From Aneurinibacillus sp. (GTDB taxonomy: Bacteria > Bacillota > UBA5301 > DYFA01): a stretch of 62,943 nt of DNA. A program made the translations under genes and the position numbers. Positions 1-62,943 of the stretch are shown here, one piece after another. The first letter of the stretch is position 1. The number at the start of each line of letters is the position of its first letter. The notes beneath the pieces were generated by a model. It was not told the DNA's origin and ran no database searches. It saw only the letters and a program-made list of their open reading frames with translations. The DNA lies in NCBI GenBank assembly GCA_020725425.1, contig DYFA01000032.1, positions 1-62,943 of the forward strand, read 5' to 3'.

Positions 1-514
1 CCCCGTCCCGTTCTTCCCCCACCTGGACGAGCTGGACCGCCGGGGGTACCGGTACTACTTCCTCGTCTTGGACTGGTACCGGAAGACCGAACGGCGACTG
101 GCTGGACTTGCGGCGGACGGATACCGTTTCGAAAAAGTCTCGCCCGGCGATCCTCAGGTCAAGGCGCTGCTCCGGCGGTTGCGGGAGATCGCAGCGGGAT
201 ACGGCATGGAGATGCGGACCTGCGCCGAGGGGGCGGACCTGCGCGACGTTGGGACTATGCCGGGGAGCTGCGTGGACGGGGATTTGCTGCGTCGGCTCTG
301 GGGCGTGGAGGCGCCGGGGAAGGATCCGAACCAGCGGGCGGCATGCGGATGTGCGGTGAGCAAGGACATCGGGGTGAACGACACGTGCATGCACGGCTGC
401 CGCTACTGCTATGCCACCCGGGGCGAGGCGTACGCTAGGTCGCGGTGGCAGCGGCATGATCCGCAGGAGCCGGTGCTCCTGAGGACTTTCTCCGCCAGCG
501 GATCTGAGGGGTGA
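1..514 (+). pseudogene. DUF1848 family protein, 5'-partial, apparent internal deletion
   Basis: The reading frame is open from base 2 of the window to the TGA at 512, so the gene begins outside it. The C-terminal part carries the cysteine cluster of DUF1848 proteins (CGCAVSKDIG, then CMHGCRYCYA), which resembles a radical-SAM-like or metal-binding cluster; the function of the family is not established. At about base 55-70 the frame passes directly from a segment like the family's N-terminal RGYRYYF stretch to one like its later DLYRKTRR stretch. Family members, as I remember them, have roughly 80 residues between these blocks. I therefore read it as an in-frame internal deletion; a naturally short variant is possible. 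Confidence 0.6.
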
Positions 515-615
515 CAGGCGGTAGAACGTCAGACTTTTCTTTTGTTAGAAGGAACGGCATTCCAGGGGGCGAAACAAGCAGGTAGCGCTGGTATGTTGTA
601 CAAGGGGTGATAGTC

Positions 616-1776
616 GTGGATGTAGGAACCAAGATGCAGTTCTTCTTGAGGACCAAGGTTAGCTTCGGAAACGGCACGCTGGCGAAGGCAGGCGAGGAAG
701 CGGCTGCGTTGGGGCGTACGATCCTCGTGGTCACGGGGCGCAACGCGATGCGGCGGGCAGGGCTGACCGACCGCCTGGTGGCGTTGTTAGAGAAGGCCGG
801 CGTCCGTCCCGTGCTATACGAAGAGGCGTCCCCCAATCCGGCCACGGACGAGGTCGACCGGGGAGTGGAGCTGGCCCGCCGGGAAGGGGTGGGAGGGCTC
901 GTCGCACTTGGTGGCGGCAGCGCCATCGACGTCGCCAAGGCGATCTCGATGGGGGTTGTTTACGGGAAGCCGTGCCGCGAGCTCGTCGACGTACCGCTGC
1001 CAAAACCCGGACTTCCTCTTCTGGCCATACCGACCACCGCCGGCACGGGGTCGGAGGTCTCCTCCGCCGCGGTGGTGACCGACTCCGCGACAGGCTTCAA
1101 AGGCGCCTTGCGGTCCCCCTGGATCAGGCCGGTGGCCGCGATCGTCGACCCTGAGTTGACGGTGACTATGCCGCCCTCGGTCACGGCCAGTTCCGGAGCA
1201 GACGCGCTCGCCCATGCCGTAGAGAGCTATCTCTCCAAGAACGCCACGCCCTTTACCGAATTGTTTGCCGAACGGGCAGCGGAACTGATTCTGGCGCACT
1301 TGAACCAGGCCTGCGCGTTCGGGACTGACCTGGCGGCCCGGACGGGAATGGCCATGGGAAGCCTGATGGCCGGAGTGGCCCTGGGCCAGGCAGGGGTGGT
1401 CCTTGGCCATGGCGTGGGCATGGCGCTGGGCGGTGCATTCAATACGGACCACGGGGCTACGGTAGGACTGCTCCTGCCGCATGTGCTGGAGTTCGTGATG
1501 CCCGGCTCCACGTCCCGCATTGCCCAACTAGCCAGGCGCGCGAGGGTGGTCGCGGCGGGGACCGGTGACGACCAAGCGGCGGCCGCGTTCGTCGAGGCCA
1601 TCCGCGGACTGCTTGCCGGCATTCCGCTGCCCGCCAGCTTGTCGGCCATGGGTTGCCACCTGAACGACTCCCGGGTGGTGAAGTGGACGATGAAACAGGC
1701 AAGCACGCGTAACCATCCCCAGGCGCTGACAGAAGCCGAGATCGAGGGTTTCCTCCGGAAGGCGTTCGGCTCATAG
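616..1776 (+). CDS. Iron-containing alcohol dehydrogenase
   Basis: A cytoplasmic NAD(P)-dependent dehydrogenase of the group III, iron-activated family, 386 aa, the normal length. The nucleotide-binding GGGSAIDVAK and the TTAGTGSEVS motif lie in the N-terminal half. The C-terminal half has the metal-site histidines in DALAHAVES and LGHGVGMALG. The GTG at 616 is preferred because AAGGGGTGA sits five bases upstream; a GTG at 607 would overlap that site. It lies next to glpP and glycerol-phosphate genes, so a C3 polyol, ketone or aldehyde is a reasonable guess for its substrate, but the family is broad and nothing visible fixes this. It lacks the leader hairpin seen on its neighbours. Confidence 0.9.
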   Translation: MDVGTKMQFFLRTKVSFGNGTLAKAGEEAAALGRTILVVTGRNAMRRAGLTDRLVALLEKAGVRPVLYEEASPNPATDEVDRGVELARREGVGGLVALGGGSAIDVAKAISMGVVYGKPCRELVDVPLPKPGLPLLAIPTTAGTGSEVSSAAVVTDSATGFKGALRSPWIRPVAAIVDPELTVTMPPSVTASSGADALAHAVESYLSKNATPFTELFAERAAELILAHLNQACAFGTDLAARTGMAMGSLMAGVALGQAGVVLGHGVGMALGGAFNTDHGATVGLLLPHVLEFVMPGSTSRIAQLARRARVVAAGTGDDQAAAAFVEAIRGLLAGIPLPASLSAMGCHLNDSRVVKWTMKQASTRNHPQALTEAEIEGFLRKAFGS

Positions 1777-1890
1777 GGCAGCGTCTCGTTTTTTGGAGAA
1801 CGCGACAACGCGGAAGGAAGGGAAAGGATATCGGCTCACCGAATAACTGAGAAAAAATGTCCCCGGGCGGCGTTTCCTTTTCCCAGGGTA

Positions 1891-1955
1891 GGAGATGTGG
1901 AGAACCCTCAGCGGAAAGCGAAGGCGGTTGGGCGTGGGCTTCCGCGAGGGTTTTT
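1891..1955 (+). promoter_or_regulatory. Putative GlpP-responsive leader, copy 1 (glpP)
   Basis: Two GGAGA boxes separated by three bases (1891-1903) are followed at once by a strong hairpin: AACCCTC (1903-1909) pairs with GAGGGTT (1946-1952), and GCGGAA (1911-1916) with TTCCGC (1940-1945). A T run at 1951-1955 makes it a rho-independent terminator shape. It lies 35 bases before the glpP start, which suggests autoregulation by antitermination. The same layout occurs three more times in the window. Confidence 0.7.
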
Positions 1956-1989
1956 GTTTCAGAGCAAGCGAGGAGGGGAGGCGCTTTTC

Positions 1990-2565
1990 GTGCCAGTCGA
2001 TCTTCTACCGAAATTGAAGCGCAAACCCGTGATTGCCGGGATCAGGCTGGGCGCCGACTTGGAACGAGCTCTGGCCGAGGGAGTTGAGGTCTTTTTTGCC
2101 CTGGCAGGCACTATCTTCGACCTGGAGGAGACCGCCTCTCGCATCTGCGCTGCCAGGCGCCTCGTGTTTGCCCATATCGACCTGATCGAGGGGGTGGGGC
2201 GCGATGGCGCAGGCCTGCGCTACTTGGCGCGGAACTTCGGGATCCACGGTATCCTGAGCACACGCAGCGCCCTGGTTCGCGCCGCCCGGGAAGAGGGGCT
2301 TTTGGCCATTCAAAGACTGTTCCTCCTGGATTCGGAGGCGCTCAACACCGGCATCCAGGTTGTTGAACGCTCCGAGCCGGACGCAGTGGAGGTTCTGCCT
2401 GGCCTGATAATCCCGAGCATGATTCATCGTCTGCCGGTGGAAAAGTTGCCACCCATCATTGCCGGCGGACTGGTCGAGACCGAACCCGAACTCCGGGCCA
2501 TTCTGGCTACCCGGGTGGTTGCGGTATCCACGAGCAAGGAGGCACTCTGGAGCTTTACGCCGTAA
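1990..2565 (+). CDS. glpP: Glycerol-3-phosphate responsive antiterminator GlpP
   Basis: A 191-residue protein of the GlpP family, which in Bacillus binds leader mRNA of the glp genes when glycerol-3-phosphate is present and prevents termination. Typical blocks are KRKPVIAGIR, VFFALAGTIFDL, VFAHIDLIEGVG and, near the end, VEVLPGLIIPSMI and PIIAGGL. The frame is open further upstream, but AGGAGGGGAG at 1971-1980 places the start at the GTG at 1990; the upstream stretch is the leader hairpin. Four candidate RNA targets in the window, including one in front of glpP itself, support the assignment. Confidence 0.93.
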   Translation: MPVDLLPKLKRKPVIAGIRLGADLERALAEGVEVFFALAGTIFDLEETASRICAARRLVFAHIDLIEGVGRDGAGLRYLARNFGIHGILSTRSALVRAAREEGLLAIQRLFLLDSEALNTGIQVVERSEPDAVEVLPGLIIPSMIHRLPVEKLPPIIAGGLVETEPELRAILATRVVAVSTSKEALWSFTP

Positions 2566-2635
2566 GTCTGTGACCTTTGTTTGCCCTTCCAGCAGTGGAG
2601 CTGGAAAAACAGGAGTCTGTTAACCCGCGCCGGAC

Positions 2636-2689
2636 GGAGAGTCGGAGAGGTCCTGGCGGGCAGGTTGACCTGTCCCGAAGGACCTTTTT
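2636..2689 (+). promoter_or_regulatory. Putative GlpP-responsive leader, copy 2 (Na/Pi cotransporter)
   Basis: GGAGA boxes at 2636-2640 and 2644-2648 precede a hairpin whose base is AGGTCCT (2648-2654) paired with AGGACCT (2679-2685), with a further inner stem and a T run at 2685-2689. The layout matches copies 1, 3 and 4, and the stem resembles that of copy 4. It lies between glpP and the phosphate transporter gene and would control read-through into the latter. Confidence 0.7.
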
Positions 2690-2772
2690 CGTCCCCGGCA
2701 GTCAAGGGGGCAAAGCAAAACCCAGTCTACTCGCCGCTCTGGAGAACGGGTTGCATCCGGAGGTGACAGCCG

Positions 2773-4518
2773 ATGTTCAGCATTCTTCTGGGCCTCCTTG
2801 GTGGTCTGGCGATCGTTCTCCACGGTCTCCGTTACTGTTCCGAAGGTCTGCAGAAGTCCGCCGGGAATCGCCTGAAGACTCTCTTACGCCGATTGACCAA
2901 GAGCCAGGTCCGAGCGGCCGCGGTGGGAGCCGTATTCAGTGCCTTGGTCCAGAGCAGTACAGCGGTGACCGTCATGCTGGTCGGCTTGGCCGGTGCCGGC
3001 CTGGTTTCCCTCAGTCAGGCGATCGGGATCATTCTGGGAGCGGATGTCGGCACTACCTTCGCGGTTCAGATTCTGGCTTTCGATACTGGCCCCTGGTCTC
3101 TGGCGCTGGTCGCGGCCGGTTACTTCCTCAATGCCACCGCCCGGCGCAAGATCTGGGGCCACCTCGGCCAGGCCCTGTCTGGCCTGGGGCTCGTCTTCTT
3201 CGGCCTGCGGTTGATCGGGCAGACTGTCGGCGCACTCCGAAACGATCCTATGCTCTACCACCTGCTCTCAGCCGCAGTGAGCAACCCATATCTCGCTTTA
3301 TTCGGCGCAACGCTCTTTACCGCTCTGGTTCACAGTTCCGCGGCGACGCTCGGCTTCACCGTCTCACTGGCGGCTCAGGGGGCGCTTACTCTTTTCCAAG
3401 CCCTCCCCATGATCGCCGGAGCCAACATCGGCACCTGCGCCACCGCCCTGTTGAGCGCGGCAGGCAGCACCACCGACGCCCGCCGGGTAGCGGTCGCCCA
3501 TGTATCCTTGAAACTCTTGGCCGTAGCTTTCCTCTGGCCTCTCCGCGCTCCTTTCGCGGCTCTGCTCGAGCGGACAGCCGCTTCGGTCCCGCGGCAAATC
3601 GCCAACGCCCATACGGTTCTCAATCTCCTGTTACTGCTGGCGGGCCTCCCTCTGAGCCGCCCGCTGGCGGAGCTTATCAAACGCCTGATCCCCGAGAGGG
3701 CTGCTGACCGGGACCCCGCCAAACCTCAATACTTGGACCGCCTCGCCCTTGAGACTCCGGCCCTCGCTCTCGAACATGTAGCCCAAGAAATCGGGCGACT
3801 AGGAGAATTAGTGGAGCAGATGGTGGCCCGCATCCCGGCGATGCTGAATACCACCAACCCACTGGTCATCGAGAATCTCCTCCGCCAGGAAGAGGCGGTC
3901 GACCGGCTCTTTGGTGAGATCAACGCTTACTTGGGAGACATCGGACAGCGCTTCATGGGTAAGGGGGAGATGAAGACTACGATTGAGCTTCTCCACGTCC
4001 TGTCTGAACTGGAACACGCCGCTGACGCCGTGGTTAAAATCGCCCTGCTCTGCCGAAAGTGCTTCGACGAAGCCCTCAGCTTCTCTGACGAGGGGCTACG
4101 GGAACTCAGTGCCCTCCACGCCCGCGTTCAGCGGCTCTTCAGTTCCGTCCTGGAAACCTTCCGGAGCGGCCGGAAACCGCCGCCGCGGTCGTCGTCGCCG
4201 GACGACGGTATGGAGGGACAGTGTGGGCCAGACTTGGCCGAGGAGACTTCGACCATTGCCCTCCTGGAACGCCAGTTGCGCGAGGTTCATCTGGGACGCC
4301 TTCAAGCCGGATACAAGGAGAGCCGGGCGACCAGCGCTATTCACTTGGACATCCTGTCGATGTTGCGCCGCTTGGCGGACCATGCCGCTAGCATCGCGGC
4401 TGCAACCGATGCATCTTCGTCGCGCGGTGGGCATTCCCTTTCCCGGCCAGTCTTCGTCGCCCCAGTCCCCTTCGAGGGGGGGCGTTCTCTTCCACCTGAG
4501 AAAGAGCCGTCTGGCTAG
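2773..4518 (+). CDS. Na+/phosphate cotransporter with C-terminal PhoU-like domain
   Basis: A 581-residue NptA/PNaS-type membrane transporter. The N-terminal half (about residues 1-310) has the family's two inverted repeats, each with a glutamine/histidine-serine-serine motif (ALVQSSTAVTV and ALVHSSAATLG) and a GADVGTT or GANIGT loop. The C-terminal 250 residues are a soluble helical PhoU-like region. The start has an excellent site, GGAGGTGA, six bases upstream. It sits behind glpP and its own GGAGA leader, which links phosphate transport to glycerol-phosphate availability. Transport direction in the cell cannot be told from sequence. Confidence 0.92.
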   Translation: MFSILLGLLGGLAIVLHGLRYCSEGLQKSAGNRLKTLLRRLTKSQVRAAAVGAVFSALVQSSTAVTVMLVGLAGAGLVSLSQAIGIILGADVGTTFAVQILAFDTGPWSLALVAAGYFLNATARRKIWGHLGQALSGLGLVFFGLRLIGQTVGALRNDPMLYHLLSAAVSNPYLALFGATLFTALVHSSAATLGFTVSLAAQGALTLFQALPMIAGANIGTCATALLSAAGSTTDARRVAVAHVSLKLLAVAFLWPLRAPFAALLERTAASVPRQIANAHTVLNLLLLLAGLPLSRPLAELIKRLIPERAADRDPAKPQYLDRLALETPALALEHVAQEIGRLGELVEQMVARIPAMLNTTNPLVIENLLRQEEAVDRLFGEINAYLGDIGQRFMGKGEMKTTIELLHVLSELEHAADAVVKIALLCRKCFDEALSFSDEGLRELSALHARVQRLFSSVLETFRSGRKPPPRSSSPDDGMEGQCGPDLAEETSTIALLERQLREVHLGRLQAGYKESRATSAIHLDILSMLRRLADHAASIAAATDASSSRGGHSLSRPVFVAPVPFEGGRSLPPEKEPSG

Positions 4519-4632
4519 ACTAGTCTAAATCTAAAAAAAATGTCCGATGAAGGAAGGAACTGCACTGTTTGGCCACGAATTGCAATAAGCGTCATTAGTC
4601 ATAGGGATGTTATCTGTTCCCAATTTAGGACA

Positions 4633-4708
4633 GGAGACCGGGAGAGGCATCCTAATCTTGGGGAGTAGGGTGTTGCCTTGCTGCCAAGGATTAGGTTTAT
4701 TTATTTTG
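4633..4708 (+). promoter_or_regulatory. Putative GlpP-responsive leader, copy 3 (ABC operon)
   Basis: GGAGA boxes at 4633-4637 and 4641-4645 precede a hairpin formed by CCTAATC (4651-4657) with GATTAGG (4689-4695) and TTGG (4658-4661) with CCAA (4684-4687). A T-rich tail follows to 4708. The stem sequence is unrelated to the other copies while the box layout is identical. The surrounding 4519-4753 gap is AT-rich and otherwise holds no gene. Confidence 0.7.
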
Positions 4709-4753
4709 AGCGTGAGAATCGGCCGCATTAATTAAAAGAAAGGAGGAATCGAC

Positions 4754-5776
4754 ATGAAGGCCGGAAGCTTGACTCGAGCCCTCGGTCTGGCGGTGTTGTT
4801 TATTGTCTTGGCAGGCACTCTGGCCTGGGCTGCTCAGGAAATCGTCATCGTTTACAATTCCCCTCCAGAATGGGCCAACTGGAAACAGGTTCAAGCCGAG
4901 TTCACTAAACTCACAGGCATTTTCGCTCCACCCGATAACCGAAACAGCGGGCAAACGCTATCACAGTTGATCGCGGAGCAGAACAGGCCGCAGGCTGACG
5001 CTGCGTACTTTGGTATCACCTATGGTCTGGAGGCAGCAGAACGCGGATTGCTGGAACCTTACCGGCCCAAAGGCTGGGAATTCATCCCCGCTGAACTCAA
5101 AGACCCACAAGGTCGCTGGTTTACTATTCACTCTGGCACGGTCGCCTTCATAGTCAACAAAGACGCTCTTGGCAAAGTCCCTGTCCCCCGCTCCTGGAAG
5201 GACCTATTGCAGCCGCAGTACAAGAACATGGTTGGCTTCCTCGACCCCACTTCCGCCTTCGTAGGGTATGCCGTCTGCACCGCCGCCAACATCGCTATGG
5301 GCGGAACCCTGGACAACTGGGACCCCGGGATAGAATACCTGGCCAAACTCGAAAAGAATGGCGTGATGCACCCTAAGCAGACCTCCTATGCCAAGGTGGT
5401 CAAGGGCGAGATTCCCATCATGATCGAATACGACTTCAATGGATACCGGATGAAGTACTCCGACAAAGTCAACGTTGAGGTTGTCATTCCCCAGGAAGGT
5501 TCTCTGATTATGCCCTACGTAATCGGTATGGTGAAGGGTGCCCCCCACAAGGAAAACGCCAAGAAACTGCTGGACTTCGTCCTCTCTGACCAAGGGCAGG
5601 CGATCTGGGCCGAGGGTTACGTGCGTCCGATCCGCCCGGACGCTATGACACCCGCGATCAAGGCCAGGTTCCTGCCGGGGAGCGAGTATGCTCGGGCGAA
5701 GGCGGTCGACTACAAGAAGATGACCGAGGTGATGGACGCTTTCAAGCAGCGTTGGATCAACGAAGTTCTCAAATAA
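4754..5776 (+). CDS. ABC transporter substrate-binding protein
   Basis: A 340-residue extracellular solute-binding protein of the family 1 (iron/putrescine/phosphonate-like) group. Residues 1-26 form a signal peptide (MKAGSLTRAL, hydrophobic core, then AWA). I see no lipobox cysteine. The mature part has features of the group such as PRSWKDLL and, near the end, KKLLDFVLSDQGQ. The start has AAAGGAGGAA just upstream. It is the first gene of a transporter operon behind a GGAGA leader. Because that leader also precedes glycerol-phosphate genes, a phosphorylated or esterified glycerol is the likely ligand (inference). AfuA-type relatives carry sugar phosphates. Confidence 0.88.
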   Translation: MKAGSLTRALGLAVLFIVLAGTLAWAAQEIVIVYNSPPEWANWKQVQAEFTKLTGIFAPPDNRNSGQTLSQLIAEQNRPQADAAYFGITYGLEAAERGLLEPYRPKGWEFIPAELKDPQGRWFTIHSGTVAFIVNKDALGKVPVPRSWKDLLQPQYKNMVGFLDPTSAFVGYAVCTAANIAMGGTLDNWDPGIEYLAKLEKNGVMHPKQTSYAKVVKGEIPIMIEYDFNGYRMKYSDKVNVEVVIPQEGSLIMPYVIGMVKGAPHKENAKKLLDFVLSDQGQAIWAEGYVRPIRPDAMTPAIKARFLPGSEYARAKAVDYKKMTEVMDAFKQRWINEVLK

Positions 5777-5786
5777 CCGGCCTTAA

Positions 5787-5817
5787 GGGGGCGCTTTCCC
5801 CCGTGGGAAGCGCCCCC
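5787..5817 (+). other. Intercistronic stem-loop after the binding-protein gene
   Basis: GGGGGCGCTT pairs perfectly with AAGCGCCCCC and the stem continues inward for three or four pairs. No T run follows, so it is unlikely to be a full terminator. Its position after the first gene fits a stabiliser that lets the binding protein be made in excess over the membrane subunits. Confidence 0.6.
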
Positions 5818-5843
5818 GCTTACGAAGGGAGGGGTCAGGCTGC

Positions 5844-6719
5844 ATGAGCACGAAAGTAGCGCTGGGTTCGCTGCCGGTTACCTTCCGCTTCCGGTCCCGG
5901 TCTCGGTTGCTGGGCATTTTGTTGTTGCTTCCCCTCGCTTTGGTCACAGCCTTTTTCTTCGTCTATCCGATGCTCTTTCTCCTCTGGAGGGGCTTGCACA
6001 CTGCGGAAGGGCTCAGTCTACGCCATTACCTGGCTATCCTTTCGGACGCAAGGTACCGGCAGTCGCTGGTTAACAGCGTAACGCTCTCCGCGGTCGTCAC
6101 TGTCGCCTCCATGGTGCTCTCTACTACCCTGGCCTTTTTCTTTGCCCGCTATGATTTCCCGGGTAAGCGACTCTTCAAAGCCCTTCTAACCTTCCCGCTC
6201 TCTTTTCCGGGGGTAGTGGTCGGCTTCATGATCATCATCCTCTTTGGCCGTACCGGGGTGATCCCCATGGTAGCCATGAGAATCGTCGGTCGGCCACTCT
6301 TCAACATCGCTTATACCTTGGCCGGCCTCTTCGTGGCTTATCTTTATTTTGAGATACCGCGCGTGACCCTCACTATGATTGCCTCCGTCCAAAAGATGGA
6401 TCGTCGGCTGGAAGAGGCATCCCGGAGCCTGGGCGCCGCCGGCTTCCAAACGTTGATTTACGTGACGTTACCCGCCATCTGGCCGGCTTTGATTTCGGCC
6501 AGTGCCCTGGCCTTTGCCACCTCCATGGGGGCGTTCGGTACAGCGTTCACTCTGGCGCAGAATTTCAACATCCTGCCTATGCTCATCTACACTGAGTACA
6601 CCATGAGTTTCAACATTGAAATGGCCAGCGCCATGGCAGTCTTCCTGGGGGCGATCACCCTCGCCCTACTCGCTGTCTACCGCTCTTGGGGTCAAGGCCG
6701 AGGGAGGAGTAGCGCATGA
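5844..6719 (+). CDS. ABC transporter permease, first subunit
   Basis: A 291-residue inner-membrane permease of the binding-protein-dependent type with about six membrane helices. The cytoplasmic loop that contacts the ATPase is visible as EEASRSLGAAGFQTLIYVTL. GGGAGGGG lies nine bases before the ATG. It overlaps the second permease gene by four bases (ATGA), so the two subunits are probably translated together. A two-permease, one-ATPase layout is usual for iron, phosphonate and sugar-phosphate importers of this group. Confidence 0.92.
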   Translation: MSTKVALGSLPVTFRFRSRSRLLGILLLLPLALVTAFFFVYPMLFLLWRGLHTAEGLSLRHYLAILSDARYRQSLVNSVTLSAVVTVASMVLSTTLAFFFARYDFPGKRLFKALLTFPLSFPGVVVGFMIIILFGRTGVIPMVAMRIVGRPLFNIAYTLAGLFVAYLYFEIPRVTLTMIASVQKMDRRLEEASRSLGAAGFQTLIYVTLPAIWPALISASALAFATSMGAFGTAFTLAQNFNILPMLIYTEYTMSFNIEMASAMAVFLGAITLALLAVYRSWGQGRGRSSA

Positions 6720-7507
6720 GATCCCGCCGTGGAGCACCGGTCCTTCTGTACGTGGTAGCCGTTGCTACCGTAGCCTTCTTGATCGTCCCGGTGATCATTT
6801 CCGTGCTCGGATCCTTCGCGGGGGCCTGGCACAGATCCCTTGTTGGGGATTTCACGCTGGAATGGTACAAGTATGTATTCGACAACTACTCTCGCACGAT
6901 CGGGATCAGCCTGCTCATCGGTTTCCTATGCATGGGCATTGGTATTCTCATCGGGGTGCCCGCGGCTTACGCCTTCGCCAAATATGATTTCCCCGGCAAG
7001 ACGCTTTTCGAGCAGATAGTGGCGCTGCCCATGGCCATCCCGGGTATCGCTCTGGCAGTGGCGATCATCCAGACTCATTCTCATATCCGAGGTAATTGGT
7101 ATTTCGTTTTGCTCGGCCACCTAGTCGTCACTCTGCCGTACATGGTTGACACCGTCACAGCTACCCTGCGCGGCCTCAACATGCAGGTCTACGAGGAAAG
7201 CGCGGCGAGCCTCGGCGCTTCCTGGTGGCAACGCTTTATCCACGTTGTAGTGCCGAACATCAGGCAGGCCATCATTTCTGGAGCCTTGATGATCTTCACG
7301 ATTTCCCTCGGGGAGTTCAACATGACTCTGTTCCTGTACACCCCCATGTACATGACGCTCCCTATCGGACTTTACGAATCGTACGCCTCCCTGCGGCTGG
7401 AGATTGGTAGCGCATATACCTCGATTTTTCTCGTCCTGATCATCCCCGTGCTGCTTGCTATTCAGTACCTGGGCGCAGCCGATGAATCTGAGCTGAAAAA
7501 CATCTAG
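6716..7507 (+). CDS. ABC transporter permease, second subunit
   Basis: A 263-residue partner of the preceding permease, with six predicted membrane helices and the coupling loop EESAASLGASWWQRFIHVVV. The ATG overlaps the stop of the upstream gene (ATGA). It would form a heterodimeric channel with the upstream subunit, energised by the ATPase 25 bases downstream. Confidence 0.92.
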   Translation: MRSRRGAPVLLYVVAVATVAFLIVPVIISVLGSFAGAWHRSLVGDFTLEWYKYVFDNYSRTIGISLLIGFLCMGIGILIGVPAAYAFAKYDFPGKTLFEQIVALPMAIPGIALAVAIIQTHSHIRGNWYFVLLGHLVVTLPYMVDTVTATLRGLNMQVYEESAASLGASWWQRFIHVVVPNIRQAIISGALMIFTISLGEFNMTLFLYTPMYMTLPIGLYESYASLRLEIGSAYTSIFLVLIIPVLLAIQYLGAADESELKNI

Positions 7508-7531
7508 GAACTAAAGGGGTGAGAGACTTCC

Positions 7532-8608
7532 ATGACGGGTCGGGGTACTGACAGCAAGATTCGGCTGGAAAACGTGTCGAAACGCTTCAGAGACGGTACA
7601 GTTGCGGTCGACAACGTTTCCCTGGATATTCAGGCAGGGGAACTGCTGGCAATAGTCGGCCCCTCAGGTTGTGGCAAGACCACCACCCTAAGGATCGTCA
7701 GCGGACTGGAACGTGCTGATACCGGACGAGTCTACTTCGACGGGGTGGACGTCACCGATGTCCCAGCGGAAAAGCGCAACGTGGGCGTGGTCTTCCAAAG
7801 CTATGCCCTGTTCCCCAACATGACGGTTGTCGAAAACATCGAGTACGGGTTGAGGATCAGGAGGGTTCCTCCAGCCCAGCGCCGTGAGCGGGCCGGGCAG
7901 CTGATGGAGATGCTGAAGATCGCCGGTTTAGCTCACCGACGCCCTTCGCAACTTTCGGGAGGACAGCAGCAACGGGTGGCTTTGGCCAGAGCTCTGGTGA
8001 TCGAGCCGGCTGTCCTTCTGCTGGATGAGCCTCTGACAGCCCTGGATGCCAAGCTGCGCGACGAACTCCGGGTTGAGTTGCAGCGAGTGCTGAAGAGATT
8101 GGGAATCACGGCCTTGTACGTGACGCATGACCAAGCGGAAGCGATGTGCATAGGTGACCGCATCGCGGTCATGAATCAGGGTCGAATGGTGCAGATAGAC
8201 GTCCCGACTAATATCTACCGGCGCCCGGCGACTGCCTTTGTCGCTGGCTTCATCGGGACCACCAATATGGCGCGGGGACACCTTGCGGCGGAAGGCGGGC
8301 GACTGTACGTCGACGTGGGTTACGCGCGCTTTCCGGTCCCAAGCACAACGAAGGGGCCGGGAGAGGAATTGACGGTTCTTTTCCGGCCCGAGGATGTCAG
8401 CCTGGCGGCACCCGGCCAAGAGCACTTCCGCGGACGAATCGAGAACATCTTCTTCTTGGGAGATAAGGTGCGGGTCTTTGTGCGCACCTTCACCGGCGAG
8501 GAAGTCATCGCGGACCTTCCTTCCGAAAGCCGCGTGGAGCGTTCTACTGACTATCCTTTCCAGGTAGATGCCGCCAAGCTCTACTCTTGGGCAGAGGAGA
8601 CGGCCTAA
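7532..8608 (+). CDS. ABC transporter ATP-binding protein
   Basis: A 358-residue ATPase of the PotA/AfuC/CysA group. Walker A is GPSGCGKTTTLR, the Q-loop is in VVFQSYALFPNM, the signature is LSGGQQQRVALARAL, Walker B is VLLLDEPLTALD, and the switch histidine is in YVTHDQAEA. The last 120 residues form a TOBE-like regulatory domain. It follows the permeases at 25 bases and is followed directly by the TIM-barrel gene, whose ATG touches its TAA. Confidence 0.94.
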   Translation: MTGRGTDSKIRLENVSKRFRDGTVAVDNVSLDIQAGELLAIVGPSGCGKTTTLRIVSGLERADTGRVYFDGVDVTDVPAEKRNVGVVFQSYALFPNMTVVENIEYGLRIRRVPPAQRRERAGQLMEMLKIAGLAHRRPSQLSGGQQQRVALARALVIEPAVLLLDEPLTALDAKLRDELRVELQRVLKRLGITALYVTHDQAEAMCIGDRIAVMNQGRMVQIDVPTNIYRRPATAFVAGFIGTTNMARGHLAAEGGRLYVDVGYARFPVPSTTKGPGEELTVLFRPEDVSLAAPGQEHFRGRIENIFFLGDKVRVFVRTFTGEEVIADLPSESRVERSTDYPFQVDAAKLYSWAEETA

Positions 8609-9430
8609 ATGAGGATCGGTGCTTCTACCCTCCTTTACCTTGAGGAGGACATCGTAACCGCTGTGAACGGAATAGCAGGTCACGGCCTGCAGACAATCGA
8701 ACTGTTTTGTGAACTGCCCCAGCTGTACCCGGGTACTGTTTCAACGGAGGAACTCTCTCGGTTGCGCACGCTTTCCACCCGGTTCGGTCTAAGTTACTCT
8801 CTGCACACTCCCTGTTACGACCTGAATCCGGCCTCTTCAAACCCAGGGGTGCGGGCCCAGACCATTGTCCAATACGAGCAGACCTTGGAATTGGCGGAAC
8901 TTCTGGGCAGCCGCGACGTGGTGGTTCACTGCGGTCACAAGTCTGACCTGAAGATCCGTTCGGCTGACGCTCTGGCGTACAGCCAGGAAACGCTGCACCA
9001 AGTGGGCGAGAAGGCTCGCTCCCTCGGCGTTCGCCTGTTGGTGGAGAATACCGGTTACGGCACGTTGGGTTTTCTGACCAGGCCTGAAGACCTGCTCGAG
9101 GTGGTCGCAGCGTGCCCGGCGGACACGGGCCTGTTGCTCGATACGGGCCACGCCGTCCTTCAAGGGTTTAACCCCACGCTTTGCGCCCGTACCTGGTTGC
9201 CTCGGTTAGCCCAAATCCATGCCCACGACAACCTTGGGCACCGAGACGACCACCTCGCCCTGGGGCGCGGAGTGACGGACTGGACGGCCCTGCTCGCTTT
9301 GCTTTCGCAAGAACAGTGGAGCGGTGTGTTTATGATTGAAGTCTATGACGCGGATGATCCCGTGATGGCCTTACAGGAGAGCCTCGCGGTAGTGAACGGC
9401 TGCGGGCGGGGGTGGGCGGTTGGGAGATGA
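8609..9430 (+). CDS. Sugar phosphate isomerase/epimerase-like TIM barrel protein
   Basis: A 273-residue protein of the xylose isomerase-like/AP endonuclease 2 superfamily. Likely metal ligands follow the family order: a histidine in VVHCGHK, a glutamate in LLVENTGYG, D and H in LLLDTGHAV, HAHDN and a late glutamate in FMIEVYD. Members include isomerases, epimerases, dehydratases and phosphodiester-cleaving enzymes. It starts immediately after the ABC ATPase stop, so it should act on the imported compound. In a GlpP-controlled operon without glycerol kinase, a phosphodiesterase releasing glycerol-phosphate, or an isomerase of the imported phosphate, are both plausible; neither is proven. Confidence 0.8.
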   Translation: MRIGASTLLYLEEDIVTAVNGIAGHGLQTIELFCELPQLYPGTVSTEELSRLRTLSTRFGLSYSLHTPCYDLNPASSNPGVRAQTIVQYEQTLELAELLGSRDVVVHCGHKSDLKIRSADALAYSQETLHQVGEKARSLGVRLLVENTGYGTLGFLTRPEDLLEVVAACPADTGLLLDTGHAVLQGFNPTLCARTWLPRLAQIHAHDNLGHRDDHLALGRGVTDWTALLALLSQEQWSGVFMIEVYDADDPVMALQESLAVVNGCGRGWAVGR

Positions 9431-9482
9431 TTCTTGGCGTCTGCCGACTGAGGGCGGTTGCCGTCTCCGACAGCCGTAAGAA

Positions 9483-9491
9483 TGGTATAGT
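9483..9491 (+). promoter_or_regulatory. Possible extended -10 promoter for the GlpA-like operon
   Basis: TG at 9483-9484, one base, then TATAGT at 9486-9491 form an extended -10 element. I see no good -35 at the usual spacing. It lies about 65 bases before the fourth GGAGA leader, so that leader would be in the 5' untranslated RNA. Confidence 0.4.
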
Positions 9492-9557
9492 TTTGTGCCG
9501 GTAACGCAGGGGAAGCCGGCCGGCTAAGCGAATAGTTCAGTCAATAGCGCGTGGGAC

Positions 9558-9612
9558 GGAGAAGCGGAGAGGTCCGCACGGGTAAGTTGACCTGTGCCCC
9601 GGACCTCTTTCT
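9558..9612 (+). promoter_or_regulatory. Putative GlpP-responsive leader, copy 4 (GlpA-like operon)
   Basis: GGAGA boxes at 9558-9562 and 9566-9570 precede a hairpin with AGAGGTCC (9568-9575) paired with GGACCTCT (9601-9608). An inner stem pairs GCAC with GTGC, and a T-rich tail follows. The boxes and outer stem closely resemble copy 2. It stands 46 bases before the start of a glycerol-3-phosphate dehydrogenase-like gene, which is the classical GlpP-controlled position. Confidence 0.72.
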
Positions 9613-9658
9613 TGTTGGTTGTTCCGGCCCGGGGGGGGGTCGAGGAGGTGCCCGGTGG

Positions 9659-11113
9659 GTGTCATACCCGGACGTGGTGGTCATCGGCGGGGGCGTTGTC
9701 GGCGCAGCAACCGCCCGGGCGTTCAGCCGCTACCAGGTGGATGTGGTCCTCCTGGAGAAGGAACCGGATCTTCCCTGGGGCACCACCCGGGCCAATAGCG
9801 GCATTGTCCACTCTGGTCATTATGATCGCCCCGGGACGGCCAAGGCCCGCCTCTGTGTGCGCGGGAACCGCCTGCTCCGTCGACTTGCGGCCGAGCTGAA
9901 CGTGCCTTACCGCCAGAACGGCTCCCTCACCGTCGCTTTCACTCCGGAGGAGGCTGCCAAGCTCAGCGAGTGGTACGCCCGCGGGCGAGCCAACGGCGTC
10001 CCCCGGCTCCGGCTGATCAGCGGACGGACGGCGGCCAGGCTCGAACCGAACCTGGCCAAGGAGGTTCTTCGGGCTCTCCATGCACCGACTGCCGGTGTGG
10101 TCTCCCCCTATGAACTGGCGTTAGCCCTGGTGGAGAACGCCGTCACCAACGGGGTCGAGCTCCGCCTGGAATCCCCCGTCGAGGGTCTCCGGCCGGCCGG
10201 GAAGCGCCTGGAGGTAGCCACGCCGGGAGAATCCTATTTCGCCCGCCTGGTGGTCAACGCGGCGGGTCTCGGCGCTGAAGGGGTCGCCCGGATGGTAGGG
10301 GACGAAACGGTGGCTCTCCGGCCGCGCCGGGGCGAGGAGTACCTGCTGGATAAGGTTTACGGCAGCCTCGTCACCCGGACCATCTTCCCGACCGCCGCCG
10401 GCTACTCCAAAGGCATCCTGGTCATCCCCACCGCGGAGGGCAACCTGATGCTCGGCCCCACCGACGTCCCGGACTCGGGGTTCGAGGACCTCTTCACCAC
10501 CGCGGAGGGCTACGCCGCCATCGCCGCTGCCACCCGCCGGCTCGTCCCATCCTTGCCCGGCCCGGAGGCAGTGATTGCCTCTTTCGCCGGCCTGCGGGCC
10601 ACCTCGGCCACGGGCGACTTTGTGATCGGACCGAGCCCAACCTGTCCCCAGCTTATCCACGCCGCCGGCATCGACTCGCCCGGTCTCACCGCCGCCCCGG
10701 CCATCGCCGAGGAGATCCTTTTTCATGCCCAAGCCGCCGGCCTGAAACTGCAGAAAAAGCGGGAATGGAGGCGCGGGCGGCCCGCCCCGGTTCGCTTCCG
10801 GGAGCTGGACGACAAAGCCCGGGCAGCACTGGCGGCGGCCGACCCGGCTTACCGCCACGTGGTCTGCCGATGTGAGCTGGTTACGGAGGCTGAGATCGTC
10901 GAGGCCGTCCGGCAGGGGGCGCGGACCCTAGATGGCGTGAAGCTCCGGACCCGGGCCGGGATGGGGCGCTGCCAGGGTGGCTTCTGCACGACAAAAGTGA
11001 TGGCCATCCTCGCCCGTGAACTCGATCTGCCCTATACCGCTCTGACAAAGCGGGGGCTTGGCTCGGAGATCGTTGTTGAAGATCTGGCCCGAAGAGGGGG
11101 TGAAGGCCGGTGA
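9659..11113 (+). CDS. FAD-dependent glycerol-3-phosphate dehydrogenase-like protein (GlpA-like) with BFD-like [2Fe-2S] domain
   Basis: A 484-residue flavoprotein. The dinucleotide site DVVVIGGGVVGAATAR is at the N-terminus, followed by a DAO-type fold (NSGIVHSGHYD). From about residue 395 there is a bacterioferredoxin-associated ferredoxin domain with cysteines in VVCRCELV and GRCQGGFC. It would oxidise glycerol-3-phosphate or a related hydroxy compound and pass electrons to the next two subunits. The frame is open back to 9551, but AGGAGGTG at 9643-9650 fixes the GTG at 9659; the upstream part is the leader. It overlaps the next gene by GTGA. Related triads with a GlpA-like protein and DUF1667 are known near glycerol genes in Thermotoga. 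Confidence 0.85.
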   Translation: MSYPDVVVIGGGVVGAATARAFSRYQVDVVLLEKEPDLPWGTTRANSGIVHSGHYDRPGTAKARLCVRGNRLLRRLAAELNVPYRQNGSLTVAFTPEEAAKLSEWYARGRANGVPRLRLISGRTAARLEPNLAKEVLRALHAPTAGVVSPYELALALVENAVTNGVELRLESPVEGLRPAGKRLEVATPGESYFARLVVNAAGLGAEGVARMVGDETVALRPRRGEEYLLDKVYGSLVTRTIFPTAAGYSKGILVIPTAEGNLMLGPTDVPDSGFEDLFTTAEGYAAIAAATRRLVPSLPGPEAVIASFAGLRATSATGDFVIGPSPTCPQLIHAAGIDSPGLTAAPAIAEEILFHAQAAGLKLQKKREWRRGRPAPVRFRELDDKARAALAAADPAYRHVVCRCELVTEAEIVEAVRQGARTLDGVKLRTRAGMGRCQGGFCTTKVMAILARELDLPYTALTKRGLGSEIVVEDLARRGGEGR

Positions 11114-12369
11114 TTCCGCTTCTCTCGGTGGACGTCGCGGTCATTGGGGCCGGGCCGGCCGGGCTCGCCGCCGCCACCGCCGCCCGGCAGGCTGGGGCGG
11201 AGCGGGTGGCGGTTTTCGAGCGGCTGGGGGAACCCGGTGGCATCCTGCCCCAGTGCATTCACAACGGATTTGGCCTCCACGTCTTCCAGGAAGAGCTGAC
11301 CGGCCCCGAGTACGCCGAGCGCTTCGTCGTCCAGGCGCGGGAGGCCGGAGTGGAATTCTGGCTCAACTCGATGGTTCTTTCGCTCTCGGCCGAGCGGCGA
11401 CTTTCAGTCATGAGCCCGCAGGGTCTGGTACACGTGGAAGCCGCCCGGGTGGTTCTGGCGATGGGTTGCCGTGAGCGGACGGGGCCAAACATCCTTCTGG
11501 GCGGCGCCCGGCCGGCCGGTGTCTTCACAGCGGGAACCGCGCAGCGCCTCGTTAACGTGGAGGGGTATCTCCCCGGCCGGGAGGTGGTCATTGTCGGCTC
11601 AGGCGACATCGGCCTCATCATGGCGCGCCGCCTGACCCTCGAAGGCGCCCGGGTCAAGGCTGTCGTGGAACTCCTCCCCTACCCGGGGGGACTCGCTCGG
11701 AACGTTCGCCAATGCTTGGAGGATTTCGGCATCCCGCTCCGCCTCGCTCACGCCACCTTGAGCGTCGAAGGGCGCCGGCGGGTGAGCGGCGTGGTGATCG
11801 CCCCGCTGGATGAGACCGGCCGTCCCGTTTTGAGCCGGGCTGAGCAGATCCCTTGCGACACCGTCCTTCTCTCAGTCGGCCTGATCCCGGAGAACGAGCT
11901 GTCCCGCCAGGCTGGCCTGGAGCTGGATCCCCGGACAGGCGGCGCCGCGGTGGACGAGCGGGGCGAGACCTCGATCCCAGGCATCTTCGCCTGCGGCAAC
12001 GTCCTCCAGGTTCACGACCTGGTGGACTACGTCACGGCCGAAGCTAGCGCCGTCGGCCGCTGGGCCGGCAGCAGCCAGGCATCCGGCAGCCGGGAGCTGG
12101 CCCTCGTCCCCGGGGGCAACGCCCGTTACGTCGTGCCCCAGCGCCTTTCTGCCGGTCTGGTCCCGCCCTTCACCATCTCCACCCGGGTCCAGCGACCGGC
12201 GGGGGCGTCGGTGGTCCGACTGGGGGGCGTAGTGATCGCCCGGCGGGCGGTGGTGCGGCCGGCGGAGATGATCCGGGTGGACGTCAAGCCCGGCGACTGG
12301 ACGAAGGTGCTGGCCGAGGTCGGCTCAGAGGGATGCCTTCGGCTGGAGGTAGAGGAGGAACGGCCGTGA
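11110..12369 (+). CDS. FAD-dependent oxidoreductase, second subunit of the GlpA-like complex
   Basis: A 419-residue pyridine-nucleotide-disulfide-type flavoprotein. The FAD site DVAVIGAGPAGLAAA is at the N-terminus, a second dinucleotide site VVIVGSGDIGLIMAR lies near residue 160, and the C-terminal FAD contact is IPGIFACGNV. No CxxC redox pair is evident at the usual place. It probably forms a complex with the upstream dehydrogenase and the DUF1667 protein. It is translationally coupled on both sides through GTGA overlaps. Confidence 0.85.
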   Translation: MIPLLSVDVAVIGAGPAGLAAATAARQAGAERVAVFERLGEPGGILPQCIHNGFGLHVFQEELTGPEYAERFVVQAREAGVEFWLNSMVLSLSAERRLSVMSPQGLVHVEAARVVLAMGCRERTGPNILLGGARPAGVFTAGTAQRLVNVEGYLPGREVVIVGSGDIGLIMARRLTLEGARVKAVVELLPYPGGLARNVRQCLEDFGIPLRLAHATLSVEGRRRVSGVVIAPLDETGRPVLSRAEQIPCDTVLLSVGLIPENELSRQAGLELDPRTGGAAVDERGETSIPGIFACGNVLQVHDLVDYVTAEASAVGRWAGSSQASGSRELALVPGGNARYVVPQRLSAGLVPPFTISTRVQRPAGASVVRLGGVVIARRAVVRPAEMIRVDVKPGDWTKVLAEVGSEGCLRLEVEEERP

Positions 12370-12743
12370 GCGAAGAGATCCAACGCTTCACCTGCATCGT
12401 CTGCCCCCTGGGTTGTTCGCTCACCGTGACGCAACAACCAGGACAGGCCGAACCGGCAGTGACGGGCAACCGCTGCCAGCGGGGGCTTGAGTACGGCCGG
12501 ACTGAGGTTAGCGACCCCCGGCGGATCCTGACGACCACCATCAGCCTCACCGGCGCCACCCTCCGCCGTCTTCCCGTGAAAACCGCCGCTCCATTGCCCA
12601 AACAGTTCCTGCTGCCGGGGGCCGAAGCGCTGCGGAAGGTGTCGGTGGCCGCTCCGGTCCGGCTTGGGGAAGTGATCCTGCCAGACCTCCTGGGAACAGG
12701 GGTGGCCGTCGTCGCCACCCGCGGAGTCCCGCCGGGCTCGTAG
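12366..12743 (+). CDS. DUF1667 domain protein
   Basis: A 125-residue protein of the DUF1667 family. The cysteine pattern FTCIVCPLGC near the N-terminus and NRCQRGLEYG about 30 residues later are typical and suggest an iron-sulfur cluster. It is the third gene of the flavoprotein operon, starting with GTG inside the upstream stop, and is likely an electron-transfer subunit. A short inverted repeat (CGGGCT/AGCCCG) spans its stop codon but has no T tail. Confidence 0.85.
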   Translation: MSEEIQRFTCIVCPLGCSLTVTQQPGQAEPAVTGNRCQRGLEYGRTEVSDPRRILTTTISLTGATLRRLPVKTAAPLPKQFLLPGAEALRKVSVAAPVRLGEVILPDLLGTGVAVVATRGVPPGS

Positions 12744-12946
12744 AAAGCCCGATACTCAGCTTAACTCGACTTTGGTTTTCCCAGCCGTTTAACCAGCATT
12801 GACTGGATAATCACGAATACTAGTACTAGGTGAGCTGCATAAAGGTACCCCTGCCAGGACTGCAAGTGCCATCCTGTCTTCAATAGTCACCTTGCCTACC
12901 CCCATCCTGCAAATTGTGTTCGAGCACCCACCTGACAATTTAGGGG

Positions 12947-12975
12947 TTTACAACACTTTTATCGACTGCTACAAT
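12947..12975 (+). promoter_or_regulatory. Sigma-A-type promoter of the GntR gene
   Basis: TTTACA (12947-12952) and TACAAT (12970-12975) are separated by exactly 17 bases, 60 bases before the TTG start of the regulator gene. The rest of the 12744-13034 gap is AT-richer than its surroundings and I see no gene in it. Confidence 0.75.
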
Positions 12976-12985
12976 TAGAGCAAAA

Positions 12986-12999
12986 GTATCCTAGTATAC
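12986..12999 (+). promoter_or_regulatory. Candidate operator for the FCD-type GntR regulator, site 1
   Basis: GTATCCTAGTATAC is a near-perfect palindrome around CTAG (two symmetric mismatches). It lies just downstream of the promoter, about at the expected transcription start, so a bound repressor would block its own gene. A related sequence with the same TCCTAG-ATAC core lies upstream of the flavoprotein gene. Confidence 0.55.
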
Positions 13000-13034
13000 C
13001 AGTTGGGGAAAAGGCTGGATGGGGAGAGAGCTGC

Positions 13035-13709
13035 TTGTTCGAGAAGAAGACCACGGCCGACTACATCTACGAGACGATTCGGAACGACATCGTGGAGCTG
13101 CGCTATAAGCCGGGGGAGAAGCTCTCGGAGGTGCAACTCGCTCAGAGGTACAAGGTCAGCCGCGCCCCGGTGCGGGACTCGCTGAACCGGCTTGAGCGGG
13201 AAGGCCTGGTCGTGGTGAGGCCGCAGATCGGCACGATCATCTCCCCCATCTCACCGCGGAAGATCATCGACATCTGTCAGGTCCGGCTGCTGCTCGAGCC
13301 ATACGCGGCCGGCGTCGCGGCCGAGCGGATCACGGAGGCGGAGAAGCGGGAACTCGCCAGGCACTTCGACGCCCTCCTGAACGGCGGCGCCGAGGGCGAG
13401 GAGCGGAGAGCCCTGGTCTTCGAGGCCGACACGATGCTGCACCAGACCATCTGGACACTCTGCGGCAACAAGGAGATATACTCCATCCTGAGCGGATACC
13501 GGGATGAGATCAGACGGACCCGCCTGGCGACCGCCAACTTCGCCAACCGGCTGCCCCTGTCCGAACAGGAGACAGTCACCATCTACAAGACCCTCATGGA
13601 CAGGGACGCCGAGGCGGCCAGAAAGGCCATGCAACAGCACATCTCCAACCTGGCCGAAGCCGCGAGACAAGTCTTCCAGGGTAACGAGGACATGATCGAG
13701 GAAGCATGA
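13035..13709 (+). CDS. GntR family transcriptional regulator, FCD domain
   Basis: A 224-residue DNA-binding regulator. Residues 1-70 are a GntR winged helix (YKVSRAPVRDSLNRLEREGL), and residues 80-220 an FCD/FadR-type ligand domain, which usually binds a carboxylate through a metal site. The start is TTG, with GGGGAGAGAG just upstream. It has its own promoter and a candidate operator. It precedes a flavoprotein-TctABC-glycerate kinase operon, which it probably represses until the imported acid is present. Confidence 0.9.
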   Translation: MFEKKTTADYIYETIRNDIVELRYKPGEKLSEVQLAQRYKVSRAPVRDSLNRLEREGLVVVRPQIGTIISPISPRKIIDICQVRLLLEPYAAGVAAERITEAEKRELARHFDALLNGGAEGEERRALVFEADTMLHQTIWTLCGNKEIYSILSGYRDEIRRTRLATANFANRLPLSEQETVTIYKTLMDRDAEAARKAMQQHISNLAEAARQVFQGNEDMIEEA

Positions 13710-13753
13710 CCGGGACACCGGGAGCCCGGTTGAGGGGGATCCCTGCCAAATCT

Positions 13754-13777
13754 TGTATACTACAATCCTAGCATACA
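13754..13777 (+). promoter_or_regulatory. Candidate operator for the FCD-type GntR regulator, site 2
   Basis: TGTATACTA (13754-13762) and TAGCATACA (13769-13777) are inverted copies with one mismatch, six bases apart. A possible -10 element, TATACT at 13756-13761, lies inside the left arm. The region between the regulator and the flavoprotein gene (13710-13901) otherwise holds no gene. Confidence 0.55.
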
Positions 13778-13901
13778 CGAAGGGTGACCCAGCAAGGCTC
13801 CGGCGAAGGGCGGCCAGCAGGCTGGGGTTCAGGGGCCGGGATCAGATCGGACGCAGGAGCGCAGGGCGCAAGTCCACTACACGAGGAAAAGGGTGGCCGG
13901 A

Positions 13902-15614
13902 ATGAGAGAGATCACAACTGATGTCCTGGTGATCGGTGGAGGCGGGGCCGCCTCGCGGGCGGCGATCGCGGCCTACGAGGCCGGAGCGCAGGTCCTGATG
14001 GTGATGAAGGGGAACTTCGGCAAAAGCGGGACGACCTGCTGGCCCGTGGCGGAACTGGCCGGCTTCAACGTCCCGAACGGCACCAACGACCCGACCGACT
14101 CCCCGGAGGTCTTCTTCAACGACATCATGGAGGCCGGCCTCGGCATGACTGACGCCCGACTGGCCAGAATCCTGGCGGAAGAGGTCGAGGAGGCCAAGAA
14201 CGATCTGGAGCGCTGGGGGATGGAGTTCGCCCGGCAGGGCGACCGGTACCTGACCATCCAGGGCTGTTTCAGCAGCCGAAACCGGATGCACATCATCAAG
14301 CGGCTCGGTGCCCCCATCGTCAACGCTCTCAAGAGCCACATCGCCACCACCGGAATCAAGATCATGGAAAGCGTGATGGTCACCGACCTCATCGTCTGGG
14401 ACGGGGAATGCGTGGGTGCCTACGGTCTGGCCGAGGACGGGGAGGAACTCCTCATCAAAGCGAAGGCGACGATTCTTGGTACCGGTGGCGCCGGCCAACT
14501 CTTCAAGATCAACCTCAACCCGCCGGACATCACCGGCGACGGGCACGCCATGGCCTTCCGGGCCGGCGCCGAGCTGCTCAACATGGAGTTCATGCAGGCG
14601 GGTCTCGGTATCATCTGGCCGATCAAGAACATCTTCCGGGCGGCCACCCTTTTCATGGCCTACCCCCGGATGTACGACAAGAACGGGGCGAGCTTCCTGG
14701 AGAAGCACCTGCCGGAGGGGGTCACGCCGAAACAGGCGATGGATGAGAAGACCCACTACCCGTTCAGTTGCCGGGACAACTCCCGTTACCTGGAGATCTC
14801 GATCATGCAGGAGATCCGGAAGGGCAACATGACCGAGCATCGGGGTGTCTACTTTGATTTCACCCATGTGGACGAAGCGGAGATCGCCAGGCGACCCGAG
14901 GACGACGTCCTCCGCAAGCTCTGGCCGGTTTCGATCGAGTGGTTCCTGCAGAAGGGTTTCGACCTCCGGAAGACGCCGATTGAGGTCACCATCTTCGGTC
15001 ACGCTGTGAACGGCGGGGTGCGGATCGATCCCCACGCTGAAAGCTCCATCAAGGGTCTCTACGCTGCAGGCGAGGTCGCGGCGGGACCGCACGGCGCCGA
15101 CCGGCTCGGCGGGAACATGCTCACTATGAGCCAGGTTTTCGGGAAGCGGGCCGGCCGGTTCGCCGCGGAGCGGGCGAAGGCCCTGGGGGAGGTCATGATC
15201 CCCCGAGAGGTGCTTGAGGAGAAGCGGGCGCGGGTCGCGGCGCAGCGGGCCAAGCAGGGGGAGATCACCCCGGATCAAGCCATCGATGACCTCCAGGAGG
15301 TCCTCTGGGCCAACATGTTGATCCTGAAAAACGCCGAGATCCTAGGCCGGATCAGGGTCAAACTCGCCGAAATGAAGGAGGTCTACCGGAGCGGCCTCAA
15401 GGTCCGGGGCGACCGGGACGTCCGAAAGGCGCTCGAGTTCGAGGATCTGCTGACCGTAGCCGAGATCATGACCGAGGCGATGGATCTCCGCAAGGAGAGC
15501 CGGGGCAGCCACTACCGGGACGACTACCCAGAGCTCAACGAAGCGGAATGGGGTCAGGCGTTGTCGGTGACGAAGTCCGGTGACGGTTTTGAGCTGAAGA
15601 AGGTCCGCCTGTAG
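13902..15614 (+). CDS. FAD-dependent dehydrogenase, fumarate reductase/succinate dehydrogenase flavoprotein type
   Basis: A 570-residue flavoprotein of the SdhA/FrdA/NadB superfamily. The FAD site TTDVLVIGGGGAASRAA is at the N-terminus. A conserved stretch LYAAGEVAAGPHGADRLGGN corresponds to the HGANRLGGN of succinate dehydrogenases, and the C-terminal helical domain ends with an RGSHYRDDYPE motif. ATG 13902 has AAGGGTGG before it; GTG 13893 is an alternative. No iron-sulfur or membrane-anchor subunit follows; a TctABC importer does. It therefore probably oxidises an imported carboxylate, not succinate, but the substrate is unknown. Confidence 0.85.
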   Translation: MREITTDVLVIGGGGAASRAAIAAYEAGAQVLMVMKGNFGKSGTTCWPVAELAGFNVPNGTNDPTDSPEVFFNDIMEAGLGMTDARLARILAEEVEEAKNDLERWGMEFARQGDRYLTIQGCFSSRNRMHIIKRLGAPIVNALKSHIATTGIKIMESVMVTDLIVWDGECVGAYGLAEDGEELLIKAKATILGTGGAGQLFKINLNPPDITGDGHAMAFRAGAELLNMEFMQAGLGIIWPIKNIFRAATLFMAYPRMYDKNGASFLEKHLPEGVTPKQAMDEKTHYPFSCRDNSRYLEISIMQEIRKGNMTEHRGVYFDFTHVDEAEIARRPEDDVLRKLWPVSIEWFLQKGFDLRKTPIEVTIFGHAVNGGVRIDPHAESSIKGLYAAGEVAAGPHGADRLGGNMLTMSQVFGKRAGRFAAERAKALGEVMIPREVLEEKRARVAAQRAKQGEITPDQAIDDLQEVLWANMLILKNAEILGRIRVKLAEMKEVYRSGLKVRGDRDVRKALEFEDLLTVAEIMTEAMDLRKESRGSHYRDDYPELNEAEWGQALSVTKSGDGFELKKVRL

Positions 15615-15646
15615 AGCTCGAAGGGGCTGGCGTGAGGAGGAGAGCC

Positions 15647-16099
15647 ATGAAGCGGGTCAATCCGGATTTGTGGGCAGGGCTCATCTTCATCGTGACCGGC
15701 GGTGCGGCGGTGGTGCTGTCCCGCAGCTATGAGATGGGGACGGCTGCCCGGATGGGCCCGGCCTATTTCCCGACCGTTCTGGGGCTGCTCCTAGTCTTAC
15801 TGGGGCTGATGGTTGCGGTCCGCTCCTTCTGGCAGGCGGGCGGGGAAGCCCCCAGGTTCCACTTCCGCCCCCTCCTCCTGATCCTCGGGTCGGTAGTCCT
15901 CTTCGGGGTGCTCCTGGAGAGGCTGGGGCTCATCCCGACCACCATCCTCACGGTCGTCCTGAGCAGGTGGGCCAGCCGGGAGTTCAAGGGAAAGGAAGTG
16001 GCTATCCTGGTTGCGGTCCTCTCCCTGCTCGCAGCCGGGCTCTTCGTCTACGGCCTCTCCCTGCCGCTCCGGCTGTGGCCGGAACTATGGAGGTATTGA
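15647..16099 (+). CDS. tctB: Tripartite tricarboxylate transporter small subunit TctB
   Basis: A 150-residue membrane protein with four hydrophobic helices, the size of TctB subunits. The GMGPAYFP-like signature of the family appears as ARMGPAYFPTVLG. GAGGAGGAG lies directly before ATG 15647, which is preferred to an upstream GTG. It is one base from the tctA start region and precedes tctA and tctC, giving the usual three-part importer. Confidence 0.9.
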   Translation: MKRVNPDLWAGLIFIVTGGAAVVLSRSYEMGTAARMGPAYFPTVLGLLLVLLGLMVAVRSFWQAGGEAPRFHFRPLLLILGSVVLFGVLLERLGLIPTTILTVVLSRWASREFKGKEVAILVAVLSLLAAGLFVYGLSLPLRLWPELWRY

Positions 16100-16100
16100 G

Positions 16101-17603
16101 ATGAGTGGCATGCTGGGCAATCTCGCCCTGGGTTTCGGGGCGGCTCTCAGTCCTCTGAACCTGCTGTACGCCTTCTTCGGGGCGCTGGTCGGAACGCTGA
16201 TCGGCGTGCTGCCGGGACTCGGCCCAATTGCCACCATCGCCATGCTGCTGCCGGTGAGCTATGGGCTGGAGCCCCTCACGGCTCTCATTATGCTGGCCGG
16301 GATCTTCTATGGGGCCCAGTATGGCGGCTCAACCACGGCAATCCTGGTCAACATCCCCGGCGAGTCCTCGTCGGTGGTGACCTGCCTGGACGGCTACGCC
16401 TTGGCCCGAAAGGGCCGGGCCGGCCCGGCCCTGGGCATCGCCGCCCTGTCCTCGCTTTTCGCCGGGTTCGTGGCGACGTTCATCATCGCCCTCTTCGGTC
16501 CGGTGCTGGCCGAGTGGGCCCTGAAGTTCGGCCCGGCGGAATACTTTTCCCTCATGGTATTGGGCCTGGTGGCCGCGGTGGTGCTGGCCCACGGCTCGCT
16601 CCTCAAGGCGGTGGCGATGGTCGTCCTTGGGTTGCTCCTCGGGCTCATCGGAACCGACGTCAACTCGGGAACGATGCGGTTCACCTTCGATCTCTACGCC
16701 CTGTCGGATGGCATCGATTTCGTAGTGGTAGCGATGGGGCTCTTCGGGTTCGCAGAGATCATCTCGAACCTCGAGCAGACGAGCGAACGCCAGATCCTGG
16801 CACCGAAGATCCAGGGGGTCTTGCCGACCTGGGACGACTTTCGCCAGTGTTGGAAGGCAGTGCTGAGAGGGACAGCGCTCGGGTCGTTCCTCGGCATCCT
16901 CCCGGGCGGCGGCGCGACGCTGTCTTCATTCGCCGCCTACACTCTGGAGAAAAAGGTGGCCAGGGACCCGTCGCGGTTCGGCGAGGGGGCGATCGAGGGT
17001 GTCGCCGGTCCGGAGGCGGCGAACAACGCCGGCGCCCAGACCTCCTTCATCCCCCTCCTTACACTGGGCATCCCCTCGAACGCGGTGATGGCCTTGATGC
17101 TGGGGGCCATGACTATCCACGGCATCACCCCGGGGCCCCAGGTGATGAGCGAACAGCCGGTGCTCTTCTGGGGCATGATCGCCAGCATGCTGATCGGGAA
17201 CTTGATGCTGGTCCTCCTGAACCTGCCCCTCATAAGTATCTGGGTCCGTCTGCTGTCGGTGCCCTATCGCCTGCTCTATCCCGCGATTCTGCTCCTTTGC
17301 GGCATCGGGATCTACAGCATAAAGGGCAATTCCTTCGATGTCTTCCTGGCGGCGGGTTTCGGGCTTCTCGGGTACGTATTCCGTAAGCTGGATTGCGAGC
17401 CGGCTCCGCTGCTCCTCGGGTTGATCCTCGGACCGATGATGGAGGAGTACCTGCGTCGGGCGATGCTCCTGTCGCAGGGGAACGCCGCGGTCTTCTTCAC
17501 CAGACCCATCAGCCTGGCAATGCTCCTGGCCGCAGCGGTGCTCCTGCTTCTGATCGTGGTTCCGGCCGTCCGGACCAACCGGGAGAAGGCGTTCCAGGGA
17601 TGA
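16101..17603 (+). CDS. tctA: Tripartite tricarboxylate transporter large permease TctA
   Basis: A 500-residue permease with about 12 hydrophobic segments. It shows the family hallmarks GTLIGVLPGLGP near residue 35, YGGSTTAILVNIPGE near residue 75 and, in the second half, LGILPGGGATLSSF and LTLGIPSNAVMALMLGA. GGAGGT lies six bases before the ATG, next to the tctB stop. It forms the channel fed by the TctC binding protein. Confidence 0.95.
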   Translation: MSGMLGNLALGFGAALSPLNLLYAFFGALVGTLIGVLPGLGPIATIAMLLPVSYGLEPLTALIMLAGIFYGAQYGGSTTAILVNIPGESSSVVTCLDGYALARKGRAGPALGIAALSSLFAGFVATFIIALFGPVLAEWALKFGPAEYFSLMVLGLVAAVVLAHGSLLKAVAMVVLGLLLGLIGTDVNSGTMRFTFDLYALSDGIDFVVVAMGLFGFAEIISNLEQTSERQILAPKIQGVLPTWDDFRQCWKAVLRGTALGSFLGILPGGGATLSSFAAYTLEKKVARDPSRFGEGAIEGVAGPEAANNAGAQTSFIPLLTLGIPSNAVMALMLGAMTIHGITPGPQVMSEQPVLFWGMIASMLIGNLMLVLLNLPLISIWVRLLSVPYRLLYPAILLLCGIGIYSIKGNSFDVFLAAGFGLLGYVFRKLDCEPAPLLLGLILGPMMEEYLRRAMLLSQGNAAVFFTRPISLAMLLAAAVLLLLIVVPAVRTNREKAFQG

Positions 17604-17676
17604 GGGTTTCCGGAACGAGGCGATTGTCTTAGGTCTAGAAGAACGTTCCAGTTTCGAAGAGAAGGAGGCAAAGCTG

Positions 17677-18663
17677 ATGAAGAGAGCGTTCAGAATCCCC
17701 GTCGCCGTCGTGGTCCTGGCCGTTGTGGTCCTCAGCGTCACCGGGGTGGGTCTCGCCAAGGACGACTACCCTGCGAAGCCGGTCCGGATGATTGTGGCTT
17801 TCTCGCCGGGCGGTGCGACCGACATCATTGCCCGCATCGTGTCCCAGAAGCTCTCCGAACGGCTCGGCCAGCCGGTCGTGGTCGAGAACAAGCCTGGGGC
17901 CACCGGCATCATCGGTACGGAGATGGTGGCCAAGTCACCGGCAGACGGCTACACCCTGCTCATGGTTACGGCGGGCACCCACGCCATCAACGCCAGCCTC
18001 TACAGCAAGCTTCCCTACGACCCGGTGAAGGACTTCACCCACGTGGTCTGGGTGGCCAACGCCCCCAACGTCCTCGTCGTCAACGCCTCCAACCCAATCA
18101 ACTCGGTGAAGGAGCTCATCGAGGCGGCTAAGAAAAAGCCGGGGCAGCTCACCTTCGGTTCAGCCGGCAGCGGCAGCACACTCCACCTAGCCGGCGAACT
18201 CTTTAAAAGCATGGCCGGGGTGGACATCGTCCACGTGCCGTATAAGGGCGGCGCCCCCGCCATGACCGACCTCTTGGGCGGCCAGATCGCGATGATGTTC
18301 GACAGCATCTCGCAGGCCGTGCCGCACATCAACGCCGGAAAGTTGAAGGCCCTCGGTGTGACGAGCGCCACCCGCTCGTTGGCTCTGCCGAACATTCCGA
18401 CTATCGCCGAGGCCGGCGTTCCCGGTTATGAAGCCATGGCCTGGTTCGGCGTGGTCGCTCCGGCCAAGCTCCCCAAGCCGATCCTCGACAAGCTGAACAA
18501 GGAAATCAACGTCGTCCTCCAACTGCCCGAGGTGGTCGACCGGCTGAGGGAGCTGGGTACCGAACCGGTGGGCGGCTCGCCAGCCAAGTTCACCGCCCAC
18601 GTCGAAGCCGAGGTCGCCAAGTGGGCGAAGGTCGTCAAGGAGAGCGGGGCCCAGGTCAACTGA
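17677..18663 (+). CDS. tctC: Tripartite tricarboxylate transporter substrate-binding protein TctC
   Basis: A 328-residue extracytoplasmic solute receptor (Bug/TctC family) with a signal peptide over residues 1-27. The mature N-terminus has the signature YPAKPVRMIVAFSPGGATD, and DYPAKP and GGAPAMTDLLGGQI are also typical. GAAGGAGG stands before the ATG. Family members bind carboxylates through a conserved loop; the exact ligand cannot be read from sequence. In this operon glycerate, tartronate or a related hydroxyacid would fit. Confidence 0.93.
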   Translation: MKRAFRIPVAVVVLAVVVLSVTGVGLAKDDYPAKPVRMIVAFSPGGATDIIARIVSQKLSERLGQPVVVENKPGATGIIGTEMVAKSPADGYTLLMVTAGTHAINASLYSKLPYDPVKDFTHVVWVANAPNVLVVNASNPINSVKELIEAAKKKPGQLTFGSAGSGSTLHLAGELFKSMAGVDIVHVPYKGGAPAMTDLLGGQIAMMFDSISQAVPHINAGKLKALGVTSATRSLALPNIPTIAEAGVPGYEAMAWFGVVAPAKLPKPILDKLNKEINVVLQLPEVVDRLRELGTEPVGGSPAKFTAHVEAEVAKWAKVVKESGAQVN

Positions 18664-18692
18664 CAGGAATCCTGTCTGAAAGGATAATCGTC

Positions 18693-19658
18693 ATGGCCAA
18701 GGTCGTCATCGTGCAGCCGATCCGCAGCGAAGGAATCGATCTTCTCCTCAAGAACGGCTTTGAAGTCAGGCAACTCGCGGACCGAAGCCTCGACAGCCTC
18801 AAACGGGAGGTGGCGGACGCCGACGCCATGCTCGTCCGGGACGCTCGGATCCCCCGGGAAGTGATCGAGTGCGGGAAGAAGCTGAAGGTCATTTCCCGGC
18901 ACGGGGCCGGCCTTGAGAACATCGACGTCGACGCTGCCACCGAGCACGGCATCCAGGTCACCAATACCCCCGTCGCCAACAGCACCTCCGTCGCCGAGCA
19001 CGTCCTCGGACTCATCCTCAGCCTGGCCAAGAACCTGCAGATCATGGACCGGGCGGTCAGGGACGGCCGCTTCGAGATCCGGCACCAGCGCTACGGCCTG
19101 GAACTCGAGGGGAAGACCCTCGGCATTATCGGCCTGGGCCGGATCGGACGCCGGCTGGCGGCTAAAGCCGCCCTGGGCCTGGGGATGAAGGTGTTGGGGT
19201 ACGACCCCTACGCCGATCCGGCAGCTCTCGATCCCGCCATCCTTGAGGTGACGGGTGACTGGGACCGGGTCTTCCAGGAGTCCGATTTTGTCTCCCTGAA
19301 CCTGCCGCTTACCGAAAAGACCCGGGGGATAGTGGGCAAGCGCGACTTCGCGCTGATGAAAAGGACCGCCTTCTTCATCAACTGCTCCCGGGGCCAGGTC
19401 GTGGTGGAGGGAGATCTTATCGAGGCGCTCCAAGAAGGGCTGATCGCCGGGGCCGGTCTCGACGTCTACGAGACCGACCCCCCCTCCCCCGACAACCCGC
19501 TCCTCAAGATGGAGAATACTGTGCTGACCCCGCACTCCGCGGCTCACACCGAGGAGGCGATGGTCAACATGGCCGTCCACGCCGCTCAAGGCATCGTCGA
19601 GGTCCTGAACGGGCGCCCCCCCACCTGGCCGGTGAACAAGGTTCGGAGCCGGGACTGA
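18693..19658 (+). CDS. D-isomer specific 2-hydroxyacid dehydrogenase
   Basis: A 321-residue NAD-dependent dehydrogenase of the SerA/GhrB superfamily. The nucleotide fold begins at GIIGLGRIGRRLAAK, the catalytic arginine is in NCSRGQVV, and the catalytic histidine in PHSAAHTEEA. There is no ACT domain, so a glyoxylate/hydroxypyruvate reductase or similar role is more likely than serine synthesis. It is followed two bases later by glycerate 2-kinase. Hydroxypyruvate or tartronate semialdehyde reduction to glycerate would link the two (inference). A small perfect inverted repeat GACAGG-AAT-CCTGTC lies at 18662-18676, in the leader. Confidence 0.9.
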   Translation: MAKVVIVQPIRSEGIDLLLKNGFEVRQLADRSLDSLKREVADADAMLVRDARIPREVIECGKKLKVISRHGAGLENIDVDAATEHGIQVTNTPVANSTSVAEHVLGLILSLAKNLQIMDRAVRDGRFEIRHQRYGLELEGKTLGIIGLGRIGRRLAAKAALGLGMKVLGYDPYADPAALDPAILEVTGDWDRVFQESDFVSLNLPLTEKTRGIVGKRDFALMKRTAFFINCSRGQVVVEGDLIEALQEGLIAGAGLDVYETDPPSPDNPLLKMENTVLTPHSAAHTEEAMVNMAVHAAQGIVEVLNGRPPTWPVNKVRSRD

Positions 19659-19660
19659 AC

Positions 19661-21034
19661 ATGAAGGACACCGTGGAAGCATTGCCGTTGATCAAGAACT
19701 ACGCCGAACTCATCTCCCACGGCCAGGCGGGCGTCCGCCGGGATGCCCTGGAGATCGTGGAGGCCGGGATCCGGGGGGCCGACCCGGGACGCGGGACGCG
19801 CAACCTCGTCAAGCTTGACGGGGAGGTTCTCCGGGTGGGCAACCGGACCTACGACCTGCGACAGGTGGACCACATCTACGTCGTCGGCGCGGGGAAGGGG
19901 TCCTTCCCGATCGCTGCGGCGCTTGAGGAGATCCTCGGCCCCCGGATCACCCGGGGCGTAGTGGTCGTCAAAAACGGCGAGCAGCGCCGCCTCGCGCGGA
20001 TCGAAATCCTCGAAGCCGGCCATCCCCTGCCGGACGAAAACAGCGTCTCGGGGGCCAGACAGATCCTCGAACTAGCCGAGCTGGCGGGGCCGCGGGACCT
20101 CGTCTTCGCCGTGTTCACCGGCGGCGCCTCGGCCCTGGCCATCCTTCCGCCGGCCGGCATCGGACTTCAGGAGATCCAGGAGTTGACCGACCTCCTGCTC
20201 AAGTGCGGGGCGCCCATCGACAGAATCAACGCTGTGCGAAAGCACCTCTGCCAGCTCAAAGGGGGGCGGCTGGTCGCCCGGATCCAGCCGGCCGAAGCCA
20301 TCACCCTCACCCTGGACACGGCACCCGAGAACATGCCCTGGCCAGACATGTGTCTGGCTGACCCCTCGACTTTCCAGGACGCCGTCGACATCCTGCGCCA
20401 CTATGATCTTTGGGAGAGGGTCGCCCCTTCCATCCAGGCCTACTTGTTGGAGGGGGTCGCCCGACCCGAGCGGGAGACCGTCAAGAGCCTGGCCGGTATG
20501 AAGGCGGTCCTCTTCAGTGTGGGCGACCCGGTCGGCGCCTGCGAAGCAGCGGCGGACCGGTCCCGCGCCCTCGGCTACCGTCCGGTGATTCTCTCTACCA
20601 GGATCGAAGGCGAAGCCAAGGACCTCGGGATCTTCCTGGCCGGCGTAGCCAGGGAGATCCTGAAGGCGGGCCGCCCGTTCCAGCCGCCGTGTGCCCTGAT
20701 CTCCGGCGGGGAGACGACGGTTACCATCGGTGACACCTGCGGGAGCGGCGGCCCCAACCAGGAGACGGTGCTCGGTTTCGCCCGACACTTGAGTTGCCTG
20801 GCCGACGTGGCCTGCATCGCGGTGGACACCGATGGGACGGACGGGCCCACCGATGCTGCAGGGGGCGTCGCGGACGGGCTGACCTTCGAGCGCGCCCGGG
20901 AGGCCGGCCTGAACCTGGAGGAATATCTCAAGACCCATAACACGCTGGAAGCCCTCGGCCGGTTGAACGATCTGGTCGTCACAGGCCATACCGGCACCAA
21001 CGTGATGAACCTGAGAGTGGTGCTGATCAGATGA
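19661..21034 (+). CDS. Glycerate 2-kinase (MOFRL family)
   Basis: A 457-residue kinase of the GckA/TtuD family that converts D-glycerate to 2-phosphoglycerate. The N-terminal DUF4147 domain carries VVGAGKGSFPIA and VFTGGASAL. The C-terminal MOFRL domain carries LISGGETTVTIGDTCG and DTDGTDGPTDAAGG. It lies between a 2-hydroxyacid dehydrogenase and an enolase-like gene, so the operon appears to run from an imported acid through glycerate to 2-phosphoglycerate. Confidence 0.93.
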   Translation: MKDTVEALPLIKNYAELISHGQAGVRRDALEIVEAGIRGADPGRGTRNLVKLDGEVLRVGNRTYDLRQVDHIYVVGAGKGSFPIAAALEEILGPRITRGVVVVKNGEQRRLARIEILEAGHPLPDENSVSGARQILELAELAGPRDLVFAVFTGGASALAILPPAGIGLQEIQELTDLLLKCGAPIDRINAVRKHLCQLKGGRLVARIQPAEAITLTLDTAPENMPWPDMCLADPSTFQDAVDILRHYDLWERVAPSIQAYLLEGVARPERETVKSLAGMKAVLFSVGDPVGACEAAADRSRALGYRPVILSTRIEGEAKDLGIFLAGVAREILKAGRPFQPPCALISGGETTVTIGDTCGSGGPNQETVLGFARHLSCLADVACIAVDTDGTDGPTDAAGGVADGLTFERAREAGLNLEEYLKTHNTLEALGRLNDLVVTGHTGTNVMNLRVVLIR

Positions 21035-21261
21035 GCTACGAACTCGAGCATCTGGGTGTCATGACGAGCGACCCGGCAGCGCTCGCCGCCTGGTATTGCT
21101 GGGTTTTCGGTTTCGAAATAGTCCTAAGGAGCGACACGAGCCCACCTGCTTTCTTCCTGGCCGGCGGGGGCGGTTCGATGCTGGAGATATGTCCTTGGAA
21201 AGAGGGTGTCCGGGCCTTGAGCACAGGAACGAGGTGGACGCGGTGGGCGACACGATTCTGA
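21031..21261 (+). pseudogene. VOC/glyoxalase family remnant
   Basis: The first 60 residues match the start of VOC proteins (LEHLGVMTSDPAALAAWYCW, then a beta strand ending in MLEICPWKE). The usual second half, with the remaining metal ligands, is missing; the frame runs into unrelated sequence that overlaps the start of the enolase-like gene. It overlaps the kinase stop by four bases and still has a plausible start. I read it as the N-terminal half of a gene cut off when the enolase-like gene was joined. Confidence 0.65.
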
Positions 21262-22505
21262 GCATTGAGGCGCTCGAGATTCTAAGCGGTACCGGCCGGC
21301 CGACGGTGGGCGTGGTTCTGGTCACGACCGGAGGCCTCTTCGTCGAGGCGTCGGTTCCGAGTGGGACGTCTAAAGGCAAGTACGAGGCCTGGGAGTTGCA
21401 TGACGGGGGGGCGCGGTACCGGGGGCTTGGGGTGCAGGTTGCAGTGGAGAATGTCAATCGCCTGATCGCTCCCCGGTTATGCGGACTTGAGGTCGGCGAT
21501 CACAGACGGATCGACAACTTGCTCATCCAGCTGGACGGAACGGAGAACAAGCGACGCCTGGGGGCCAACGCCATCCTGGCCGTCTCGTTGGCTGTCGCCA
21601 AGGCAGCAGCGGCCACCTCCGGGCATCCGCTCTACGTTCACCTCGGGGGGGAGAAAGCCACGCTGCTGCCCGTTCCCGTGGCGACCGTTCTGGCGGGGGG
21701 TAAACACTCCCCTTCGCTCCTGCCGTTTGAGGACTACATGTTCGTGATGAACGGCTTTGATCGTTTCTCTGAGGCGGTGGAAGGGCTGGTCGAAGCCAGG
21801 TACTGTCTGGCAAGGCTCGTTGCGGAACGCTTCGGTAATGTCCCGGAAGAAGGCGGAGCATTGGCGCCGCCCCTCCGAACGACGGAGGAGGCCTTCGACG
21901 TGATGCTCGAGGCGGCAGACCGAGCGGGGGTGGGAGACCGGGTGAGCCTCGGCCTGGACGTGGCTGGAAGCGACCTGTTTATCCCGGAGTCGCGGCGGTA
22001 TCGGGCGGCCGGGTGGGAGCTCACTGCGGACGCCCTGACGGAGTACCTTCTCAGGCTCACCGGACAGTACCCGCTTACCTTCATAGAGGATCCGTTCGAG
22101 CAAGACGACTTCGACAGGTTCGCCCGTCTGACCGCAACCCTGGCCGGCAAGCAGGTCGTAGGTGATGATCTCTTCGCCACCAATCTGAGCAGGATTAAGA
22201 TGGGAATAGAGAAGAAGGCGTGCAATACGCTGCTTCTGAAGATCAACCAGATCGGGACGGTCAGCGAGGCCCTGGACGCGGGGCAGTTAGCTGTCACCAG
22301 CGGCTACGACGTGGTTGTCTCCCTCAGATCGAGCGATACTACGGACAGCTTCATCGCTGACCTGGCAGTCGCTCTTGGGGCGAGGCAAATCAAGCTGGGG
22401 TCACCGGTGCGCGGCGAGCGGAACGCGAAATACAACCGACTGCTTTGGATCGAGCACGAACTCGGCCGGGAGGCGCGTTTCGCCGGCCGGCGCCGCTCGG
22501 GGTGA
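21243..22505 (+). CDS. Divergent enolase paralogue
   Basis: A 420-residue, full-length enolase homologue. N-terminal and barrel motifs are clear: ASVPSG, LDGTENKRRLGANAILAVSL, LTFIEDPFEQDD, VGDDLF, LLKINQIGT. The metal ligands and catalytic lysines appear kept (D in GLDVAGSD, E in FIEDP, D in GDDLF, K in LLKIN, K in QIKLG). The substrate-binding SHRSGETED motif is changed to SLRSSDTTD, losing its histidine, and the QEFMI block reads FEDYMFV. The GTG at 21243 is the probable start. It follows glycerate 2-kinase, whose product is enolase's substrate. It may be a modified enolase or have a new lyase role. Confidence 0.82.
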   Translation: MGDTILSIEALEILSGTGRPTVGVVLVTTGGLFVEASVPSGTSKGKYEAWELHDGGARYRGLGVQVAVENVNRLIAPRLCGLEVGDHRRIDNLLIQLDGTENKRRLGANAILAVSLAVAKAAAATSGHPLYVHLGGEKATLLPVPVATVLAGGKHSPSLLPFEDYMFVMNGFDRFSEAVEGLVEARYCLARLVAERFGNVPEEGGALAPPLRTTEEAFDVMLEAADRAGVGDRVSLGLDVAGSDLFIPESRRYRAAGWELTADALTEYLLRLTGQYPLTFIEDPFEQDDFDRFARLTATLAGKQVVGDDLFATNLSRIKMGIEKKACNTLLLKINQIGTVSEALDAGQLAVTSGYDVVVSLRSSDTTDSFIADLAVALGARQIKLGSPVRGERNAKYNRLLWIEHELGREARFAGRRRSG

Positions 22506-22532
22506 CACGGCGCCAGAGCTGGACATTCCAGA

Positions 22533-22949
22533 TTGGCAGAACCTGGTGGAGTTCATCCACGACTCAGACGCCGGTCCGGCATTGACGCTCAACGGGTGCG
22601 CGGCGTCGGCGTCGGGGTTCCGGGAGTGGTGAAGGAAGGGGGACTGGTGGAGTGGGCGCCGGCGCTTCAGTGGCGGAACCTGCCTCTGCTGGCCAGGTTG
22701 AGGGAGACCCTGCACTACCCGGTTTACGTCGAGAACGACGTGAACCTCCTGGCACTTGGCGAGTACTGGTACGGGAGCGGCCAGGGGGCGGAGATACGAG
22801 GGCTTCGGTTGGTAATCGTGCTGGGAGGAGGCGTATCCCGGAGCGCCGATCTTTTCCGCGACCGGTTGGTCGAGCTCTGCGCCCCCGTCCTCCAGACGAT
22901 GCCCCGTCTCGAAGTGTCGGCGCTGGGAGCCTCTGGGCCCGGTGACTGA
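22533..22949 (+). pseudogene. ROK family sugar kinase/regulator remnant
   Basis: The frame holds two ROK blocks fused together. First comes GVGVGVPGVV followed by a stretch to VYVENDVNLLALGEYWYGSG, the central phosphate-binding and catalytic region. Then, without the 80 to 100 residues that normally follow (including the zinc-binding GHM..CxCG motif), comes the late block IVLGGGVSRSADL. The N-terminal third is also missing. It cannot fold as an active ROK protein. The 22950-23029 stretch to the convergent mutase gene shows nothing further. Confidence 0.7.
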
Positions 22950-23029
22950 GGAAGTGCCCGTCTCGGTCCTGCAACTCCATCCTGATCTGACGGTCGTGCT
23001 CGACCAGGAGGCCGCCTCCGGGGTGAGGA

Positions 23030-24460
23030 CTACTCTGGCGGCGGAGGAGCGTACTTCAGCCACACTTCGTCCACCAGTGCCTTGACCTTCGGGATGGCTC
23101 CCAGGAACCGGTCCTTGATGTCGTCCAGAATTGATCGGTCCCTGGCCTCGAAGCGCAGGGTGAGGAGGGGCTCGGTGACGGAGACCCGGAGGAGGCCCCA
23201 GCCATCGGGCCACTCGGCGCGGACGCCGTCCAGGAGGCTGAGTTGGCAGTCGTCGCGGGCGCGGAGGGCAGAGGCGAGGGTGGAGAGGAGTTCGGCCTGG
23301 TCCGAGTCGTGGTAGGGGAGGCGGATGTCCGGCGTGGTGAAGTAGGCGGGGAGCTGGGAGACGAGCCGGGCCAGACTGCCGCCGTTCTCCCGGACCAGGT
23401 CGGCGACGAGGAGGGCGGCGAAGAGGCCGTCGTCCCCGCCCAGCCTGGCGAAGAAGAAGTGTCCGCTGATCTCCCCGGCGAAGACCGCCCCTTCCTTGAG
23501 CAGGGTGGTCTTGATGAAGGCGTGGCCGGACTTCTCCATCAGGGGTATCCCGCCGGCCTCCCGGACCGTTTCCGGGACGAGGGTCGAGCACTTGAGGTCG
23601 AAGACGACCTTCCCGCCGGGATTGGCCTGGAGGAGGTGGCGGGCCAGGAGGGCGATCATCTGGTCGCTCGGCACCACCCGGCCGCGCTCGTCGACGAAGG
23701 CCACCCGGTCGCCGTCCCCGTCGAAGGCGACGCCCAGGGTGGCATCTTCTTCGGGGACTTTCCGGCAGAGCGCCGCCAGGTTGGCGGCGATAGCGGGGTT
23801 GGGTTCCCGGTTGGGGAAGGCCCCGTCCTCCTCGGAGAAGAGACGGCGCACGTCGTAGCCGAGCTCCGCGAAGAGTTCGGGAGCGATCCGGCTGTAGCAG
23901 CCGTTGCCGCAGTCCAGGACGACCCGCGTCTGGTCGGGGGGGATCGGGTTCGGGGGAACTGGGAGAGTTCCGGCGTGCTCGTCCCGGATGCCGCTCAGGG
24001 TCGCCTTGAGGTGATCCCGGTAGTCGGGGAGGAGGTCGAGGGTGACCAGGGTGCCGCCGGGGCGCTCGGCGAAGCTCCGCTGTTCGATCAGGGTTTGGAG
24101 GCGGACGATCTCCTCCTCGGTGATCGGCCAGTCGCCGAGGGTGATCTTGAAGCCGTTGTATCTGGCGGGGTTGTGCGAGGCGGTCACCATCACGCCGCCC
24201 GGGATCGCCAGCTGCCGCTTGGCGAAGTAGAAGGCGGGAGTGGGAAGGATCCCCAGGTCGACGATCTGGCAGCCCGTCTCGAAAAGGCCGGTGAGAAGCC
24301 CCTGTTTGAGGGCGGGAGTGCTGACGCGGACGTCGCCGCCGACCGCGACCGGCCCGCCGCCGAGGACGGTGCCGACGGCGCGGCCGAGGTCTGCGGCGAA
24401 CTGGACGGTGAGCTCGTCGGGGTAGACGCCCCGGATGTCGCAAGCCTTGAAGATACTCAT
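23030..24460 (-). CDS. Phosphomannomutase/phosphoglucomutase
   Basis: A 476-residue alpha-D-phosphohexomutase. The phosphoserine loop is MVTASHNPARYNG, the metal loop is GVAFDGDGDRVAF, the sugar loop is in AGEISGHFFF, and a C-terminal phosphate-binding domain follows. It starts with FKACDIRGVYP, the usual N-terminus of bacterial PMM/PGM. It is the last gene of the minus-strand sugar operon, five bases after the FGGY kinase. It may serve the sugar pathway or simply be carried by the operon for cell-wall sugar supply. Confidence 0.9.
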   Translation of the reverse strand: MSIFKACDIRGVYPDELTVQFAADLGRAVGTVLGGGPVAVGGDVRVSTPALKQGLLTGLFETGCQIVDLGILPTPAFYFAKRQLAIPGGVMVTASHNPARYNGFKITLGDWPITEEEIVRLQTLIEQRSFAERPGGTLVTLDLLPDYRDHLKATLSGIRDEHAGTLPVPPNPIPPDQTRVVLDCGNGCYSRIAPELFAELGYDVRRLFSEEDGAFPNREPNPAIAANLAALCRKVPEEDATLGVAFDGDGDRVAFVDERGRVVPSDQMIALLARHLLQANPGGKVVFDLKCSTLVPETVREAGGIPLMEKSGHAFIKTTLLKEGAVFAGEISGHFFFARLGGDDGLFAALLVADLVRENGGSLARLVSQLPAYFTTPDIRLPYHDSDQAELLSTLASALRARDDCQLSLLDGVRAEWPDGWGLLRVSVTEPLLTLRFEARDRSILDDIKDRFLGAIPKVKALVDEVWLKYAPPPPE

Positions 24461-24465
24461 GCGGC

Positions 24466-25947
24466 TCAGACCTCCTCCGAAGCGAGATAGCCCCGCTTGG
24501 ACATCTCCGCCAGGAAGTCGCGGTAACGGTCGGCGTAGCAGGCGGTCAGCGCCGGGTCGGGCGAAGTCTCGCTCTCGACGGTCACCATCCGGTCCGCCGC
24601 CTCGCAGAGGGAGCCCCAGTGCGTCCGGGAGGCCGCCAGGATGGCCGCTCCCATGTGGGCCCCGGTCACCTTCGGCTTCTGCAGCGTTTTGTTGAGGATG
24701 CTGGCCCGGATCCGGAGCCACTCGGGGCTCTTCGTCGCCCCGCCGGCCACATAGATCCGCTTCCCGACCTCGGCGCCGAGGCGGGAGAGGACATCGTAGG
24801 CCAGCCGCTCGACGTAGCCCACGCCCTCGAGATATCCCTGGTAGAGCTCGTACCGATCGGCCGGCTGCCCGGCCACGAAGCCTTCGGCCTCCGGGTCGAC
24901 GATGGGGAAGCGCTCCCCCTTCTTCTGCAGAGGGTAGATGAGCAGGGTGGTGGGTGGGCGGTTCCGGATGGCGCGGTTGAGGGCGTCGAACTCCTCCCGC
25001 TGGAAGTGGAGCTCGAGGCAGTCTCCCCCGACGTTGCTGGCGCCTCCCGGCATCCAGTAGCCGTCGGGGTGGCGGTGCGAGTAGATCCTTCCTTTGGGGT
25101 CGAGGAGGAGGCGGCTGGTCACGCCCTTGAGGACCAGTGTGGTGCCGATGGTCGTGTTCCACGCGCCGGGCCGCACCGCCCCGGAGGCGATCTGCGAGGT
25201 GCAGCCGTCGGTCATGCCGAGGACGACGAGGGTGGACCGGGCGAGGCCGGTCGCCGCGGCGCACTCCGCGGTGACCCGGCCGATCGGGGTGCCCGGCGGG
25301 AGGACGGTGGGCAGGGTGGAGAGGGGCAGGCCGAGGAAGTCCTCGATAAAGGCGGGCCAGGCCTCGGCCACCAGGTCGTAGCCGCTCTTGAGGGCGGTGG
25401 AGTAGTCGGTGATCCCGGACTCCCCGCAGAGCTTGGTCAGGATGTAGTCGCCGGCGTGGGCGAAGAGCCTGGTGCGGGCGAAGAGGTCGGGGCGCTGCTC
25501 CTTCAGCCAGAGCATCTTCGGCAGGCCGAAGGAGGCGTTGAACTTGTAGCCGAGCTTCGCTGTCAACTCCTCGGCGGCGGCGTTCACCCGGGCGGCCTGC
25601 GCCCCGCTCCGGCGGTCGTTGTACATGATCGCCGGGCCCAGCGGCTCGCAGTGCTCGTCCAAGGCGAGGATCGTCCCGGAGGTGGAGGTGACGCTCACGG
25701 CGTGGATCCGGCTGGGGTGGTGGCCGGCGCGCCGGAGGAGGGAGACGGTCCGGGCGATCGCCTCTCTGGTGGCCTTCCACCACAGGACAGGCGGCTGTTC
25801 GAACCACCCCTCGGGCAAAAGCGGGGCGGCGCCGGAGAGAGGGAAGTCCTGGGACGCCTCGGCTAAGACCTCGCCTGCCTCGTTGACGGCGAGCGCCCGG
25901 GCGCCCTGGGTGCCGACGTCGATCCCGAGAAAGAGCCTCTCCGCCAT
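24466..25947 (-). CDS. FGGY-family carbohydrate kinase
   Basis: A 493-residue sugar kinase. The N-terminal ATPase fold begins LFLGIDVGTQGARALAV. The catalytic aspartate is in VVLGMTDGCTSQIASG, and the C-terminal ATP-binding block is KRIYVAGGATKSPEW. Members phosphorylate xylulose, ribulose, erythritol, rhamnulose, glycerol and others; specificity cannot be read here. Its operon has TpiA-like and RpiB-like isomerases typical of four-carbon sugar phosphate metabolism, two class II aldolases and a RuBisCO-like protein. Its substrate is therefore probably a four- or five-carbon ketose or polyol. ATG 25947 lies just after the aldolase stop. Confidence 0.9.
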   Translation of the reverse strand: MAERLFLGIDVGTQGARALAVNEAGEVLAEASQDFPLSGAAPLLPEGWFEQPPVLWWKATREAIARTVSLLRRAGHHPSRIHAVSVTSTSGTILALDEHCEPLGPAIMYNDRRSGAQAARVNAAAEELTAKLGYKFNASFGLPKMLWLKEQRPDLFARTRLFAHAGDYILTKLCGESGITDYSTALKSGYDLVAEAWPAFIEDFLGLPLSTLPTVLPPGTPIGRVTAECAAATGLARSTLVVLGMTDGCTSQIASGAVRPGAWNTTIGTTLVLKGVTSRLLLDPKGRIYSHRHPDGYWMPGGASNVGGDCLELHFQREEFDALNRAIRNRPPTTLLIYPLQKKGERFPIVDPEAEGFVAGQPADRYELYQGYLEGVGYVERLAYDVLSRLGAEVGKRIYVAGGATKSPEWLRIRASILNKTLQKPKVTGAHMGAAILAASRTHWGSLCEAADRMVTVESETSPDPALTACYADRYRDFLAEMSKRGYLASEEV

Positions 25948-25951
25948 GGCT

Positions 25952-26623
25952 TCATCCCCGCTCCGCCTGCTCCAGGAGTTGCTTGCGGTACTTCTCGGAG
26001 CCGAGGTTGCGGATCGCCTCCACCTCGGCGGGGGAGAGGGTTCGGGGGGAACCGAGGGACCTGGCGGCAATAAGGATCCGAGAGGCCTCCTCGATCAATT
26101 CGGTGCGGAAGAGCGCCTCCCTGAGGTTGGACCCGACCGTCAGCGCTCCGTGGTTGGTGAGGAGGAGGCCGTCGCAGCCGCCGATTACCGATTCCACGGC
26201 CTCGGCGAGCTCCCTGGTGGTGGGGATGACGTAGCCCAGCGTGGGGACCTCTCCCAGAAAGGCAGCGAAGTCGGGGAACAGCGGTTCAAGCGTTACGCCG
26301 CAGCTCGCCACGGCGATGGCCAGGGGCGGATGGGTATGGACCACGGCCCCGATCTCCGGGCGCTTCCGGTAGCAGGCGAGGTGCATGAGGACTTCCGAGG
26401 AGGGCTTCTTTGAGCCGTCGACGAGCTGGCCGGTGGCGAGGTCGACGCCGACGTAGTCGTCCCCGGTAGCCTCCTCGAAGGAGGAGCCGCTGGCGGAGAT
26501 GTACATGAGCCCGCCGCAGCGGGCGCTGATGTTCCCGCCCGGCCCCACGACCAGGCCCTTTTTGGCGATCAGCCGGCCGCACTCGACGAGCTCCTCCCGG
26601 GTGCGCCGGGCGTCAGCGGTCAT
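25952..26623 (-). CDS. Class II aldolase/adducin family protein, copy 2
   Basis: A 223-residue zinc-dependent aldolase-fold protein. Zinc-site histidines are in AVVHTHPPLA and, later, LLTNHGALT; the catalytic glutamate lies in KPSSEVLMH. It begins with the GNISAR block that binds the phosphate. The family includes fuculose and rhamnulose phosphate aldolases, ribulose-phosphate epimerase and decarboxylating enzymes. It is only moderately similar to the neighbouring aldolase and overlaps its end by 11 bases, so the two probably catalyse different steps. Confidence 0.9.
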   Translation of the reverse strand: MTADARRTREELVECGRLIAKKGLVVGPGGNISARCGGLMYISASGSSFEEATGDDYVGVDLATGQLVDGSKKPSSEVLMHLACYRKRPEIGAVVHTHPPLAIAVASCGVTLEPLFPDFAAFLGEVPTLGYVIPTTRELAEAVESVIGGCDGLLLTNHGALTVGSNLREALFRTELIEEASRILIAARSLGSPRTLSPAEVEAIRNLGSEKYRKQLLEQAERG

Positions 26624-27260
26624 GCCCGGTCCCTCCCTCGCCGGCCGCGGGGATGATCTGCAGCTTCGTGCCGAGCTCGTAGAGGAAGGCCACCTGGGCG
26701 GTCTCCTCGATCAACTCCGCCGTGTGCTCGGCCTCCAGCACGTCCGGGCCGACCGCCACCACGCCGTGGGCCCCCAGGATGAAGGCGGCGAGGTCCGGCT
26801 TGGCTGTAAAGAGGTTCAGGACCTCCGGTATCTCCTCCAGCAGGACCCCTTGAGGCGAGGAGAAGAACCGCACCGGGATGGGAGCCCCCAGCTTGAGCTG
26901 GGTGTGCATGGTCAGGAGGGGAAGGTCCCGGCGGGTGAAGGACCAGGCGATGGCCCACGGGGAGTGGGTGTGGACGATGCCCCCGATGGTCGGGAGGTGC
27001 TTGTAGAGCTCACCGTGGAGGACGGACTCCCGGGTGGGCTTGCGAGTCCCCTCGACGATGTTCCGGTCGAAGTCGGTCACGGTCAGGTTCTCGGCGGTGC
27101 AGTCGATGAGCGAGACTCCGCTCGGCTTGACCACCATCAGGTTCTCGCCCGGCACGCGGACGCTGATGTTTCCTCCGTTTCCAGTCTGGATGCCCCGGGT
27201 GTAGGCGCGCCGGGCGGCCTCGACGAACTGGGCTTTCGCAATCTGTAGGGCGTCGCTCAT
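26613..27260 (-). CDS. Class II aldolase/adducin family protein, copy 1
   Basis: A 215-residue class II aldolase. The substrate phosphate block is GNGGNISVRV, the catalytic glutamate is in TRESVLHGELY, and the zinc histidines are in GIVHTHSPWA and LGAHGVVAVG. It lies 36 bases after the RuBisCO-like gene and overlaps the second aldolase. In a sugar-phosphate operon it could cleave a ketose 1-phosphate to dihydroxyacetone phosphate and an aldehyde. Confidence 0.9.
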   Translation of the reverse strand: MSDALQIAKAQFVEAARRAYTRGIQTGNGGNISVRVPGENLMVVKPSGVSLIDCTAENLTVTDFDRNIVEGTRKPTRESVLHGELYKHLPTIGGIVHTHSPWAIAWSFTRRDLPLLTMHTQLKLGAPIPVRFFSSPQGVLLEEIPEVLNLFTAKPDLAAFILGAHGVVAVGPDVLEAEHTAELIEETAQVAFLYELGTKLQIIPAAGEGGTGHDR

Positions 27261-27296
27261 ATAGTCTTCCTCCCCCGAAAGATGACGAGCCGGGAT

Positions 27297-28580
27297 TCAG
27301 GCTTTAGGACCCCAGTGGTGCAGGGCCTGTTGCAGCTCGGGATGGTCCTGGGCGGCCTCGGCCAGGTCCCGGCCGGCGATGGTGGCCTCGACCGCCTGCA
27401 TCATGGCCCGGGCGCCTGCCGTGGCGCCCTGGGGATGCCCCTGCACCCCGCCGCCGACGGCGATGATGATGTCCGGCCCCAGGTCGCGGTAGAGCGGGGT
27501 CACGTTAAGCGGCGTCACTCCGCCGCCGACCACGCTAAAGACCGGCTTGAGCCGGCCGAGGGGCAGCCGGTGGGCCTGGACCGTCCGGAGCAGGTCGAAG
27601 TAGCCGGGGCCCTGGCCGCCGGCCGGGTACATCGTGACCACGGCGTCGGCTCCGGCAAGCCGGGGCAGGCGGCCGAGGAGCGTCGGGACGCTGATCCCCT
27701 GGTCCTCGCCGTTGCCGATGATCCCGGCCCCGGCGAAGTGGCCGAGGAAGAAGAGGTCCCGGCCGAACTCGGCGGTGAGGGAGGCCAGGGCGTCGAAGCC
27801 GGTCAGGACGAAGTTGACCATGACCCCTTTGGCGCCGGCCTCGAGCGCCGCCCGGGCGTTGTCTCGCATCCGCTCCGGGCGGTCAGTGATGTTGGGCAGG
27901 TAGAGCGGGGCCCGTCCCATCTCCTCCTGGATGCGCCGGGCCGCGGCGAGGTACGCCTTGACCCGCCCAGCCACGCTGCTGAAATCGGTGCTGCCCAGAA
28001 GCTCGTCGTCTTTGATCAGGTCCACGCCCCCACTGCCAACGGCATAGAAGAGGTCTGCCCCGACCTCCGGCGGGTAGCCGGTGCAGGGTTTGAGCATGTT
28101 CATGACCAGGGGGCGGCCCTCGACGCCGGTGAGGCGACGCAACCCCGGAATCCCGTGAGCCGGGCCGGGGAAGGCTTCGATCGCTTTCCCGACCAATTCC
28201 AGGTCGATCAGCTTGGCCCGGAGGGCGGTCGAAGCGTCGTTCCCGACCAGGGCGGTGAGGAGCATGGCGAAGCTGGTTCCGAAGTTGGCCCGGGGGAAGG
28301 CGACCCGGAGGAGGTAGGTCCCCTCCCCGGCGGCAGAGGTGTCCCGGGCGGGGGAGACGGGGTAGCAACCGACGACCCTGGCCTCGTGGTTCCGCACCAT
28401 CTCTTGAGTAATACCGGGCACCGGGACCCAGGTCCCGACCGTCTGGCCGACGGCGAAGTTGCCGACCCGGGTCAGGACCTTCTCCTCGGGGAGACCGTAG
28501 GCCAGATAGGTCGCCAGGACGTAGTCGCCCTCCGGAAGGGACTCGGGGTGGTCGAAGGGCAGGGCGAAGTACGGCAGCAT
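27297..28580 (-). CDS. RuBisCO-like protein (form IV-type large subunit homologue)
   Basis: A 427-residue RuBisCO large-chain homologue. The metal-binding loop is conserved: GGVDLIKDDE around residues 184-193 keeps the carbamylated lysine (K190), D192 and E193. The first active-site lysine is kept (K164 in NMLKPCTGYP), but the second lysine of the KPK motif is a cysteine, and the loop-6 lysine is missing (TMYPAGGQGPGYFD). The phosphate-binding glycine blocks VGGGVTP and VGGGVQGHPQG remain. It thus should enolise or decarboxylate a phosphorylated keto-acid or ketose, not fix CO2. RuBisCO-like decarboxylases are known in D-apiose catabolism. Confidence 0.9.
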   Translation of the reverse strand: MLPYFALPFDHPESLPEGDYVLATYLAYGLPEEKVLTRVGNFAVGQTVGTWVPVPGITQEMVRNHEARVVGCYPVSPARDTSAAGEGTYLLRVAFPRANFGTSFAMLLTALVGNDASTALRAKLIDLELVGKAIEAFPGPAHGIPGLRRLTGVEGRPLVMNMLKPCTGYPPEVGADLFYAVGSGGVDLIKDDELLGSTDFSSVAGRVKAYLAAARRIQEEMGRAPLYLPNITDRPERMRDNARAALEAGAKGVMVNFVLTGFDALASLTAEFGRDLFFLGHFAGAGIIGNGEDQGISVPTLLGRLPRLAGADAVVTMYPAGGQGPGYFDLLRTVQAHRLPLGRLKPVFSVVGGGVTPLNVTPLYRDLGPDIIIAVGGGVQGHPQGATAGARAMMQAVEATIAGRDLAEAAQDHPELQQALHHWGPKA

Positions 28581-28581
28581 G

Positions 28582-29808
28582 TCAATTCCCCTTTCCGAGC
28601 AGTTCCAAGAGGGCCTCGGCCGCGGCCCGGCTGAAAGCGGGGTCGTTGATGTGGGCGTCTACCTCGCGGACGACAATGCCGGGGTTGAGGTTCTCCTTGA
28701 GCGTCCGGTAGAGGGCCTGGTCGGCCTCTGGATCCCAGAGCGGCCCACCCGGGAAGCCCTGCTGGTGCATCCCGCGGAGGGGGAGGACGACGGTGACCGG
28801 CCCCCGGCTCCGGTTCAGCCGTTCCGCGATCACCTGGGCGACCCGGGCCGCCTCTTCCGGGTGGAGCTTCAGGTGGAGAACGGCCGGGTGCTGGTAGATG
28901 CGCTTGCGGGTCTGCCAGTCGGGCAGCTCGGCCAAGGCGCTCTCGGCGTAGTCCACGACGTCCGCCCCGCCGGGGGCGACGACCTGAGGGATGCCGGCCC
29001 GGCTGGCGGCGTCCAGGCGGTTCTCGGCCCCGGAGGAATAGCCGCCGAAGAGCTCGCAGGCGATCTCGTGGAGGGTCAAGTCCAGGGCGGCCTTGAGCAC
29101 CCCTTGGTCGATCAATTCCTCCATGGCCCGTCCGCCGACCCCGGTGGCGTGGAAGGTGACGACCTCGTACCCCTCCGCCTCGAGGAGGCTAACGGCCTGG
29201 CTGACCCCCTCGTTGGTCACCCCGAGCATGGTCGCCCCGATGACCGTCCGGTCGGGTGTTGGCAGGGGGCGGCCGGCGTGTTCGGCCATCCCGCAGATGG
29301 CGGCGACGGCGTTGTCCATGACTGCCCGGGTGACCAGGTTGATCCCGGCGACGTCGGCCACCGAATGCATGAGAAGCAGGTCCTTTGTGCCGACCAGGGG
29401 GTCGAAGGTCCGCCGGCCGCTGGCCATGGTCGAGACCATTAGCTTCGGCACGCCCAGCGGCAGGGCCCGCATGCCGGCCGTCCCCATGGTAGTGTTCTGG
29501 GCGCCGCCGAGGGAGAGGACGGCGTCGAACCGGCCCTGGGCGTAAAGGAAGGGGAGGAGGGCGGCCAGCCCCCTGGCCATGGCCATGATCCGGACCCGCT
29601 TCTCTTCCTTCATCAGAGTTGACAGGGACTCGCCTGCAGCCAAGGCGACTGCTTCTCGGGTGATGTCCGCCCCGAGGAGCGGCTCCCCCTTCACCCCGAC
29701 GTCGATCAGGAGGGGGCGGTGGCCCAGCCGCCGGATGGCCTCGGAGACGTAGGCGGCTTCCTTGGCCTTGGTGTCCAGGGAGGCGATGACGGCGATCGCC
29801 TTGCCCAT
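28582..29808 (-). CDS. Tm-1-like ATP-binding domain protein (UPF0261)
   Basis: A 408-residue protein of the Tm-1-like/UPF0261 family. Characteristic stretches are AIAVIASLDTKAKEA at the N-terminus, LSLGGAQNTTMGT near residue 100, TMASGRRTFDPL and, in the second domain, HATGVGGRAMEELI. Plant and fungal relatives bind ATP, and bacterial ones usually sit beside a TIM-barrel PEP-hydrolase-like protein. Here that partner is absent and a RuBisCO-like gene takes the next position. The start lies 54 bases after the MBL gene. Its reaction is unknown; a role in converting the imported sugar is inferred only from the operon. Confidence 0.85.
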   Translation of the reverse strand: MGKAIAVIASLDTKAKEAAYVSEAIRRLGHRPLLIDVGVKGEPLLGADITREAVALAAGESLSTLMKEEKRVRIMAMARGLAALLPFLYAQGRFDAVLSLGGAQNTTMGTAGMRALPLGVPKLMVSTMASGRRTFDPLVGTKDLLLMHSVADVAGINLVTRAVMDNAVAAICGMAEHAGRPLPTPDRTVIGATMLGVTNEGVSQAVSLLEAEGYEVVTFHATGVGGRAMEELIDQGVLKAALDLTLHEIACELFGGYSSGAENRLDAASRAGIPQVVAPGGADVVDYAESALAELPDWQTRKRIYQHPAVLHLKLHPEEAARVAQVIAERLNRSRGPVTVVLPLRGMHQQGFPGGPLWDPEADQALYRTLKENLNPGIVVREVDAHINDPAFSRAAAEALLELLGKGN

Positions 29809-29862
29809 GTCGGCCGCGGCGCCGCGCTGGCGCGGCGCCGCTCACCTCCTCATGCCTGGCGT

Positions 29863-30675
29863 CTAGCGGACCCGCGGGGCCGGGATGACCTCCTGCCGCT
29901 TCAAGAGCTCCTCGATGGCGGGTTCGTGGGAGGGAAGGATGTACTCCCGGGCCTTGGCCCGCGCCTTCAGCTCCTCGATGCTCTTCCAGCACTCCACGAT
30001 ATTGGCGAACCGGGCCGGAGGGGTCAGGTTGTAGTGGATCTCCGGTATGGGATCCAGGTTGTCGTAGATGAAGATGGAGTCGCCGCAGCAGATGTACGTG
30101 CCCTCCGCCGTGTCGATCTCGACTGACTGGTGTCCCGGCGAGTGGCCCGGGCTGGGGAAGACCCGGACGCCGGGCATGAGCTCCTCCTCGCCGTCGACGA
30201 CGTCCACCTTGAGTCCCTCGAAGGGCCGGCGGATGCCGAGGGCGGGGTGCTCGTAGGACTTGTAGTAGAGCGGGATGGGATCCAGGGCGAACTCGTACTC
30301 CTTCCGGTGGGCGATGAACTTGGCCTTGGTGAACTTATCCATGTAGTACATGTGGTCCCAGTGCAGGTGGGTGAAGACCACGAGTCCGACGTCCTCCGGC
30401 TTCAAGCCGATCTGGGCCAGCCGTTCGTGGATGGCAAACCCCTCCGGCTGGATCGAGCCGGGGTGGTGGTACTTGTCGGCGCGATAGGTGTCGGCCATGC
30501 CGGTGTCGACGAGGACCAACTGGTCTCCGCCCTCGATGAGATAGACGATCGCGGGCAGGAGCAGCTTCGTGTCGTCGACGTTCCGGTAGGCGTGAGTGCT
30601 GTGGTGGTAGTGGTATTGTTTCTTGTAGGTTGGCACGTACCCGGTCACGATCGGTCGGATGGTCAGCTGGCTCAT
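29863..30675 (-). CDS. MBL-fold metallo-hydrolase (lactonase-like)
   Basis: A 270-residue metallo-beta-lactamase-fold hydrolase, closest in outline to the N-acyl homoserine lactonase family. The dinuclear zinc motif is FTHLHWDHMYYM, with further ligands in SPGHSPGHQS, ICCGDSIF and the late PSHEPA. In a sugar operon it may open a sugar lactone, since a lactonase step occurs in oxidative pentose pathways; quorum quenching is less likely in this context. It sits between the ABC permeases and the Tm-1-like gene on the same strand. Confidence 0.85.
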   Translation of the reverse strand: MSQLTIRPIVTGYVPTYKKQYHYHHSTHAYRNVDDTKLLLPAIVYLIEGGDQLVLVDTGMADTYRADKYHHPGSIQPEGFAIHERLAQIGLKPEDVGLVVFTHLHWDHMYYMDKFTKAKFIAHRKEYEFALDPIPLYYKSYEHPALGIRRPFEGLKVDVVDGEEELMPGVRVFPSPGHSPGHQSVEIDTAEGTYICCGDSIFIYDNLDPIPEIHYNLTPPARFANIVECWKSIEELKARAKAREYILPSHEPAIEELLKRQEVIPAPRVR

Positions 30676-30696
30676 CTCTCAGTACTCCCCCTTATC

Positions 30697-31638
30697 TTAG
30701 TTGGCCCACTTCTTCATCTGCAGGTCGATGAAGACGGCTGTCAGAATGACCGCCCCGAGGACGATCTGGTGCCAGAGGGCTGGAACGCCCATCAGGTTCA
30801 GGCCGTTGACCACCAGGGTCAGGATGATGGCGCCGATGACCGTCCCGGTCACCCGCCCCTCCCCGCCCAAGAGGGAGGTTCCACCCATGACCACCGAGGC
30901 GATGCCCTGCATCAGGAAGGGCTCGCCCATACCCAGTTCGGCGGCGTCCAGGCGGGCTGTCATGAGCAGCCCGGCGATGCCTGCAGTAAGCCCGCTCAGC
31001 GTGTAGACCAGGATGGTAATCTTGCAGACGCTGACGCCGGAGTAGTAGGCGGCGTCGCGGTTGGAGCCCAGGGCGTAGATGTCCCGGCCGACGACGGTCT
31101 TCGTCAGGAAGAAGTCGAAGGCCAGAACCAGGATGGCGGTGAGGATGATCGGGACGGGAATCGGGCCGACGTAGCCCACGCCGACCCACCGGTAGCTCGA
31201 GGGGAAGCCGAAGATGATCTGCCCCTGCATCAGGAGGAGGGCCAGTCCCTCCGCGATCCACTTCGCCCCGTAGGTGGCGACGAAGGGCGGGAGCTTGATC
31301 ACCCCGACCATGACCCCGTTCAGGAATCCGACCGCCGTCCCGACGGCCAGCCCGATCAGCACCGCCACGGGGATCGGCAGGCCGGATTTGAGGAGCTGGG
31401 CGGTGGTGCAGCCGACCAGCGCCAGGACTCCCCCGACGGAGAGGTCGATCCCGGCCGTCAGGATGACCGCGGTCAGGCCGAGGCCGACGATCACCAGCAG
31501 GGTGGCCTGGCGCAGGACGTTGATGATGTTGGTCCAGGTCAGGAAGTTCTCGTTCATAATGGTCAGGGCGATGCAGAGCGCAGCCACGAAGGTCAGGCGG
31601 AAGATCGGCGCGATCAGCGCCCGGACGTTCCGGTTCAT
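30697..31638 (-). CDS. Ribose-type ABC transporter permease, second copy
   Basis: A 313-residue RbsC/AraH-family permease with 8-10 hydrophobic helices. The family motifs VILTAGIDLSVGGVLAL and, near the end, VVMGGTSLLGGEGRVTGTVIGA are clear. It overlaps the other permease gene by four bases. Two different permease genes suggest a heterodimeric channel in place of the usual RbsC homodimer. Confidence 0.93.
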   Translation of the reverse strand: MNRNVRALIAPIFRLTFVAALCIALTIMNENFLTWTNIINVLRQATLLVIVGLGLTAVILTAGIDLSVGGVLALVGCTTAQLLKSGLPIPVAVLIGLAVGTAVGFLNGVMVGVIKLPPFVATYGAKWIAEGLALLLMQGQIIFGFPSSYRWVGVGYVGPIPVPIILTAILVLAFDFFLTKTVVGRDIYALGSNRDAAYYSGVSVCKITILVYTLSGLTAGIAGLLMTARLDAAELGMGEPFLMQGIASVVMGGTSLLGGEGRVTGTVIGAIILTLVVNGLNLMGVPALWHQIVLGAVILTAVFIDLQMKKWAN

Positions 31639-32600
31639 TGCGCCTTGAGCCCCCCTTCGACCGTCTGGCGGAACCTGACGTCCAGGACGATGGTCCCCAG
31701 CACGACCAGTCCGATCAGGGCGAACTGGTACATGTTGTGGACCCCGGCCACGTTCAGGCCGTTCCGGAGGATGGAGATGAGGAGGACCCCGAGGACGGTC
31801 TTGCCGATGCCGCCCTTGCCCTCCTCAAAGGAGGTGCCGCCGATGATCGTGGCGCCGATGGCGTCGAAGTCCCAGCCCATGGCGGCGGCGGCATACCCGG
31901 AGCCGGTCCGGGAGGCGACGAGTAGCCCGGCGACGGCGGCCAGGAGGCCGGAGACGCCGTAGACCAGGATGGAGACCCGCCGGGTGTTGACCCCGACCAC
32001 CCGCAGGGCCTCCGGATTGCCGCCCAGCGAGATGACGTTCCGGCCGAAGGCAGTCTCGTACATCAGAAGCCAGCAGATCCCGAAGACCGCTGCCGCCAGG
32101 ATGATCGACATGTTGACCCCGGCCAGGCTCCCGTTCGTCAGGAACAGGAGGACCGGATCGAGGGCCTGGATGGACTGGCCCTCGGTCAGCACCAGGCCGA
32201 CGCCGTAGGCCATGCTCCCCACGCCGAGGGTGGCGATGAAGGGCGGGAGGCCCACGCTGGCGACCATCACCCCGTTAGTCAGGCCGCAGAGGAAGCCGGC
32301 CCCCAGCCCGCCCAGCATGGCCCACCAGATCCCGAGGCCCGCCTTGAGCAGGAGCGAGACGACCACGCTGACGAGCCCCATGATGAACCCGACGGAGAGG
32401 TCGATCCCCTCGGTCAGGATGACCGTCGTCACCCCGACCGCCACGATGAGCAGGGGAGCGGCCTGCATCGCCACGTTGGTCAGGTTGCTCAGGGTGAAGA
32501 AGCCGGGCGCGACCTTGCCGTAGATCAGGCACATCAGGACCACGATCCAGATGGCGGGCGGGATCTGCCGCCACTGGCCGAGGAGAGTCTTAACTTGCAT
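31635..32600 (-). CDS. Ribose-type ABC transporter permease, first copy
   Basis: A 321-residue RbsC-like permease. The motifs VILTEGIDLSVGFIMGL and ATIIGGTSFEEGKGGIGKT match the family. It overlaps the ATPase stop by 11 bases and the next permease by four. It would pair with the downstream permease and the RbsA-like ATPase. Confidence 0.93.
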   Translation of the reverse strand: MQVKTLLGQWRQIPPAIWIVVLMCLIYGKVAPGFFTLSNLTNVAMQAAPLLIVAVGVTTVILTEGIDLSVGFIMGLVSVVVSLLLKAGLGIWWAMLGGLGAGFLCGLTNGVMVASVGLPPFIATLGVGSMAYGVGLVLTEGQSIQALDPVLLFLTNGSLAGVNMSIILAAAVFGICWLLMYETAFGRNVISLGGNPEALRVVGVNTRRVSILVYGVSGLLAAVAGLLVASRTGSGYAAAAMGWDFDAIGATIIGGTSFEEGKGGIGKTVLGVLLISILRNGLNVAGVHNMYQFALIGLVVLGTIVLDVRFRQTVEGGLKAQ

Positions 32601-34113
32601 TGGTCTTCACCCCCGTGCCGATGCCGAGCATCAGCGAAGCGATCTTCTCCTGGTTGGCCTCGCCGTGTTTGAACTCGCCCACGATCCGCTTCTGGAAGAG
32701 CACGTAGATCCGGTCGCTCATCCCCAGGACCTCGGGGAGGTCGGAGGAGATCATGATGATCGCATTGCCTTCCTGGGCCAGTTGGTCCATGAGGGCGTGA
32801 ACCTCGGCCTTGGCTCCGACGTCGATGCCCCGGGTGGGCTCGTCGAAGATGAGGATCTTGGCCTTGGTGTCCAACCACTTGGCCATGACGACCTTCTGCT
32901 GGTTGCCGCCGCTCAGGTAGCGGACCTGGCGCAGGACGGACGGGGTGACGATCCGGAGCTTCTCCACGTACTCCCGGGCGATGCTCTGGACCTTCCGCTC
33001 CCGGACGACGCCCCGCGGGAAGTGCCGCCGCAGGCTGGCCATCACCGTGTTCCAGTGAACAGGGCTCTTCAGCGCCAGGCCGAACCGCTTCCGGTCCTCG
33101 GAGAGCAGCCCGACGCCGAGCTGGATCATCTGGTTGGGCGAGCGCGGGGTGACCTTCCTCCCGTCGATGAGGAGTTCACCCTTCTGGATGGGGTCGATCC
33201 CGAAGATCCCCCGGACCAGCTCGGTCCGGCCGGCCCCGACGAGGCCCGCCAGCCCGACGATCTCCCCGTAGCGGACGACGAAATCCGCCTCCTGCGGCCC
33301 GCCTTTGACCGAGAAGCCCTGGAGCCGCAGGGCCTCGGCTCCCGGCGCACGGCGGCTCCGAGGGTACATCTGGGAGATGCTCCGGCCCACCATCATCTCG
33401 ACCAGTTGGTCGTCGGAGACGTCCCGGATGTTCACCGTCCCGACGTACCGGCCGTCCCGGAGGACGGTCACCCGGTCGCCGATCTTCCGGATCTCCTGGA
33501 GGCGGTGCGAGATGTAGACGATTGCCACGCCCTGCCGGCGCAGCTCCTCGATCCGCTCGAAAAGCCGGCTGACCTCCCGGTCGGTGAGCATGGCGGTCGG
33601 TTCATCCAAAACGAGCACCCTCGGGCTGGTCGAAAGGACCTTGCTGATCTCCACCATCTGCTGGAGGGCGGTGTCCAGGTGTTTCACCGGCAGCCTGGTG
33701 TCCACCTCGAGCCCGAAGGCGGAAAGGATCTCCCGGCTCTCCTCGTGCATCCGGCGGTGGTCGACGAAAGGCAGACCTTTCCACCGCCGGGGCTCCCGGT
33801 TGAGAAAGATGTTCTGAGCCACGTTCAACCAAGGCACCAGCATGAACTCCTGGTATACACCGCCGATACCGTGCTGTCGGGCGTCCAGAGGGCTCCGGAG
33901 CCTGATCGGCCGCCCCTCGAAGAGGATCTCCCCCTCGTCGGCGGCGATCACGCCCATCAGGATCTTGGAGAGGGTGCTCTTGCCGGCGCCGTTCTCGCCG
34001 ATCAGGACGTGGACCTCTCCCGGCCGGACGTCGAAGTTGACGCCGTCGAGCGCCCGGACACCCGGAAACTGCTTCACGATTCCTCTTGCCTCAAGAATCG
34101 GCTGCGAACTCAC
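32590..34113 (-). CDS. Ribose-type ABC transporter ATP-binding protein (duplicated ATPase)
   Basis: A 507-residue RbsA/XylG-type ATPase with two nucleotide-binding domains. The first is complete: GENGAGKSTLSKIL, signature near TALQQMVEISKVLS and Walker B VLVLDEPTAML. The second has a degenerate Walker A (GLVGAGRTELVRGI), as usual in this family, but keeps LSGGNQQKVVMAKWL and LIFDEPTRGIDVG. It energises uptake of the sugar bound by the upstream receptor. Confidence 0.94.
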   Translation of the reverse strand: MSSQPILEARGIVKQFPGVRALDGVNFDVRPGEVHVLIGENGAGKSTLSKILMGVIAADEGEILFEGRPIRLRSPLDARQHGIGGVYQEFMLVPWLNVAQNIFLNREPRRWKGLPFVDHRRMHEESREILSAFGLEVDTRLPVKHLDTALQQMVEISKVLSTSPRVLVLDEPTAMLTDREVSRLFERIEELRRQGVAIVYISHRLQEIRKIGDRVTVLRDGRYVGTVNIRDVSDDQLVEMMVGRSISQMYPRSRRAPGAEALRLQGFSVKGGPQEADFVVRYGEIVGLAGLVGAGRTELVRGIFGIDPIQKGELLIDGRKVTPRSPNQMIQLGVGLLSEDRKRFGLALKSPVHWNTVMASLRRHFPRGVVRERKVQSIAREYVEKLRIVTPSVLRQVRYLSGGNQQKVVMAKWLDTKAKILIFDEPTRGIDVGAKAEVHALMDQLAQEGNAIIMISSDLPEVLGMSDRIYVLFQKRIVGEFKHGEANQEKIASLMLGIGTGVKTNAS

Positions 34114-34132
34114 GTTCAGCCCCCCCGCCGGG

Positions 34133-34164
34133 GGAGGGGGTCCGAGCGGGCTCAGACCCCCTCC
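34133..34164 (-). other. Intercistronic stem-loop between the binding-protein and ATPase genes
   Basis: GGAGGGGGTC (34133-34142) pairs perfectly with GACCCCCTCC (34155-34164), and an inner GAGC/GCTC stem extends it. No T run follows on either side. It sits just after the binding-protein gene, as in the other ABC operon at 5787-5817, and probably protects or partly terminates the transcript so that the receptor is made in excess. Confidence 0.65.
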
Positions 34165-34176
34165 GGAGTGATTGCG

Positions 34177-35196
34177 TTACTTCCACCAGGCGTCTTCGGC
34201 GATGTATTGGTCGATGTTGTCCTTGGTCACCAGCATGGACTCCTCGATCGGGGGGTACGGGATGAACTTGCTCGGCGGCAGCGTGCCGTCGTTCAGGTAA
34301 AGCACCAGGTAGGCCGCGGCGCACCAGGCGCTGGACCAGGGGTCGGCGTTGGAGGTGATGGTCAGGCGCCCTTCCTTGATAGCCGCCGTGGCGTCTTTCG
34401 AACCGTCCACGCCGCTTACGATCGTTCCCTTAAGCCGGCCGGCTGCCTCAAGAGCCTGGACGGCTCCGAGGGCCATCTCGTCGTTGCAGGCGATCACGCC
34501 GTCCACCTTCGGGAAGCGCTGCAGCAGATTCTCCATGACCTGCAGGGCGTCGAGGCGCCGGAAGTTGGCCGGCTGGGAGGCGAGGATCTTGATGTTCGGG
34601 TACTTGGCCAGGGCGGCTTTGATGCCGTCCAGCCGCTCCTTGGCGTTGATCGCCTGCGGCGGCCCTTCGAGGATGATGACGTTGCCCCGGCCGCCGAGTC
34701 TCTTGGCCACCGCCTCCGTGATCACGTAGCCGGACCGGTAGTAGTCCATGCCGGTGCGGAGCATAACCTTGTCGGTGTTGGCCGGGGTGCCGATGGCGAC
34801 CACCGGAACGCCCATCGCCACCGCCTTCTCCACGACCGGGACGATTCCGTTGGAGTCGGACGGATGGATGGCGATGCCCTGAACCCCGCGCTGGAGCAGG
34901 TCCTCGATGATCTTGACCTGCTCTTCAATGTTGTCCTGCTTGGCCGGCGCCATGGCGAGCGCCTGGAAGCCCATCGCCTTGGCCGCGGCCTTAAAACCTT
35001 CGAGCTGCTTGATCATATACGGGTTGGTGGAGTTCTTGACGACGCAGGCCAGAAGGTACGGCTTTTTGGCCTTGACCGTGGTCGTGGTCTTGACGCCCAG
35101 CCCGGAGATCGGCAGCGGGAAGTCGGCTGCGGAGGCAGCAAGGGCGAGGACCAGGACCATCACCAAGCCTAGAACGACCAGCGAAGACCTTCTCAT
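34177..35196 (-). CDS. Ribose-type sugar ABC transporter substrate-binding protein
   Basis: A 339-residue periplasmic-binding-protein type 1 receptor (RbsB/XylF group). Residues 1-23 are a signal peptide ending AASA. The mature part has VVKNSTNPYMIKQLEGF, IAIHPSDSNGIVPVVEKA and VDGVIACNDEMALGAVQAL, all typical of pentose and tetritol receptors. AAGGAGGG is placed just before ATG 35196, and an upstream in-frame start is not needed. The ligand would tell which sugar the operon uses. Confidence 0.92.
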   Translation of the reverse strand: MRRSSLVVLGLVMVLVLALAASAADFPLPISGLGVKTTTTVKAKKPYLLACVVKNSTNPYMIKQLEGFKAAAKAMGFQALAMAPAKQDNIEEQVKIIEDLLQRGVQGIAIHPSDSNGIVPVVEKAVAMGVPVVAIGTPANTDKVMLRTGMDYYRSGYVITEAVAKRLGGRGNVIILEGPPQAINAKERLDGIKAALAKYPNIKILASQPANFRRLDALQVMENLLQRFPKVDGVIACNDEMALGAVQALEAAGRLKGTIVSGVDGSKDATAAIKEGRLTITSNADPWSSAWCAAAYLVLYLNDGTLPPSKFIPYPPIEESMLVTKDNIDQYIAEDAWWK

Positions 35197-35249
35197 GTAC
35201 TTTCCCTCCTTACTTGTAAGACCCAGGTACCAACGCATGCCTTTGCACT

Positions 35250-35753
35250 TCAGACCGGTCTCCTCGCCATCCTCACCCCCGTTCGCGTTCCATCCCGGTG
35301 ATACTTGGCGTCAATGGCGTCGATCTTGGCCACCTTCGGCAGGGACCGCCCGCCGGCGAACTCCGCGGAAAGCCAGATGTCGAGCAGCATCTTGGCCGTC
35401 TCGACCCCGACGACCAGCGAACCCATTGTCAAGATCTGGGCGTTATTGCTCTTGCGGGCCCGCTCGGCGGTGTAGGGGTCGTGGCAGCAGACCGCGCGCA
35501 CGCCGGGGACCTTGTTGGCGCAGATGGCCATGCCGGCCCCGGTTCCGCAGACCAGGACGCCCCGCTCGTACTGGCCGGCCGCCACGGCTTCAGCCAGCGG
35601 CAGCGCCACGTCGGGGTAGTCCACCGGGGCCGGGGTGTGCACGCCCAGGTCTGACAGTTCAACTTCGGGGTGATGCTGCTTGATGTGCTCCACCAGAGCT
35701 TCTTTGAGGGGCAGTCCGAAATGATCTGCGGCGATGGCCAGTCTCAGTCTCAT
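35250..35753 (-). CDS. RpiB/LacAB family sugar-phosphate isomerase (DerI-like)
   Basis: A 167-residue isomerase of the RpiB family. The active-site cysteine is C69 in GVLVCGTGAGMAICANK, and AIAADHFG and SNNAQILTMG are conserved. True RpiB interconverts ribose and ribulose 5-phosphate. Paralogues beside a TpiA-like gene, as here, convert D-erythrulose 4-phosphate to D-erythrose 4-phosphate in tetritol and apiose catabolism; I favour that role from context. GGAGGAG lies before ATG 35753. Confidence 0.88.
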   Translation of the reverse strand: MRLRLAIAADHFGLPLKEALVEHIKQHHPEVELSDLGVHTPAPVDYPDVALPLAEAVAAGQYERGVLVCGTGAGMAICANKVPGVRAVCCHDPYTAERARKSNNAQILTMGSLVVGVETAKMLLDIWLSAEFAGGRSLPKVAKIDAIDAKYHRDGTRTGVRMARRPV

Positions 35754-35791
35754 GCTCGTTCTCCTCCCCCCAGGAGGATAGAATGGCCGGT

Positions 35792-36568
35792 TCAATCGGT
35801 GGCCCGGTTATGCCAGTGCGATGCGTCTTCGATGATCCCCCGGAAACGCTCGACATCCAGTGCCGAGCGCCCCACGAACAGGCCGTCCACGTCGGGGAGA
35901 CGGCAGAGCTTCCCCGCGGTGTCCGGGGTCACGCTCCCCCCGTAGACGATCTTGAGTCTCTCCGCCGCGGCCTGCCCGAGCAGGCCGGCCACCGTCCGGC
36001 GCAGGTGGGCGTGCATCTCCTCGACGTACCCCGGGGACGCTGCCTCATCCACACCGATGGCCCAGGCCGGCTCGTAAGCCAGGAGGAAGTCCCCGGTCTC
36101 CGCAGGGTCCACGCCCGCCAGCACCACTTCCAACTGGCGTTCAAGGTGGCGGCGCACCTCCGTCTCTGCGGCCCGCCCTTCCTCCCCGAGGCAGACCACC
36201 GCCCTCAAGCCCGAGTCCAGCGCCCGGCGGAGTTTCCGGTTGACCTCCCGGTCGGTCTCGCCGAAGTAGCGCCGGCGCTCCATGTGGCCGAGCTCGACGT
36301 GGGTGCACCCGAGCTCCTTGAGCATCCCGGCGGAGAGCTCCCCCGTGTAAGGGCCCGCTTCCGCCCAGTGCATGTTCTGGGCACCATAGCCCACGGGAGT
36401 GCCGCCGAGGATGCGCCCGGCGTCGACCAGACAGACCGCCGGGACGAAGGCGAACAGCTCGACCTCCCGAAACCCGCCGAGGGTGCCGGCCAGCTGCTCC
36501 ATCCAGGCGACCGTGTCCCGGTAGCCCAGGTACATCTTGATGTTGGTGCCCACCGCCAGCTGCCGCAT
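35792..36568 (-). CDS. Triosephosphate isomerase paralogue (LerI-like)
   Basis: A 258-residue TIM-barrel protein related to TpiA. The catalytic residues are kept: K11 in GTNIKMY, H95 in ELGHMERR and E166 in AYEPAWAIG. The usual serine after the histidine (GHSERR) is methionine, and the N-terminal NWKMN is NIKMY, so this is a paralogue and not the glycolytic enzyme. Such paralogues act as L-erythrulose 1-phosphate isomerases next to RpiB-like partners. It follows the regulator by 20 bases in the operon. Confidence 0.88.
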   Translation of the reverse strand: MRQLAVGTNIKMYLGYRDTVAWMEQLAGTLGGFREVELFAFVPAVCLVDAGRILGGTPVGYGAQNMHWAEAGPYTGELSAGMLKELGCTHVELGHMERRRYFGETDREVNRKLRRALDSGLRAVVCLGEEGRAAETEVRRHLERQLEVVLAGVDPAETGDFLLAYEPAWAIGVDEAASPGYVEEMHAHLRRTVAGLLGQAAAERLKIVYGGSVTPDTAGKLCRLPDVDGLFVGRSALDVERFRGIIEDASHWHNRATD

Positions 36569-36588
36569 CTGTTCCGTCCCCTGCGGTC

Positions 36589-37305
36589 TCAGTCACGGGA
36601 CTCGCCCGACGCCTCGGCCACGAGATCGATCATCTCCTGAGCGTGGCGGCGGATGGTCGCACTCACCAGGCGCTGGACGCCTTCGGCGTCCCCGGCCTTG
36701 AGCGCCTCGATGAAGGCTTGGTGTTCCTGTTGGGTCTGGTGCCCCTTGGACCGGCTCTTGGAGTACAGGAGGCGGTAATAGGCGATACTGTCCCAGAGCG
36801 ACCTGATCAGATTGTAGAGGCGGGGTTTGCCCGAAGCGGCGTAGAGGGTGAAATGGAACTCTTTGTTCAACTCCTGCTGGCGGATGCGGTCGCCCTTCTC
36901 GACGCACTCGGCGATCGCCCGGTTGATGCGTTCGAGTTCCTCGATCTCCCGGGGGGTGATCCGCTGGGCGGCGAAGTACGCCGCTTTCCCTTCCAGCATC
37001 TCCCGGAGCATGTAGACCTCTTCGATCTCCTGGGCGGTCAACTGCTTCACCCAGGTTCCCCGGTAGGGGGCCGATTCAAGGTACCCGCCCGCCTCGAGTA
37101 CCCGCAGAGCTTCCCGGACCGGCGAGCGGCTGACCCCCAGCTTGGAGGCGAGGTCCTCGGCCGTCAGGCGCTGGCCGGCCTTGAGAGTGCCGTTCACGAT
37201 CCACTCGATGATCTGTTGAGTCACCAGTTCGGAGAGGCGTTGGTACCGGTTGAGGAGGTAATTCTCGGGCACTTCGGCCGCCCCTGAGTCCCTGATGTCC
37301 ATCAT
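36589..37305 (-). CDS. GntR family transcriptional regulator, FCD domain (sugar operon)
   Basis: A 238-residue regulator with an N-terminal GntR winged helix (LGVSRSPVREALRVLEAGGY) and a C-terminal FCD ligand domain. AGGAGG stands eight bases before ATG 37305. It is the first gene of a 14-gene minus-strand operon, and a palindrome TGTATCCA-C-TGGATGCA lies inside its own promoter, so autoregulation with control of the whole operon is likely. Confidence 0.9.
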   Translation of the reverse strand: MMDIRDSGAAEVPENYLLNRYQRLSELVTQQIIEWIVNGTLKAGQRLTAEDLASKLGVSRSPVREALRVLEAGGYLESAPYRGTWVKQLTAQEIEEVYMLREMLEGKAAYFAAQRITPREIEELERINRAIAECVEKGDRIRQQELNKEFHFTLYAASGKPRLYNLIRSLWDSIAYYRLLYSKSRSKGHQTQQEHQAFIEALKAGDAEGVQRLVSATIRRHAQEMIDLVAEASGESRD

Positions 37306-37373
37306 CCAGCGGGCCTCCTTTCCTCGCACACCAGGCAATTCCGGACCAAGTGGATTCTGAATGCGGAGGATTC

Positions 37374-37399
37374 TGTATCCATTGTATCCACTGGATGCA
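37374..37399 (-). promoter_or_regulatory. Candidate GntR operator within the sugar-operon promoter
   Basis: TGTATCCA at 37383-37390 and TGGATGCA at 37392-37399 form an inverted repeat with one mismatch and a one-base centre. A direct copy of TGTATCCA lies at 37374-37381, nine bases away. The palindrome covers the -10 element and part of the spacer of the promoter on the minus strand. Confidence 0.6.
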
Positions 37400-37410
37400 G
37401 TGATTGTCAA
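37381..37410 (-). promoter_or_regulatory. Sigma-A-type promoter of the sugar operon
   Basis: On the minus strand TTGACA (37410-37405) and TACAAT (37386-37381) are 18 bases apart. It lies 75 bases before the regulator gene and appears to be the only strong promoter of the 14-gene operon. The 37306-37559 gap between the divergent regulators contains this and the PadR promoter and no gene. Confidence 0.72.
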
Positions 37411-37500
37411 TTGTGAACATTTTACGCCTTCATTGGGAAAAGCAGCCATCGGTGGAGGGCGGGGTCAACCCGCCTGCTTCAGGACCGCCTAAAAACCCCA

Positions 37501-37530
37501 TTGACAAGAGGGAAAGAGGGGCGCTATTTT
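37501..37530 (+). promoter_or_regulatory. Probable promoter of the PadR gene
   Basis: TTGACA (37501-37506) and TATTTT (37525-37530) are 18 bases apart, about 30 bases before the GTG start. The -35 is perfect and the -10 is weak. Confidence 0.55.
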
Positions 37531-37535
37531 ATAGA

Positions 37536-37548
37536 TGTAAGTTGCATA
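37536..37548 (+). promoter_or_regulatory. Candidate PadR operator, site 1
   Basis: TGTAAGTTGCATA lies just after the -10 of the padR promoter. With the preceding base it forms an almost perfect palindrome (ATGTAA-G-TTGCAT). Its exact 13-base reverse complement recurs at 38010-38022. Confidence 0.6.
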
Positions 37549-37559
37549 TAGCGCAAGGG

Positions 37560-37985
37560 GTGAGTGAGTCGCCGCGAAGAGGTTGTTGCCACAGTCACGG
37601 GAACCGTCCCTGCACCTGCGAGATGGGGAACCTCTACCGGTTCGCCGAGCCGATCGTGCTCGTCTCGTTGGCCCGGTTGGGGACCACCTACGGGTACCAG
37701 ATCGCCCAGGAAGCGGAGCGGCTGGCGGTCACCCACGCCGGTCTCGACGCCGCCGCGATCTACCGGACGCTGAGGCGGTTGGAGGACGCCGGCTACGTCA
37801 ACTCCACCTGGGATACCCGGGGCCCCGGGCCGGCCCGTCGCGATTACGTGTTGACCGAGGCCGGCTGGGCGCATCTGCGGGAGTGGGCCGAGGTGCTCGA
37901 GGACTTCCTGAAGTCGCTCCGTGCAGTGCTGGAGCAGTGCAGGGAGGCCGTAAAGAAGCACGACGAGGAACACGCCGACCAGTGA
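37560..37985 (+). CDS. PadR family transcriptional regulator
   Basis: A 141-residue regulator. After a cysteine/histidine-rich lead (CCHSHGNRPCTCEMG) comes the PadR winged helix, with LGTTYGYQIAQEAERLA, AAIYRTLRRLEDAGYV and DYVLTEAGWAHL. The cysteine-rich start suggests a metal or iron-sulfur response, but this is inference. GTG 37560 is the likely start; ATG 37620 is an alternative that would lose those cysteines. It precedes a DUF5320/NifX/MinD-ferredoxin cluster, which it probably controls through the repeated operator. Confidence 0.85.
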   Translation: MSESPRRGCCHSHGNRPCTCEMGNLYRFAEPIVLVSLARLGTTYGYQIAQEAERLAVTHAGLDAAAIYRTLRRLEDAGYVNSTWDTRGPGPARRDYVLTEAGWAHLREWAEVLEDFLKSLRAVLEQCREAVKKHDEEHADQ

Positions 37986-38009
37986 CGGAGGCTGTTGTTA
38001 TGTCCCTAT

Positions 38010-38022
38010 TATGCAACTTACA
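38010..38022 (+). promoter_or_regulatory. Candidate PadR operator, site 2
   Basis: TATGCAACTTACA is the exact reverse complement of site 1 and lies between the PadR gene and the DUF5320 gene, 34 bases before the latter's start. A second promoter for the downstream cluster may be present here, but I cannot place one with confidence. Confidence 0.6.
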
Positions 38023-38055
38023 GATAAGTAGAACTAACAAGGGGAGGTATGAAGC

Positions 38056-38265
38056 ATGCCGGGTTTTGATGGAACCGGGCCGCGGGGCGAGGGTCCGCTG
38101 ACGGGCGGAGGACGAGGCCGCTGTGCCGCTCCGGCCACTGACAAGCCGACTGTTCCTCTGGGAGTAGGACGGGGTGGCCGGCCGAGAGGTGGGGGGCGCG
38201 GCCGGTGCTTCGGTGGCGGGCGAGGCCCTGCGGCCGCCCCTCGGGGCCGGGGTCCCCGCCCCTAG
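38056..38265 (+). CDS. DUF5320 family small glycine/arginine-rich protein
   Basis: A 69-residue protein starting MPGFDGTGPRGEGPLTGGGR, the typical beginning of DUF5320 proteins (MPxGDGTGPxGxGPxTGRG). The remainder is low-complexity glycine and arginine with two cysteines. GGGGAGGT precedes the ATG. Genes of this family accompany NifX-like proteins and MinD-ferredoxin ATPases in anaerobes; the function is unknown. Confidence 0.85.
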   Translation: MPGFDGTGPRGEGPLTGGGRGRCAAPATDKPTVPLGVGRGGRPRGGGRGRCFGGGRGPAAAPRGRGPRP

Positions 38266-38323
38266 ACCGACGGATGACCCTGGCCGGATGAGAGTCGGAC
38301 AAGCAGAGAAGGAGGCGCGGCTT

Positions 38324-38686
38324 GTGCGGTTGGCGATCACTTCTATCGGACCTTCCCTGGAGGATGCCGTCGATGAGCATTTCGGCCGGGCCCGGCACAT
38401 CCTGATCGTTGATACTGAGTCGGGTCTGGTCGAAGCGCTCAACAACAGCCAAAACCTCAACGCGGCACAGGGGGCCGGGATCAAGACGGCCCAGCTCGTG
38501 GCGGACCACGGGGTCGAGTGGGTGTTGACCGGACACGCCGGCCCCAAGGCCTTCGCCGCCCTGCAAAGGGCCGGAATCAAGGTGGGCACCGTGACCTCGG
38601 GGTCGTGCCGCCAGGCTCTGAACCGGTTCACCCGCGGCGAGGTGCAGGCCATTAACGGCCCGGACGTCGAGAGTCACTGGGGCTGA
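38324..38686 (+). CDS. NifX/NifB-type dinitrogenase iron-molybdenum cofactor domain protein, copy 1
   Basis: A 120-residue protein with the NifX-like fold (RLAITSIGPSLEDAVDEHFG, RARHILIVDTESG, KTAQLVADHGVEWVLTGHAG). GAAGGAGG lies nine bases before GTG 38324. Free-standing proteins of this family in anaerobes are thought to bind or carry iron-sulfur or metal clusters and are not evidence of nitrogen fixation. It is followed 16 bases later by a second copy and then two MinD-ferredoxin ATPases. Confidence 0.88.
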   Translation: MRLAITSIGPSLEDAVDEHFGRARHILIVDTESGLVEALNNSQNLNAAQGAGIKTAQLVADHGVEWVLTGHAGPKAFAALQRAGIKVGTVTSGSCRQALNRFTRGEVQAINGPDVESHWG

Positions 38687-38702
38687 AGAGAGGACGGAGA
38701 GT

Positions 38703-39083
38703 ATGAAACCGGAGAGAAGCGTCAGAGTGGCGGTTCCGTCAGCGTGGCCGGGTGGACTCGATTCATACCGCTCCGGGCACTTCGGTCGGTGCGACTGTTT
38801 TACGGTGGTGGATATCCAGGAGGGGAAGCAGACCGCCGTTTCCGTAGTGGAGAATGTCCCCCACGCCGAAGGAGGATGCCTCAGACCAGTCAACCTCCTG
38901 TCCCGACACGACGTGGACGCCGTGGTGGTGAGCGGGATGGGATTCCGGCCGCTGCAGGGTTTCCGGGAGGCGGGGATCCAGGTCTACGTGGGCACCGGCG
39001 AGAAGGTCCGGCAGGCGGTGGAGGCCTTCGTCGCCGGCCGGCTGCCCGTCATGACGGACGAAGGGGTCTGCGGGGGCCACTAG
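38703..39083 (+). CDS. NifX/NifB-type cofactor domain protein, copy 2
   Basis: A 126-residue NifX-like protein, only loosely similar to its neighbour. It has SYRSGHFGRCDCFTVVDI and VSGMGFRPLQGFREAGI, with a GTGEKVRQAVEAFVAGRL helix near the end and a C-terminal CGGH. The cysteines and histidines suggest a bound metal cluster. It abuts the next ATPase gene, whose ATG follows its stop. Confidence 0.88.
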   Translation: MKPERSVRVAVPSAWPGGLDSYRSGHFGRCDCFTVVDIQEGKQTAVSVVENVPHAEGGCLRPVNLLSRHDVDAVVVSGMGFRPLQGFREAGIQVYVGTGEKVRQAVEAFVAGRLPVMTDEGVCGGH

Positions 39084-39947
39084 ATGCTGCGCGGAACCAT
39101 CGCCATCGCCTCCGGCAAGGGCGGGACCGGCAAGACCACGGTCGCCCTGAACCTGGCCGTGGCCGTCGGCCGCCCGGTGACGCTGCTCGACTGCGACGTG
39201 GAGGAGCCCAACGCCCACCTCTTCCTGCGGCCGAGGTGGGAGGAAAGCCGCCCGGTCCACGTCCTGAACCCCGCCGTCGAGGAGAGCCGGTGCATAGGGT
39301 GCGGCGAGTGCCAGGCGCACTGCCGGTTCAACGCCCTCAGCCTTTTCGACGGGAAGCCTATGCTCTTCCCCGAGCTCTGCCACTCCTGCGGGGCCTGCGC
39401 CCGGGCCTGCCCGACCGGCGCTATCCAGGAGACACCCTGGCCCATCGGCGTCATCGAGTCGGGGATGGCGGGGAAGGTCCGGCTGGTCCACGGGCGGCTG
39501 GAGATCGGGGAAGCCAAGAGCCCCCCGCTGATTGACGAAGTCCGCCGCCGGGCGCCCGGCGAGGACCTCGTCCTCATCGACGCGCCACCGGGGACTTCCT
39601 GCCCGGTCATCACCGCCGTGAAGGGGGTGGACTACCTCGTCCTGGTCACGGAACCGACCCCCTTTGGGCTTAACGATCTGGAGCTGGCGGTGGGGATGGC
39701 CAAGGCGCTCCGTCTTCCGGCGGGGGTGGTGGTCAATCGGGCGGACCTCGGAGACTTCCGCATCCGCGGCTTCTGCGCCGCGGCCGGCCTCCCCATCCTC
39801 GAAGAGCTGCCCTATGACCCCCGGGTGGCAAAAGCGTACTCGCGGGGAGAGATCGCCTGCCTTGCAGTGCCGGAGTACCGGAGCCGGTTCGCTCGGCTGA
39901 TCGAGCGCCTCGAGCAGGAGTTGGGCGAGGAGAAGTTGGAACGATGA
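39084..39947 (+). CDS. MinD-superfamily P-loop ATPase with inserted 2[4Fe-4S] ferredoxin, copy 1
   Basis: A 287-residue ATPase. The deviant Walker A is IASGKGGTGKTTVAL, and the ferredoxin insert near residues 70-110 has CIGCGECQAHC and CHSCGACARACP. Later VLIDAPPGTSCPV holds the Walker B region. Such proteins may assemble or deliver iron-sulfur clusters. It overlaps the second copy by four bases (ATGA), suggesting a heterodimer. Confidence 0.92.
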   Translation: MLRGTIAIASGKGGTGKTTVALNLAVAVGRPVTLLDCDVEEPNAHLFLRPRWEESRPVHVLNPAVEESRCIGCGECQAHCRFNALSLFDGKPMLFPELCHSCGACARACPTGAIQETPWPIGVIESGMAGKVRLVHGRLEIGEAKSPPLIDEVRRRAPGEDLVLIDAPPGTSCPVITAVKGVDYLVLVTEPTPFGLNDLELAVGMAKALRLPAGVVVNRADLGDFRIRGFCAAAGLPILEELPYDPRVAKAYSRGEIACLAVPEYRSRFARLIERLEQELGEEKLER

Positions 39948-40828
39948 AGCAGGTGACGGTCATTTCCGGCAAGGGGGGGACGGGGAAGACCTCCTTTGTG
40001 GCGGCTTTCGCCAACCTGTCGGGAGCCTCCGTGGTGGCGGACTGCGACGTGGATGCGGCCAACCTCCACCTGATCCTGGGGCCGGTGGCCCAGCGGGCCG
40101 AACCCGAGGCTTTCAAGAGTGGCTACGGGGCCGTCCTGGACCCGGACCGGTGTCGGGGGTGCGGCCAATGCGCCCGCGCCTGCCGGTTCGGCGCCCTGAG
40201 GATCGATGAGAGGGGCAAGGCTGGGCTCAATCCCCTGCTCTGCGAGGGGTGCGGGGTCTGCGTGGACGTCTGCCCTCGTAACGCTCTTACACTGGTTGAG
40301 AAGACTGCAGGCGAACTGTTCGTCTCGGAGACGCGCTTTGGGCCGCTGGTCCACGGACGGCTCGGCATTGGCCAGTCGGCCAGCGGGAAGCTGGTGGCAC
40401 AGGTGCGGGCCCGGGCCAGGGAACTGGCGGGGGACGAAGGTCGGCAGTTGATTCTGGTAGACGGGTCGCCCGGGCTGGGGTGCCCGGTCATTGCCTCGCT
40501 GTCCGGAGTCGATGCTGCGGTGATCGTTAGCGAGCCGACGGTCGCCGGGCTTCATGACTTGGAGCGGGTGCTCCGCTTGTGTAGCCATTTCGGAGTCAAG
40601 CCCTTCGTGGTCGTGAACAAGTGGGATCTCAATCCGGAGATGGCGGAGAGGCTGGAGAAGGTCGGCCGGTCCCACGGGGCGGAGGTCCTGGGCCGGGTCG
40701 GTTTCACCCGGGTGTTCACCGAGGCCATGATCCACGGCCGGACCGTCGTGGAATACGCCCCGGAGAGCGCCGTGGCCTCCGAACTCCGGGCCGTCTGGCA
40801 GAAACTCGCCGAGGCGGTTCAAGTCTGA
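39944..40828 (+). CDS. MinD-superfamily P-loop ATPase with inserted 2[4Fe-4S] ferredoxin, copy 2
   Basis: A 294-residue paralogue of the preceding gene, with VISGKGGTGKTSFVA, ferredoxin cysteines in CRGCGQCARACR and CEGCGVCVDVCP, and the switch-like ILVDGSPGLGCPV. It is translationally coupled to copy 1. The pair, with two NifX-like proteins and DUF5320, makes a conserved cluster of strict anaerobes. Confidence 0.92.
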   Translation: MKQVTVISGKGGTGKTSFVAAFANLSGASVVADCDVDAANLHLILGPVAQRAEPEAFKSGYGAVLDPDRCRGCGQCARACRFGALRIDERGKAGLNPLLCEGCGVCVDVCPRNALTLVEKTAGELFVSETRFGPLVHGRLGIGQSASGKLVAQVRARARELAGDEGRQLILVDGSPGLGCPVIASLSGVDAAVIVSEPTVAGLHDLERVLRLCSHFGVKPFVVVNKWDLNPEMAERLEKVGRSHGAEVLGRVGFTRVFTEAMIHGRTVVEYAPESAVASELRAVWQKLAEAVQV

Positions 40829-40833
40829 AGCGG

Positions 40834-41172
40834 GTGGCCGGCCGCCAGGGTCTGCTCCTGCCCGCTAAGACGGGCTCGGGGATCGAGGTCATCTCGCTGA
40901 ACCTGCTGCTGCCGAATGAGGATGATCCGGTCATCTGGCGAGGCCCCCGATTGTGTCCTCGCCTCAGGAGCTGGCCACCATGGTGGTCAGGAAAGCGATC
41001 AGGATGGCGTCTGACCTGGGGGCTCACTTCTTCGGGCTCGTCGAGAACATGAGCTATGTCGTCTGTCCCCGCTGCGGCGAAGGGGCGGATCGAGGATTAT
41101 CCGGCGGAGAGCCTCGCCAACCTTGACGCCGCCCTCGAGGCCCTGGTAAACGGCCCGACGTGGGCAACGTGA
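40834..41172 (+). pseudogene. Mrp/NBP35 family ATPase, decayed into three fragments
   Basis: Three pieces of an Mrp protein follow each other in shifted frames. Piece 1 (about 40834-40949) includes GIEVISLNLLLPNEDDPVIW. Piece 2 (40950-41081) includes IVSSPQELATMVVRKAIRMA and GLVENMSYVVCPRCGE. Piece 3 (41083-41172) has GRIEDYPAESLANLDAAL. The Walker A N-terminus is missing. Each junction lacks 50-60 residues of the normal protein, including the PPGTGD block, so this is a remnant. It probably ended the MinD-ferredoxin operon once. The remaining 41173-41283 stretch shows no gene. Confidence 0.8.
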
Positions 41173-41283
41173 TGTTCGGTCCAACCCCTTGAGCCGAGGC
41201 AGTCTGTCGCGCACAAGGAGAATCCGGGGTGAAGAGGGAATTCAGCGAGAACATGGCAGCAGTCGGGACGGAGTGAGGCGGCA

Positions 41284-42219
41284 GTGGATGTCGAAAGCGC
41301 AGAGCTGAGAGAGTCTGTGGAGGAGGTCCGGGGAAGGGCCGTCGACGGGCGGACGCTGGGGTTCCTGGCGATCCTGGGGGCAGTCGCCCTGTGGGGGCCC
41401 TCCTACGTGGCGACCAAGATTGTACTGGCCGAGATGGGGCCGTACCTCCTGGCTTTTGTCCGCTTCGCCCTGGCGACGGCCTTCCTCGGGCCGGTGGCCG
41501 TCTGGTCGCTGAAGGGACAGGGGGGCGTCAGGCTTCCGGTGAGGAGGCTGGCGGTCATGGGGTTGACGGGCGGCACACTCTATTTCGCCTGCCAGAACGC
41601 GGGCTTGCAGTACGTGACAGCGCTGGAGGCCTCGCTGGTGGGAGCGGTTCTGCCGGCGATCGTAGCGCTCGTCTCCTGGGCGGTGGCCGGGGAGAAGTTG
41701 CGCCCCCTGCAGGTAACCGGGGTGGGCCTGGTGGTCGCCGGGGTCGCCCTGGTGGCGATAATCAGCAGCGGGTCCCAGGGAGCCACTCTCAACCTGCTCG
41801 GTTATGCGCTTCTCCTCGGCAGCGCTGTGTCCTGGGCCTTCTTCACGCTTCTCGGCCGCCGGGTGGGAGCGGAGGTGCCGTCGGCGGTGGTGGCGGCGTT
41901 CGTAGTCGCCTTCGGTGCCCTCTTCCTCCTGCCCCTCGCCCTGTTCGACCTGGCCCGGGGCGGGTGGCCGGCGCTGTCCCCTCTGGCCTGGGCGATGGTG
42001 GTCTTCCTGGGGTTCGGCGGGTCGGGCCTCACGTTCGTGCTCTGGAACTACGGGCTGAAGACTCTCACTGCAGGGGTGGCGGGGAGCCTGACCAACCTGG
42101 TGCCCTTCGTTGGCGCCTTCTGCGCCTGGGCCTTTCTGAAGGAACAGCTGGCCTGGGTCCACCTCTGGGGCGGACTGACCGTCCTTGCCGGGTTGAGATT
42201 GGTCACCTGGTCGCGATAA
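41284..42219 (+). CDS. EamA/DMT family transporter
   Basis: A 311-residue membrane protein with ten hydrophobic helices in two EamA repeats. ALWGPSYVATKIVLAEMGP opens the first repeat and GYALLLGSAVSWAFFTLLG the second. Family members export amino acids or metabolites. The GTG start at 41284 has only a weak ribosome site. It is followed 11 bases later by a ThiF-type gene, but a functional link is not evident. Confidence 0.88.
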   Translation: MDVESAELRESVEEVRGRAVDGRTLGFLAILGAVALWGPSYVATKIVLAEMGPYLLAFVRFALATAFLGPVAVWSLKGQGGVRLPVRRLAVMGLTGGTLYFACQNAGLQYVTALEASLVGAVLPAIVALVSWAVAGEKLRPLQVTGVGLVVAGVALVAIISSGSQGATLNLLGYALLLGSAVSWAFFTLLGRRVGAEVPSAVVAAFVVAFGALFLLPLALFDLARGGWPALSPLAWAMVVFLGFGGSGLTFVLWNYGLKTLTAGVAGSLTNLVPFVGAFCAWAFLKEQLAWVHLWGGLTVLAGLRLVTWSR

Positions 42220-42230
42220 GAGGTGAGTCT

Positions 42231-43025
42231 ATGGAGCCGGCCTGGTCCGAGACCCGACGCGAGAGGTACGGACGCCAACTGGTCCTGACGGAGATCGGCC
42301 CCAGCGGGCAGCACCGGTTATGGGAGGCCCGGGTGCTGATCATCGGAGCGGGGGGGCTGGGGTCCCCGGCTGCCCTTTACCTGGCGGCGGCAGGGGTAGG
42401 CCGGATCGGGCTGGTGGACAACGACACCGTGGAGTTGTCCAACCTGCAGCGGCAGATCCTCTACCGCACGGGCGACGTCGGCCGGGTGAAGGTCGCTCTG
42501 GCGGAGAGCCGCCTGGCGGAGCTGAACCCGGATGTCCGGGTGACCCCCTACGCGGTCCGGCTGGACGCCGGCAACGTGGGTGGACTAATCGACGGTTACG
42601 ACCTGGTGATCGACGCGGTGGACAACTTCGCCACCCGGTACCTGGTCAACGAAGCCTGCGTATCAGCCGGCAAGCCGCTCGTGGAAGCAGGCGTGCTCGG
42701 CTTCGAGGGAATGCTCACGGTGATCAAGCCGGGTGAAGGCCCCTGCTACCGCTGCATCTTTCCCGATCCACCGCCGGCGGAGACGGTTCCGGATACCAGG
42801 CAGGCCGGAGTGCTGGGGACCGTGGCGGGGACGCTGGGCATCCTTCAAGCCACCGAGGCTTTGAAGCTCATCCTGGAGATAGGTGACCCCCTGGTCGGGC
42901 GAATGCTGCATTACGACGGCCTCTCGGCCTGCTTCAGAGAGATCCTGCTGGAACGGTTACCATCCTGCCCGGTCTGTGGCAGGATTACGTGGTCGAAGGC
43001 ATCCGGAGGATCATCGACTTCCTGA
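42231..43025 (+). CDS. ThiF/MoeB/HesA family adenylyltransferase
   Basis: A 264-residue E1-like enzyme that adenylates the C-terminus of ThiS- or MoaD-type sulfur carriers. The start RYGRQLVLTEIGPSGQ, the ATP site VLIIGAGGLGSPAALYLAAA, the DNDTVELSNLQRQILY block and the catalytic arginine region are standard. Zinc cysteines are CYRC and CPVC near the end. There is no rhodanese domain. AGAGGTG precedes ATG 42231. Thiamine or molybdopterin assignment cannot be made, since no carrier gene is beside it. Confidence 0.92.
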   Translation: MEPAWSETRRERYGRQLVLTEIGPSGQHRLWEARVLIIGAGGLGSPAALYLAAAGVGRIGLVDNDTVELSNLQRQILYRTGDVGRVKVALAESRLAELNPDVRVTPYAVRLDAGNVGGLIDGYDLVIDAVDNFATRYLVNEACVSAGKPLVEAGVLGFEGMLTVIKPGEGPCYRCIFPDPPPAETVPDTRQAGVLGTVAGTLGILQATEALKLILEIGDPLVGRMLHYDGLSACFREILLERLPSCPVCGRITWSKASGGSSTS

Positions 43026-43598
43026 GCGGGGAATAGGGTAGCTGGCTCTGGCCAGCGGGGTCTTGGCCGGGAAGACGCCGGCGTTCACCGAGCGGGCGTC
43101 TTCGATGGAGTAGAAGGCCCGCGGGTTGAACCGCTTGATCGTCTCCTCGACCTCTGGCAGGGCCTTCCGCTTGATGATCGTGTAGATGATGTGCACCGGC
43201 CCGGTCGTCCCCTGGGCGTCGATGCTCGTCACCCCGTACCCGGCCTTTCGGAGGTGCTCCATGAGGTCGCGGGCGTCCTTATGGGTGATGATGCGGACCA
43301 CCAGCTCCCCCATGGCCAGCTTCTCCTCGAGGGTGATCCCGACGAAGTTTCCCAGGGCGAAACCGCCAGCGTAAGCGATGTAGCAGGCGATGTTGTTGAG
43401 GTTCTTCATGATCTGCCCGATGGCGATCAGCCAGATCAGCACCTCCAGGAAACCCAAGAGCGACGACAGAAGTTTCCGGCCTTTGGCTACCATGATGATG
43501 CGGATGGTGCCGATGGTGACGTCGCAGACGCGGGAGATGAAAATGAGGACCGGCAGGACACCCCAGGTGAACCAGGCCGAGTCGAAGAAGGCGGACAA
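43011..43598 (-). CDS. UPF0316/DUF2179 membrane protein
   Basis: A 195-residue protein with three N-terminal membrane helices (LPVLIFISRVCDVTIGTIRI is the hallmark) and a soluble C-terminal DUF2179 domain with VTSIDAQGTTGPVHIIYTII. The start is taken as TTG 43598, after GGAGGGGAGGA; the frame is open to a GTG at 43682, but that would begin at the transcription start. Its 3' end overlaps the convergent ThiF gene by 15 bases. The function of the family is unknown; the soluble domain may bind a nucleotide or ligand. Confidence 0.85.
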   Translation of the reverse strand: MSAFFDSAWFTWGVLPVLIFISRVCDVTIGTIRIIMVAKGRKLLSSLLGFLEVLIWLIAIGQIMKNLNNIACYIAYAGGFALGNFVGITLEEKLAMGELVVRIITHKDARDLMEHLRKAGYGVTSIDAQGTTGPVHIIYTIIKRKALPEVEETIKRFNPRAFYSIEDARSVNAGVFPAKTPLARASYPIPRSGSR

Positions 43599-43684
43599 CT
43601 CTACGGCTTCCTCCCCTCCAGGGCCATCCCGGCAGCCATAATCCGTGCGGCTGAGGACCAGGGGGTTCAACCCCTGCTGCACCC

Positions 43685-43690
43685 ATTATA
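43685..43690 (-). promoter_or_regulatory. -10 element for the DUF2179 gene
   Basis: On the minus strand the sequence reads TGGTATAAT, an extended -10 with a perfect TATAAT, 87 bases before the TTG start. The -35 at the normal distance is poor. Confidence 0.55.
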
Positions 43691-43749
43691 CCATCCGGCA
43701 CCGAGCCGGGCCAGGCAGGTGTGAAGGCCACCCTGGAGGAGCAGGTCTT

Positions 43750-44043
43750 TTGGGAAAACGGCAGGGCGTGACCGGGAGGAAGAACTTCCGGAACATGGCT
43801 CGGACGTACGTCAGCAACTGGAACGAGCACGGCTTGGTCAAGGACACCAGTGTCTCGCTGCATCTTGTGGTGGCCTACGACCTGAAGTATTCCACCACGA
43901 AGCCGAGCGACTACCGCAACCTCGACTCGAAGATCTACGACTTGGTGGACTCCATCGACTTCGTCGGCGACTCGGCGGTCAAGAACGAGGTTCGCCAGTT
44001 GGTCGAGGAGGGGGTGGTCGCCCATGCGCGGGGCGGAGCCTAG
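43750..44043 (+). CDS. Hypothetical protein, 97 aa
   Basis: I do not recognise this protein. GGAGGAGCAGG lies about nine bases before a TTG start. The sequence is mixed and well-behaved, with a hydrophobic stretch TSVSLHLVVAYDLKYSTT and an acidic helical end (AVKNEVRQLVEEGVVAHARG). Composition is lower in glycine and arginine than random frames in this GC-rich DNA, which supports a real gene. It is divergent from the DUF2179 gene. Confidence 0.55.
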   Translation: MGKRQGVTGRKNFRNMARTYVSNWNEHGLVKDTSVSLHLVVAYDLKYSTTKPSDYRNLDSKIYDLVDSIDFVGDSAVKNEVRQLVEEGVVAHARGGA

Positions 44044-44068
44044 GCGGCGCGAAAGCCGGACATACAGA

Positions 44069-44091
44069 GAGAGCGTCCCTCCGACGCTCTC
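44069..44091. other. Perfect stem-loop after the 97-aa gene
   Basis: GAGAGCGTC (44069-44077) pairs with GACGCTCTC (44083-44091) around a five-base loop. It lies 26 bases past the stop of the hypothetical gene and may end its transcript, but no T run follows. Confidence 0.45.
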
Positions 44092-44204
44092 CCCGGAACC
44101 CGGGCTTATCGGGTGTACCGGCGTCCTCTGGGGGGAGGACACACCCGCCGCACGGGGACGCCCAGGTTCCACTTCGAGACTAACAACCACCCCTTGCCCG
44201 GCTC

Positions 44205-44220
44205 TGTGACGCGCGTCACA
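44205..44220. promoter_or_regulatory. CRP/FNR-type 16-base palindrome
   Basis: TGTGACGCGCGTCACA is a perfect palindrome that fits the TGTGA-N6-TCACA consensus of CRP-family regulators. It lies in the gap 44044-44261, downstream of genes on both strands and nearly 500 bases before the next plus-strand gene. No promoter is visible beside it. Confidence 0.45.
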
Positions 44221-44261
44221 CTTGTCCCCGAGAATTCACCGTGCTGCCGGGCAGACCGCGC

Positions 44262-44561
44262 TTATTTCCTGTTCCTGGAGCGGGATCTGGCCTCCCGGAC
44301 CGCCTTCTGGGCGCTGGCCACCCCTGCCACCTGCAGGGGGAAGAGCGCCGTCACCAGCGTCCCCAGTCCGACGGAGAGCCAGACCCGCAGGCCGGCGAGC
44401 ACGCTGACCGTGGCGGTGAAGAAGAAGAGCAGAACGGCGCTGCGCAGGATGGTCTGCCGGACCGGGACCCGCCGGCGCTGCTCCCCGCGGGCCAGAAGGA
44501 ACTCGGCGAGACAGTACAGGAAAAAGATGAGAATCATCAGTGCGGCACGGAGGGTTGTCAC
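44262..44561 (-). CDS. Hypothetical membrane protein, 99 aa
   Basis: A small protein with an N-terminal hydrophobic helix (LRAALMILIFFLYCLAEFLL) and a second, longer hydrophobic region around LLFFFTATVSVLAG and LGTLVTALFPLQVAGV, separated and ended by basic loops. It starts with GTG. Two or three membrane helices are likely. I do not recognise a family. Confidence 0.6.
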   Translation of the reverse strand: MTTLRAALMILIFFLYCLAEFLLARGEQRRRVPVRQTILRSAVLLFFFTATVSVLAGLRVWLSVGLGTLVTALFPLQVAGVASAQKAVREARSRSRNRK

Positions 44562-44702
44562 GCGAGCATCACCCGAGTTCCAACCTCCCCCGCCTGACGC
44601 GTTTCATACACGGCGCGAGGCAGACACTCGCAGGAAAACGCAGCCAGGGGGAAAATACAGCAAGGGACCGCCTTGTTCCCAGGACTCAGGGGAGGGAGTA
44701 GC

Positions 44703-45437
44703 ATGTTCTTCAGAGTATCCAGCGAGGTTTTCCACTTGGTTCCGGAGGCCTTCTTCGGGGTGGTGGTGGCCCGGGGAGCGGTCCAGGGCGAGCCGGGGTC
44801 CGGGCCGGCCCGGGCAGCGGAGGAGCGGCTTCTGGCGGCGATGGCGGAGGCCCGGCGGAAGTTCGCCGGACAGGACGTCAAGGCCCACCCCGACCTGCGC
44901 CCGTACCGGGAGGCCTTTCAGCGGCTGGGCATCAACCCCAACCGCTTTCCCAGCTCGATCGAGGCCATGGTGAGCCGGATCGCCAAGGGAGGCTCCCTGC
45001 CCTCGATCAACCCGGTGGTGGACCTGGCGAACAGCGTCGGCCTGCGGTTCACCGTCCCGCTGGGCGTGCACGACCTGGACCGGTGCTCCGGGGACCTCGA
45101 GGTCAGGCTGGCCCGGCCAGGGGACGTCTTCACCCCCTTCGGTGCGACCGCGCCGGAACCGGTGGAGCCAGGAGAGGTGGTCTACGCCGACGGGGCCGAG
45201 GTGCGGACGCGCCGGTGGATCTGGCGCCAGGGGGAGTACTCCAAGGCGACCCGGGAGAGCACGAACCTCTTCTTCCCGATCGACGGGTTCAGCGGAGTGA
45301 ACGCCGACCGGGTGCTGGAGGCCCGGTCCGAGCTGGCCGCTCTACTGCAGGAAATCACGGGGGCGCGGGTCAGCGAGTTCTTTGTCGATCGCGCCCATCC
45401 CGCCGCCGACCTGACTGAGCGGAGCGGTCGACCCTGA
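44703..45437 (+). CDS. B3/B4 domain protein
   Basis: A 244-residue stand-alone protein with the B3/4 domain of phenylalanyl-tRNA synthetase beta chains. NPNRFPSSIEAMVSRIAKGG, SINPVVDLANSVGLRFTVPL and the final LFFPIDGFSGVN are typical. In the synthetase this domain edits misacylated tRNA; free-standing copies may edit tRNA or bind amino acids. GGGGAGGGAG precedes the ATG. It stands 30 bases before a dipeptidase gene and may share its transcript. Confidence 0.85.
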   Translation: MFFRVSSEVFHLVPEAFFGVVVARGAVQGEPGSGPARAAEERLLAAMAEARRKFAGQDVKAHPDLRPYREAFQRLGINPNRFPSSIEAMVSRIAKGGSLPSINPVVDLANSVGLRFTVPLGVHDLDRCSGDLEVRLARPGDVFTPFGATAPEPVEPGEVVYADGAEVRTRRWIWRQGEYSKATRESTNLFFPIDGFSGVNADRVLEARSELAALLQEITGARVSEFFVDRAHPAADLTERSGRP

Positions 45438-45467
45438 GCACACCGGGGAAAGGAGAGTGTCGCGCCC

Positions 45468-46502
45468 ATGATGCACGCCGCCGCCTTGAGCGCCCGGAGC
45501 ACAGCGCTCCACCGGGCAGCGTTCGTGGCCGACGGCCACGCTGACACGCTCGGCCGGTTCTACTTCATGGGTGGCAGCTTCACCGAGCCGGCGCCGGGGC
45601 AGCAGATCGACCTCGAGCGGCTCCGCCAGGGCGGGGTGGGGCTCCAGGTCATGGCCTGCTGCCCGGTCTGGGGGAAGCTTGCGCCAGGGACCCGGCGGAC
45701 CTGTGCCCGGGCCGTCTTCAACATGATCGACATCCTCCACCGGGAACTCGACGCCTACCCGGACCTTCGGCTGGTGACCGACGCGGCCGGGCTGGAACGG
45801 CTGGTCGAGGCTCGCCGGAGCGGGGAGCAGCCGGTCGGGTTGGTCCTCGGGATCGAAGGCGGAGAGGCCCTCGAAGGCGACTTGGCTTTGCTCCGCACCT
45901 TCCACCGGCTCGGGGTGCGCCTCGTGACCCTCACCCACAACTTCCGCAACGAGCTGGCTGACGGCGCTTATGAGGAGTCGCCCGGCGGCTTGACCCGCTT
46001 CGGGCGCCAGGTGGTGGAGGAGATGAACCGGTTGGGGGTGGTGATCGACGTCTCCCATCTGGCTCCGGCCGGGTTCTGGCAGGTGCTCGAGCTCAGCTCC
46101 GCCCCGGTTGTCGCCTCGCACTCGAACGCCAGAGCGCTCTGCGGGCACCGCCGGAACCTCACCGACGAGCAGGCCGAGGCGCTGGCGGCGAAGGGCGGGG
46201 TGGTCGGCGTCACCTTCTGCCCGCTCTTCCTCCGTGAGGCGCCTGACGACCAGCACCCGCTCCCGGCCAGCCTGTCCGACGTACTGGACCAGATCGACTA
46301 CCTGGTGAACCTGGTCGGTCCGGACCACGTCGCCCTCGGGTCCGACTTCGACGGCATCGACACCGTTCCAAGGGGGCTTGAGGACGTGTCCAGGCTTCCC
46401 GCTCTCACCCGGGGCCTGCTAGAACGGGGTCACTCCGAGGAGGCCATCCGCGGCATCCTCGGGGAGAACCTGCTCCGGATCTTCCGGGCCGTCTGGCGCT
46501 AG
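45468..46502 (+). CDS. Membrane (renal-type) dipeptidase, peptidase family M19
   Basis: A 344-residue zinc peptidase. Metal ligands follow family order: HAD in VADGHADTLGR, the bridging glutamate in GIEGGEAL, and histidines in DVSHLAPAG and VASHSNARAL; the late GSDFDGID is also conserved. No signal peptide is seen, so the bacterial enzyme is probably cytoplasmic and cleaves dipeptides, including D-amino-acid ones. Confidence 0.92.
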   Translation: MMHAAALSARSTALHRAAFVADGHADTLGRFYFMGGSFTEPAPGQQIDLERLRQGGVGLQVMACCPVWGKLAPGTRRTCARAVFNMIDILHRELDAYPDLRLVTDAAGLERLVEARRSGEQPVGLVLGIEGGEALEGDLALLRTFHRLGVRLVTLTHNFRNELADGAYEESPGGLTRFGRQVVEEMNRLGVVIDVSHLAPAGFWQVLELSSAPVVASHSNARALCGHRRNLTDEQAEALAAKGGVVGVTFCPLFLREAPDDQHPLPASLSDVLDQIDYLVNLVGPDHVALGSDFDGIDTVPRGLEDVSRLPALTRGLLERGHSEEAIRGILGENLLRIFRAVWR

Positions 46503-46540
46503 AGCTGCTGTGATCCGGTGGAAACAGGAAAACGCCACAG

Positions 46541-46559
46541 GGGCGTGGAAGTCACGCCC
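46541..46559 (+). other. Short stem-loop before the PAS-GGDEF gene
   Basis: GGGCGTG (46541-46547) pairs with CACGCCC (46553-46559) around five bases, just before ATG 46564. It could affect translation of the start if 46564 is used. Confidence 0.35.
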
Positions 46560-46563
46560 TCTG

Positions 46564-47415
46564 ATGAAGATACCGCTTGAACGGATACTCGATCATCTTC
46601 CGGCCGGGGTCCTCTTCGCCGACCCGGAGAATACCATTGTGTACTGCAACGCGGCGGAGCGGCAGCTCCGCGGCGGCAGTGGCAGGCCGCTCATCGGCCA
46701 CTCAGTGCTGGAGTGCCATCCGGAGCCGGTGCGGGAGAAGGTGGAAGCGCTCATCCGCTCCTTCAAGGAGCGGCAAAACTCCGGCATGGTGCTCATGAAC
46801 GAGCGCCACGCCAAGTTCATCGAGCAGTGGCTCATCCCGGTGTACGACGGCGACCGGACGTTTCTGGGGACGATGCTGGTCAGTGTCGACGTCACCGCCC
46901 GGGAGTCCTCCCGCCGCCAGGTCGAGCTCAAAGCCATCCGCGACGAGCTGACTGGGCTGTTCAACCGGAACCACTTTTTTGCTGTCTTCGACAGTTATGC
47001 CGGGCAGCTTGGGCAGCAGCTGCCGAGCCTGGTGCTGATCATGGCGGACGTCAACGGGCTGAAGGCGCTCAACGACCGACTGGGACGCGAAGCCGGAGAC
47101 CGGTTGCTCGTCAGGGCCGCGGAGGTGGTGCAGAGCGCGGTCCGCACCCTGGACCCGGTCTTCCGGGTAGGGGACGATGAGTTCGTCGCCCTCCTGCCGG
47201 GAGGGGACGAGAAAGCCGCGGCCGCCACCTTCCGGCGCATCAAGACTGCCTGCCGCCGCTTCAGCGAGGTCCATCCGGAACTGCCGCTCAGCCTGGCCGT
47301 GGGGTGGAGCGTGGCCCGAAGTCCTGAGGGTGCGGCGGCCATGTTTTCGTTGGCGGACAAAGCGATGTACCAGGACAAACAGCGGGAGAAGGGTCAGCTC
47401 ACGTCGCCCAGGTAG
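46564..47415 (+). CDS. PAS-GGDEF protein with degenerate active site
   Basis: A 283-residue cytoplasmic signalling protein. Residues 1-110 are a PAS domain (ILDHLPAGVLFADPENTIVY, then GHSVLECHP). The rest is a GGDEF domain with RDELTGLFNRNHFF and DVNGLKALNDRLG. The active motif reads GDDEF, with aspartate for the second glycine, so cyclase activity is doubtful. The inhibitory RxxD site (RTLD, five residues upstream) is kept, so it may bind cyclic di-GMP as an effector. ATG 46564 is taken as the start; GTG 46510 is possible. Confidence 0.85.
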   Translation: MKIPLERILDHLPAGVLFADPENTIVYCNAAERQLRGGSGRPLIGHSVLECHPEPVREKVEALIRSFKERQNSGMVLMNERHAKFIEQWLIPVYDGDRTFLGTMLVSVDVTARESSRRQVELKAIRDELTGLFNRNHFFAVFDSYAGQLGQQLPSLVLIMADVNGLKALNDRLGREAGDRLLVRAAEVVQSAVRTLDPVFRVGDDEFVALLPGGDEKAAAATFRRIKTACRRFSEVHPELPLSLAVGWSVARSPEGAAAMFSLADKAMYQDKQREKGQLTSPR

Positions 47416-47861
47416 ATCGGGCGCCGGTGCGCGGGGAGGCGCAGGGCTCTGAGCAGAGCCCGCGGGTACAGACGGTATTCCTCGAGTCGGTCGAGGTCGA
47501 GCCATTCGACCCCGACTTGATGCCAGAGCCCCGCCTGGCGGGCATCGGGATCGGTCCCCGGGCGGGGAACCTGACCGGCCGGCAGAGTGCAAGCGAACAT
47601 CAGTTCCACCTGATGGACGTCGGCGTCGAGGGCGGCGAACTCGTGGTTGCGGCCGATGTAGTCGCGGACGAAAAGCAACTCCCCGACCTCCACCTCCACG
47701 CCGATCTCCTCCCGGCACTCCCGCTGCAGCGCCGCCGGCAGGGATTCCCCGGGTTCCTGCCCGCCCCCCGGAAGGAGGTAGAACTCCCCCTCCCGGTCGA
47801 CGTTCCTGGTGGTCAGGAGCCGGTTATCCTGGATGATGATGGCTTTGGCCGAGACGCGCAC
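47394..47861 (-). CDS. NUDIX hydrolase
   Basis: A 155-residue hydrolase with a complete Nudix box, GGGQEPGESLPAALQRECRE followed by EIGV. The N-terminal strand is VSAKAIIIQDNRLLTTR. GTG 47861 has CCGGAG seven bases upstream; GTG 47900, which overlaps the stop of the HTH gene by GTGA, is an alternative that would couple the two genes. The substrate is probably a nucleoside diphosphate derivative. Its end overlaps the convergent PAS-GGDEF gene by 22 bases. Confidence 0.9.
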   Translation of the reverse strand: MRVSAKAIIIQDNRLLTTRNVDREGEFYLLPGGGQEPGESLPAALQRECREEIGVEVEVGELLFVRDYIGRNHEFAALDADVHQVELMFACTLPAGQVPRPGTDPDARQAGLWHQVGVEWLDLDRLEEYRLYPRALLRALRLPAHRRPIYLGDVS

Positions 47862-47896
47862 GGCGTTTCTCCGGCCGGCCCCCTCCGCCTGCCCGG

Positions 47897-48229
47897 TCAC
47901 TTCCGGAACACTTCCTCGAACGAGGCCTTGACCGCCACTTCCATCCGGCTCCGCCAGGCCTCGAAGCGGGCTAGGAACTCCCGGGCCTCCGGGGTGAGGC
48001 TGGTGCCGCCGCCGCCCCTTCCTCCAGCGTGGGTCAAAAGGAGCTGGAACCCCAGGCGTTCCTCGCACTTCCGCAGCTTGCCCCAGGCGGCGCGGTAAGA
48101 CATCCCCATCTCCCGGGCGGCGGCCGTGATGGAGCCCCGGGCCTCGATGCGGCGGAGAAGCCCCGCCCGGCCGTTACTGAAGACGAGTTCTCCTCCTTCT
48201 TCGATCCAGAGCTTGAAACGGGGTTCCAC
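47897..48229 (-). CDS. ModE-type winged helix regulator
   Basis: A 110-residue LysR-like winged helix of the ModE N-terminal type: FKLWIEEGGELVFSNGRAGL, GSITAAAREMGMSYRAAWGK and the basic wing GRGGGGTSLTPEAREFL. The C-terminal molybdate-binding domain of full ModE is absent, as in many short homologues. GGAGGAGGAAC directly precedes GTG 48229. No molybdate transport genes are near, so the ligand is unknown. Confidence 0.85.
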   Translation of the reverse strand: MEPRFKLWIEEGGELVFSNGRAGLLRRIEARGSITAAAREMGMSYRAAWGKLRKCEERLGFQLLLTHAGGRGGGGTSLTPEAREFLARFEAWRSRMEVAVKASFEEVFRK

Positions 48230-48354
48230 GTTCCTCCTCCTCTCCGCTCCGTCTCCTCCTGAGCTTCGTTCGAGCATTCGGCTTCTCCTGCCCTTGCTCC
48301 TGCGAAAGGAAACAGGACGCCCGGCGCGGAAGGAAACTTGGAGGAGGGAGCGAT

Positions 48355-49278
48355 ATGAGCATGCGGGAGTACGCCGAGTTGACCTATACCGAGCTTGCGG
48401 CTCTGAGCCGCCAGCGCACCGTCTTCCTGGGGTGTGTCAGCCCGCTGGAGGTCCACGGCCCGCACCTGCCGCTGGGGACCGACGTCTTCGTGGCCGAGGA
48501 GCTCCGCCGGCGGTACGCCGCTGCCCTGGCCGCCAAACATCCCGAGCTGGAGTTGATCGCCGTGCCGCCGCTCTACGCCGGCTCGGACCCGCTCCCCTTC
48601 CCGGGGTCGATCGACGTCCCGCCGGCGGTGCTGGAGGGGCACCTCCTCGCCCTGGCCCGGAGCCTGGCCCGGCAGGGGTTCCGGTACCTCCTCCTGGCGG
48701 ACAACCACGGCGGTCCCCGCCACCAACTAGCGGTCGAATCGGCGGCCCGAAAGGCCTGGCGGCGGTTCGGCTTCTACCTGATCGACCCCTTCGGCGTCGT
48801 CTACCGCTACATGGTGCAGCACGACCCGGAGTTCCTGGCGATTACCGGCCTGGCCCCCGGGCGGTGCGGCGACGACCCCGACGCCCACGCCGGCACCAAC
48901 GAGACTTCCCTGATGCTGGCTGCCCGCCCTGAACTGGTCAAGGAGGAGCACCGCCGCCTTCCCGCCTCTTGCCCGCCCACCCGTTCCACCGTGCGCTCCG
49001 TGGTCGGCGCGGTGGCCGCCGTCCTCAGGGCGCTCGGCGCTCGGGAGACTGCGGCGGACCTGGTCCACCTGGGAGAGACCCTGGCCTGGGTCGGCGATCC
49101 GCAGAAGCTCCCCTACATGGGCAGCCCAGCCCTGGCGACGGCTGAAGCGGGGGAGGCGATGTACCGCGGCCACGTCCGGGTAATGCTGGATCTCATGGAC
49201 CAGGCCCTCCACGGGAAACCGGTGGATATCCGTCCGCTTTTGTGGGCTGTCCGCTTCCTCAAAGCGCTGCCGTCCTGA
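48355..49278 (+). CDS. Creatininase family protein
   Basis: A 307-residue amidohydrolase of the creatininase superfamily. Metal-site residues follow the family order: PLEVHGPHLPLGTDVFV near residue 30, LLLADNHGGPRHQLA near residue 120, and DAHAGTNETSLML near residue 180. Family members hydrolyse creatinine, formamide or lactam rings in cofactor pathways. GGAGGGAG lies before ATG 48355. The gene stands alone, so the substrate is open. Confidence 0.9.
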   Translation: MSMREYAELTYTELAALSRQRTVFLGCVSPLEVHGPHLPLGTDVFVAEELRRRYAAALAAKHPELELIAVPPLYAGSDPLPFPGSIDVPPAVLEGHLLALARSLARQGFRYLLLADNHGGPRHQLAVESAARKAWRRFGFYLIDPFGVVYRYMVQHDPEFLAITGLAPGRCGDDPDAHAGTNETSLMLAARPELVKEEHRRLPASCPPTRSTVRSVVGAVAAVLRALGARETAADLVHLGETLAWVGDPQKLPYMGSPALATAEAGEAMYRGHVRVMLDLMDQALHGKPVDIRPLLWAVRFLKALPS

Positions 49279-49299
49279 AGAGACTCGGCGGCAGGGGAC

Positions 49300-49330
49300 G
49301 CGGGGGAGGCGCAAGGCTCCCCCGCTTCTC
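49300..49330 (+). terminator. Rho-independent terminator after the creatininase gene
   Basis: GCGGGGGAG (49300-49308) pairs perfectly with CTCCCCCGC (49317-49325) around eight bases, followed by the T-rich TTCTCT. It separates the creatininase gene from the sulfur operon. Confidence 0.6.
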
Positions 49331-49411
49331 TATGCCTGCCCGTTTCCGCGTCCCGGCGAGGGGGAGGATTCTTGATAGCAATAGCGAAAAGATAAATATA
49401 TTATAACTGTA

Positions 49412-49440
49412 TTGCGCGAATGAACTATTGGTTCTATAAT
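49412..49440 (+). promoter_or_regulatory. Promoter of the DsrE-TusA operon
   Basis: TTGCGC (49412-49417) and a perfect TATAAT (49435-49440) are 17 bases apart, 26 bases before the start codon. The 49370-49440 stretch is strikingly AT-rich. An inverted repeat TATTATA (49399-49405)/TATAATA (49435-49441) brackets the promoter and could be an operator. Confidence 0.7.
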
Positions 49441-49465
49441 AGCCACCGGGAAAGGAGCAGGTCAG

Positions 49466-49984
49466 ATGAGCGAGGCGACGGTGGGCAACGCCGGCGTTGT
49501 CCCGGCAGAGGAGAAACCGGACAAGGCGTCGATCGTGGTCATGAGCGGCGACCTGGACAAGGTGATGGGGTCCTTCATCATCGCCACGGCCGCGGCGGCG
49601 GCCGGTATGGAGGTCACCATGTTCTTCACCTTCTGGGGGCTGCGGGCGCTCAAGAAGAACGTCCCGACCGGGAGGACCTTCTTCGGACGCTTGCTCGGAC
49701 TCATGTACGGCGGGGACATCACCAGGTGCAACCCGTCCAAGTTCAGTTTCTGCGGTCTGGGCCGCTGGATGTTCAACCGGATGATGAAGCGGCACAACGT
49801 GCCGGACCTGGCGGAACTCCGCCGGATGGCCATCGACCTGGGGGTCAAGTTGTACGCCTGTCAGATGTCGATGGACGTGATGGAGTTCCCGCGGGAGGCC
49901 CTGATCGACGAGCTTACCGACGTAGTCGGGGCGGCCTTCTTTGTAAGTGAAGCGGCGGAGTCCAGCTTCTCGCTCTTCATCTAG
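49466..49984 (+). CDS. DsrE/DsrF-like family protein (DsrE2 type)
   Basis: A 172-residue protein of the peroxiredoxin-like DsrE2 group. KASIVVMSGDLDKVMGSFII opens the fold, a hydrophobic helix and MFFTFWGLRALKK follow, and the conserved cysteine is in VKLYACQMSMDVM. Such proteins carry sulfane sulfur and work with TusA. A short N-terminal lead precedes the fold. It heads a four-gene operon with TusA, a DsrM-like membrane protein and an HdrD-like iron-sulfur protein. Confidence 0.92.
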   Translation: MSEATVGNAGVVPAEEKPDKASIVVMSGDLDKVMGSFIIATAAAAAGMEVTMFFTFWGLRALKKNVPTGRTFFGRLLGLMYGGDITRCNPSKFSFCGLGRWMFNRMMKRHNVPDLAELRRMAIDLGVKLYACQMSMDVMEFPREALIDELTDVVGAAFFVSEAAESSFSLFI

Positions 49985-50046
49985 GGCTTGACCGGCGCCG
50001 GGAGCCCCGGCGCCGAAAACACACCAGAGATCGGGGAGGAATTCCA

Positions 50047-50289
50047 GTGTCGGACGAATTCAAAGTGGACCTGAAGCTTGACCTGAAGGGGCTCGCCTGC
50101 CCGCTGCCGGTGGTGCGGGTCAGCAAGGCCATCAAAGACATCCCGCTGGGCGGCGTCATCGAGGCGGTGGCCACCGATCCCGGGGCTTTAGCCGACTTCC
50201 CGGCCTGGGCCAAGACCTCCGGGAATGAGATCCTCAAGACCGAACGGAGCGGCGCGGAGCTGAAGTTCTACATCAAAAGGGTGAAGTAG
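50047..50289 (+). CDS. Sulfurtransferase TusA family protein
   Basis: An 80-residue TusA/SirA protein. The active cysteine is in the CPxP motif, KGLACPLPVVRVSKA, and VIEAVATDPGALADFPAWAK is typical of the family. GGGGAGG precedes GTG 50047. It passes persulfide sulfur between partners, probably the DsrE-like protein before it. The next gene's ATG touches its stop. Confidence 0.93.
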   Translation: MSDEFKVDLKLDLKGLACPLPVVRVSKAIKDIPLGGVIEAVATDPGALADFPAWAKTSGNEILKTERSGAELKFYIKRVK

Positions 50290-50994
50290 ATGCATGCGCT
50301 GGCATACTGGATTACCGGTCCCGGCGTCTACCTGGCCGTGGGGGTCTTCGCGCTCGGCCTGGGGTACCGCCTCTACCAGTGGCGTAGGATGGCAGCCAGC
50401 CCGATGCGGCTGGGGATCTTCCCCAAGCCTCCTCCCGGGGCCAAGGTCCTGCGCATCGTGGCCGACACCTTGGCCTTTCCTCAGCTGGCCGAGGTCAACC
50501 CCTCGCTCTGGGTGGCCGCCATCGTCTTCCATGTCGCCCTCCTCGGCGTCTTCGTCGGCCACCTGCACCTCTTGGGGAGGTTCCCGGGCCAGCTTGAGGA
50601 GATGATGACGGCGAACGCCAGCTTGGTCGGGGGAACCATGGGGGTCCTCTGGGCCCTGGCTGCGCTGTACCTCCTGATCCGGCGATTCAAAACCCCCTAC
50701 AAGGAGATCTCCACGCCCGAGGACTACCTCCTCCTGCTCTTGATCCTGGGCGCGGTGGTGATGGGGGATCACCTGCGGTTCTTCGGGCATGTCGACGTGG
50801 GCGTGTACCAGGAGTACATCCGGAGCCTCTACGCCTTCCGGCCGGAACTCCCGGCGGCGCTCGCCACATCCTCGGTCAAGTGGTCCTTTGTAGTGCACAT
50901 CCTGCTGGCCAATTTGCTCCTCATCTACTTGCCTTTCTCGAAGCTGGTGCACTTCATCGGGGCCTTCTTCACCAACGGGATTAGGAGGGGTTAG
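50290..50994 (+). CDS. DsrM/NarI-like respiratory membrane subunit
   Basis: A 234-residue membrane protein with five hydrophobic helices, resembling the heme-b subunit of nitrate reductase (NarI) and DsrM. Candidate heme histidines are in IVFHVALLGVFVGHLHLLG, VMGDHLRFFGH and LVHFIGAFF. It should pass electrons between the quinone pool and the iron-sulfur subunit encoded three bases downstream. Confidence 0.85.
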   Translation: MHALAYWITGPGVYLAVGVFALGLGYRLYQWRRMAASPMRLGIFPKPPPGAKVLRIVADTLAFPQLAEVNPSLWVAAIVFHVALLGVFVGHLHLLGRFPGQLEEMMTANASLVGGTMGVLWALAALYLLIRRFKTPYKEISTPEDYLLLLLILGAVVMGDHLRFFGHVDVGVYQEYIRSLYAFRPELPAALATSSVKWSFVVHILLANLLLIYLPFSKLVHFIGAFFTNGIRRG

Positions 50995-50996
50995 CG

Positions 50997-52316
50997 GTGG
51001 ACGAAACCACGAAGCAGAAACTGCTCGACGTGATGAAGAGCAAGTTGAACCGCCAGCTCCTCTACTACTTGGACGTCTGTGCCAAGTGCGGGGCGTGCAA
51101 GGACGCCTGCCACATCTACAGGGCCACCGGAAAGGCGGAACTTGTGCCGTCGCACCGGGCTGACCTCCTGCGGCGGCTCTACCGGCGGCACTTCACCTCG
51201 GCCGGGCGGGTCTTCCCCTCGCTGTATGAGGCTACAGACCTCTCCGACCAGCTCCTGGACGAGATGTACCAGGCGGCCTTCACCTGCACGGGCTGCCGCC
51301 GGTGCATGGTCTACTGCCCCTTCGGGATCGACCTGACCTGGGTCATCGGTGTGGAGAAGGCGATGCTCTCCGCGGTGGGGAAGGTCCCCGAGGAACTGAA
51401 TATGCTGGCTGACGCCGCCATCGAGAAGGGCAACAGCATAGACCTCTACCGGGAGATCATGCAGGACCAGATCCGCAGCCTCGAGCCGGAGCTGCGGGAA
51501 CTGACCGGCATGCCGGACGCCACCATCCCGATGGGCAAGAAAGGCGCCCGGGTGCTCTACGTCGCCCTGGCCGGGACGGGGTCCATCCTCCCGCCGGCGG
51601 TCATCTTCAACCTGGCAGGCGAGGACTGGACGCTCTCCGAGTTCGAGGCGGCCAACTACGGCTACTTTCTGGGCGACACCGCCCGGGCGGCCAGGATCGC
51701 CGAGCGGATCGTCAACGAGGCCAAGGAACTGGGCGTCGAGGAAGTGGTGCTCACCGAGTGCGGCCACGCCTACCGGGTCATGAAGCATCTGGACGAGGTC
51801 TGGTCGAAGCAGAAGTTCCCCTTCAAGGTGTTGAGCGTCTTCGAGCCCTGGGCCCGCTACCTCAAGGAAGGGCGGGTCAAGGTGTTGCGTCCGATCGCTG
51901 AGCCGGCGACTTACCACGACCCCTGTCAGCTCGGCCGGAACGGCGGCATCTACGAGGAGCCGCGGGAAGTGGTCAAGGCCATCTGCACGGACTTCCGGGA
52001 CATGACACCCAACCGGGAGAAGAACTGGTGCTGCGGCGGCGGCGGGGGACTGGTCGCCCAGACAGACCTGGAGGAGTTCCGGGCCGACACCGGCCTCGTC
52101 AAGGCGGAGCAGGTCCGGGCCACGGGGGCCAGGATCGCGGCCACGCCCTGCGAAAACTGCCGGCTCCAGTTGGCCCTGCTGAACGAGCGCTACCACCTGG
52201 GGGTCGAGGTCGTCGCTGTGACCGACTTGCTAGTTCGGGCGGTCGCCCCGGGGGCGCTGCGGAAGCCGGAACAGGAGCCCCGGGAAACGGCGCGGGAGCA
52301 GGAGGCCAGCGCGTAG
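50997..52316 (+). CDS. Heterodisulfide reductase-like iron-sulfur protein (HdrD/DsrK type)
   Basis: A 439-residue protein. Two [4Fe-4S] ferredoxin motifs lie in the first 120 residues (CAKCGACKDACH and CTGCRRCMVYCP). Two CCG-type domains follow; the second is complete, with CQLGRNGG, NWCCGGGGG and TPCENC, the ligands of the unusual cluster that splits disulfides in HdrB and DsrK. The first CCG domain is degenerate (LTECGHAYR). With the DsrM-like subunit it forms a membrane module that reduces a disulfide or persulfide, perhaps carried by TusA or DsrE. It starts with GTG. Confidence 0.9.
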   Translation: MDETTKQKLLDVMKSKLNRQLLYYLDVCAKCGACKDACHIYRATGKAELVPSHRADLLRRLYRRHFTSAGRVFPSLYEATDLSDQLLDEMYQAAFTCTGCRRCMVYCPFGIDLTWVIGVEKAMLSAVGKVPEELNMLADAAIEKGNSIDLYREIMQDQIRSLEPELRELTGMPDATIPMGKKGARVLYVALAGTGSILPPAVIFNLAGEDWTLSEFEAANYGYFLGDTARAARIAERIVNEAKELGVEEVVLTECGHAYRVMKHLDEVWSKQKFPFKVLSVFEPWARYLKEGRVKVLRPIAEPATYHDPCQLGRNGGIYEEPREVVKAICTDFRDMTPNREKNWCCGGGGGLVAQTDLEEFRADTGLVKAEQVRATGARIAATPCENCRLQLALLNERYHLGVEVVAVTDLLVRAVAPGALRKPEQEPRETAREQEASA

Positions 52317-52375
52317 GTCCGGCCCATAAACCGCTCCGGGTTCCGGCTGGACTTCTGAGCGCCGGCTCCGTCGGC

Positions 52376-53890
52376 TTACGGCTCGAGGTCTGCCTGCTCC
52401 CGGTTCAGGGCGATATCCCTACCGTACACCGCCGGGCCGAAGACCCGGCTCAAGTGTTCGACGGGGAACGGCTTGGTCACCAGGGAGACGAGAGGGACGA
52501 CCGCCAATGGCACGACCATCGCCAGGACGCCCGAGAGGGTGACCATCGCGGGGTCGAGCCCATGCCACCACGCGAAGCCCAACGAGATGGCCAGCCCTGA
52601 GAGCGCGCCCGCCCAGGCGCCGGCCCGGGTGGTCCCTTTCCAGTAGAGGCCGTACAGGTAGGGCGCCAGGAAAACCCCGGCGACCGTGCCCCAGGAGAGG
52701 GCCATCAGCGAGAGGATAAAGGCCGGACGGGTCACCGCCAGGGCGAAGGAGAGCACGATGAAGAAGCCGCAGAGCACCCGCATGAGCCGGACCATCGCCT
52801 GCCCGGAAAGCTTCGGCCACCACACCCCCTGGAAGAGGTCCATCCCCACCGCCGAGCTGGCCACCAGGACCAGCGAGGAGAGGGTGGACATGGAGGCGGA
52901 GAGGACGAGCAGCAGGAGGATGGCGGCCAGCCAGTCGGGCATCGCCAGGGTGATGAGCTGGGGCACCAGCAGGTCGGCGTTGGGCTTCCCGCCGGCCAGC
53001 GGCAGCGCCTTGAAGAAGAGCCTGGTCAAAGAGCCGAAGAAGTAGGCGCTGAAGGTGATGATCCCGGCGAAGAGGGTCGAGACGATGGCCGCCGGGCGGA
53101 CCGCCGCCTCGCTCTTGATCGAGTAGAACTTCTGGACCATCTGCGGCAGGCCCCACGTTCCTAGGCTGGTGAGCAAGACCAGGTGGAGGAGGGGCCACGG
53201 CCCCGGCGGGCCCACCGGAGAGGCCAGAGCCGGATCGATAGCAGCCAACTTCTGCATCCCCGCCATCAATCCGCCCACCTCCGGCCGGAGGAGGATCGTC
53301 CGCACCATCAGCGCTGCCCCGCCCAGCATGATCAACCCCTGGACGAAGTCGGTCAGGTTGACGGCCAGGTATCCGCCCATGACCAGGTAGACCAGAGTGA
53401 GGACAGTCATCAGGAGCAGGGCGGCGAGGTACGGCAGGTGGAAGACCTGCTCGAAAAGGTAGGAGAGGCCTATGTAAACAGAGCCCGAGTAGGGCACGAG
53501 GAAGATGAAGATGACCAGGGCGGCGAAGATCTTGAGCCTTTTATCAGCGTAACGAGCCCCCAGGAACTCCGGCATGGTCATGGCGTGGAGGCGGATGGTC
53601 ATCTCCCGGGTGCGCCGGGCCAAGACCAGCCAGGCCAGGAGCGAGCCGACCAGCGTGTTGCCGAGGGCGATCCAGAGCCCGGAGAGGCCGAAGCTCCAGC
53701 CGATCCGCCCGGCGTACCCGACAAAGAGCACGGCTGAGAAGTAGGTCGTCCCGTAGGCGAAGGCCGACATCCAGGGGCCGATCTGCCGGTTGCCGAGGAA
53801 GAAGTCGCCGAGGGTGCGGGTCCGCCGCATGGTGATGACCCCGATGGTTAGAAACGCGGCCGCGTACAAAACCAGGAGAAAAACCTTCAT
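52376..53890 (-). CDS. Sodium:solute symporter family protein
   Basis: A 504-residue SSS-family transporter with about 13 membrane helices. It begins FLLVLYAAAFLTIGVITMRR, has the family stretch GNRQIGPWMSAFAYGTTYFS and, later, LVLSASMSTLSSLVLVASSA. GGAGGAG stands before ATG 53890. Members carry proline, pantothenate, sugars or carboxylates with Na+. The gene is alone and divergent from the M28 peptidase; the 163-base gap holds no clear promoter. Confidence 0.92.
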   Translation of the reverse strand: MKVFLLVLYAAAFLTIGVITMRRTRTLGDFFLGNRQIGPWMSAFAYGTTYFSAVLFVGYAGRIGWSFGLSGLWIALGNTLVGSLLAWLVLARRTREMTIRLHAMTMPEFLGARYADKRLKIFAALVIFIFLVPYSGSVYIGLSYLFEQVFHLPYLAALLLMTVLTLVYLVMGGYLAVNLTDFVQGLIMLGGAALMVRTILLRPEVGGLMAGMQKLAAIDPALASPVGPPGPWPLLHLVLLTSLGTWGLPQMVQKFYSIKSEAAVRPAAIVSTLFAGIITFSAYFFGSLTRLFFKALPLAGGKPNADLLVPQLITLAMPDWLAAILLLLVLSASMSTLSSLVLVASSAVGMDLFQGVWWPKLSGQAMVRLMRVLCGFFIVLSFALAVTRPAFILSLMALSWGTVAGVFLAPYLYGLYWKGTTRAGAWAGALSGLAISLGFAWWHGLDPAMVTLSGVLAMVVPLAVVPLVSLVTKPFPVEHLSRVFGPAVYGRDIALNREQADLEP

Positions 53891-54053
53891 GAGACCGCTC
53901 CTCCCTGCTCCCTGCCTCGCCGAGGTTTGGCGGTAGATATTCCACGCCGCCGGCCCCTTTCCTCCCCTGGCCTGGTCTGAACTCATCCCTATCCGTCGGG
54001 CGAAGGTAAACCGCCCGGCGGGACGAAATCTGTAACCGTCGGAGGTGGTTGGC

Positions 54054-55751
54054 GTGAGAGGGCGCGCCTGGCTCAAGGTGATGGTGATCACCGCGGCGCT
54101 GGTGATAGGTCTCGGGTGGCTGGCCGCCCGCCCGGTGCCCGACGTGCCGGTCTACGACGGCGACCTCGAGTTCCAGGCGAGCCAGGCGATGCTCTACCTG
54201 TCTGAGCTGGTGACCCGGTTCCCCCGCCGGGACTACGCCTACCCGGCCCGTCGGGAGGCTGCCGAGTGGATCGCCGCGGAACTCGGGCAAAACGGCCTCC
54301 AGGTTTATACGCAGGAGTTCTCCGAAGTGATCGCCGGCCGCCGGGTGGACGGGCTGCAGAACGTCTTCGCGGTGCTCCCCGGCCGGATCTCCAAGGCGAT
54401 CCTGGTGGTGGCGCACTACGACACTCCGCCGTTCGTCCGGGAGGGGGCGGCGGACGACGCCTCGGGCGTAGCGACGATGATGGAGCTGGCCCGGGTCTTC
54501 TCCCGGACCAACCCCCGGTGGACCATGATCTTCCTGGCCAGCGACTCGGAGGAGTACGGCGCCATGTGGGGTTCCTACCGCTTCCTTTTGGCGAGCGGGT
54601 GGAAGGACCGGCTGGCGGCGGTGGTGAGCCTGGACTTCGCCAACATGGGGCCGATGAAGGGCATCAAGTTGCGGAGCATGGGCATCCACCAGGGGTACAC
54701 GCCTCTCTGGCTGCGGGAGATGACGAAGGCGGCCATCGCCCGGGAGACGCAGGCGATCGACGTCTCGCCCGTCATGGAGTGGGTCGAGCGCTCCGTGGCG
54801 GTCGCCCCCACGGAACACGGCGTCTACCTTGAGGCGGGTATCCCGGCGGTGGACCTGTGGGGCGTACCGCAGGATCAGGCCTGGCAGTCCCGCCACTACC
54901 ACACGGTCCATGACACGCTGGACAAGGTCCACCCCGCGACTGTGGCCCACTACGGGCGGGCGGCGGAGCGGCTGCTCCGCACGCTGCAGGGCCTGGAGGA
55001 TTGGCCCTCCGGGGAGATGCGCTACTTCAAGCTCGGCCGGCGTTACCTGCCGGGCGGGGCGGTGCTGCTCCTGCAATTGGTGGCCCTGCTGCCGCTGCTC
55101 GTCGGGACGCTCAGGGCACGGCTGGCGGCCGGCCGCGGGCGGGCCGGCGAGGTCTGGTTGGAGGTTCGCCACCTGAGCGCCCTCTTCCTGGCAGGGTGCC
55201 TGGGCTACCTCGCTCTCTGGCTCAGCTCCGAGAAGGGCCTGATGGTCAAGTACGAACTGTATCCCGCCACCCAGAAAGACCCTGTGCTCAACGCTCCCCA
55301 GCTTCTGCCGTTGGCCCTGATGGCGGCGGCGTTGATCGGGGGGTATTTCGTGTTCCGCGGGGCGCTGCGGGTCAGGGGCGGGGTTTCGCCGGCGGTCCGG
55401 CGGGCGGTTGCCCTGACCGGACTGCTGTTCCTGGTTGTGGCGGCCGTCCTGTTCAACGGCGGGTTCGCCGCCCTGGCCTTCCTGGCGCCGGCCATCTATC
55501 TCTGGCCGCTGGCGAGGACCGCCCGCAACCGGTCCGTCCGGCTCCTGAACGTCGCACTGGCTCTCTCAGCGCTGGTGGTCTTTGCAGCCTTCGTCGCGCT
55601 CTTCTCGCAGCTCTACTTCATCGGCCATGTCTGGTGGTACATCCTGATGGCTGCCGCGTACGGGCTCTTCCGGGCCCGGGCGGTCCTGGCCTTCCTTATC
55701 GCAGCGGCCCTCTTTCTCCGCTTCACTTCGGCGGCTCTCTGCCGCGAGTGA
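54054..55751 (+). CDS. M28 family metallopeptidase with C-terminal membrane domain
   Basis: A 565-residue protein. An N-terminal membrane anchor (residues 8-27) leads to an M28 aminopeptidase domain with zinc ligands in VAHYDTPP, ADDASGVATMMELA, DSEEYGAMWGS and YHTVHDTLDK. From about residue 340 there are 6-7 further membrane helices. This layout recalls ER/vacuolar-type M28 proteases fused to membrane domains and puts the catalytic part outside the cell. GGAGGTGG precedes GTG 54054. Confidence 0.88.
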   Translation: MRGRAWLKVMVITAALVIGLGWLAARPVPDVPVYDGDLEFQASQAMLYLSELVTRFPRRDYAYPARREAAEWIAAELGQNGLQVYTQEFSEVIAGRRVDGLQNVFAVLPGRISKAILVVAHYDTPPFVREGAADDASGVATMMELARVFSRTNPRWTMIFLASDSEEYGAMWGSYRFLLASGWKDRLAAVVSLDFANMGPMKGIKLRSMGIHQGYTPLWLREMTKAAIARETQAIDVSPVMEWVERSVAVAPTEHGVYLEAGIPAVDLWGVPQDQAWQSRHYHTVHDTLDKVHPATVAHYGRAAERLLRTLQGLEDWPSGEMRYFKLGRRYLPGGAVLLLQLVALLPLLVGTLRARLAAGRGRAGEVWLEVRHLSALFLAGCLGYLALWLSSEKGLMVKYELYPATQKDPVLNAPQLLPLALMAAALIGGYFVFRGALRVRGGVSPAVRRAVALTGLLFLVVAAVLFNGGFAALAFLAPAIYLWPLARTARNRSVRLLNVALALSALVVFAAFVALFSQLYFIGHVWWYILMAAAYGLFRARAVLAFLIAAALFLRFTSAALCRE

Positions 55752-55766
55752 AGTGCGCTTTCAGGC

Positions 55767-56234
55767 CTACTGGAGCTGCTTCGGCTGGGTGTTGATCCTC
55801 AGCCGGGTGGCCTTCCCCTTCCCGGGTTCGGCTTTCGGCACGCTGACCTGGAGGACGCCGTTCCGGTAGTCGGCCGTCGCCTGTTCGTGTTTCACCGGCG
55901 CCGGGAAGGGGATGGTCCGGTAGAAGCTGCCGTAGCGGCGCTCGATGCGCCGGTACCCCTGCGTATCAGCGTCGGTCTCCTGCTTGACCTCGCCTTTGAG
56001 GGAGAGCCCGTCCTCGGCCACCGTCACGTCGAGGTCGTCGGGGTCGACCCCCGGGATTTCCGCGCTGACGATGACATGGGTGGGCGTTTCCCGGACGTCC
56101 ACGGAGGGTCCCCAGGCCGCCGGGAAGGTCCGCTCCCCCCACGGCACCGGCCAGGCGAAGTTGAGAAGCCGGTTCATATCCTCCCGCATCCTGTGGAACT
56201 CGTCGAACGGGGTCCATTTGACCAGGTCAGCCAT
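55767..56234 (-). CDS. Small heat shock protein, Hsp20/alpha-crystallin family
   Basis: A 155-residue ATP-independent chaperone. The alpha-crystallin domain runs from PSVDVRETPTHVIVSAEIPG to the signature NGVLQVSVPKAE, and a C-terminal LRINT replaces the usual I-x-I tail. The N-terminal WTPFDEFHRMREDMNRL is typical. GGGAGGTAA stands before ATG 56234, directly after a perfect hairpin that could expose or hide this site. Confidence 0.93.
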   Translation of the reverse strand: MADLVKWTPFDEFHRMREDMNRLLNFAWPVPWGERTFPAAWGPSVDVRETPTHVIVSAEIPGVDPDDLDVTVAEDGLSLKGEVKQETDADTQGYRRIERRYGSFYRTIPFPAPVKHEQATADYRNGVLQVSVPKAEPGKGKATRLRINTQPKQLQ

Positions 56235-56246
56235 GTGAGTTACCTC

Positions 56247-56271
56247 CCGAGTGAAGAAATTGCTCACTCGG
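56247..56271 (-). promoter_or_regulatory. Inverted repeat in the hsp20 leader
   Basis: CCGAGTGA and TCACTCGG are perfect inverted copies nine bases apart. In the mRNA the 3' arm ends on the first bases of the GGGAGG ribosome site, and an alternative pairing (GTGAG with CTCAC next to the ATG) could enclose that site. The arms run opposite to CIRCE (GCACTC-N9-GAGTGC), so this is not an HrcA site. Confidence 0.55.
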
Positions 56272-56329
56272 TAGTCTGCGCTCCGGCTGGGCGCTCTATA
56301 AGCACTCGACCCCGCCTGCTTGCCGAAAT

Positions 56330-57244
56330 TCAGGCCTTTCTGCCGAGGAGGGGCGGGGTGTCGACCGGTATCAAGACGATGGTCGAGTTCTTTTCCACGG
56401 AGATCTCGGTCAGGGTCTGCAGGTAACGCAGCTGAAGGGCGGCCGGCTCGGTGGCGATGACTTTGGCGGCCTCGGTCAACTTCTGCGACGCCTGGAACTC
56501 ACCGTCAGCGGCGATGACCTTCGCCCGGCGCTCCCGCTCCGCCTCGGCCTGCTTGGCCATAGCCCGCTTCATCGTCTCCGGGAGCTCCACCGCCTTGATC
56601 TCGACCCCCGTGACCTTGATCCCCCAGGGATCGGTCGCTTCGTCGAGGAGCTTCCGCAGGAGGTCGTTGAGTTCCGCCCGCTTGGCCAGCATGTCGTCGA
56701 GCTCGTGCTGGCCCAGGACGGAGCGGAGGATGGTCTGCCCGAGCAGGGTGGTGCTGTTATAGTAACTGACCACCTTGGTGACGGCCAGGACAGGGTCGAA
56801 GATGTTGAAGTAGACCACCGCGTCCACCAGCACCGGCACGTTGTCCCGGGTGATGATCTCCTGCTTGGAGACGTCCACCGTGATCGTCCGGGTGTCCAGC
56901 TTGACCACGCGGTCGATGCCGACCGGCAGGACCACGTTGAGCCCCGGTCCGAGCACGCCCATCAGCCGCCCGAGGCGGAACAGGACGCCCCGTTCGTACT
57001 CGGTGATGATCCGGACCATGCTGGCGAGCACGGTTCCGGCGGCCACCGACCACAGGATGAAGAGGGGGAAGAGCAGCGGGGCGCTCTGCAGCCACCACGC
57101 CACCCCGATCCAGATCACGCCCAGAACCGCCAGGATGGCTGCGGTACCGCTCTGCCTGGTGCCGATCGCCAGCCCGATCCACCCGAGCCACCACAGGCTC
57201 ATCACCGCAAAGATGGCGAGCGAGAACCAACCGAGTCCTGCCAT
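56330..57244 (-). CDS. Slipin/SPFH domain membrane protein
   Basis: A 304-residue band-7 protein. Three or four hydrophobic helices fill residues 1-75, then the SPFH domain starts with VRIITEYERGVLFRLGRLMG and includes VDVSKQEIITRDNVPVLVDA. A charged coiled region (AMAKQAEAERERRAKVIAA) and a C-terminal NSTIVLIPVDTP end it. Slipins organise membrane microdomains, often with a NfeD partner. No NfeD gene is adjacent; the long N-terminal membrane region may compensate. Confidence 0.92.
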   Translation of the reverse strand: MAGLGWFSLAIFAVMSLWWLGWIGLAIGTRQSGTAAILAVLGVIWIGVAWWLQSAPLLFPLFILWSVAAGTVLASMVRIITEYERGVLFRLGRLMGVLGPGLNVVLPVGIDRVVKLDTRTITVDVSKQEIITRDNVPVLVDAVVYFNIFDPVLAVTKVVSYYNSTTLLGQTILRSVLGQHELDDMLAKRAELNDLLRKLLDEATDPWGIKVTGVEIKAVELPETMKRAMAKQAEAERERRAKVIAADGEFQASQKLTEAAKVIATEPAALQLRYLQTLTEISVEKNSTIVLIPVDTPPLLGRKA

Positions 57245-57383
57245 GAGCGTCCACCTCCCGCGCTAAGTCGCCTTTCGACTGTATGATAATTCCGGCTCGG
57301 CGTGCCGATTCCTATCGCTCGAGCAGGATTCGGAGACCAGGCGTTTAAGACGCTTAGAAAAGCCCGGCCGGGAGTGGAGCGAC

Positions 57384-58283
57384 ATGTCTGGCAAGACGAG
57401 AACCTGCTCTTTCGGGACATCCAAGCGGGAAAGCCATGATGCTTCGGCTTTCTACGGGCGGAGCATTTACGGCCACGGCCTTCCCGAACTTGAGGTAGGT
57501 TGCCCCCTGGAATCATCCCCCAAGAGAAGCGTTCCCTCCAGATCTCTCGCAGACTGGGCGGACCAGGTGTACTGTCACACCGCTGAAGACATGAGGCACA
57601 TTCCGGACGGCTCGGTAGGGCTGGCTCTTACTTCTCCGCCCTACAACGCCGGGAAAGATTTCGATGAAGATCTGGACCTGCCCAAATACCTGAATCTGAT
57701 CAAGCGGGTCGCCGACGAGGTTTTCCGGGTTCTGAGACCTGGCGGGAGGTATGTGGTCAACCTCGCCAATCTGGGGCGCAAACCGTACGTCCCCCTGCAT
57801 GCCTACTTCTACGCGGTGCACCTGAAGGCTGGTTTTCTGCCTGCTGGTGAAATCGTCTGGCGCAAAGGCAAAGGGATGAGCGGCAACTGTGCCTGGGGCA
57901 CTTGGCGGTCGGCGAAGGCCCCGCGACTGCGCGACCTGCACGAGTATTTGCTGGTGTTCACGAAAGAGCGTTTTGACCGGGCTGATCGCGGGGAAACCGA
58001 TATCACGGCGGAGGAGTTCATGGCGGCAACCCTGTCGGTGTGGGACATTCCTGCCGAGTCGGCCAAGAAGGTGGGGCATCCCGCCCCCTTCCCCGTGGAA
58101 TTGGCCGAGCGAGTCATCAAGGTATTCTCGTACAAGGGCGACGTCATCCTGGACCCCTTCAATGGTTCGGGGACTACTTGCGTGGCGGCGATTCGCCATG
58201 GCAGACACTATGTGGGTTACGACATCTCTCCCGAGTACTGCGAACTGGCCAGGCGCCGGATTGCCGCCGAACAAGCAGGCTGA
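57384..58283 (+). CDS. Site-specific DNA methyltransferase (N4-cytosine/N6-adenine, beta-type order)
   Basis: A 299-residue amino-methyltransferase. The catalytic motif [10 protein letters not shown] (TSPPY) comes first and the AdoMet motif [17 protein letters not shown] near the C-terminus, the order of the beta group. [16 protein letters not shown] and [12 protein letters not shown] are also typical. A 50-residue N-terminal lead has no clear family. TSPPY is commonest in N4-cytosine enzymes. No restriction gene adjoins it, so it appears to be an orphan methylase. It ends one base from the convergent corA. Confidence 0.9.
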
Positions 58284-59279
58284 TCACATCCACCCCCGCC
58301 GGCGCATCCACCAGAAGAAGACGCCGGGTAGGGCGAAGACGGCGGTCGCGAAGAGGAGGAGACCCCACCAGTGCCAGTCGGCCAGCACCTCGCGCCAGGG
58401 GTTCATCCCGAACAGCCCGACGAAGAACGACGCCGGCAGGAACCACGTGGCGACGATGGTGAGCCGTTCCATGACTTCGTTCAGCCGATTGTTGACCTCG
58501 CTCATCCGATTGTTGACCACCGACAAATACACGTCGAGTGAGCTGGTCACCAGGTCCTGCAGATTCTCGTACTGGTCATGGAGCGAGGCAAACCGGTCGT
58601 AGGCGTCGCGGAAGTAGACTCTGGCGTCCTCGCTGATCTCCGGATGTTCGTCGCGCGCCAGCCGGTTCAAAACCTCCCGCTGGGGACTGGCCGCCCGCCG
58701 CAGGTGCGAGACGGCCCGCTTGACGGAGAGGATGCGCTTCAGGATCTCCACGGTAGGCGTCCCCATGACCTGGTCCTGCAGGTCCTCCAACGCCTCGTTC
58801 AGGAGGTCGAGGGCGGCGAAGTACTCCTCGGCCAACTCGTCGACCAGCACGTAGAGGAGACGGTCGGCACCGGCCACGTCGCGGCGCCGGTCACTCTCCC
58901 AGGCGTTCCAGACGCGGTCGAGGGCGGGGATGGCGGACTCGTGGTAGGTGACGAGGAAGTTCCGACCGAGGAAGACGTCGAGTTCGACCGGTTCTTCCGC
59001 CACCGCCGGGCCCGCGAAGGCGGCGCACTTGAAGACGGCGTAGAGGTAGCCCGGCCACTCGTTGAGCTTGGGGGCATGGGCTTCCTCCAGCGCGTCCTCC
59101 ACCGCCAGCGGGTGGAAGCCGAACGTCTCCCGCAGCAGGGGCTCGCAGGCTGCCGGCGGTTCCCCGGCCAAGTCGATCCAGAGCAGGCCGCCCTCCGCAG
59201 CGAGCGCAGGGCCGAGTTCGTCGCGCTTGAGTCCTGTCCGGGGCGAGCCTCCCGGCGGTCGATAGAGTGTGCGGATCAT
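58284..59279 (-). CDS. corA: CorA-type magnesium/cobalt transporter
   Basis: A 331-residue divalent cation channel. A large N-terminal cytoplasmic domain is followed by a long helix and two C-terminal membrane helices. The pore motif GMN is in SFFVGLFGMNPW, and the second helix LLLFATAVFALPGVFFWW ends in basic residues. Its first residues are MIRTLYRPPGG. Confidence 0.93.
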   Translation of the reverse strand: MIRTLYRPPGGSPRTGLKRDELGPALAAEGGLLWIDLAGEPPAACEPLLRETFGFHPLAVEDALEEAHAPKLNEWPGYLYAVFKCAAFAGPAVAEEPVELDVFLGRNFLVTYHESAIPALDRVWNAWESDRRRDVAGADRLLYVLVDELAEEYFAALDLLNEALEDLQDQVMGTPTVEILKRILSVKRAVSHLRRAASPQREVLNRLARDEHPEISEDARVYFRDAYDRFASLHDQYENLQDLVTSSLDVYLSVVNNRMSEVNNRLNEVMERLTIVATWFLPASFFVGLFGMNPWREVLADWHWWGLLLFATAVFALPGVFFWWMRRRGWM

Positions 59280-59351
59280 GGCGGTTGATTTCGCCCCCGC
59301 CCGGGCCCTTTTCCTGCCGGGAGGGATCGCCCAGTGGGACGCTTCCCCCGG

Positions 59352-59546
59352 TCACCGCGTATCCTTCCGGTCGATCGGGACCTTGACGTCCTTGCCCGTC
59401 CCGGGGTTGTGGCCCGAAGCCCACTGCGCCTTGTCGGAACTCGCCTCCCGCGGCCGCGGGCGTCCCGCGGGCTTGTACAGCTCGGTGGCGAACTCTTCCC
59501 GCCCGAAGTCGACTTTGTTCCGATAGATGTCCTTCTTCCTCGGCAT
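59352..59546 (-). CDS. Small basic hypothetical protein, 64 aa
   Basis: A 64-residue charged protein (begins MPRKKDIYRNKVDFGREEFA) without hydrophobic helices or cysteines. GAGGAGG lies nine bases before the ATG, which supports a real gene. It lies 72 bases upstream of corA on the same strand. I do not recognise a family; the composition would suit a spore or nucleic-acid-associated protein, but that is a guess. Confidence 0.5.
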   Translation of the reverse strand: MPRKKDIYRNKVDFGREEFATELYKPAGRPRPREASSDKAQWASGHNPGTGKDVKVPIDRKDTR

Positions 59547-59709
59547 GGCGGAGCCTCCTCTCCCGGAAGGCTCCCCGCGGCGCGCTCCGCGTATTCCGCC
59601 CCCAGCCGGTCCGCCGGAGAATTTGCCGCGCGGGGATTCATCTCCCTCCGCCCACCTGCGTATCCTGTCAGGACGTTGTTAAGTCGATGACGGAATGGGG
59701 GACGCGGCG

Positions 59710-61566
59710 ATGTGCGGGATTACCGGCTGGGTCGACTGGGAGCAGGAGTTGGAGGGGGAGGAGGCGGGGGCGGTCCTGGAGGCGATGACCGCGACGCTCG
59801 CCAGCCGCGGGCCGGACGCCGCGGGAACCTGGGTTGCCGGGCACGCGGCGCTGGGCCACCGGAGGCTCGTCGTCGTCGACCCGGCCGGCGGCGGGCAACC
59901 GATGGTGCGTCGCCGGGGGGAACAAACCTTCGTTCTGGTGTACAACGGGGAGTTGTATAACACCAGCGACCTCCGGGCGGAACTCACCGCCAAGGGCTAC
60001 GCCTTCCAGGGCCACTCGGACACGGAGGTCCTCCTTCTCTCATTCATGGAGTGGGGGCCGGAGTGCGTTGACCGCCTGAACGGGATCTTCGCCTTCGCCG
60101 TTTGGGACGCCGCCGCTCAGAGCCTTTTCGCCGCACGTGACCGGCTCGGGGTCAAACCCCTGTTCTACGCCGAACGGGGCCGTGCGTTCCTCTTCGGTTC
60201 CGAACTCAAGGCGCTTCTGGCCCACCCGGCGGTGGAACCGGTGGTGGACGCCGAGGGGCTGGCGGAACTCTTCGTTCTCGGCCCGTCCCGGACGCCGGGA
60301 CACGGCGTTTTCCGGGGGGTCCGTGAACTCCGGCCGGGGCATTGCCTGATCTTCGACCGGAACGGCCTCCGCCTCCGGCGGTACTGGGGCCTGGAGAGCC
60401 GCCCCCACGAGGATGACCTCGACACGACCGCCGGGCGGGTACGGGAGTTGCTCGAGGATACGGTGAAGCGGCAACTGGTGTCCGACGTACCCGTCTGCAC
60501 GCTGCTCTCCGGCGGCCTCGACTCCAGCGCCGTCACGGCCTTCGCCGCGAAAGCCTACGCCCGCGACGGCTTGGGACCGCTCGACACCTATTCCGTGGAT
60601 TACGTCAACAACGCCCTCTACTTCCAGCCGACCTACTTTCAGCCGGACTCCGACGCCCCGTGGGTGAAGAAGGTCTCGGAGTTCCTCGGGACTCGCCACC
60701 ACAACGTAGTTCTGGAGAACGAGCAGGTGATCGCGGCCCTGACCGATGCCACATTGGCCCGGGACCTGCCCGGCATGGCCGATGTGGACTCTTCGCTCTA
60801 CCTTTTCTGCCGCGAGGTGAAGCGAGGGGCCACCGTAGCGCTCTCGGGCGAGTCGGCGGACGAGATCTTCGGCGGATACCCCTGGTTCCACAGCGAAAAG
60901 GCGCTGGCCTACGACAGCTTCCCCTGGCTCCGGGCGACCGGGCAGCGGGCGGCCCTGCTGGCGCCCGAGCTGCGCGAATGGGCGCGGCCGGTGGCGTACG
61001 TGGCGGAACGGTACCAGGAGAGCCTGGCCGAGGTGCCCCGCCTACCGGGGGAGGATCCCCTGGAGGCGCGCCGGCGGGAGATTTCTTACCTGAACCTTAC
61101 ATGGTTCCTCGCCACCCTGCTCGACCGGAAGGACCGGATGAGCATGGCGTCCGGCCTCGAGGTGCGCGTGCCGTACTGCGACCACCGCCTGGTCGAGTAC
61201 GTCTGGAACATCCCCTGGGAGTTCAAGAACTGTGATGGGCAGCGCAAGGGTATCCTCCGCCGGGCGCTGGCCGGGACCCTGCCGGACGACGTCCTCCACC
61301 GCCCCAAGAGCCCTTACCCGAAGACGCATCACCCCGGCTACCTGTCCGCAGTCCAGGGGTGGCTGGCGGAGATCCTCGACGATCCGGCTTCCCCTCTGCA
61401 TAACTTCATCGACGGCCCGCGGGTCCGGGCCCTTGTCCAGTCAGGCGGCGAAGGGCTGCCTTTGAGCTGGTACGGGCAACTCATGGGAGGCGCGCAGTTG
61501 TTCGCCTACCTTATCCAGCTCGACACGTTCCTGCGGCGGTTCAACGTCCGGGTGGCCGGCCGGTAA
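59710..61566 (+). CDS. asnB: Asparagine synthetase (glutamine-hydrolysing)
   Basis: A 618-residue class II amidotransferase. The start must be ATG 59710, because processing leaves the nucleophile Cys2 of MCGITGW at the N-terminus; an upstream in-frame start would bury it. The glutaminase domain has ASRGPDAAG, VVYNGE-type VLVYNGELYN and GVKPLFYAERG. The synthetase domain has the PP-loop TLLSGGLDSSAV and ALSGESADEIFGGYPWF. A run of Gs lies eight bases before the start. Confidence 0.94.
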   Translation: MCGITGWVDWEQELEGEEAGAVLEAMTATLASRGPDAAGTWVAGHAALGHRRLVVVDPAGGGQPMVRRRGEQTFVLVYNGELYNTSDLRAELTAKGYAFQGHSDTEVLLLSFMEWGPECVDRLNGIFAFAVWDAAAQSLFAARDRLGVKPLFYAERGRAFLFGSELKALLAHPAVEPVVDAEGLAELFVLGPSRTPGHGVFRGVRELRPGHCLIFDRNGLRLRRYWGLESRPHEDDLDTTAGRVRELLEDTVKRQLVSDVPVCTLLSGGLDSSAVTAFAAKAYARDGLGPLDTYSVDYVNNALYFQPTYFQPDSDAPWVKKVSEFLGTRHHNVVLENEQVIAALTDATLARDLPGMADVDSSLYLFCREVKRGATVALSGESADEIFGGYPWFHSEKALAYDSFPWLRATGQRAALLAPELREWARPVAYVAERYQESLAEVPRLPGEDPLEARRREISYLNLTWFLATLLDRKDRMSMASGLEVRVPYCDHRLVEYVWNIPWEFKNCDGQRKGILRRALAGTLPDDVLHRPKSPYPKTHHPGYLSAVQGWLAEILDDPASPLHNFIDGPRVRALVQSGGEGLPLSWYGQLMGGAQLFAYLIQLDTFLRRFNVRVAGR

Positions 61567-61697
61567 GCGCGCGGCCGGCAGAACGAGTCTCGGCGGCGCA
61601 GCGCCCACGTCATGCAAAATGGGTTTCGGCTTCCTCTACGCCCCGCTGTGGGTGGTTTTCCTGCAGGCGTACTGGCGGCGGGTCGCCCCAGTTCAGG

Positions 61698-62081
61698 CTA
61701 GGCCTTCCAAAGGAGATGGAGATTGCAGAACTCGCGGGCGATCAGTTGCTCTGTCTCTGGAAGCTGGAAAACCGCCTCCGGTCGGTCGCCGGGCTTCAGG
61801 AACTGGCGGTAGCTCTTTCCGGCGGCGGCGACCTCGATCTATTCGATGTAGTGCTTCTCCTCCATCGGGTGCGGAACGCTGCCGACCGTCACCTTGACCC
61901 CGCCGGGGATCTTCTCCACCACGGGCACGTGCTTCTCCCGGGAGGCGTCGACCGTGTTCTCCGCCATGAGCGTCATCGGCCGGCCGCAGCAGACGAGTTG
62001 GCCCTTGCCGGCATGAAGCACCGTGACGATGTTCCCGCAGACCTCGCACTTGTAGACCTCACCACGCACGGTCATGATCAT
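61698..62081 (-). pseudogene. dfx: Desulfoferrodoxin interrupted by an in-frame TAG
   Basis: Translation from ATG 62081 gives 80 residues with the desulforedoxin site ([11 protein letters not shown], then LVCCGRP) and the beginning of the superoxide reductase domain ([12 protein letters not shown]). A TAG at 61841-61839 then stands where relatives have tryptophan (HYIEWIE). The same frame continues for 46 more typical residues, including [17 protein letters not shown] and the centre II ligands in FCNLHLLW, to a TAG at 61700. The total, 127 residues, is the normal length. The stop would remove ligands of the active iron. A sequencing error, nonsense mutation or read-through are all possible. 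Confidence 0.85.
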
Positions 62082-62093
62082 TGCTCCTTTCTC

Positions 62094-62943
62094 TTAACCG
62101 AAGAATCCCCCGGTGTTGCTGCCGGTTGCCGCCAGGCGGTTGATGGCGAAGAGGGAGGCCGCCCCCACGACGATCAGAATGATGCCGAGGGCGGCTGCCT
62201 GGTTGATCACTCCCGAGGTATAGAAGGAGAAGCTCCCGACGGTCATGGTCTCGCGGCCAGGGAGAGCCAGGAGGATCGAGGCCGCCGCCTCCTCCATCGA
62301 CCGGTGGACCACCAGGAGCGAGCTGTAGGCGGAGCGGACGGTGTAGGGCAGGCGGCGCACCGCCAGGACCAGCGGGATGATGAGCCAGAGGTCGGTCAGG
62401 GCCACCCCCAGCCCCGGCAGCGGCGAGTGGAAGGCCCGGATGAAACCGATGCCGAGGGCGGTGCCCGGGAGGGCCAGGACCTCAGCGTAAACAGGAAGAC
62501 TTCCGCGGCCCACGTGGTCGGACCCCGGAGCCTGCGCCGCTCGACCGGCCTGTAGGAGAGGGTGCTGTAGTCCTTCACGGCGACGTACTTCTTGGCGACG
62601 ATTAGGAAGACGATGGCGAGGAGGACCATGATGGCCGCCGAGGCGATCCCCATCTTGAACAGGCGCGGATCCACGTACTGAACGATGTTCAGGTAAGCCT
62701 GGGGCGCCAGGAGGTCCTGCACGCCCACTACCAGCGGGGTGGCGAAGTCGGCGAAGGCCCAGATGAAGACGAGCAGGCCGCCGGTGATGAAGCCGGGGGT
62801 GGTGAGAGGCAGGGTGATGCGGAAGATTTTTTCCAGGCCAGTCGAACCGATGCTCTCGGCCGCCTCTTCGAGGGAGACGAGCGGCGACATGATGGTCGGG
62901 ATGAAGGAGAGGTACGCCTCTTCCTGATCGTGGGTGACGCGGA
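62094..62943 (-). pseudogene. Iron-type ABC transporter permease (two-domain), partial and broken
   Basis: The minus-strand frame enters from the window edge and encodes the end of a first permease domain (SLEEAAESIGSTGLEKIFRI, then membrane helices) to about 62520. It then shifts to another frame encoding the end of the second domain (EVLALPGTALGIGFIRAF, SMEEAAASILLALPG, final helices) to 62094. The first 100-150 residues of the second domain are missing at the join. Fused FbpB-type permeases have about 550 residues with both domains. An internal deletion with a frameshift is therefore likely. Confidence 0.7.

Follow-up and report, generated by a model that had tools for sequence, protein, structure and literature searches.

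A RuBisCO-like protein in a sugar operon of Aneurinibacillus sp.: a candidate decarboxylase of a phosphorylated 3-keto sugar acid

The RLP gene and its operon

The window, the whole stretch of DNA analysed here, comprises 62,943 nucleotides of contig DYFA01000032.1 of Aneurinibacillus sp. and contains on its minus strand an intact 427-aa frame (28580..27297) for a RuBisCO-like protein (RLP). A first-pass annotation had placed an RLP at 27297-28580 and had given no strand; the assignment is confirmed, and the plus-strand frame at these positions is not the RLP gene. The protein matched PF00016 at E 2.3e-46 (158.8 bits; cut-off 30.1), a match not due to chance, and its AlphaFold model gave Z 47-49 to MtnW-type RLPs, including Z 48.2 across 401 residues to liganded 2oem, and Z 42-46 to RuBisCOs. 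Given this match, the fold and the changed carboxylase residues described below, it is a form IV RLP of the RuBisCO superfamily. The source genome has no other PF00016 protein and no paralogue was found in it; 40 of 398 genomes sampled from the phylum (source genome included) matched it at E ≤1e-40, the nearest other RLPs of that sample having 69 and 67% identity.

The RLP start codon (ATG) lies 1 bp past the stop of a UPF0261 gene, within a minus-strand operon that reads in the following order:

36589..37449, minus strand: GntR-family regulator
35792..36568, minus strand: TPI-like isomerase (LerI/EryH-like candidate), below the TPI cut-offs; second copy in genome
35250..35753, minus strand: RpiB-like isomerase (DerI/EryI-like candidate), 151.9 on the DerI model (cut-off 240) and 165.3 on PRK05571 (cut-off 135); second copy in genome
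34177..35196, minus strand: sugar-binding protein, RbsB-like
32590..34113, minus strand: sugar ABC ATPase
31635..32600, minus strand: sugar ABC permease
30697..31638, minus strand: sugar ABC permease (ribose/allose type)
29863..30675, minus strand: MBL-fold lactonase-like hydrolase (AHL-lactonase/4-pyridoxolactonase superfamily), PF00753
28582..29808, minus strand: UPF0261 (Tm-1-like) protein, predicted kinase partner; full-length member, PF06792/PF23189
27297..28580, minus strand: RLP, 427 aa, PF00016; AlphaFold model pLDDT 92.0, pTM 0.91
26613..27260, minus strand: class II aldolase/epimerase-fold protein A, PF00596 at 7e-41; no NCBIfam cut-off reached; shared in window-type operons
25952..26623, minus strand: class II aldolase-fold protein B, PF00596 at 1.1e-47
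24466..25947, minus strand: FGGY carbohydrate kinase, PF00370/PF02782; absent from the L031 and L032 loci
23030..24460, minus strand: phosphohexomutase, end of the run; not common to relatives

The MBL protein scored below every NCBIfam lactonase cut-off, with AiiA relatives matching at 1.7e-19, and the phosphohexomutase perhaps stands outside the pathway. The RpiB and TPI genes lie 7.6-8.3 kb from the RLP gene. Since the source genome holds another, canonical TPI (contig C25) and another RpiB, the operon copies look dedicated. The window TPI has the motifs GTxxKM and DGLFxGRSA common to oiaX-linked TPIs, whereas the canonical copy has AGNWKM and DGALVGGAS; its overall identity to the two kinds is similar (39% and 41%, respectively). 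Two further runs of genes lie on the plus strand of the window, one (4754-12366) with an ABC importer (SBP_bac_6), a xylose-isomerase-like TIM barrel, an FAD oxidoreductase with a BFD-like [2Fe-2S] domain and a pyridine-nucleotide oxidoreductase, and the other (16011-22505) with TctA and TctC transporter parts, a phosphoglycerate-dehydrogenase-like 2-hydroxyacid dehydrogenase, a glycerate 2-kinase and an enolase over its cut-off.

Active-site residues and phylogenetic place

Residues were read from an alignment of 120 sequences, with RuBisCO numbering transferred from Afipia form I RuBisCO (L137). Counts were made on 92 non-redundant KPC relatives (≤95% identity), left from 101 context rows after eight more than 95% identical rows and one non-KPC row (L050) were dropped, and on reference rows comprising six MtnW-type RLPs, two OiaX, six RLPs linked to an acid-sugar kinase and one form I RuBisCO. 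The MtnW-type rows L027-L030 and the KPC rows L020 and L022-L024 belong to the alignment and to the 29-row count given below and stand outside the 92.

The metal lysine and acids are present in the window RLP (K190, D192, E193), and the earlier suggestion that carbamylation and Mg binding are probably possible fits this retained triad. Both active-site lysines that the first-pass annotation had read as lost are indeed replaced: the motif NMLKPCTG keeps RuBisCO K175 as K164 and has C166 at the K177 position (KPK to KPC), and G322, in the stretch MYPAGGQGPG, aligns with loop-6 K334. Further losses affect R295 (F282), H327 (V315) and S379 (G352). N123 and H294 are kept as N114 and H281, as are T65, W66, G381, G403 and G404 (T50, W51, G354, G376 and G377), which we take to form the P1-phosphate site.

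Throughout the 92 KPC relatives, K175, K201, D203, E204 and H294 were kept and K177 was replaced by Cys, an invariance that for L051-L130 is partly ascertainment, because the scan behind these rows used a KPC pattern. K177 was also absent from all 14 other RLPs aligned (six MtnW-type, two OiaX and six kinase-linked), so that KPC alone says little about the reaction; the emphasis that the first-pass annotation had laid on it is corrected here, and KPC was dropped as a mechanistic clue. Unlike the loss of K177, the state of loop 6 is informative, K334 being kept in 49 of the 92. The N123 position was Asn in 91 of the 92 and Lys in all six MtnW-type rows; N114 of the window RLP aligns with K98 of Geobacillus kaustophilus MtnW, the general base of that enzyme. 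Neither the window RLP nor the MtnW-type rows have R295 or H327, while the OiaX and kinase-linked rows keep R295 and the kinase-linked rows also keep H327. Loss of these two P2-site residues points to a mono-phosphate substrate, and the residues kept indicate that the window RLP can plausibly bind a metal and one phosphate, without the carboxylase set or the MtnW base.

A scan of species genomes yielded at least 546 KPC relatives of the window RLP, those listed spanning Bacillota, Chloroflexota, Actinomycetota, archaeal and other contigs, and the window together with a pattern-free search of the phylum gave 29 rows, 24 KPC and five MtnW-type. We found in the literature neither published work on the KPC clade or its function nor a measured activity for any member. 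The comparison with characterised RLP groups, which had been proposed earlier as a check, was made with a tree of 76 rows and a careful tree of 36 rows. Both united the KPC and MtnW sequences in one group (support 100/100 in the 36-row tree), separate from OiaX and the RLPs linked to a kinase. A topology joining the clade-II KPC rows to the latter two was rejected (p-AU 0.0013), and one with KPC as a clade of its own, excluding MtnW, was disfavoured (p-AU 0.018). The window RLP belongs to clade II (support 100/98), which contains all 20 RpiB/TPI-linked rows of the 76-row tree, the window's label having been set by hand. In the 36-row tree MtnW was placed inside the KPC group beside clade II, on a long branch that makes the placement tentative; the methionine-salvage enolase MtnW may thus have arisen from a KPC-type ancestor. 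For the DeepYkr RLPs (methylthioribulose-1-P isomerases, with RLP1 of R. rubrum and R. palustris), the Rhodopseudomonas palustris RLP of structure 3qfw, which we take to be RLP1, scored 105.5 bits against 222.9 for 4nas, and the tree was built without DeepYkr rows.

Gene neighbourhoods of the KPC relatives

The loci L031 and L032, whose RLPs have 67-69% identity to that of the window, share the ABC importer, MBL protein, UPF0261, RLP, aldolase A, RpiB and TPI; the second aldolase, the FGGY kinase and the mutase had no match in the stretches of these loci examined. Within 6 kb of the RLP genes of the 92 KPC relatives, UPF0261 was found in 41 and FGGY in 33, both together only in the window, and an MBL gene in 14, always with UPF0261. 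RpiB and TPI occurred together in 19, RpiB alone in one, TPI alone in three and neither in 69, the window being scored without them because its copies lie beyond 6 kb. Neither isomerase was found near any of the 49 relatives with the loop-6 lysine, against 20 (RpiB) and 22 (TPI) of the 43 relatives lacking it. In a local control on 39 loci flanked by ≥9.5 kb of sequence in each direction, genes within 4 kb were compared with those in the 5.5-9.5 kb zone: UPF0261 20 vs 0, PEP-hydrolase-like 11 vs 0, FGGY 13 vs 3, RpiB 12 vs 3, TPI 11 vs 4, aldolase A 10 vs 2, MBL 7 vs 3 and GntR 4 vs 2. As the loci share common ancestry, Fisher p-values for these neighbourhoods are inflated and are not probabilities of independent events. 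The idea that UPF0261 strictly replaces FGGY is weakened by FGGY genes farther out, one about 10 kb off in L097 (two of the 41 loci within 10.5 kb) and one divergent to the operon on the L069 contig.

Other arrangements were also seen. Loop-6-Lys KPC RLPs of L035-L046, L099, L111, L114 and L115 adjoin PEP_hydrolase-like TIM barrels (PF09370), UPF0261 and, in most cases, a ComB-like phosphatase. A third gene order, in which the RLP usually stands between an FGGY kinase and a saccharopine-dehydrogenase-like oxidoreductase, occurs in Chloroflexota, archaeal and other contigs (L083, L088, L096, L098, L100, L106, L107, L113, L118, L123, L124 and L127). A Pfam scan of 10 flanking proteins for oxidoreductases common to window-type operons found a single AFOR, upstream in L051.

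The UPF0261 protein of the window is a full-length member of the UPF0261/Tm-1 family, and differs from 9mpy and plant Tm-1 in that its gene immediately precedes that of an RLP within a sugar operon. It matched the structures 9mpy (1.2e-53) and Tm-1 3wry (1.9e-56), its model giving Z 34.0 and 42.4-42.8, respectively, and 9mpy is a Novosphingobium aromaticivorans UPF0261 relative with bound acetovanillone. We take MarK to be Saro_1862, and the TIM-barrel domain of plant Tm-1L to be a PF09370 domain. The available part of PMC13101465 describes acetovanillone catabolism in N. aromaticivorans as beginning with the single-component kinase MarK, which together with the 9mpy ligand suggests that UPF0261 is a kinase family. 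By this analogy, the UPF0261 protein is probably the kinase of the RLP operon. No classical kinase was among the 50 matches listed in its fold comparison, which is no evidence either way, and the available parts of PMC11837543 and PMC13406360 hold nothing on UPF0261. UPF0261 and the TIM-barrel domain are fused in plant Tm-1L, according to the accessible portion of PMC5028733, in which no link of the Tm-1 family to RLPs was found.

A parallel to the operon's isomerases is offered by OiaX of D-apiose/apionate catabolism in Rhizobiaceae, whose product is L-erythrulose 1-phosphate. The Rhizobium loci L149 and L150 contain oiaX, an acid-sugar kinase, TPI, RpiB, a phosphogluconate-dehydrogenase-like protein and a ribose-type ABC importer, and in one Agrobacterium locus oiaX is accompanied by a sugar ABC importer and a gene of the MBL lactonase family; the RpiB-like and TPI-like isomerases and the ribose-type importer are thus common to both systems, as are RuBisCO family membership and the metal triad. 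However, OiaX has about 32% identity to the window RLP and keeps R295 and the loop-6 lysine, both missing in the window sub-clade, so that the likeness of chemistry is one of context, not residues. The OiaX loci use a DUF1537 kinase where the window operon has UPF0261; no DUF1537 acid-sugar kinase was found in the RLP operon, the genome's only PF07005 match being on contig C32. With a score of 153 on the OiaX model NF042437 (cut-off 700), the tree test given above and no DUF1537 neighbour, orthology to OiaX was rejected. An RLP of Agrobacterium radiobacter decarboxylates 3-oxo-isoapionate-4-phosphate, as stated in the part of PMC6302742 available.

A further clue comes from gut relatives. UlaG, the ascorbate-6-phosphate lactonase, stands in the co-directional RLP run of the Erysipelotrichaceae/Solobacterium loci L069, L086 and L097 (590-592 bits, cut-off 306); that of L069 matched PDB 2wyl at 2.9e-143, and L085 holds a UlaG fragment. 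UlaD was not found in the genomes of these three loci, where the only PF00215 protein detected in each is PyrF; the single PF00215 protein of the source genome is likewise PyrF. UlaE-type proteins occur in all three (276.3, 273.8 and 270.3 bits, the last just under the cut-off of 272.15), and L162 has a UlaE-AraD pair outside the RLP operon, several kb upstream, with which a C5 product would agree as well as a C4 one. No UlaG over the cut-off was found in 10 further genomes (nine relatives and the window's own); the ascorbate clue therefore comes from one bacterial family, and the window would rely on its MBL enzyme. A PTS near some RLPs is GAT-like, below its cut-off, and at most a candidate UlaA. 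An FGGY kinase and a regulator of the SorC/DeoR type lie divergent to the UlaG-RLP operon in L160 (5352-8548) and L162 (2869-5366), joined in L160 by a class II aldolase. The ula pathway would share with the window operon an Mg-dependent decarboxylation of a 3-keto acid phosphate after a lactonase, and it differs in PTS rather than ABC import and in the OMP-decarboxylase fold of UlaD (PF00215), which is unrelated to the PF00016 RLP.

Proposed reaction and its alternatives

Given this context, we propose, at about even odds (roughly 0.5), that the window RLP of KPC clade II is a catalytically active enzyme that, dependent on Mg, decarboxylates a lactone-derived, phosphorylated 3-keto sugar acid. 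The ABC importer would take up a sugar lactone or the corresponding acid, opening of the lactone would fall to the MBL enzyme, and UPF0261, in the window perhaps also FGGY, would phosphorylate the acid. The RLP, with Mg2+ held through carbamylated K190, D192 and E193 and the single phosphate in the retained P1 site, could then decarboxylate the beta-keto sugar acid phosphate via an enediolate, in the chemical reverse of the RuBisCO carboxylation step. Its product would be a ketose phosphate, probably a tetrulose phosphate, which the TPI-like and RpiB-like isomerases may convert to erythrose 4-phosphate, leaving the class II aldolases on a side or downstream branch. This order is preferred because it uses most of the conserved genes. 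The residues, the predicted fold, the operon and its conservation, and the position in the tree are observed, whereas metal binding, the reaction, the substrate and the sequence of steps are inferred from residues and context. Two candidate substrates lead on equal terms, 3-oxo-isoapionate 4-phosphate and the phosphate of a 3-keto acid that comes from a lactone of the ascorbate type. The former had been named in the first-pass annotation and stays in play, although the RLP stands apart from OiaX in the tree and in model score and its operon lacks DUF1537. Among the points that weigh against this reading are the distance of RpiB and TPI from the RLP gene in the window, and the ability of class II aldolase-fold proteins to decarboxylate 3-oxo acids themselves, which would leave the RLP another step (aldolases A and B scored 85.8 and 113.3 bits on the OtnC-type model, cut-off 250).

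The first-pass annotation had suggested an enolase or a decarboxylase acting on a phosphorylated substrate; both fit the protein, and its interpretation is supported in part. In the enolase/isomerase alternative, which we consider rather unlikely, aldolase A, like MtnB, would dehydrate a ketose 1-phosphate and leave tautomerisation of the product to the RLP, paralleling MtnB-MtnW on another substrate. MtnW-type proteins are the nearest relatives of solved structure, whether judged by sequence or by fold, KPC joins MtnW in a single group, R295 and H327 are missing from the window RLP and MtnW alike, and on the model of MtnB aldolase A reaches 76.5 bits (cut-off 137.05); yet the lysine of MtnW is Asn at the base position of nearly all KPC relatives, the RLP misses both MtnW cut-offs (269.5 vs 409; 213.4 vs 513.6), the lactonase would not be needed and the tetrulose-phosphate-type isomerases would be unexplained. 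Asn114 at the MtnW catalytic-lysine position and an isomerase pair like that downstream of OiaX favour decarboxylase over enolase. That the RLP is MtnW itself, the methionine-salvage DK-MTP-1-P enolase (YkrW), is very improbable even though its top NCBIfam matches are MtnW models, MtnW is the closest characterised lineage by tree and fold, and mtnA occurs once in the genome (461 bits): unlike in an mtn operon, no mtn genes adjoin it, grouping the window with MtnW is disfavoured (p-AU 0.031), and with Asn114 and the missed equivalog cut-offs this identity was set aside.

OiaT yields a phosphoglycerate and a C2 acid. An OiaT-like cleavage of the 3-keto sugar acid phosphate, by hydrolysis or transcarboxylation, seems improbable, despite the same substrate class, similar operon genes, glycerate-2-kinase and enolase-type genes in the window at 19661-22505 and a precedent in another RLP, OiaT, which performs this cleavage according to the available part of PMC6302742. 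Hydrolysis would give no tetrulose phosphate and leave the RpiB/TPI pair unexplained, and the kinase-linked RLP group, which may include OiaT, keeps R295, H327 and K334. Residual carboxylation of a sugar phosphate is the least credible reading. The window RLP shares with RuBisCO forms I-III the fold, the metal triad, K175 and the P1 site, but differs at K334, R295, H327, S379 and K177 (G322, F282, V315, G352 and C166), on which ground carboxylation, which the first-pass annotation had excluded from the residue pattern, was rejected as very unlikely.

Few RLP functions are known, the reactions including proton abstraction, isomerisation, decarboxylation and oxygenation (PMC10176493, in the part available). 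Decarboxylation by the window RLP, if true, would mean that this reaction arose in two separate RLP lineages, and would point to a function in metabolism for UPF0261, the family to which the plant resistance protein Tm-1 belongs. More tentatively, it is possible that in anaerobes KPC clade II took over decarboxylation in the catabolism of ascorbate-like or branched sugar lactones, replacing UlaD and arising separately from OiaX, with UPF0261/Tm-1 as the sugar-acid kinase, loss of the loop-6 lysine marking the switch and MtnW perhaps branching inside KPC. The operon model would explain one sub-clade of a large KPC clade, and the result tells where in the RuBisCO superfamily the loop-6 lysine is dispensable.
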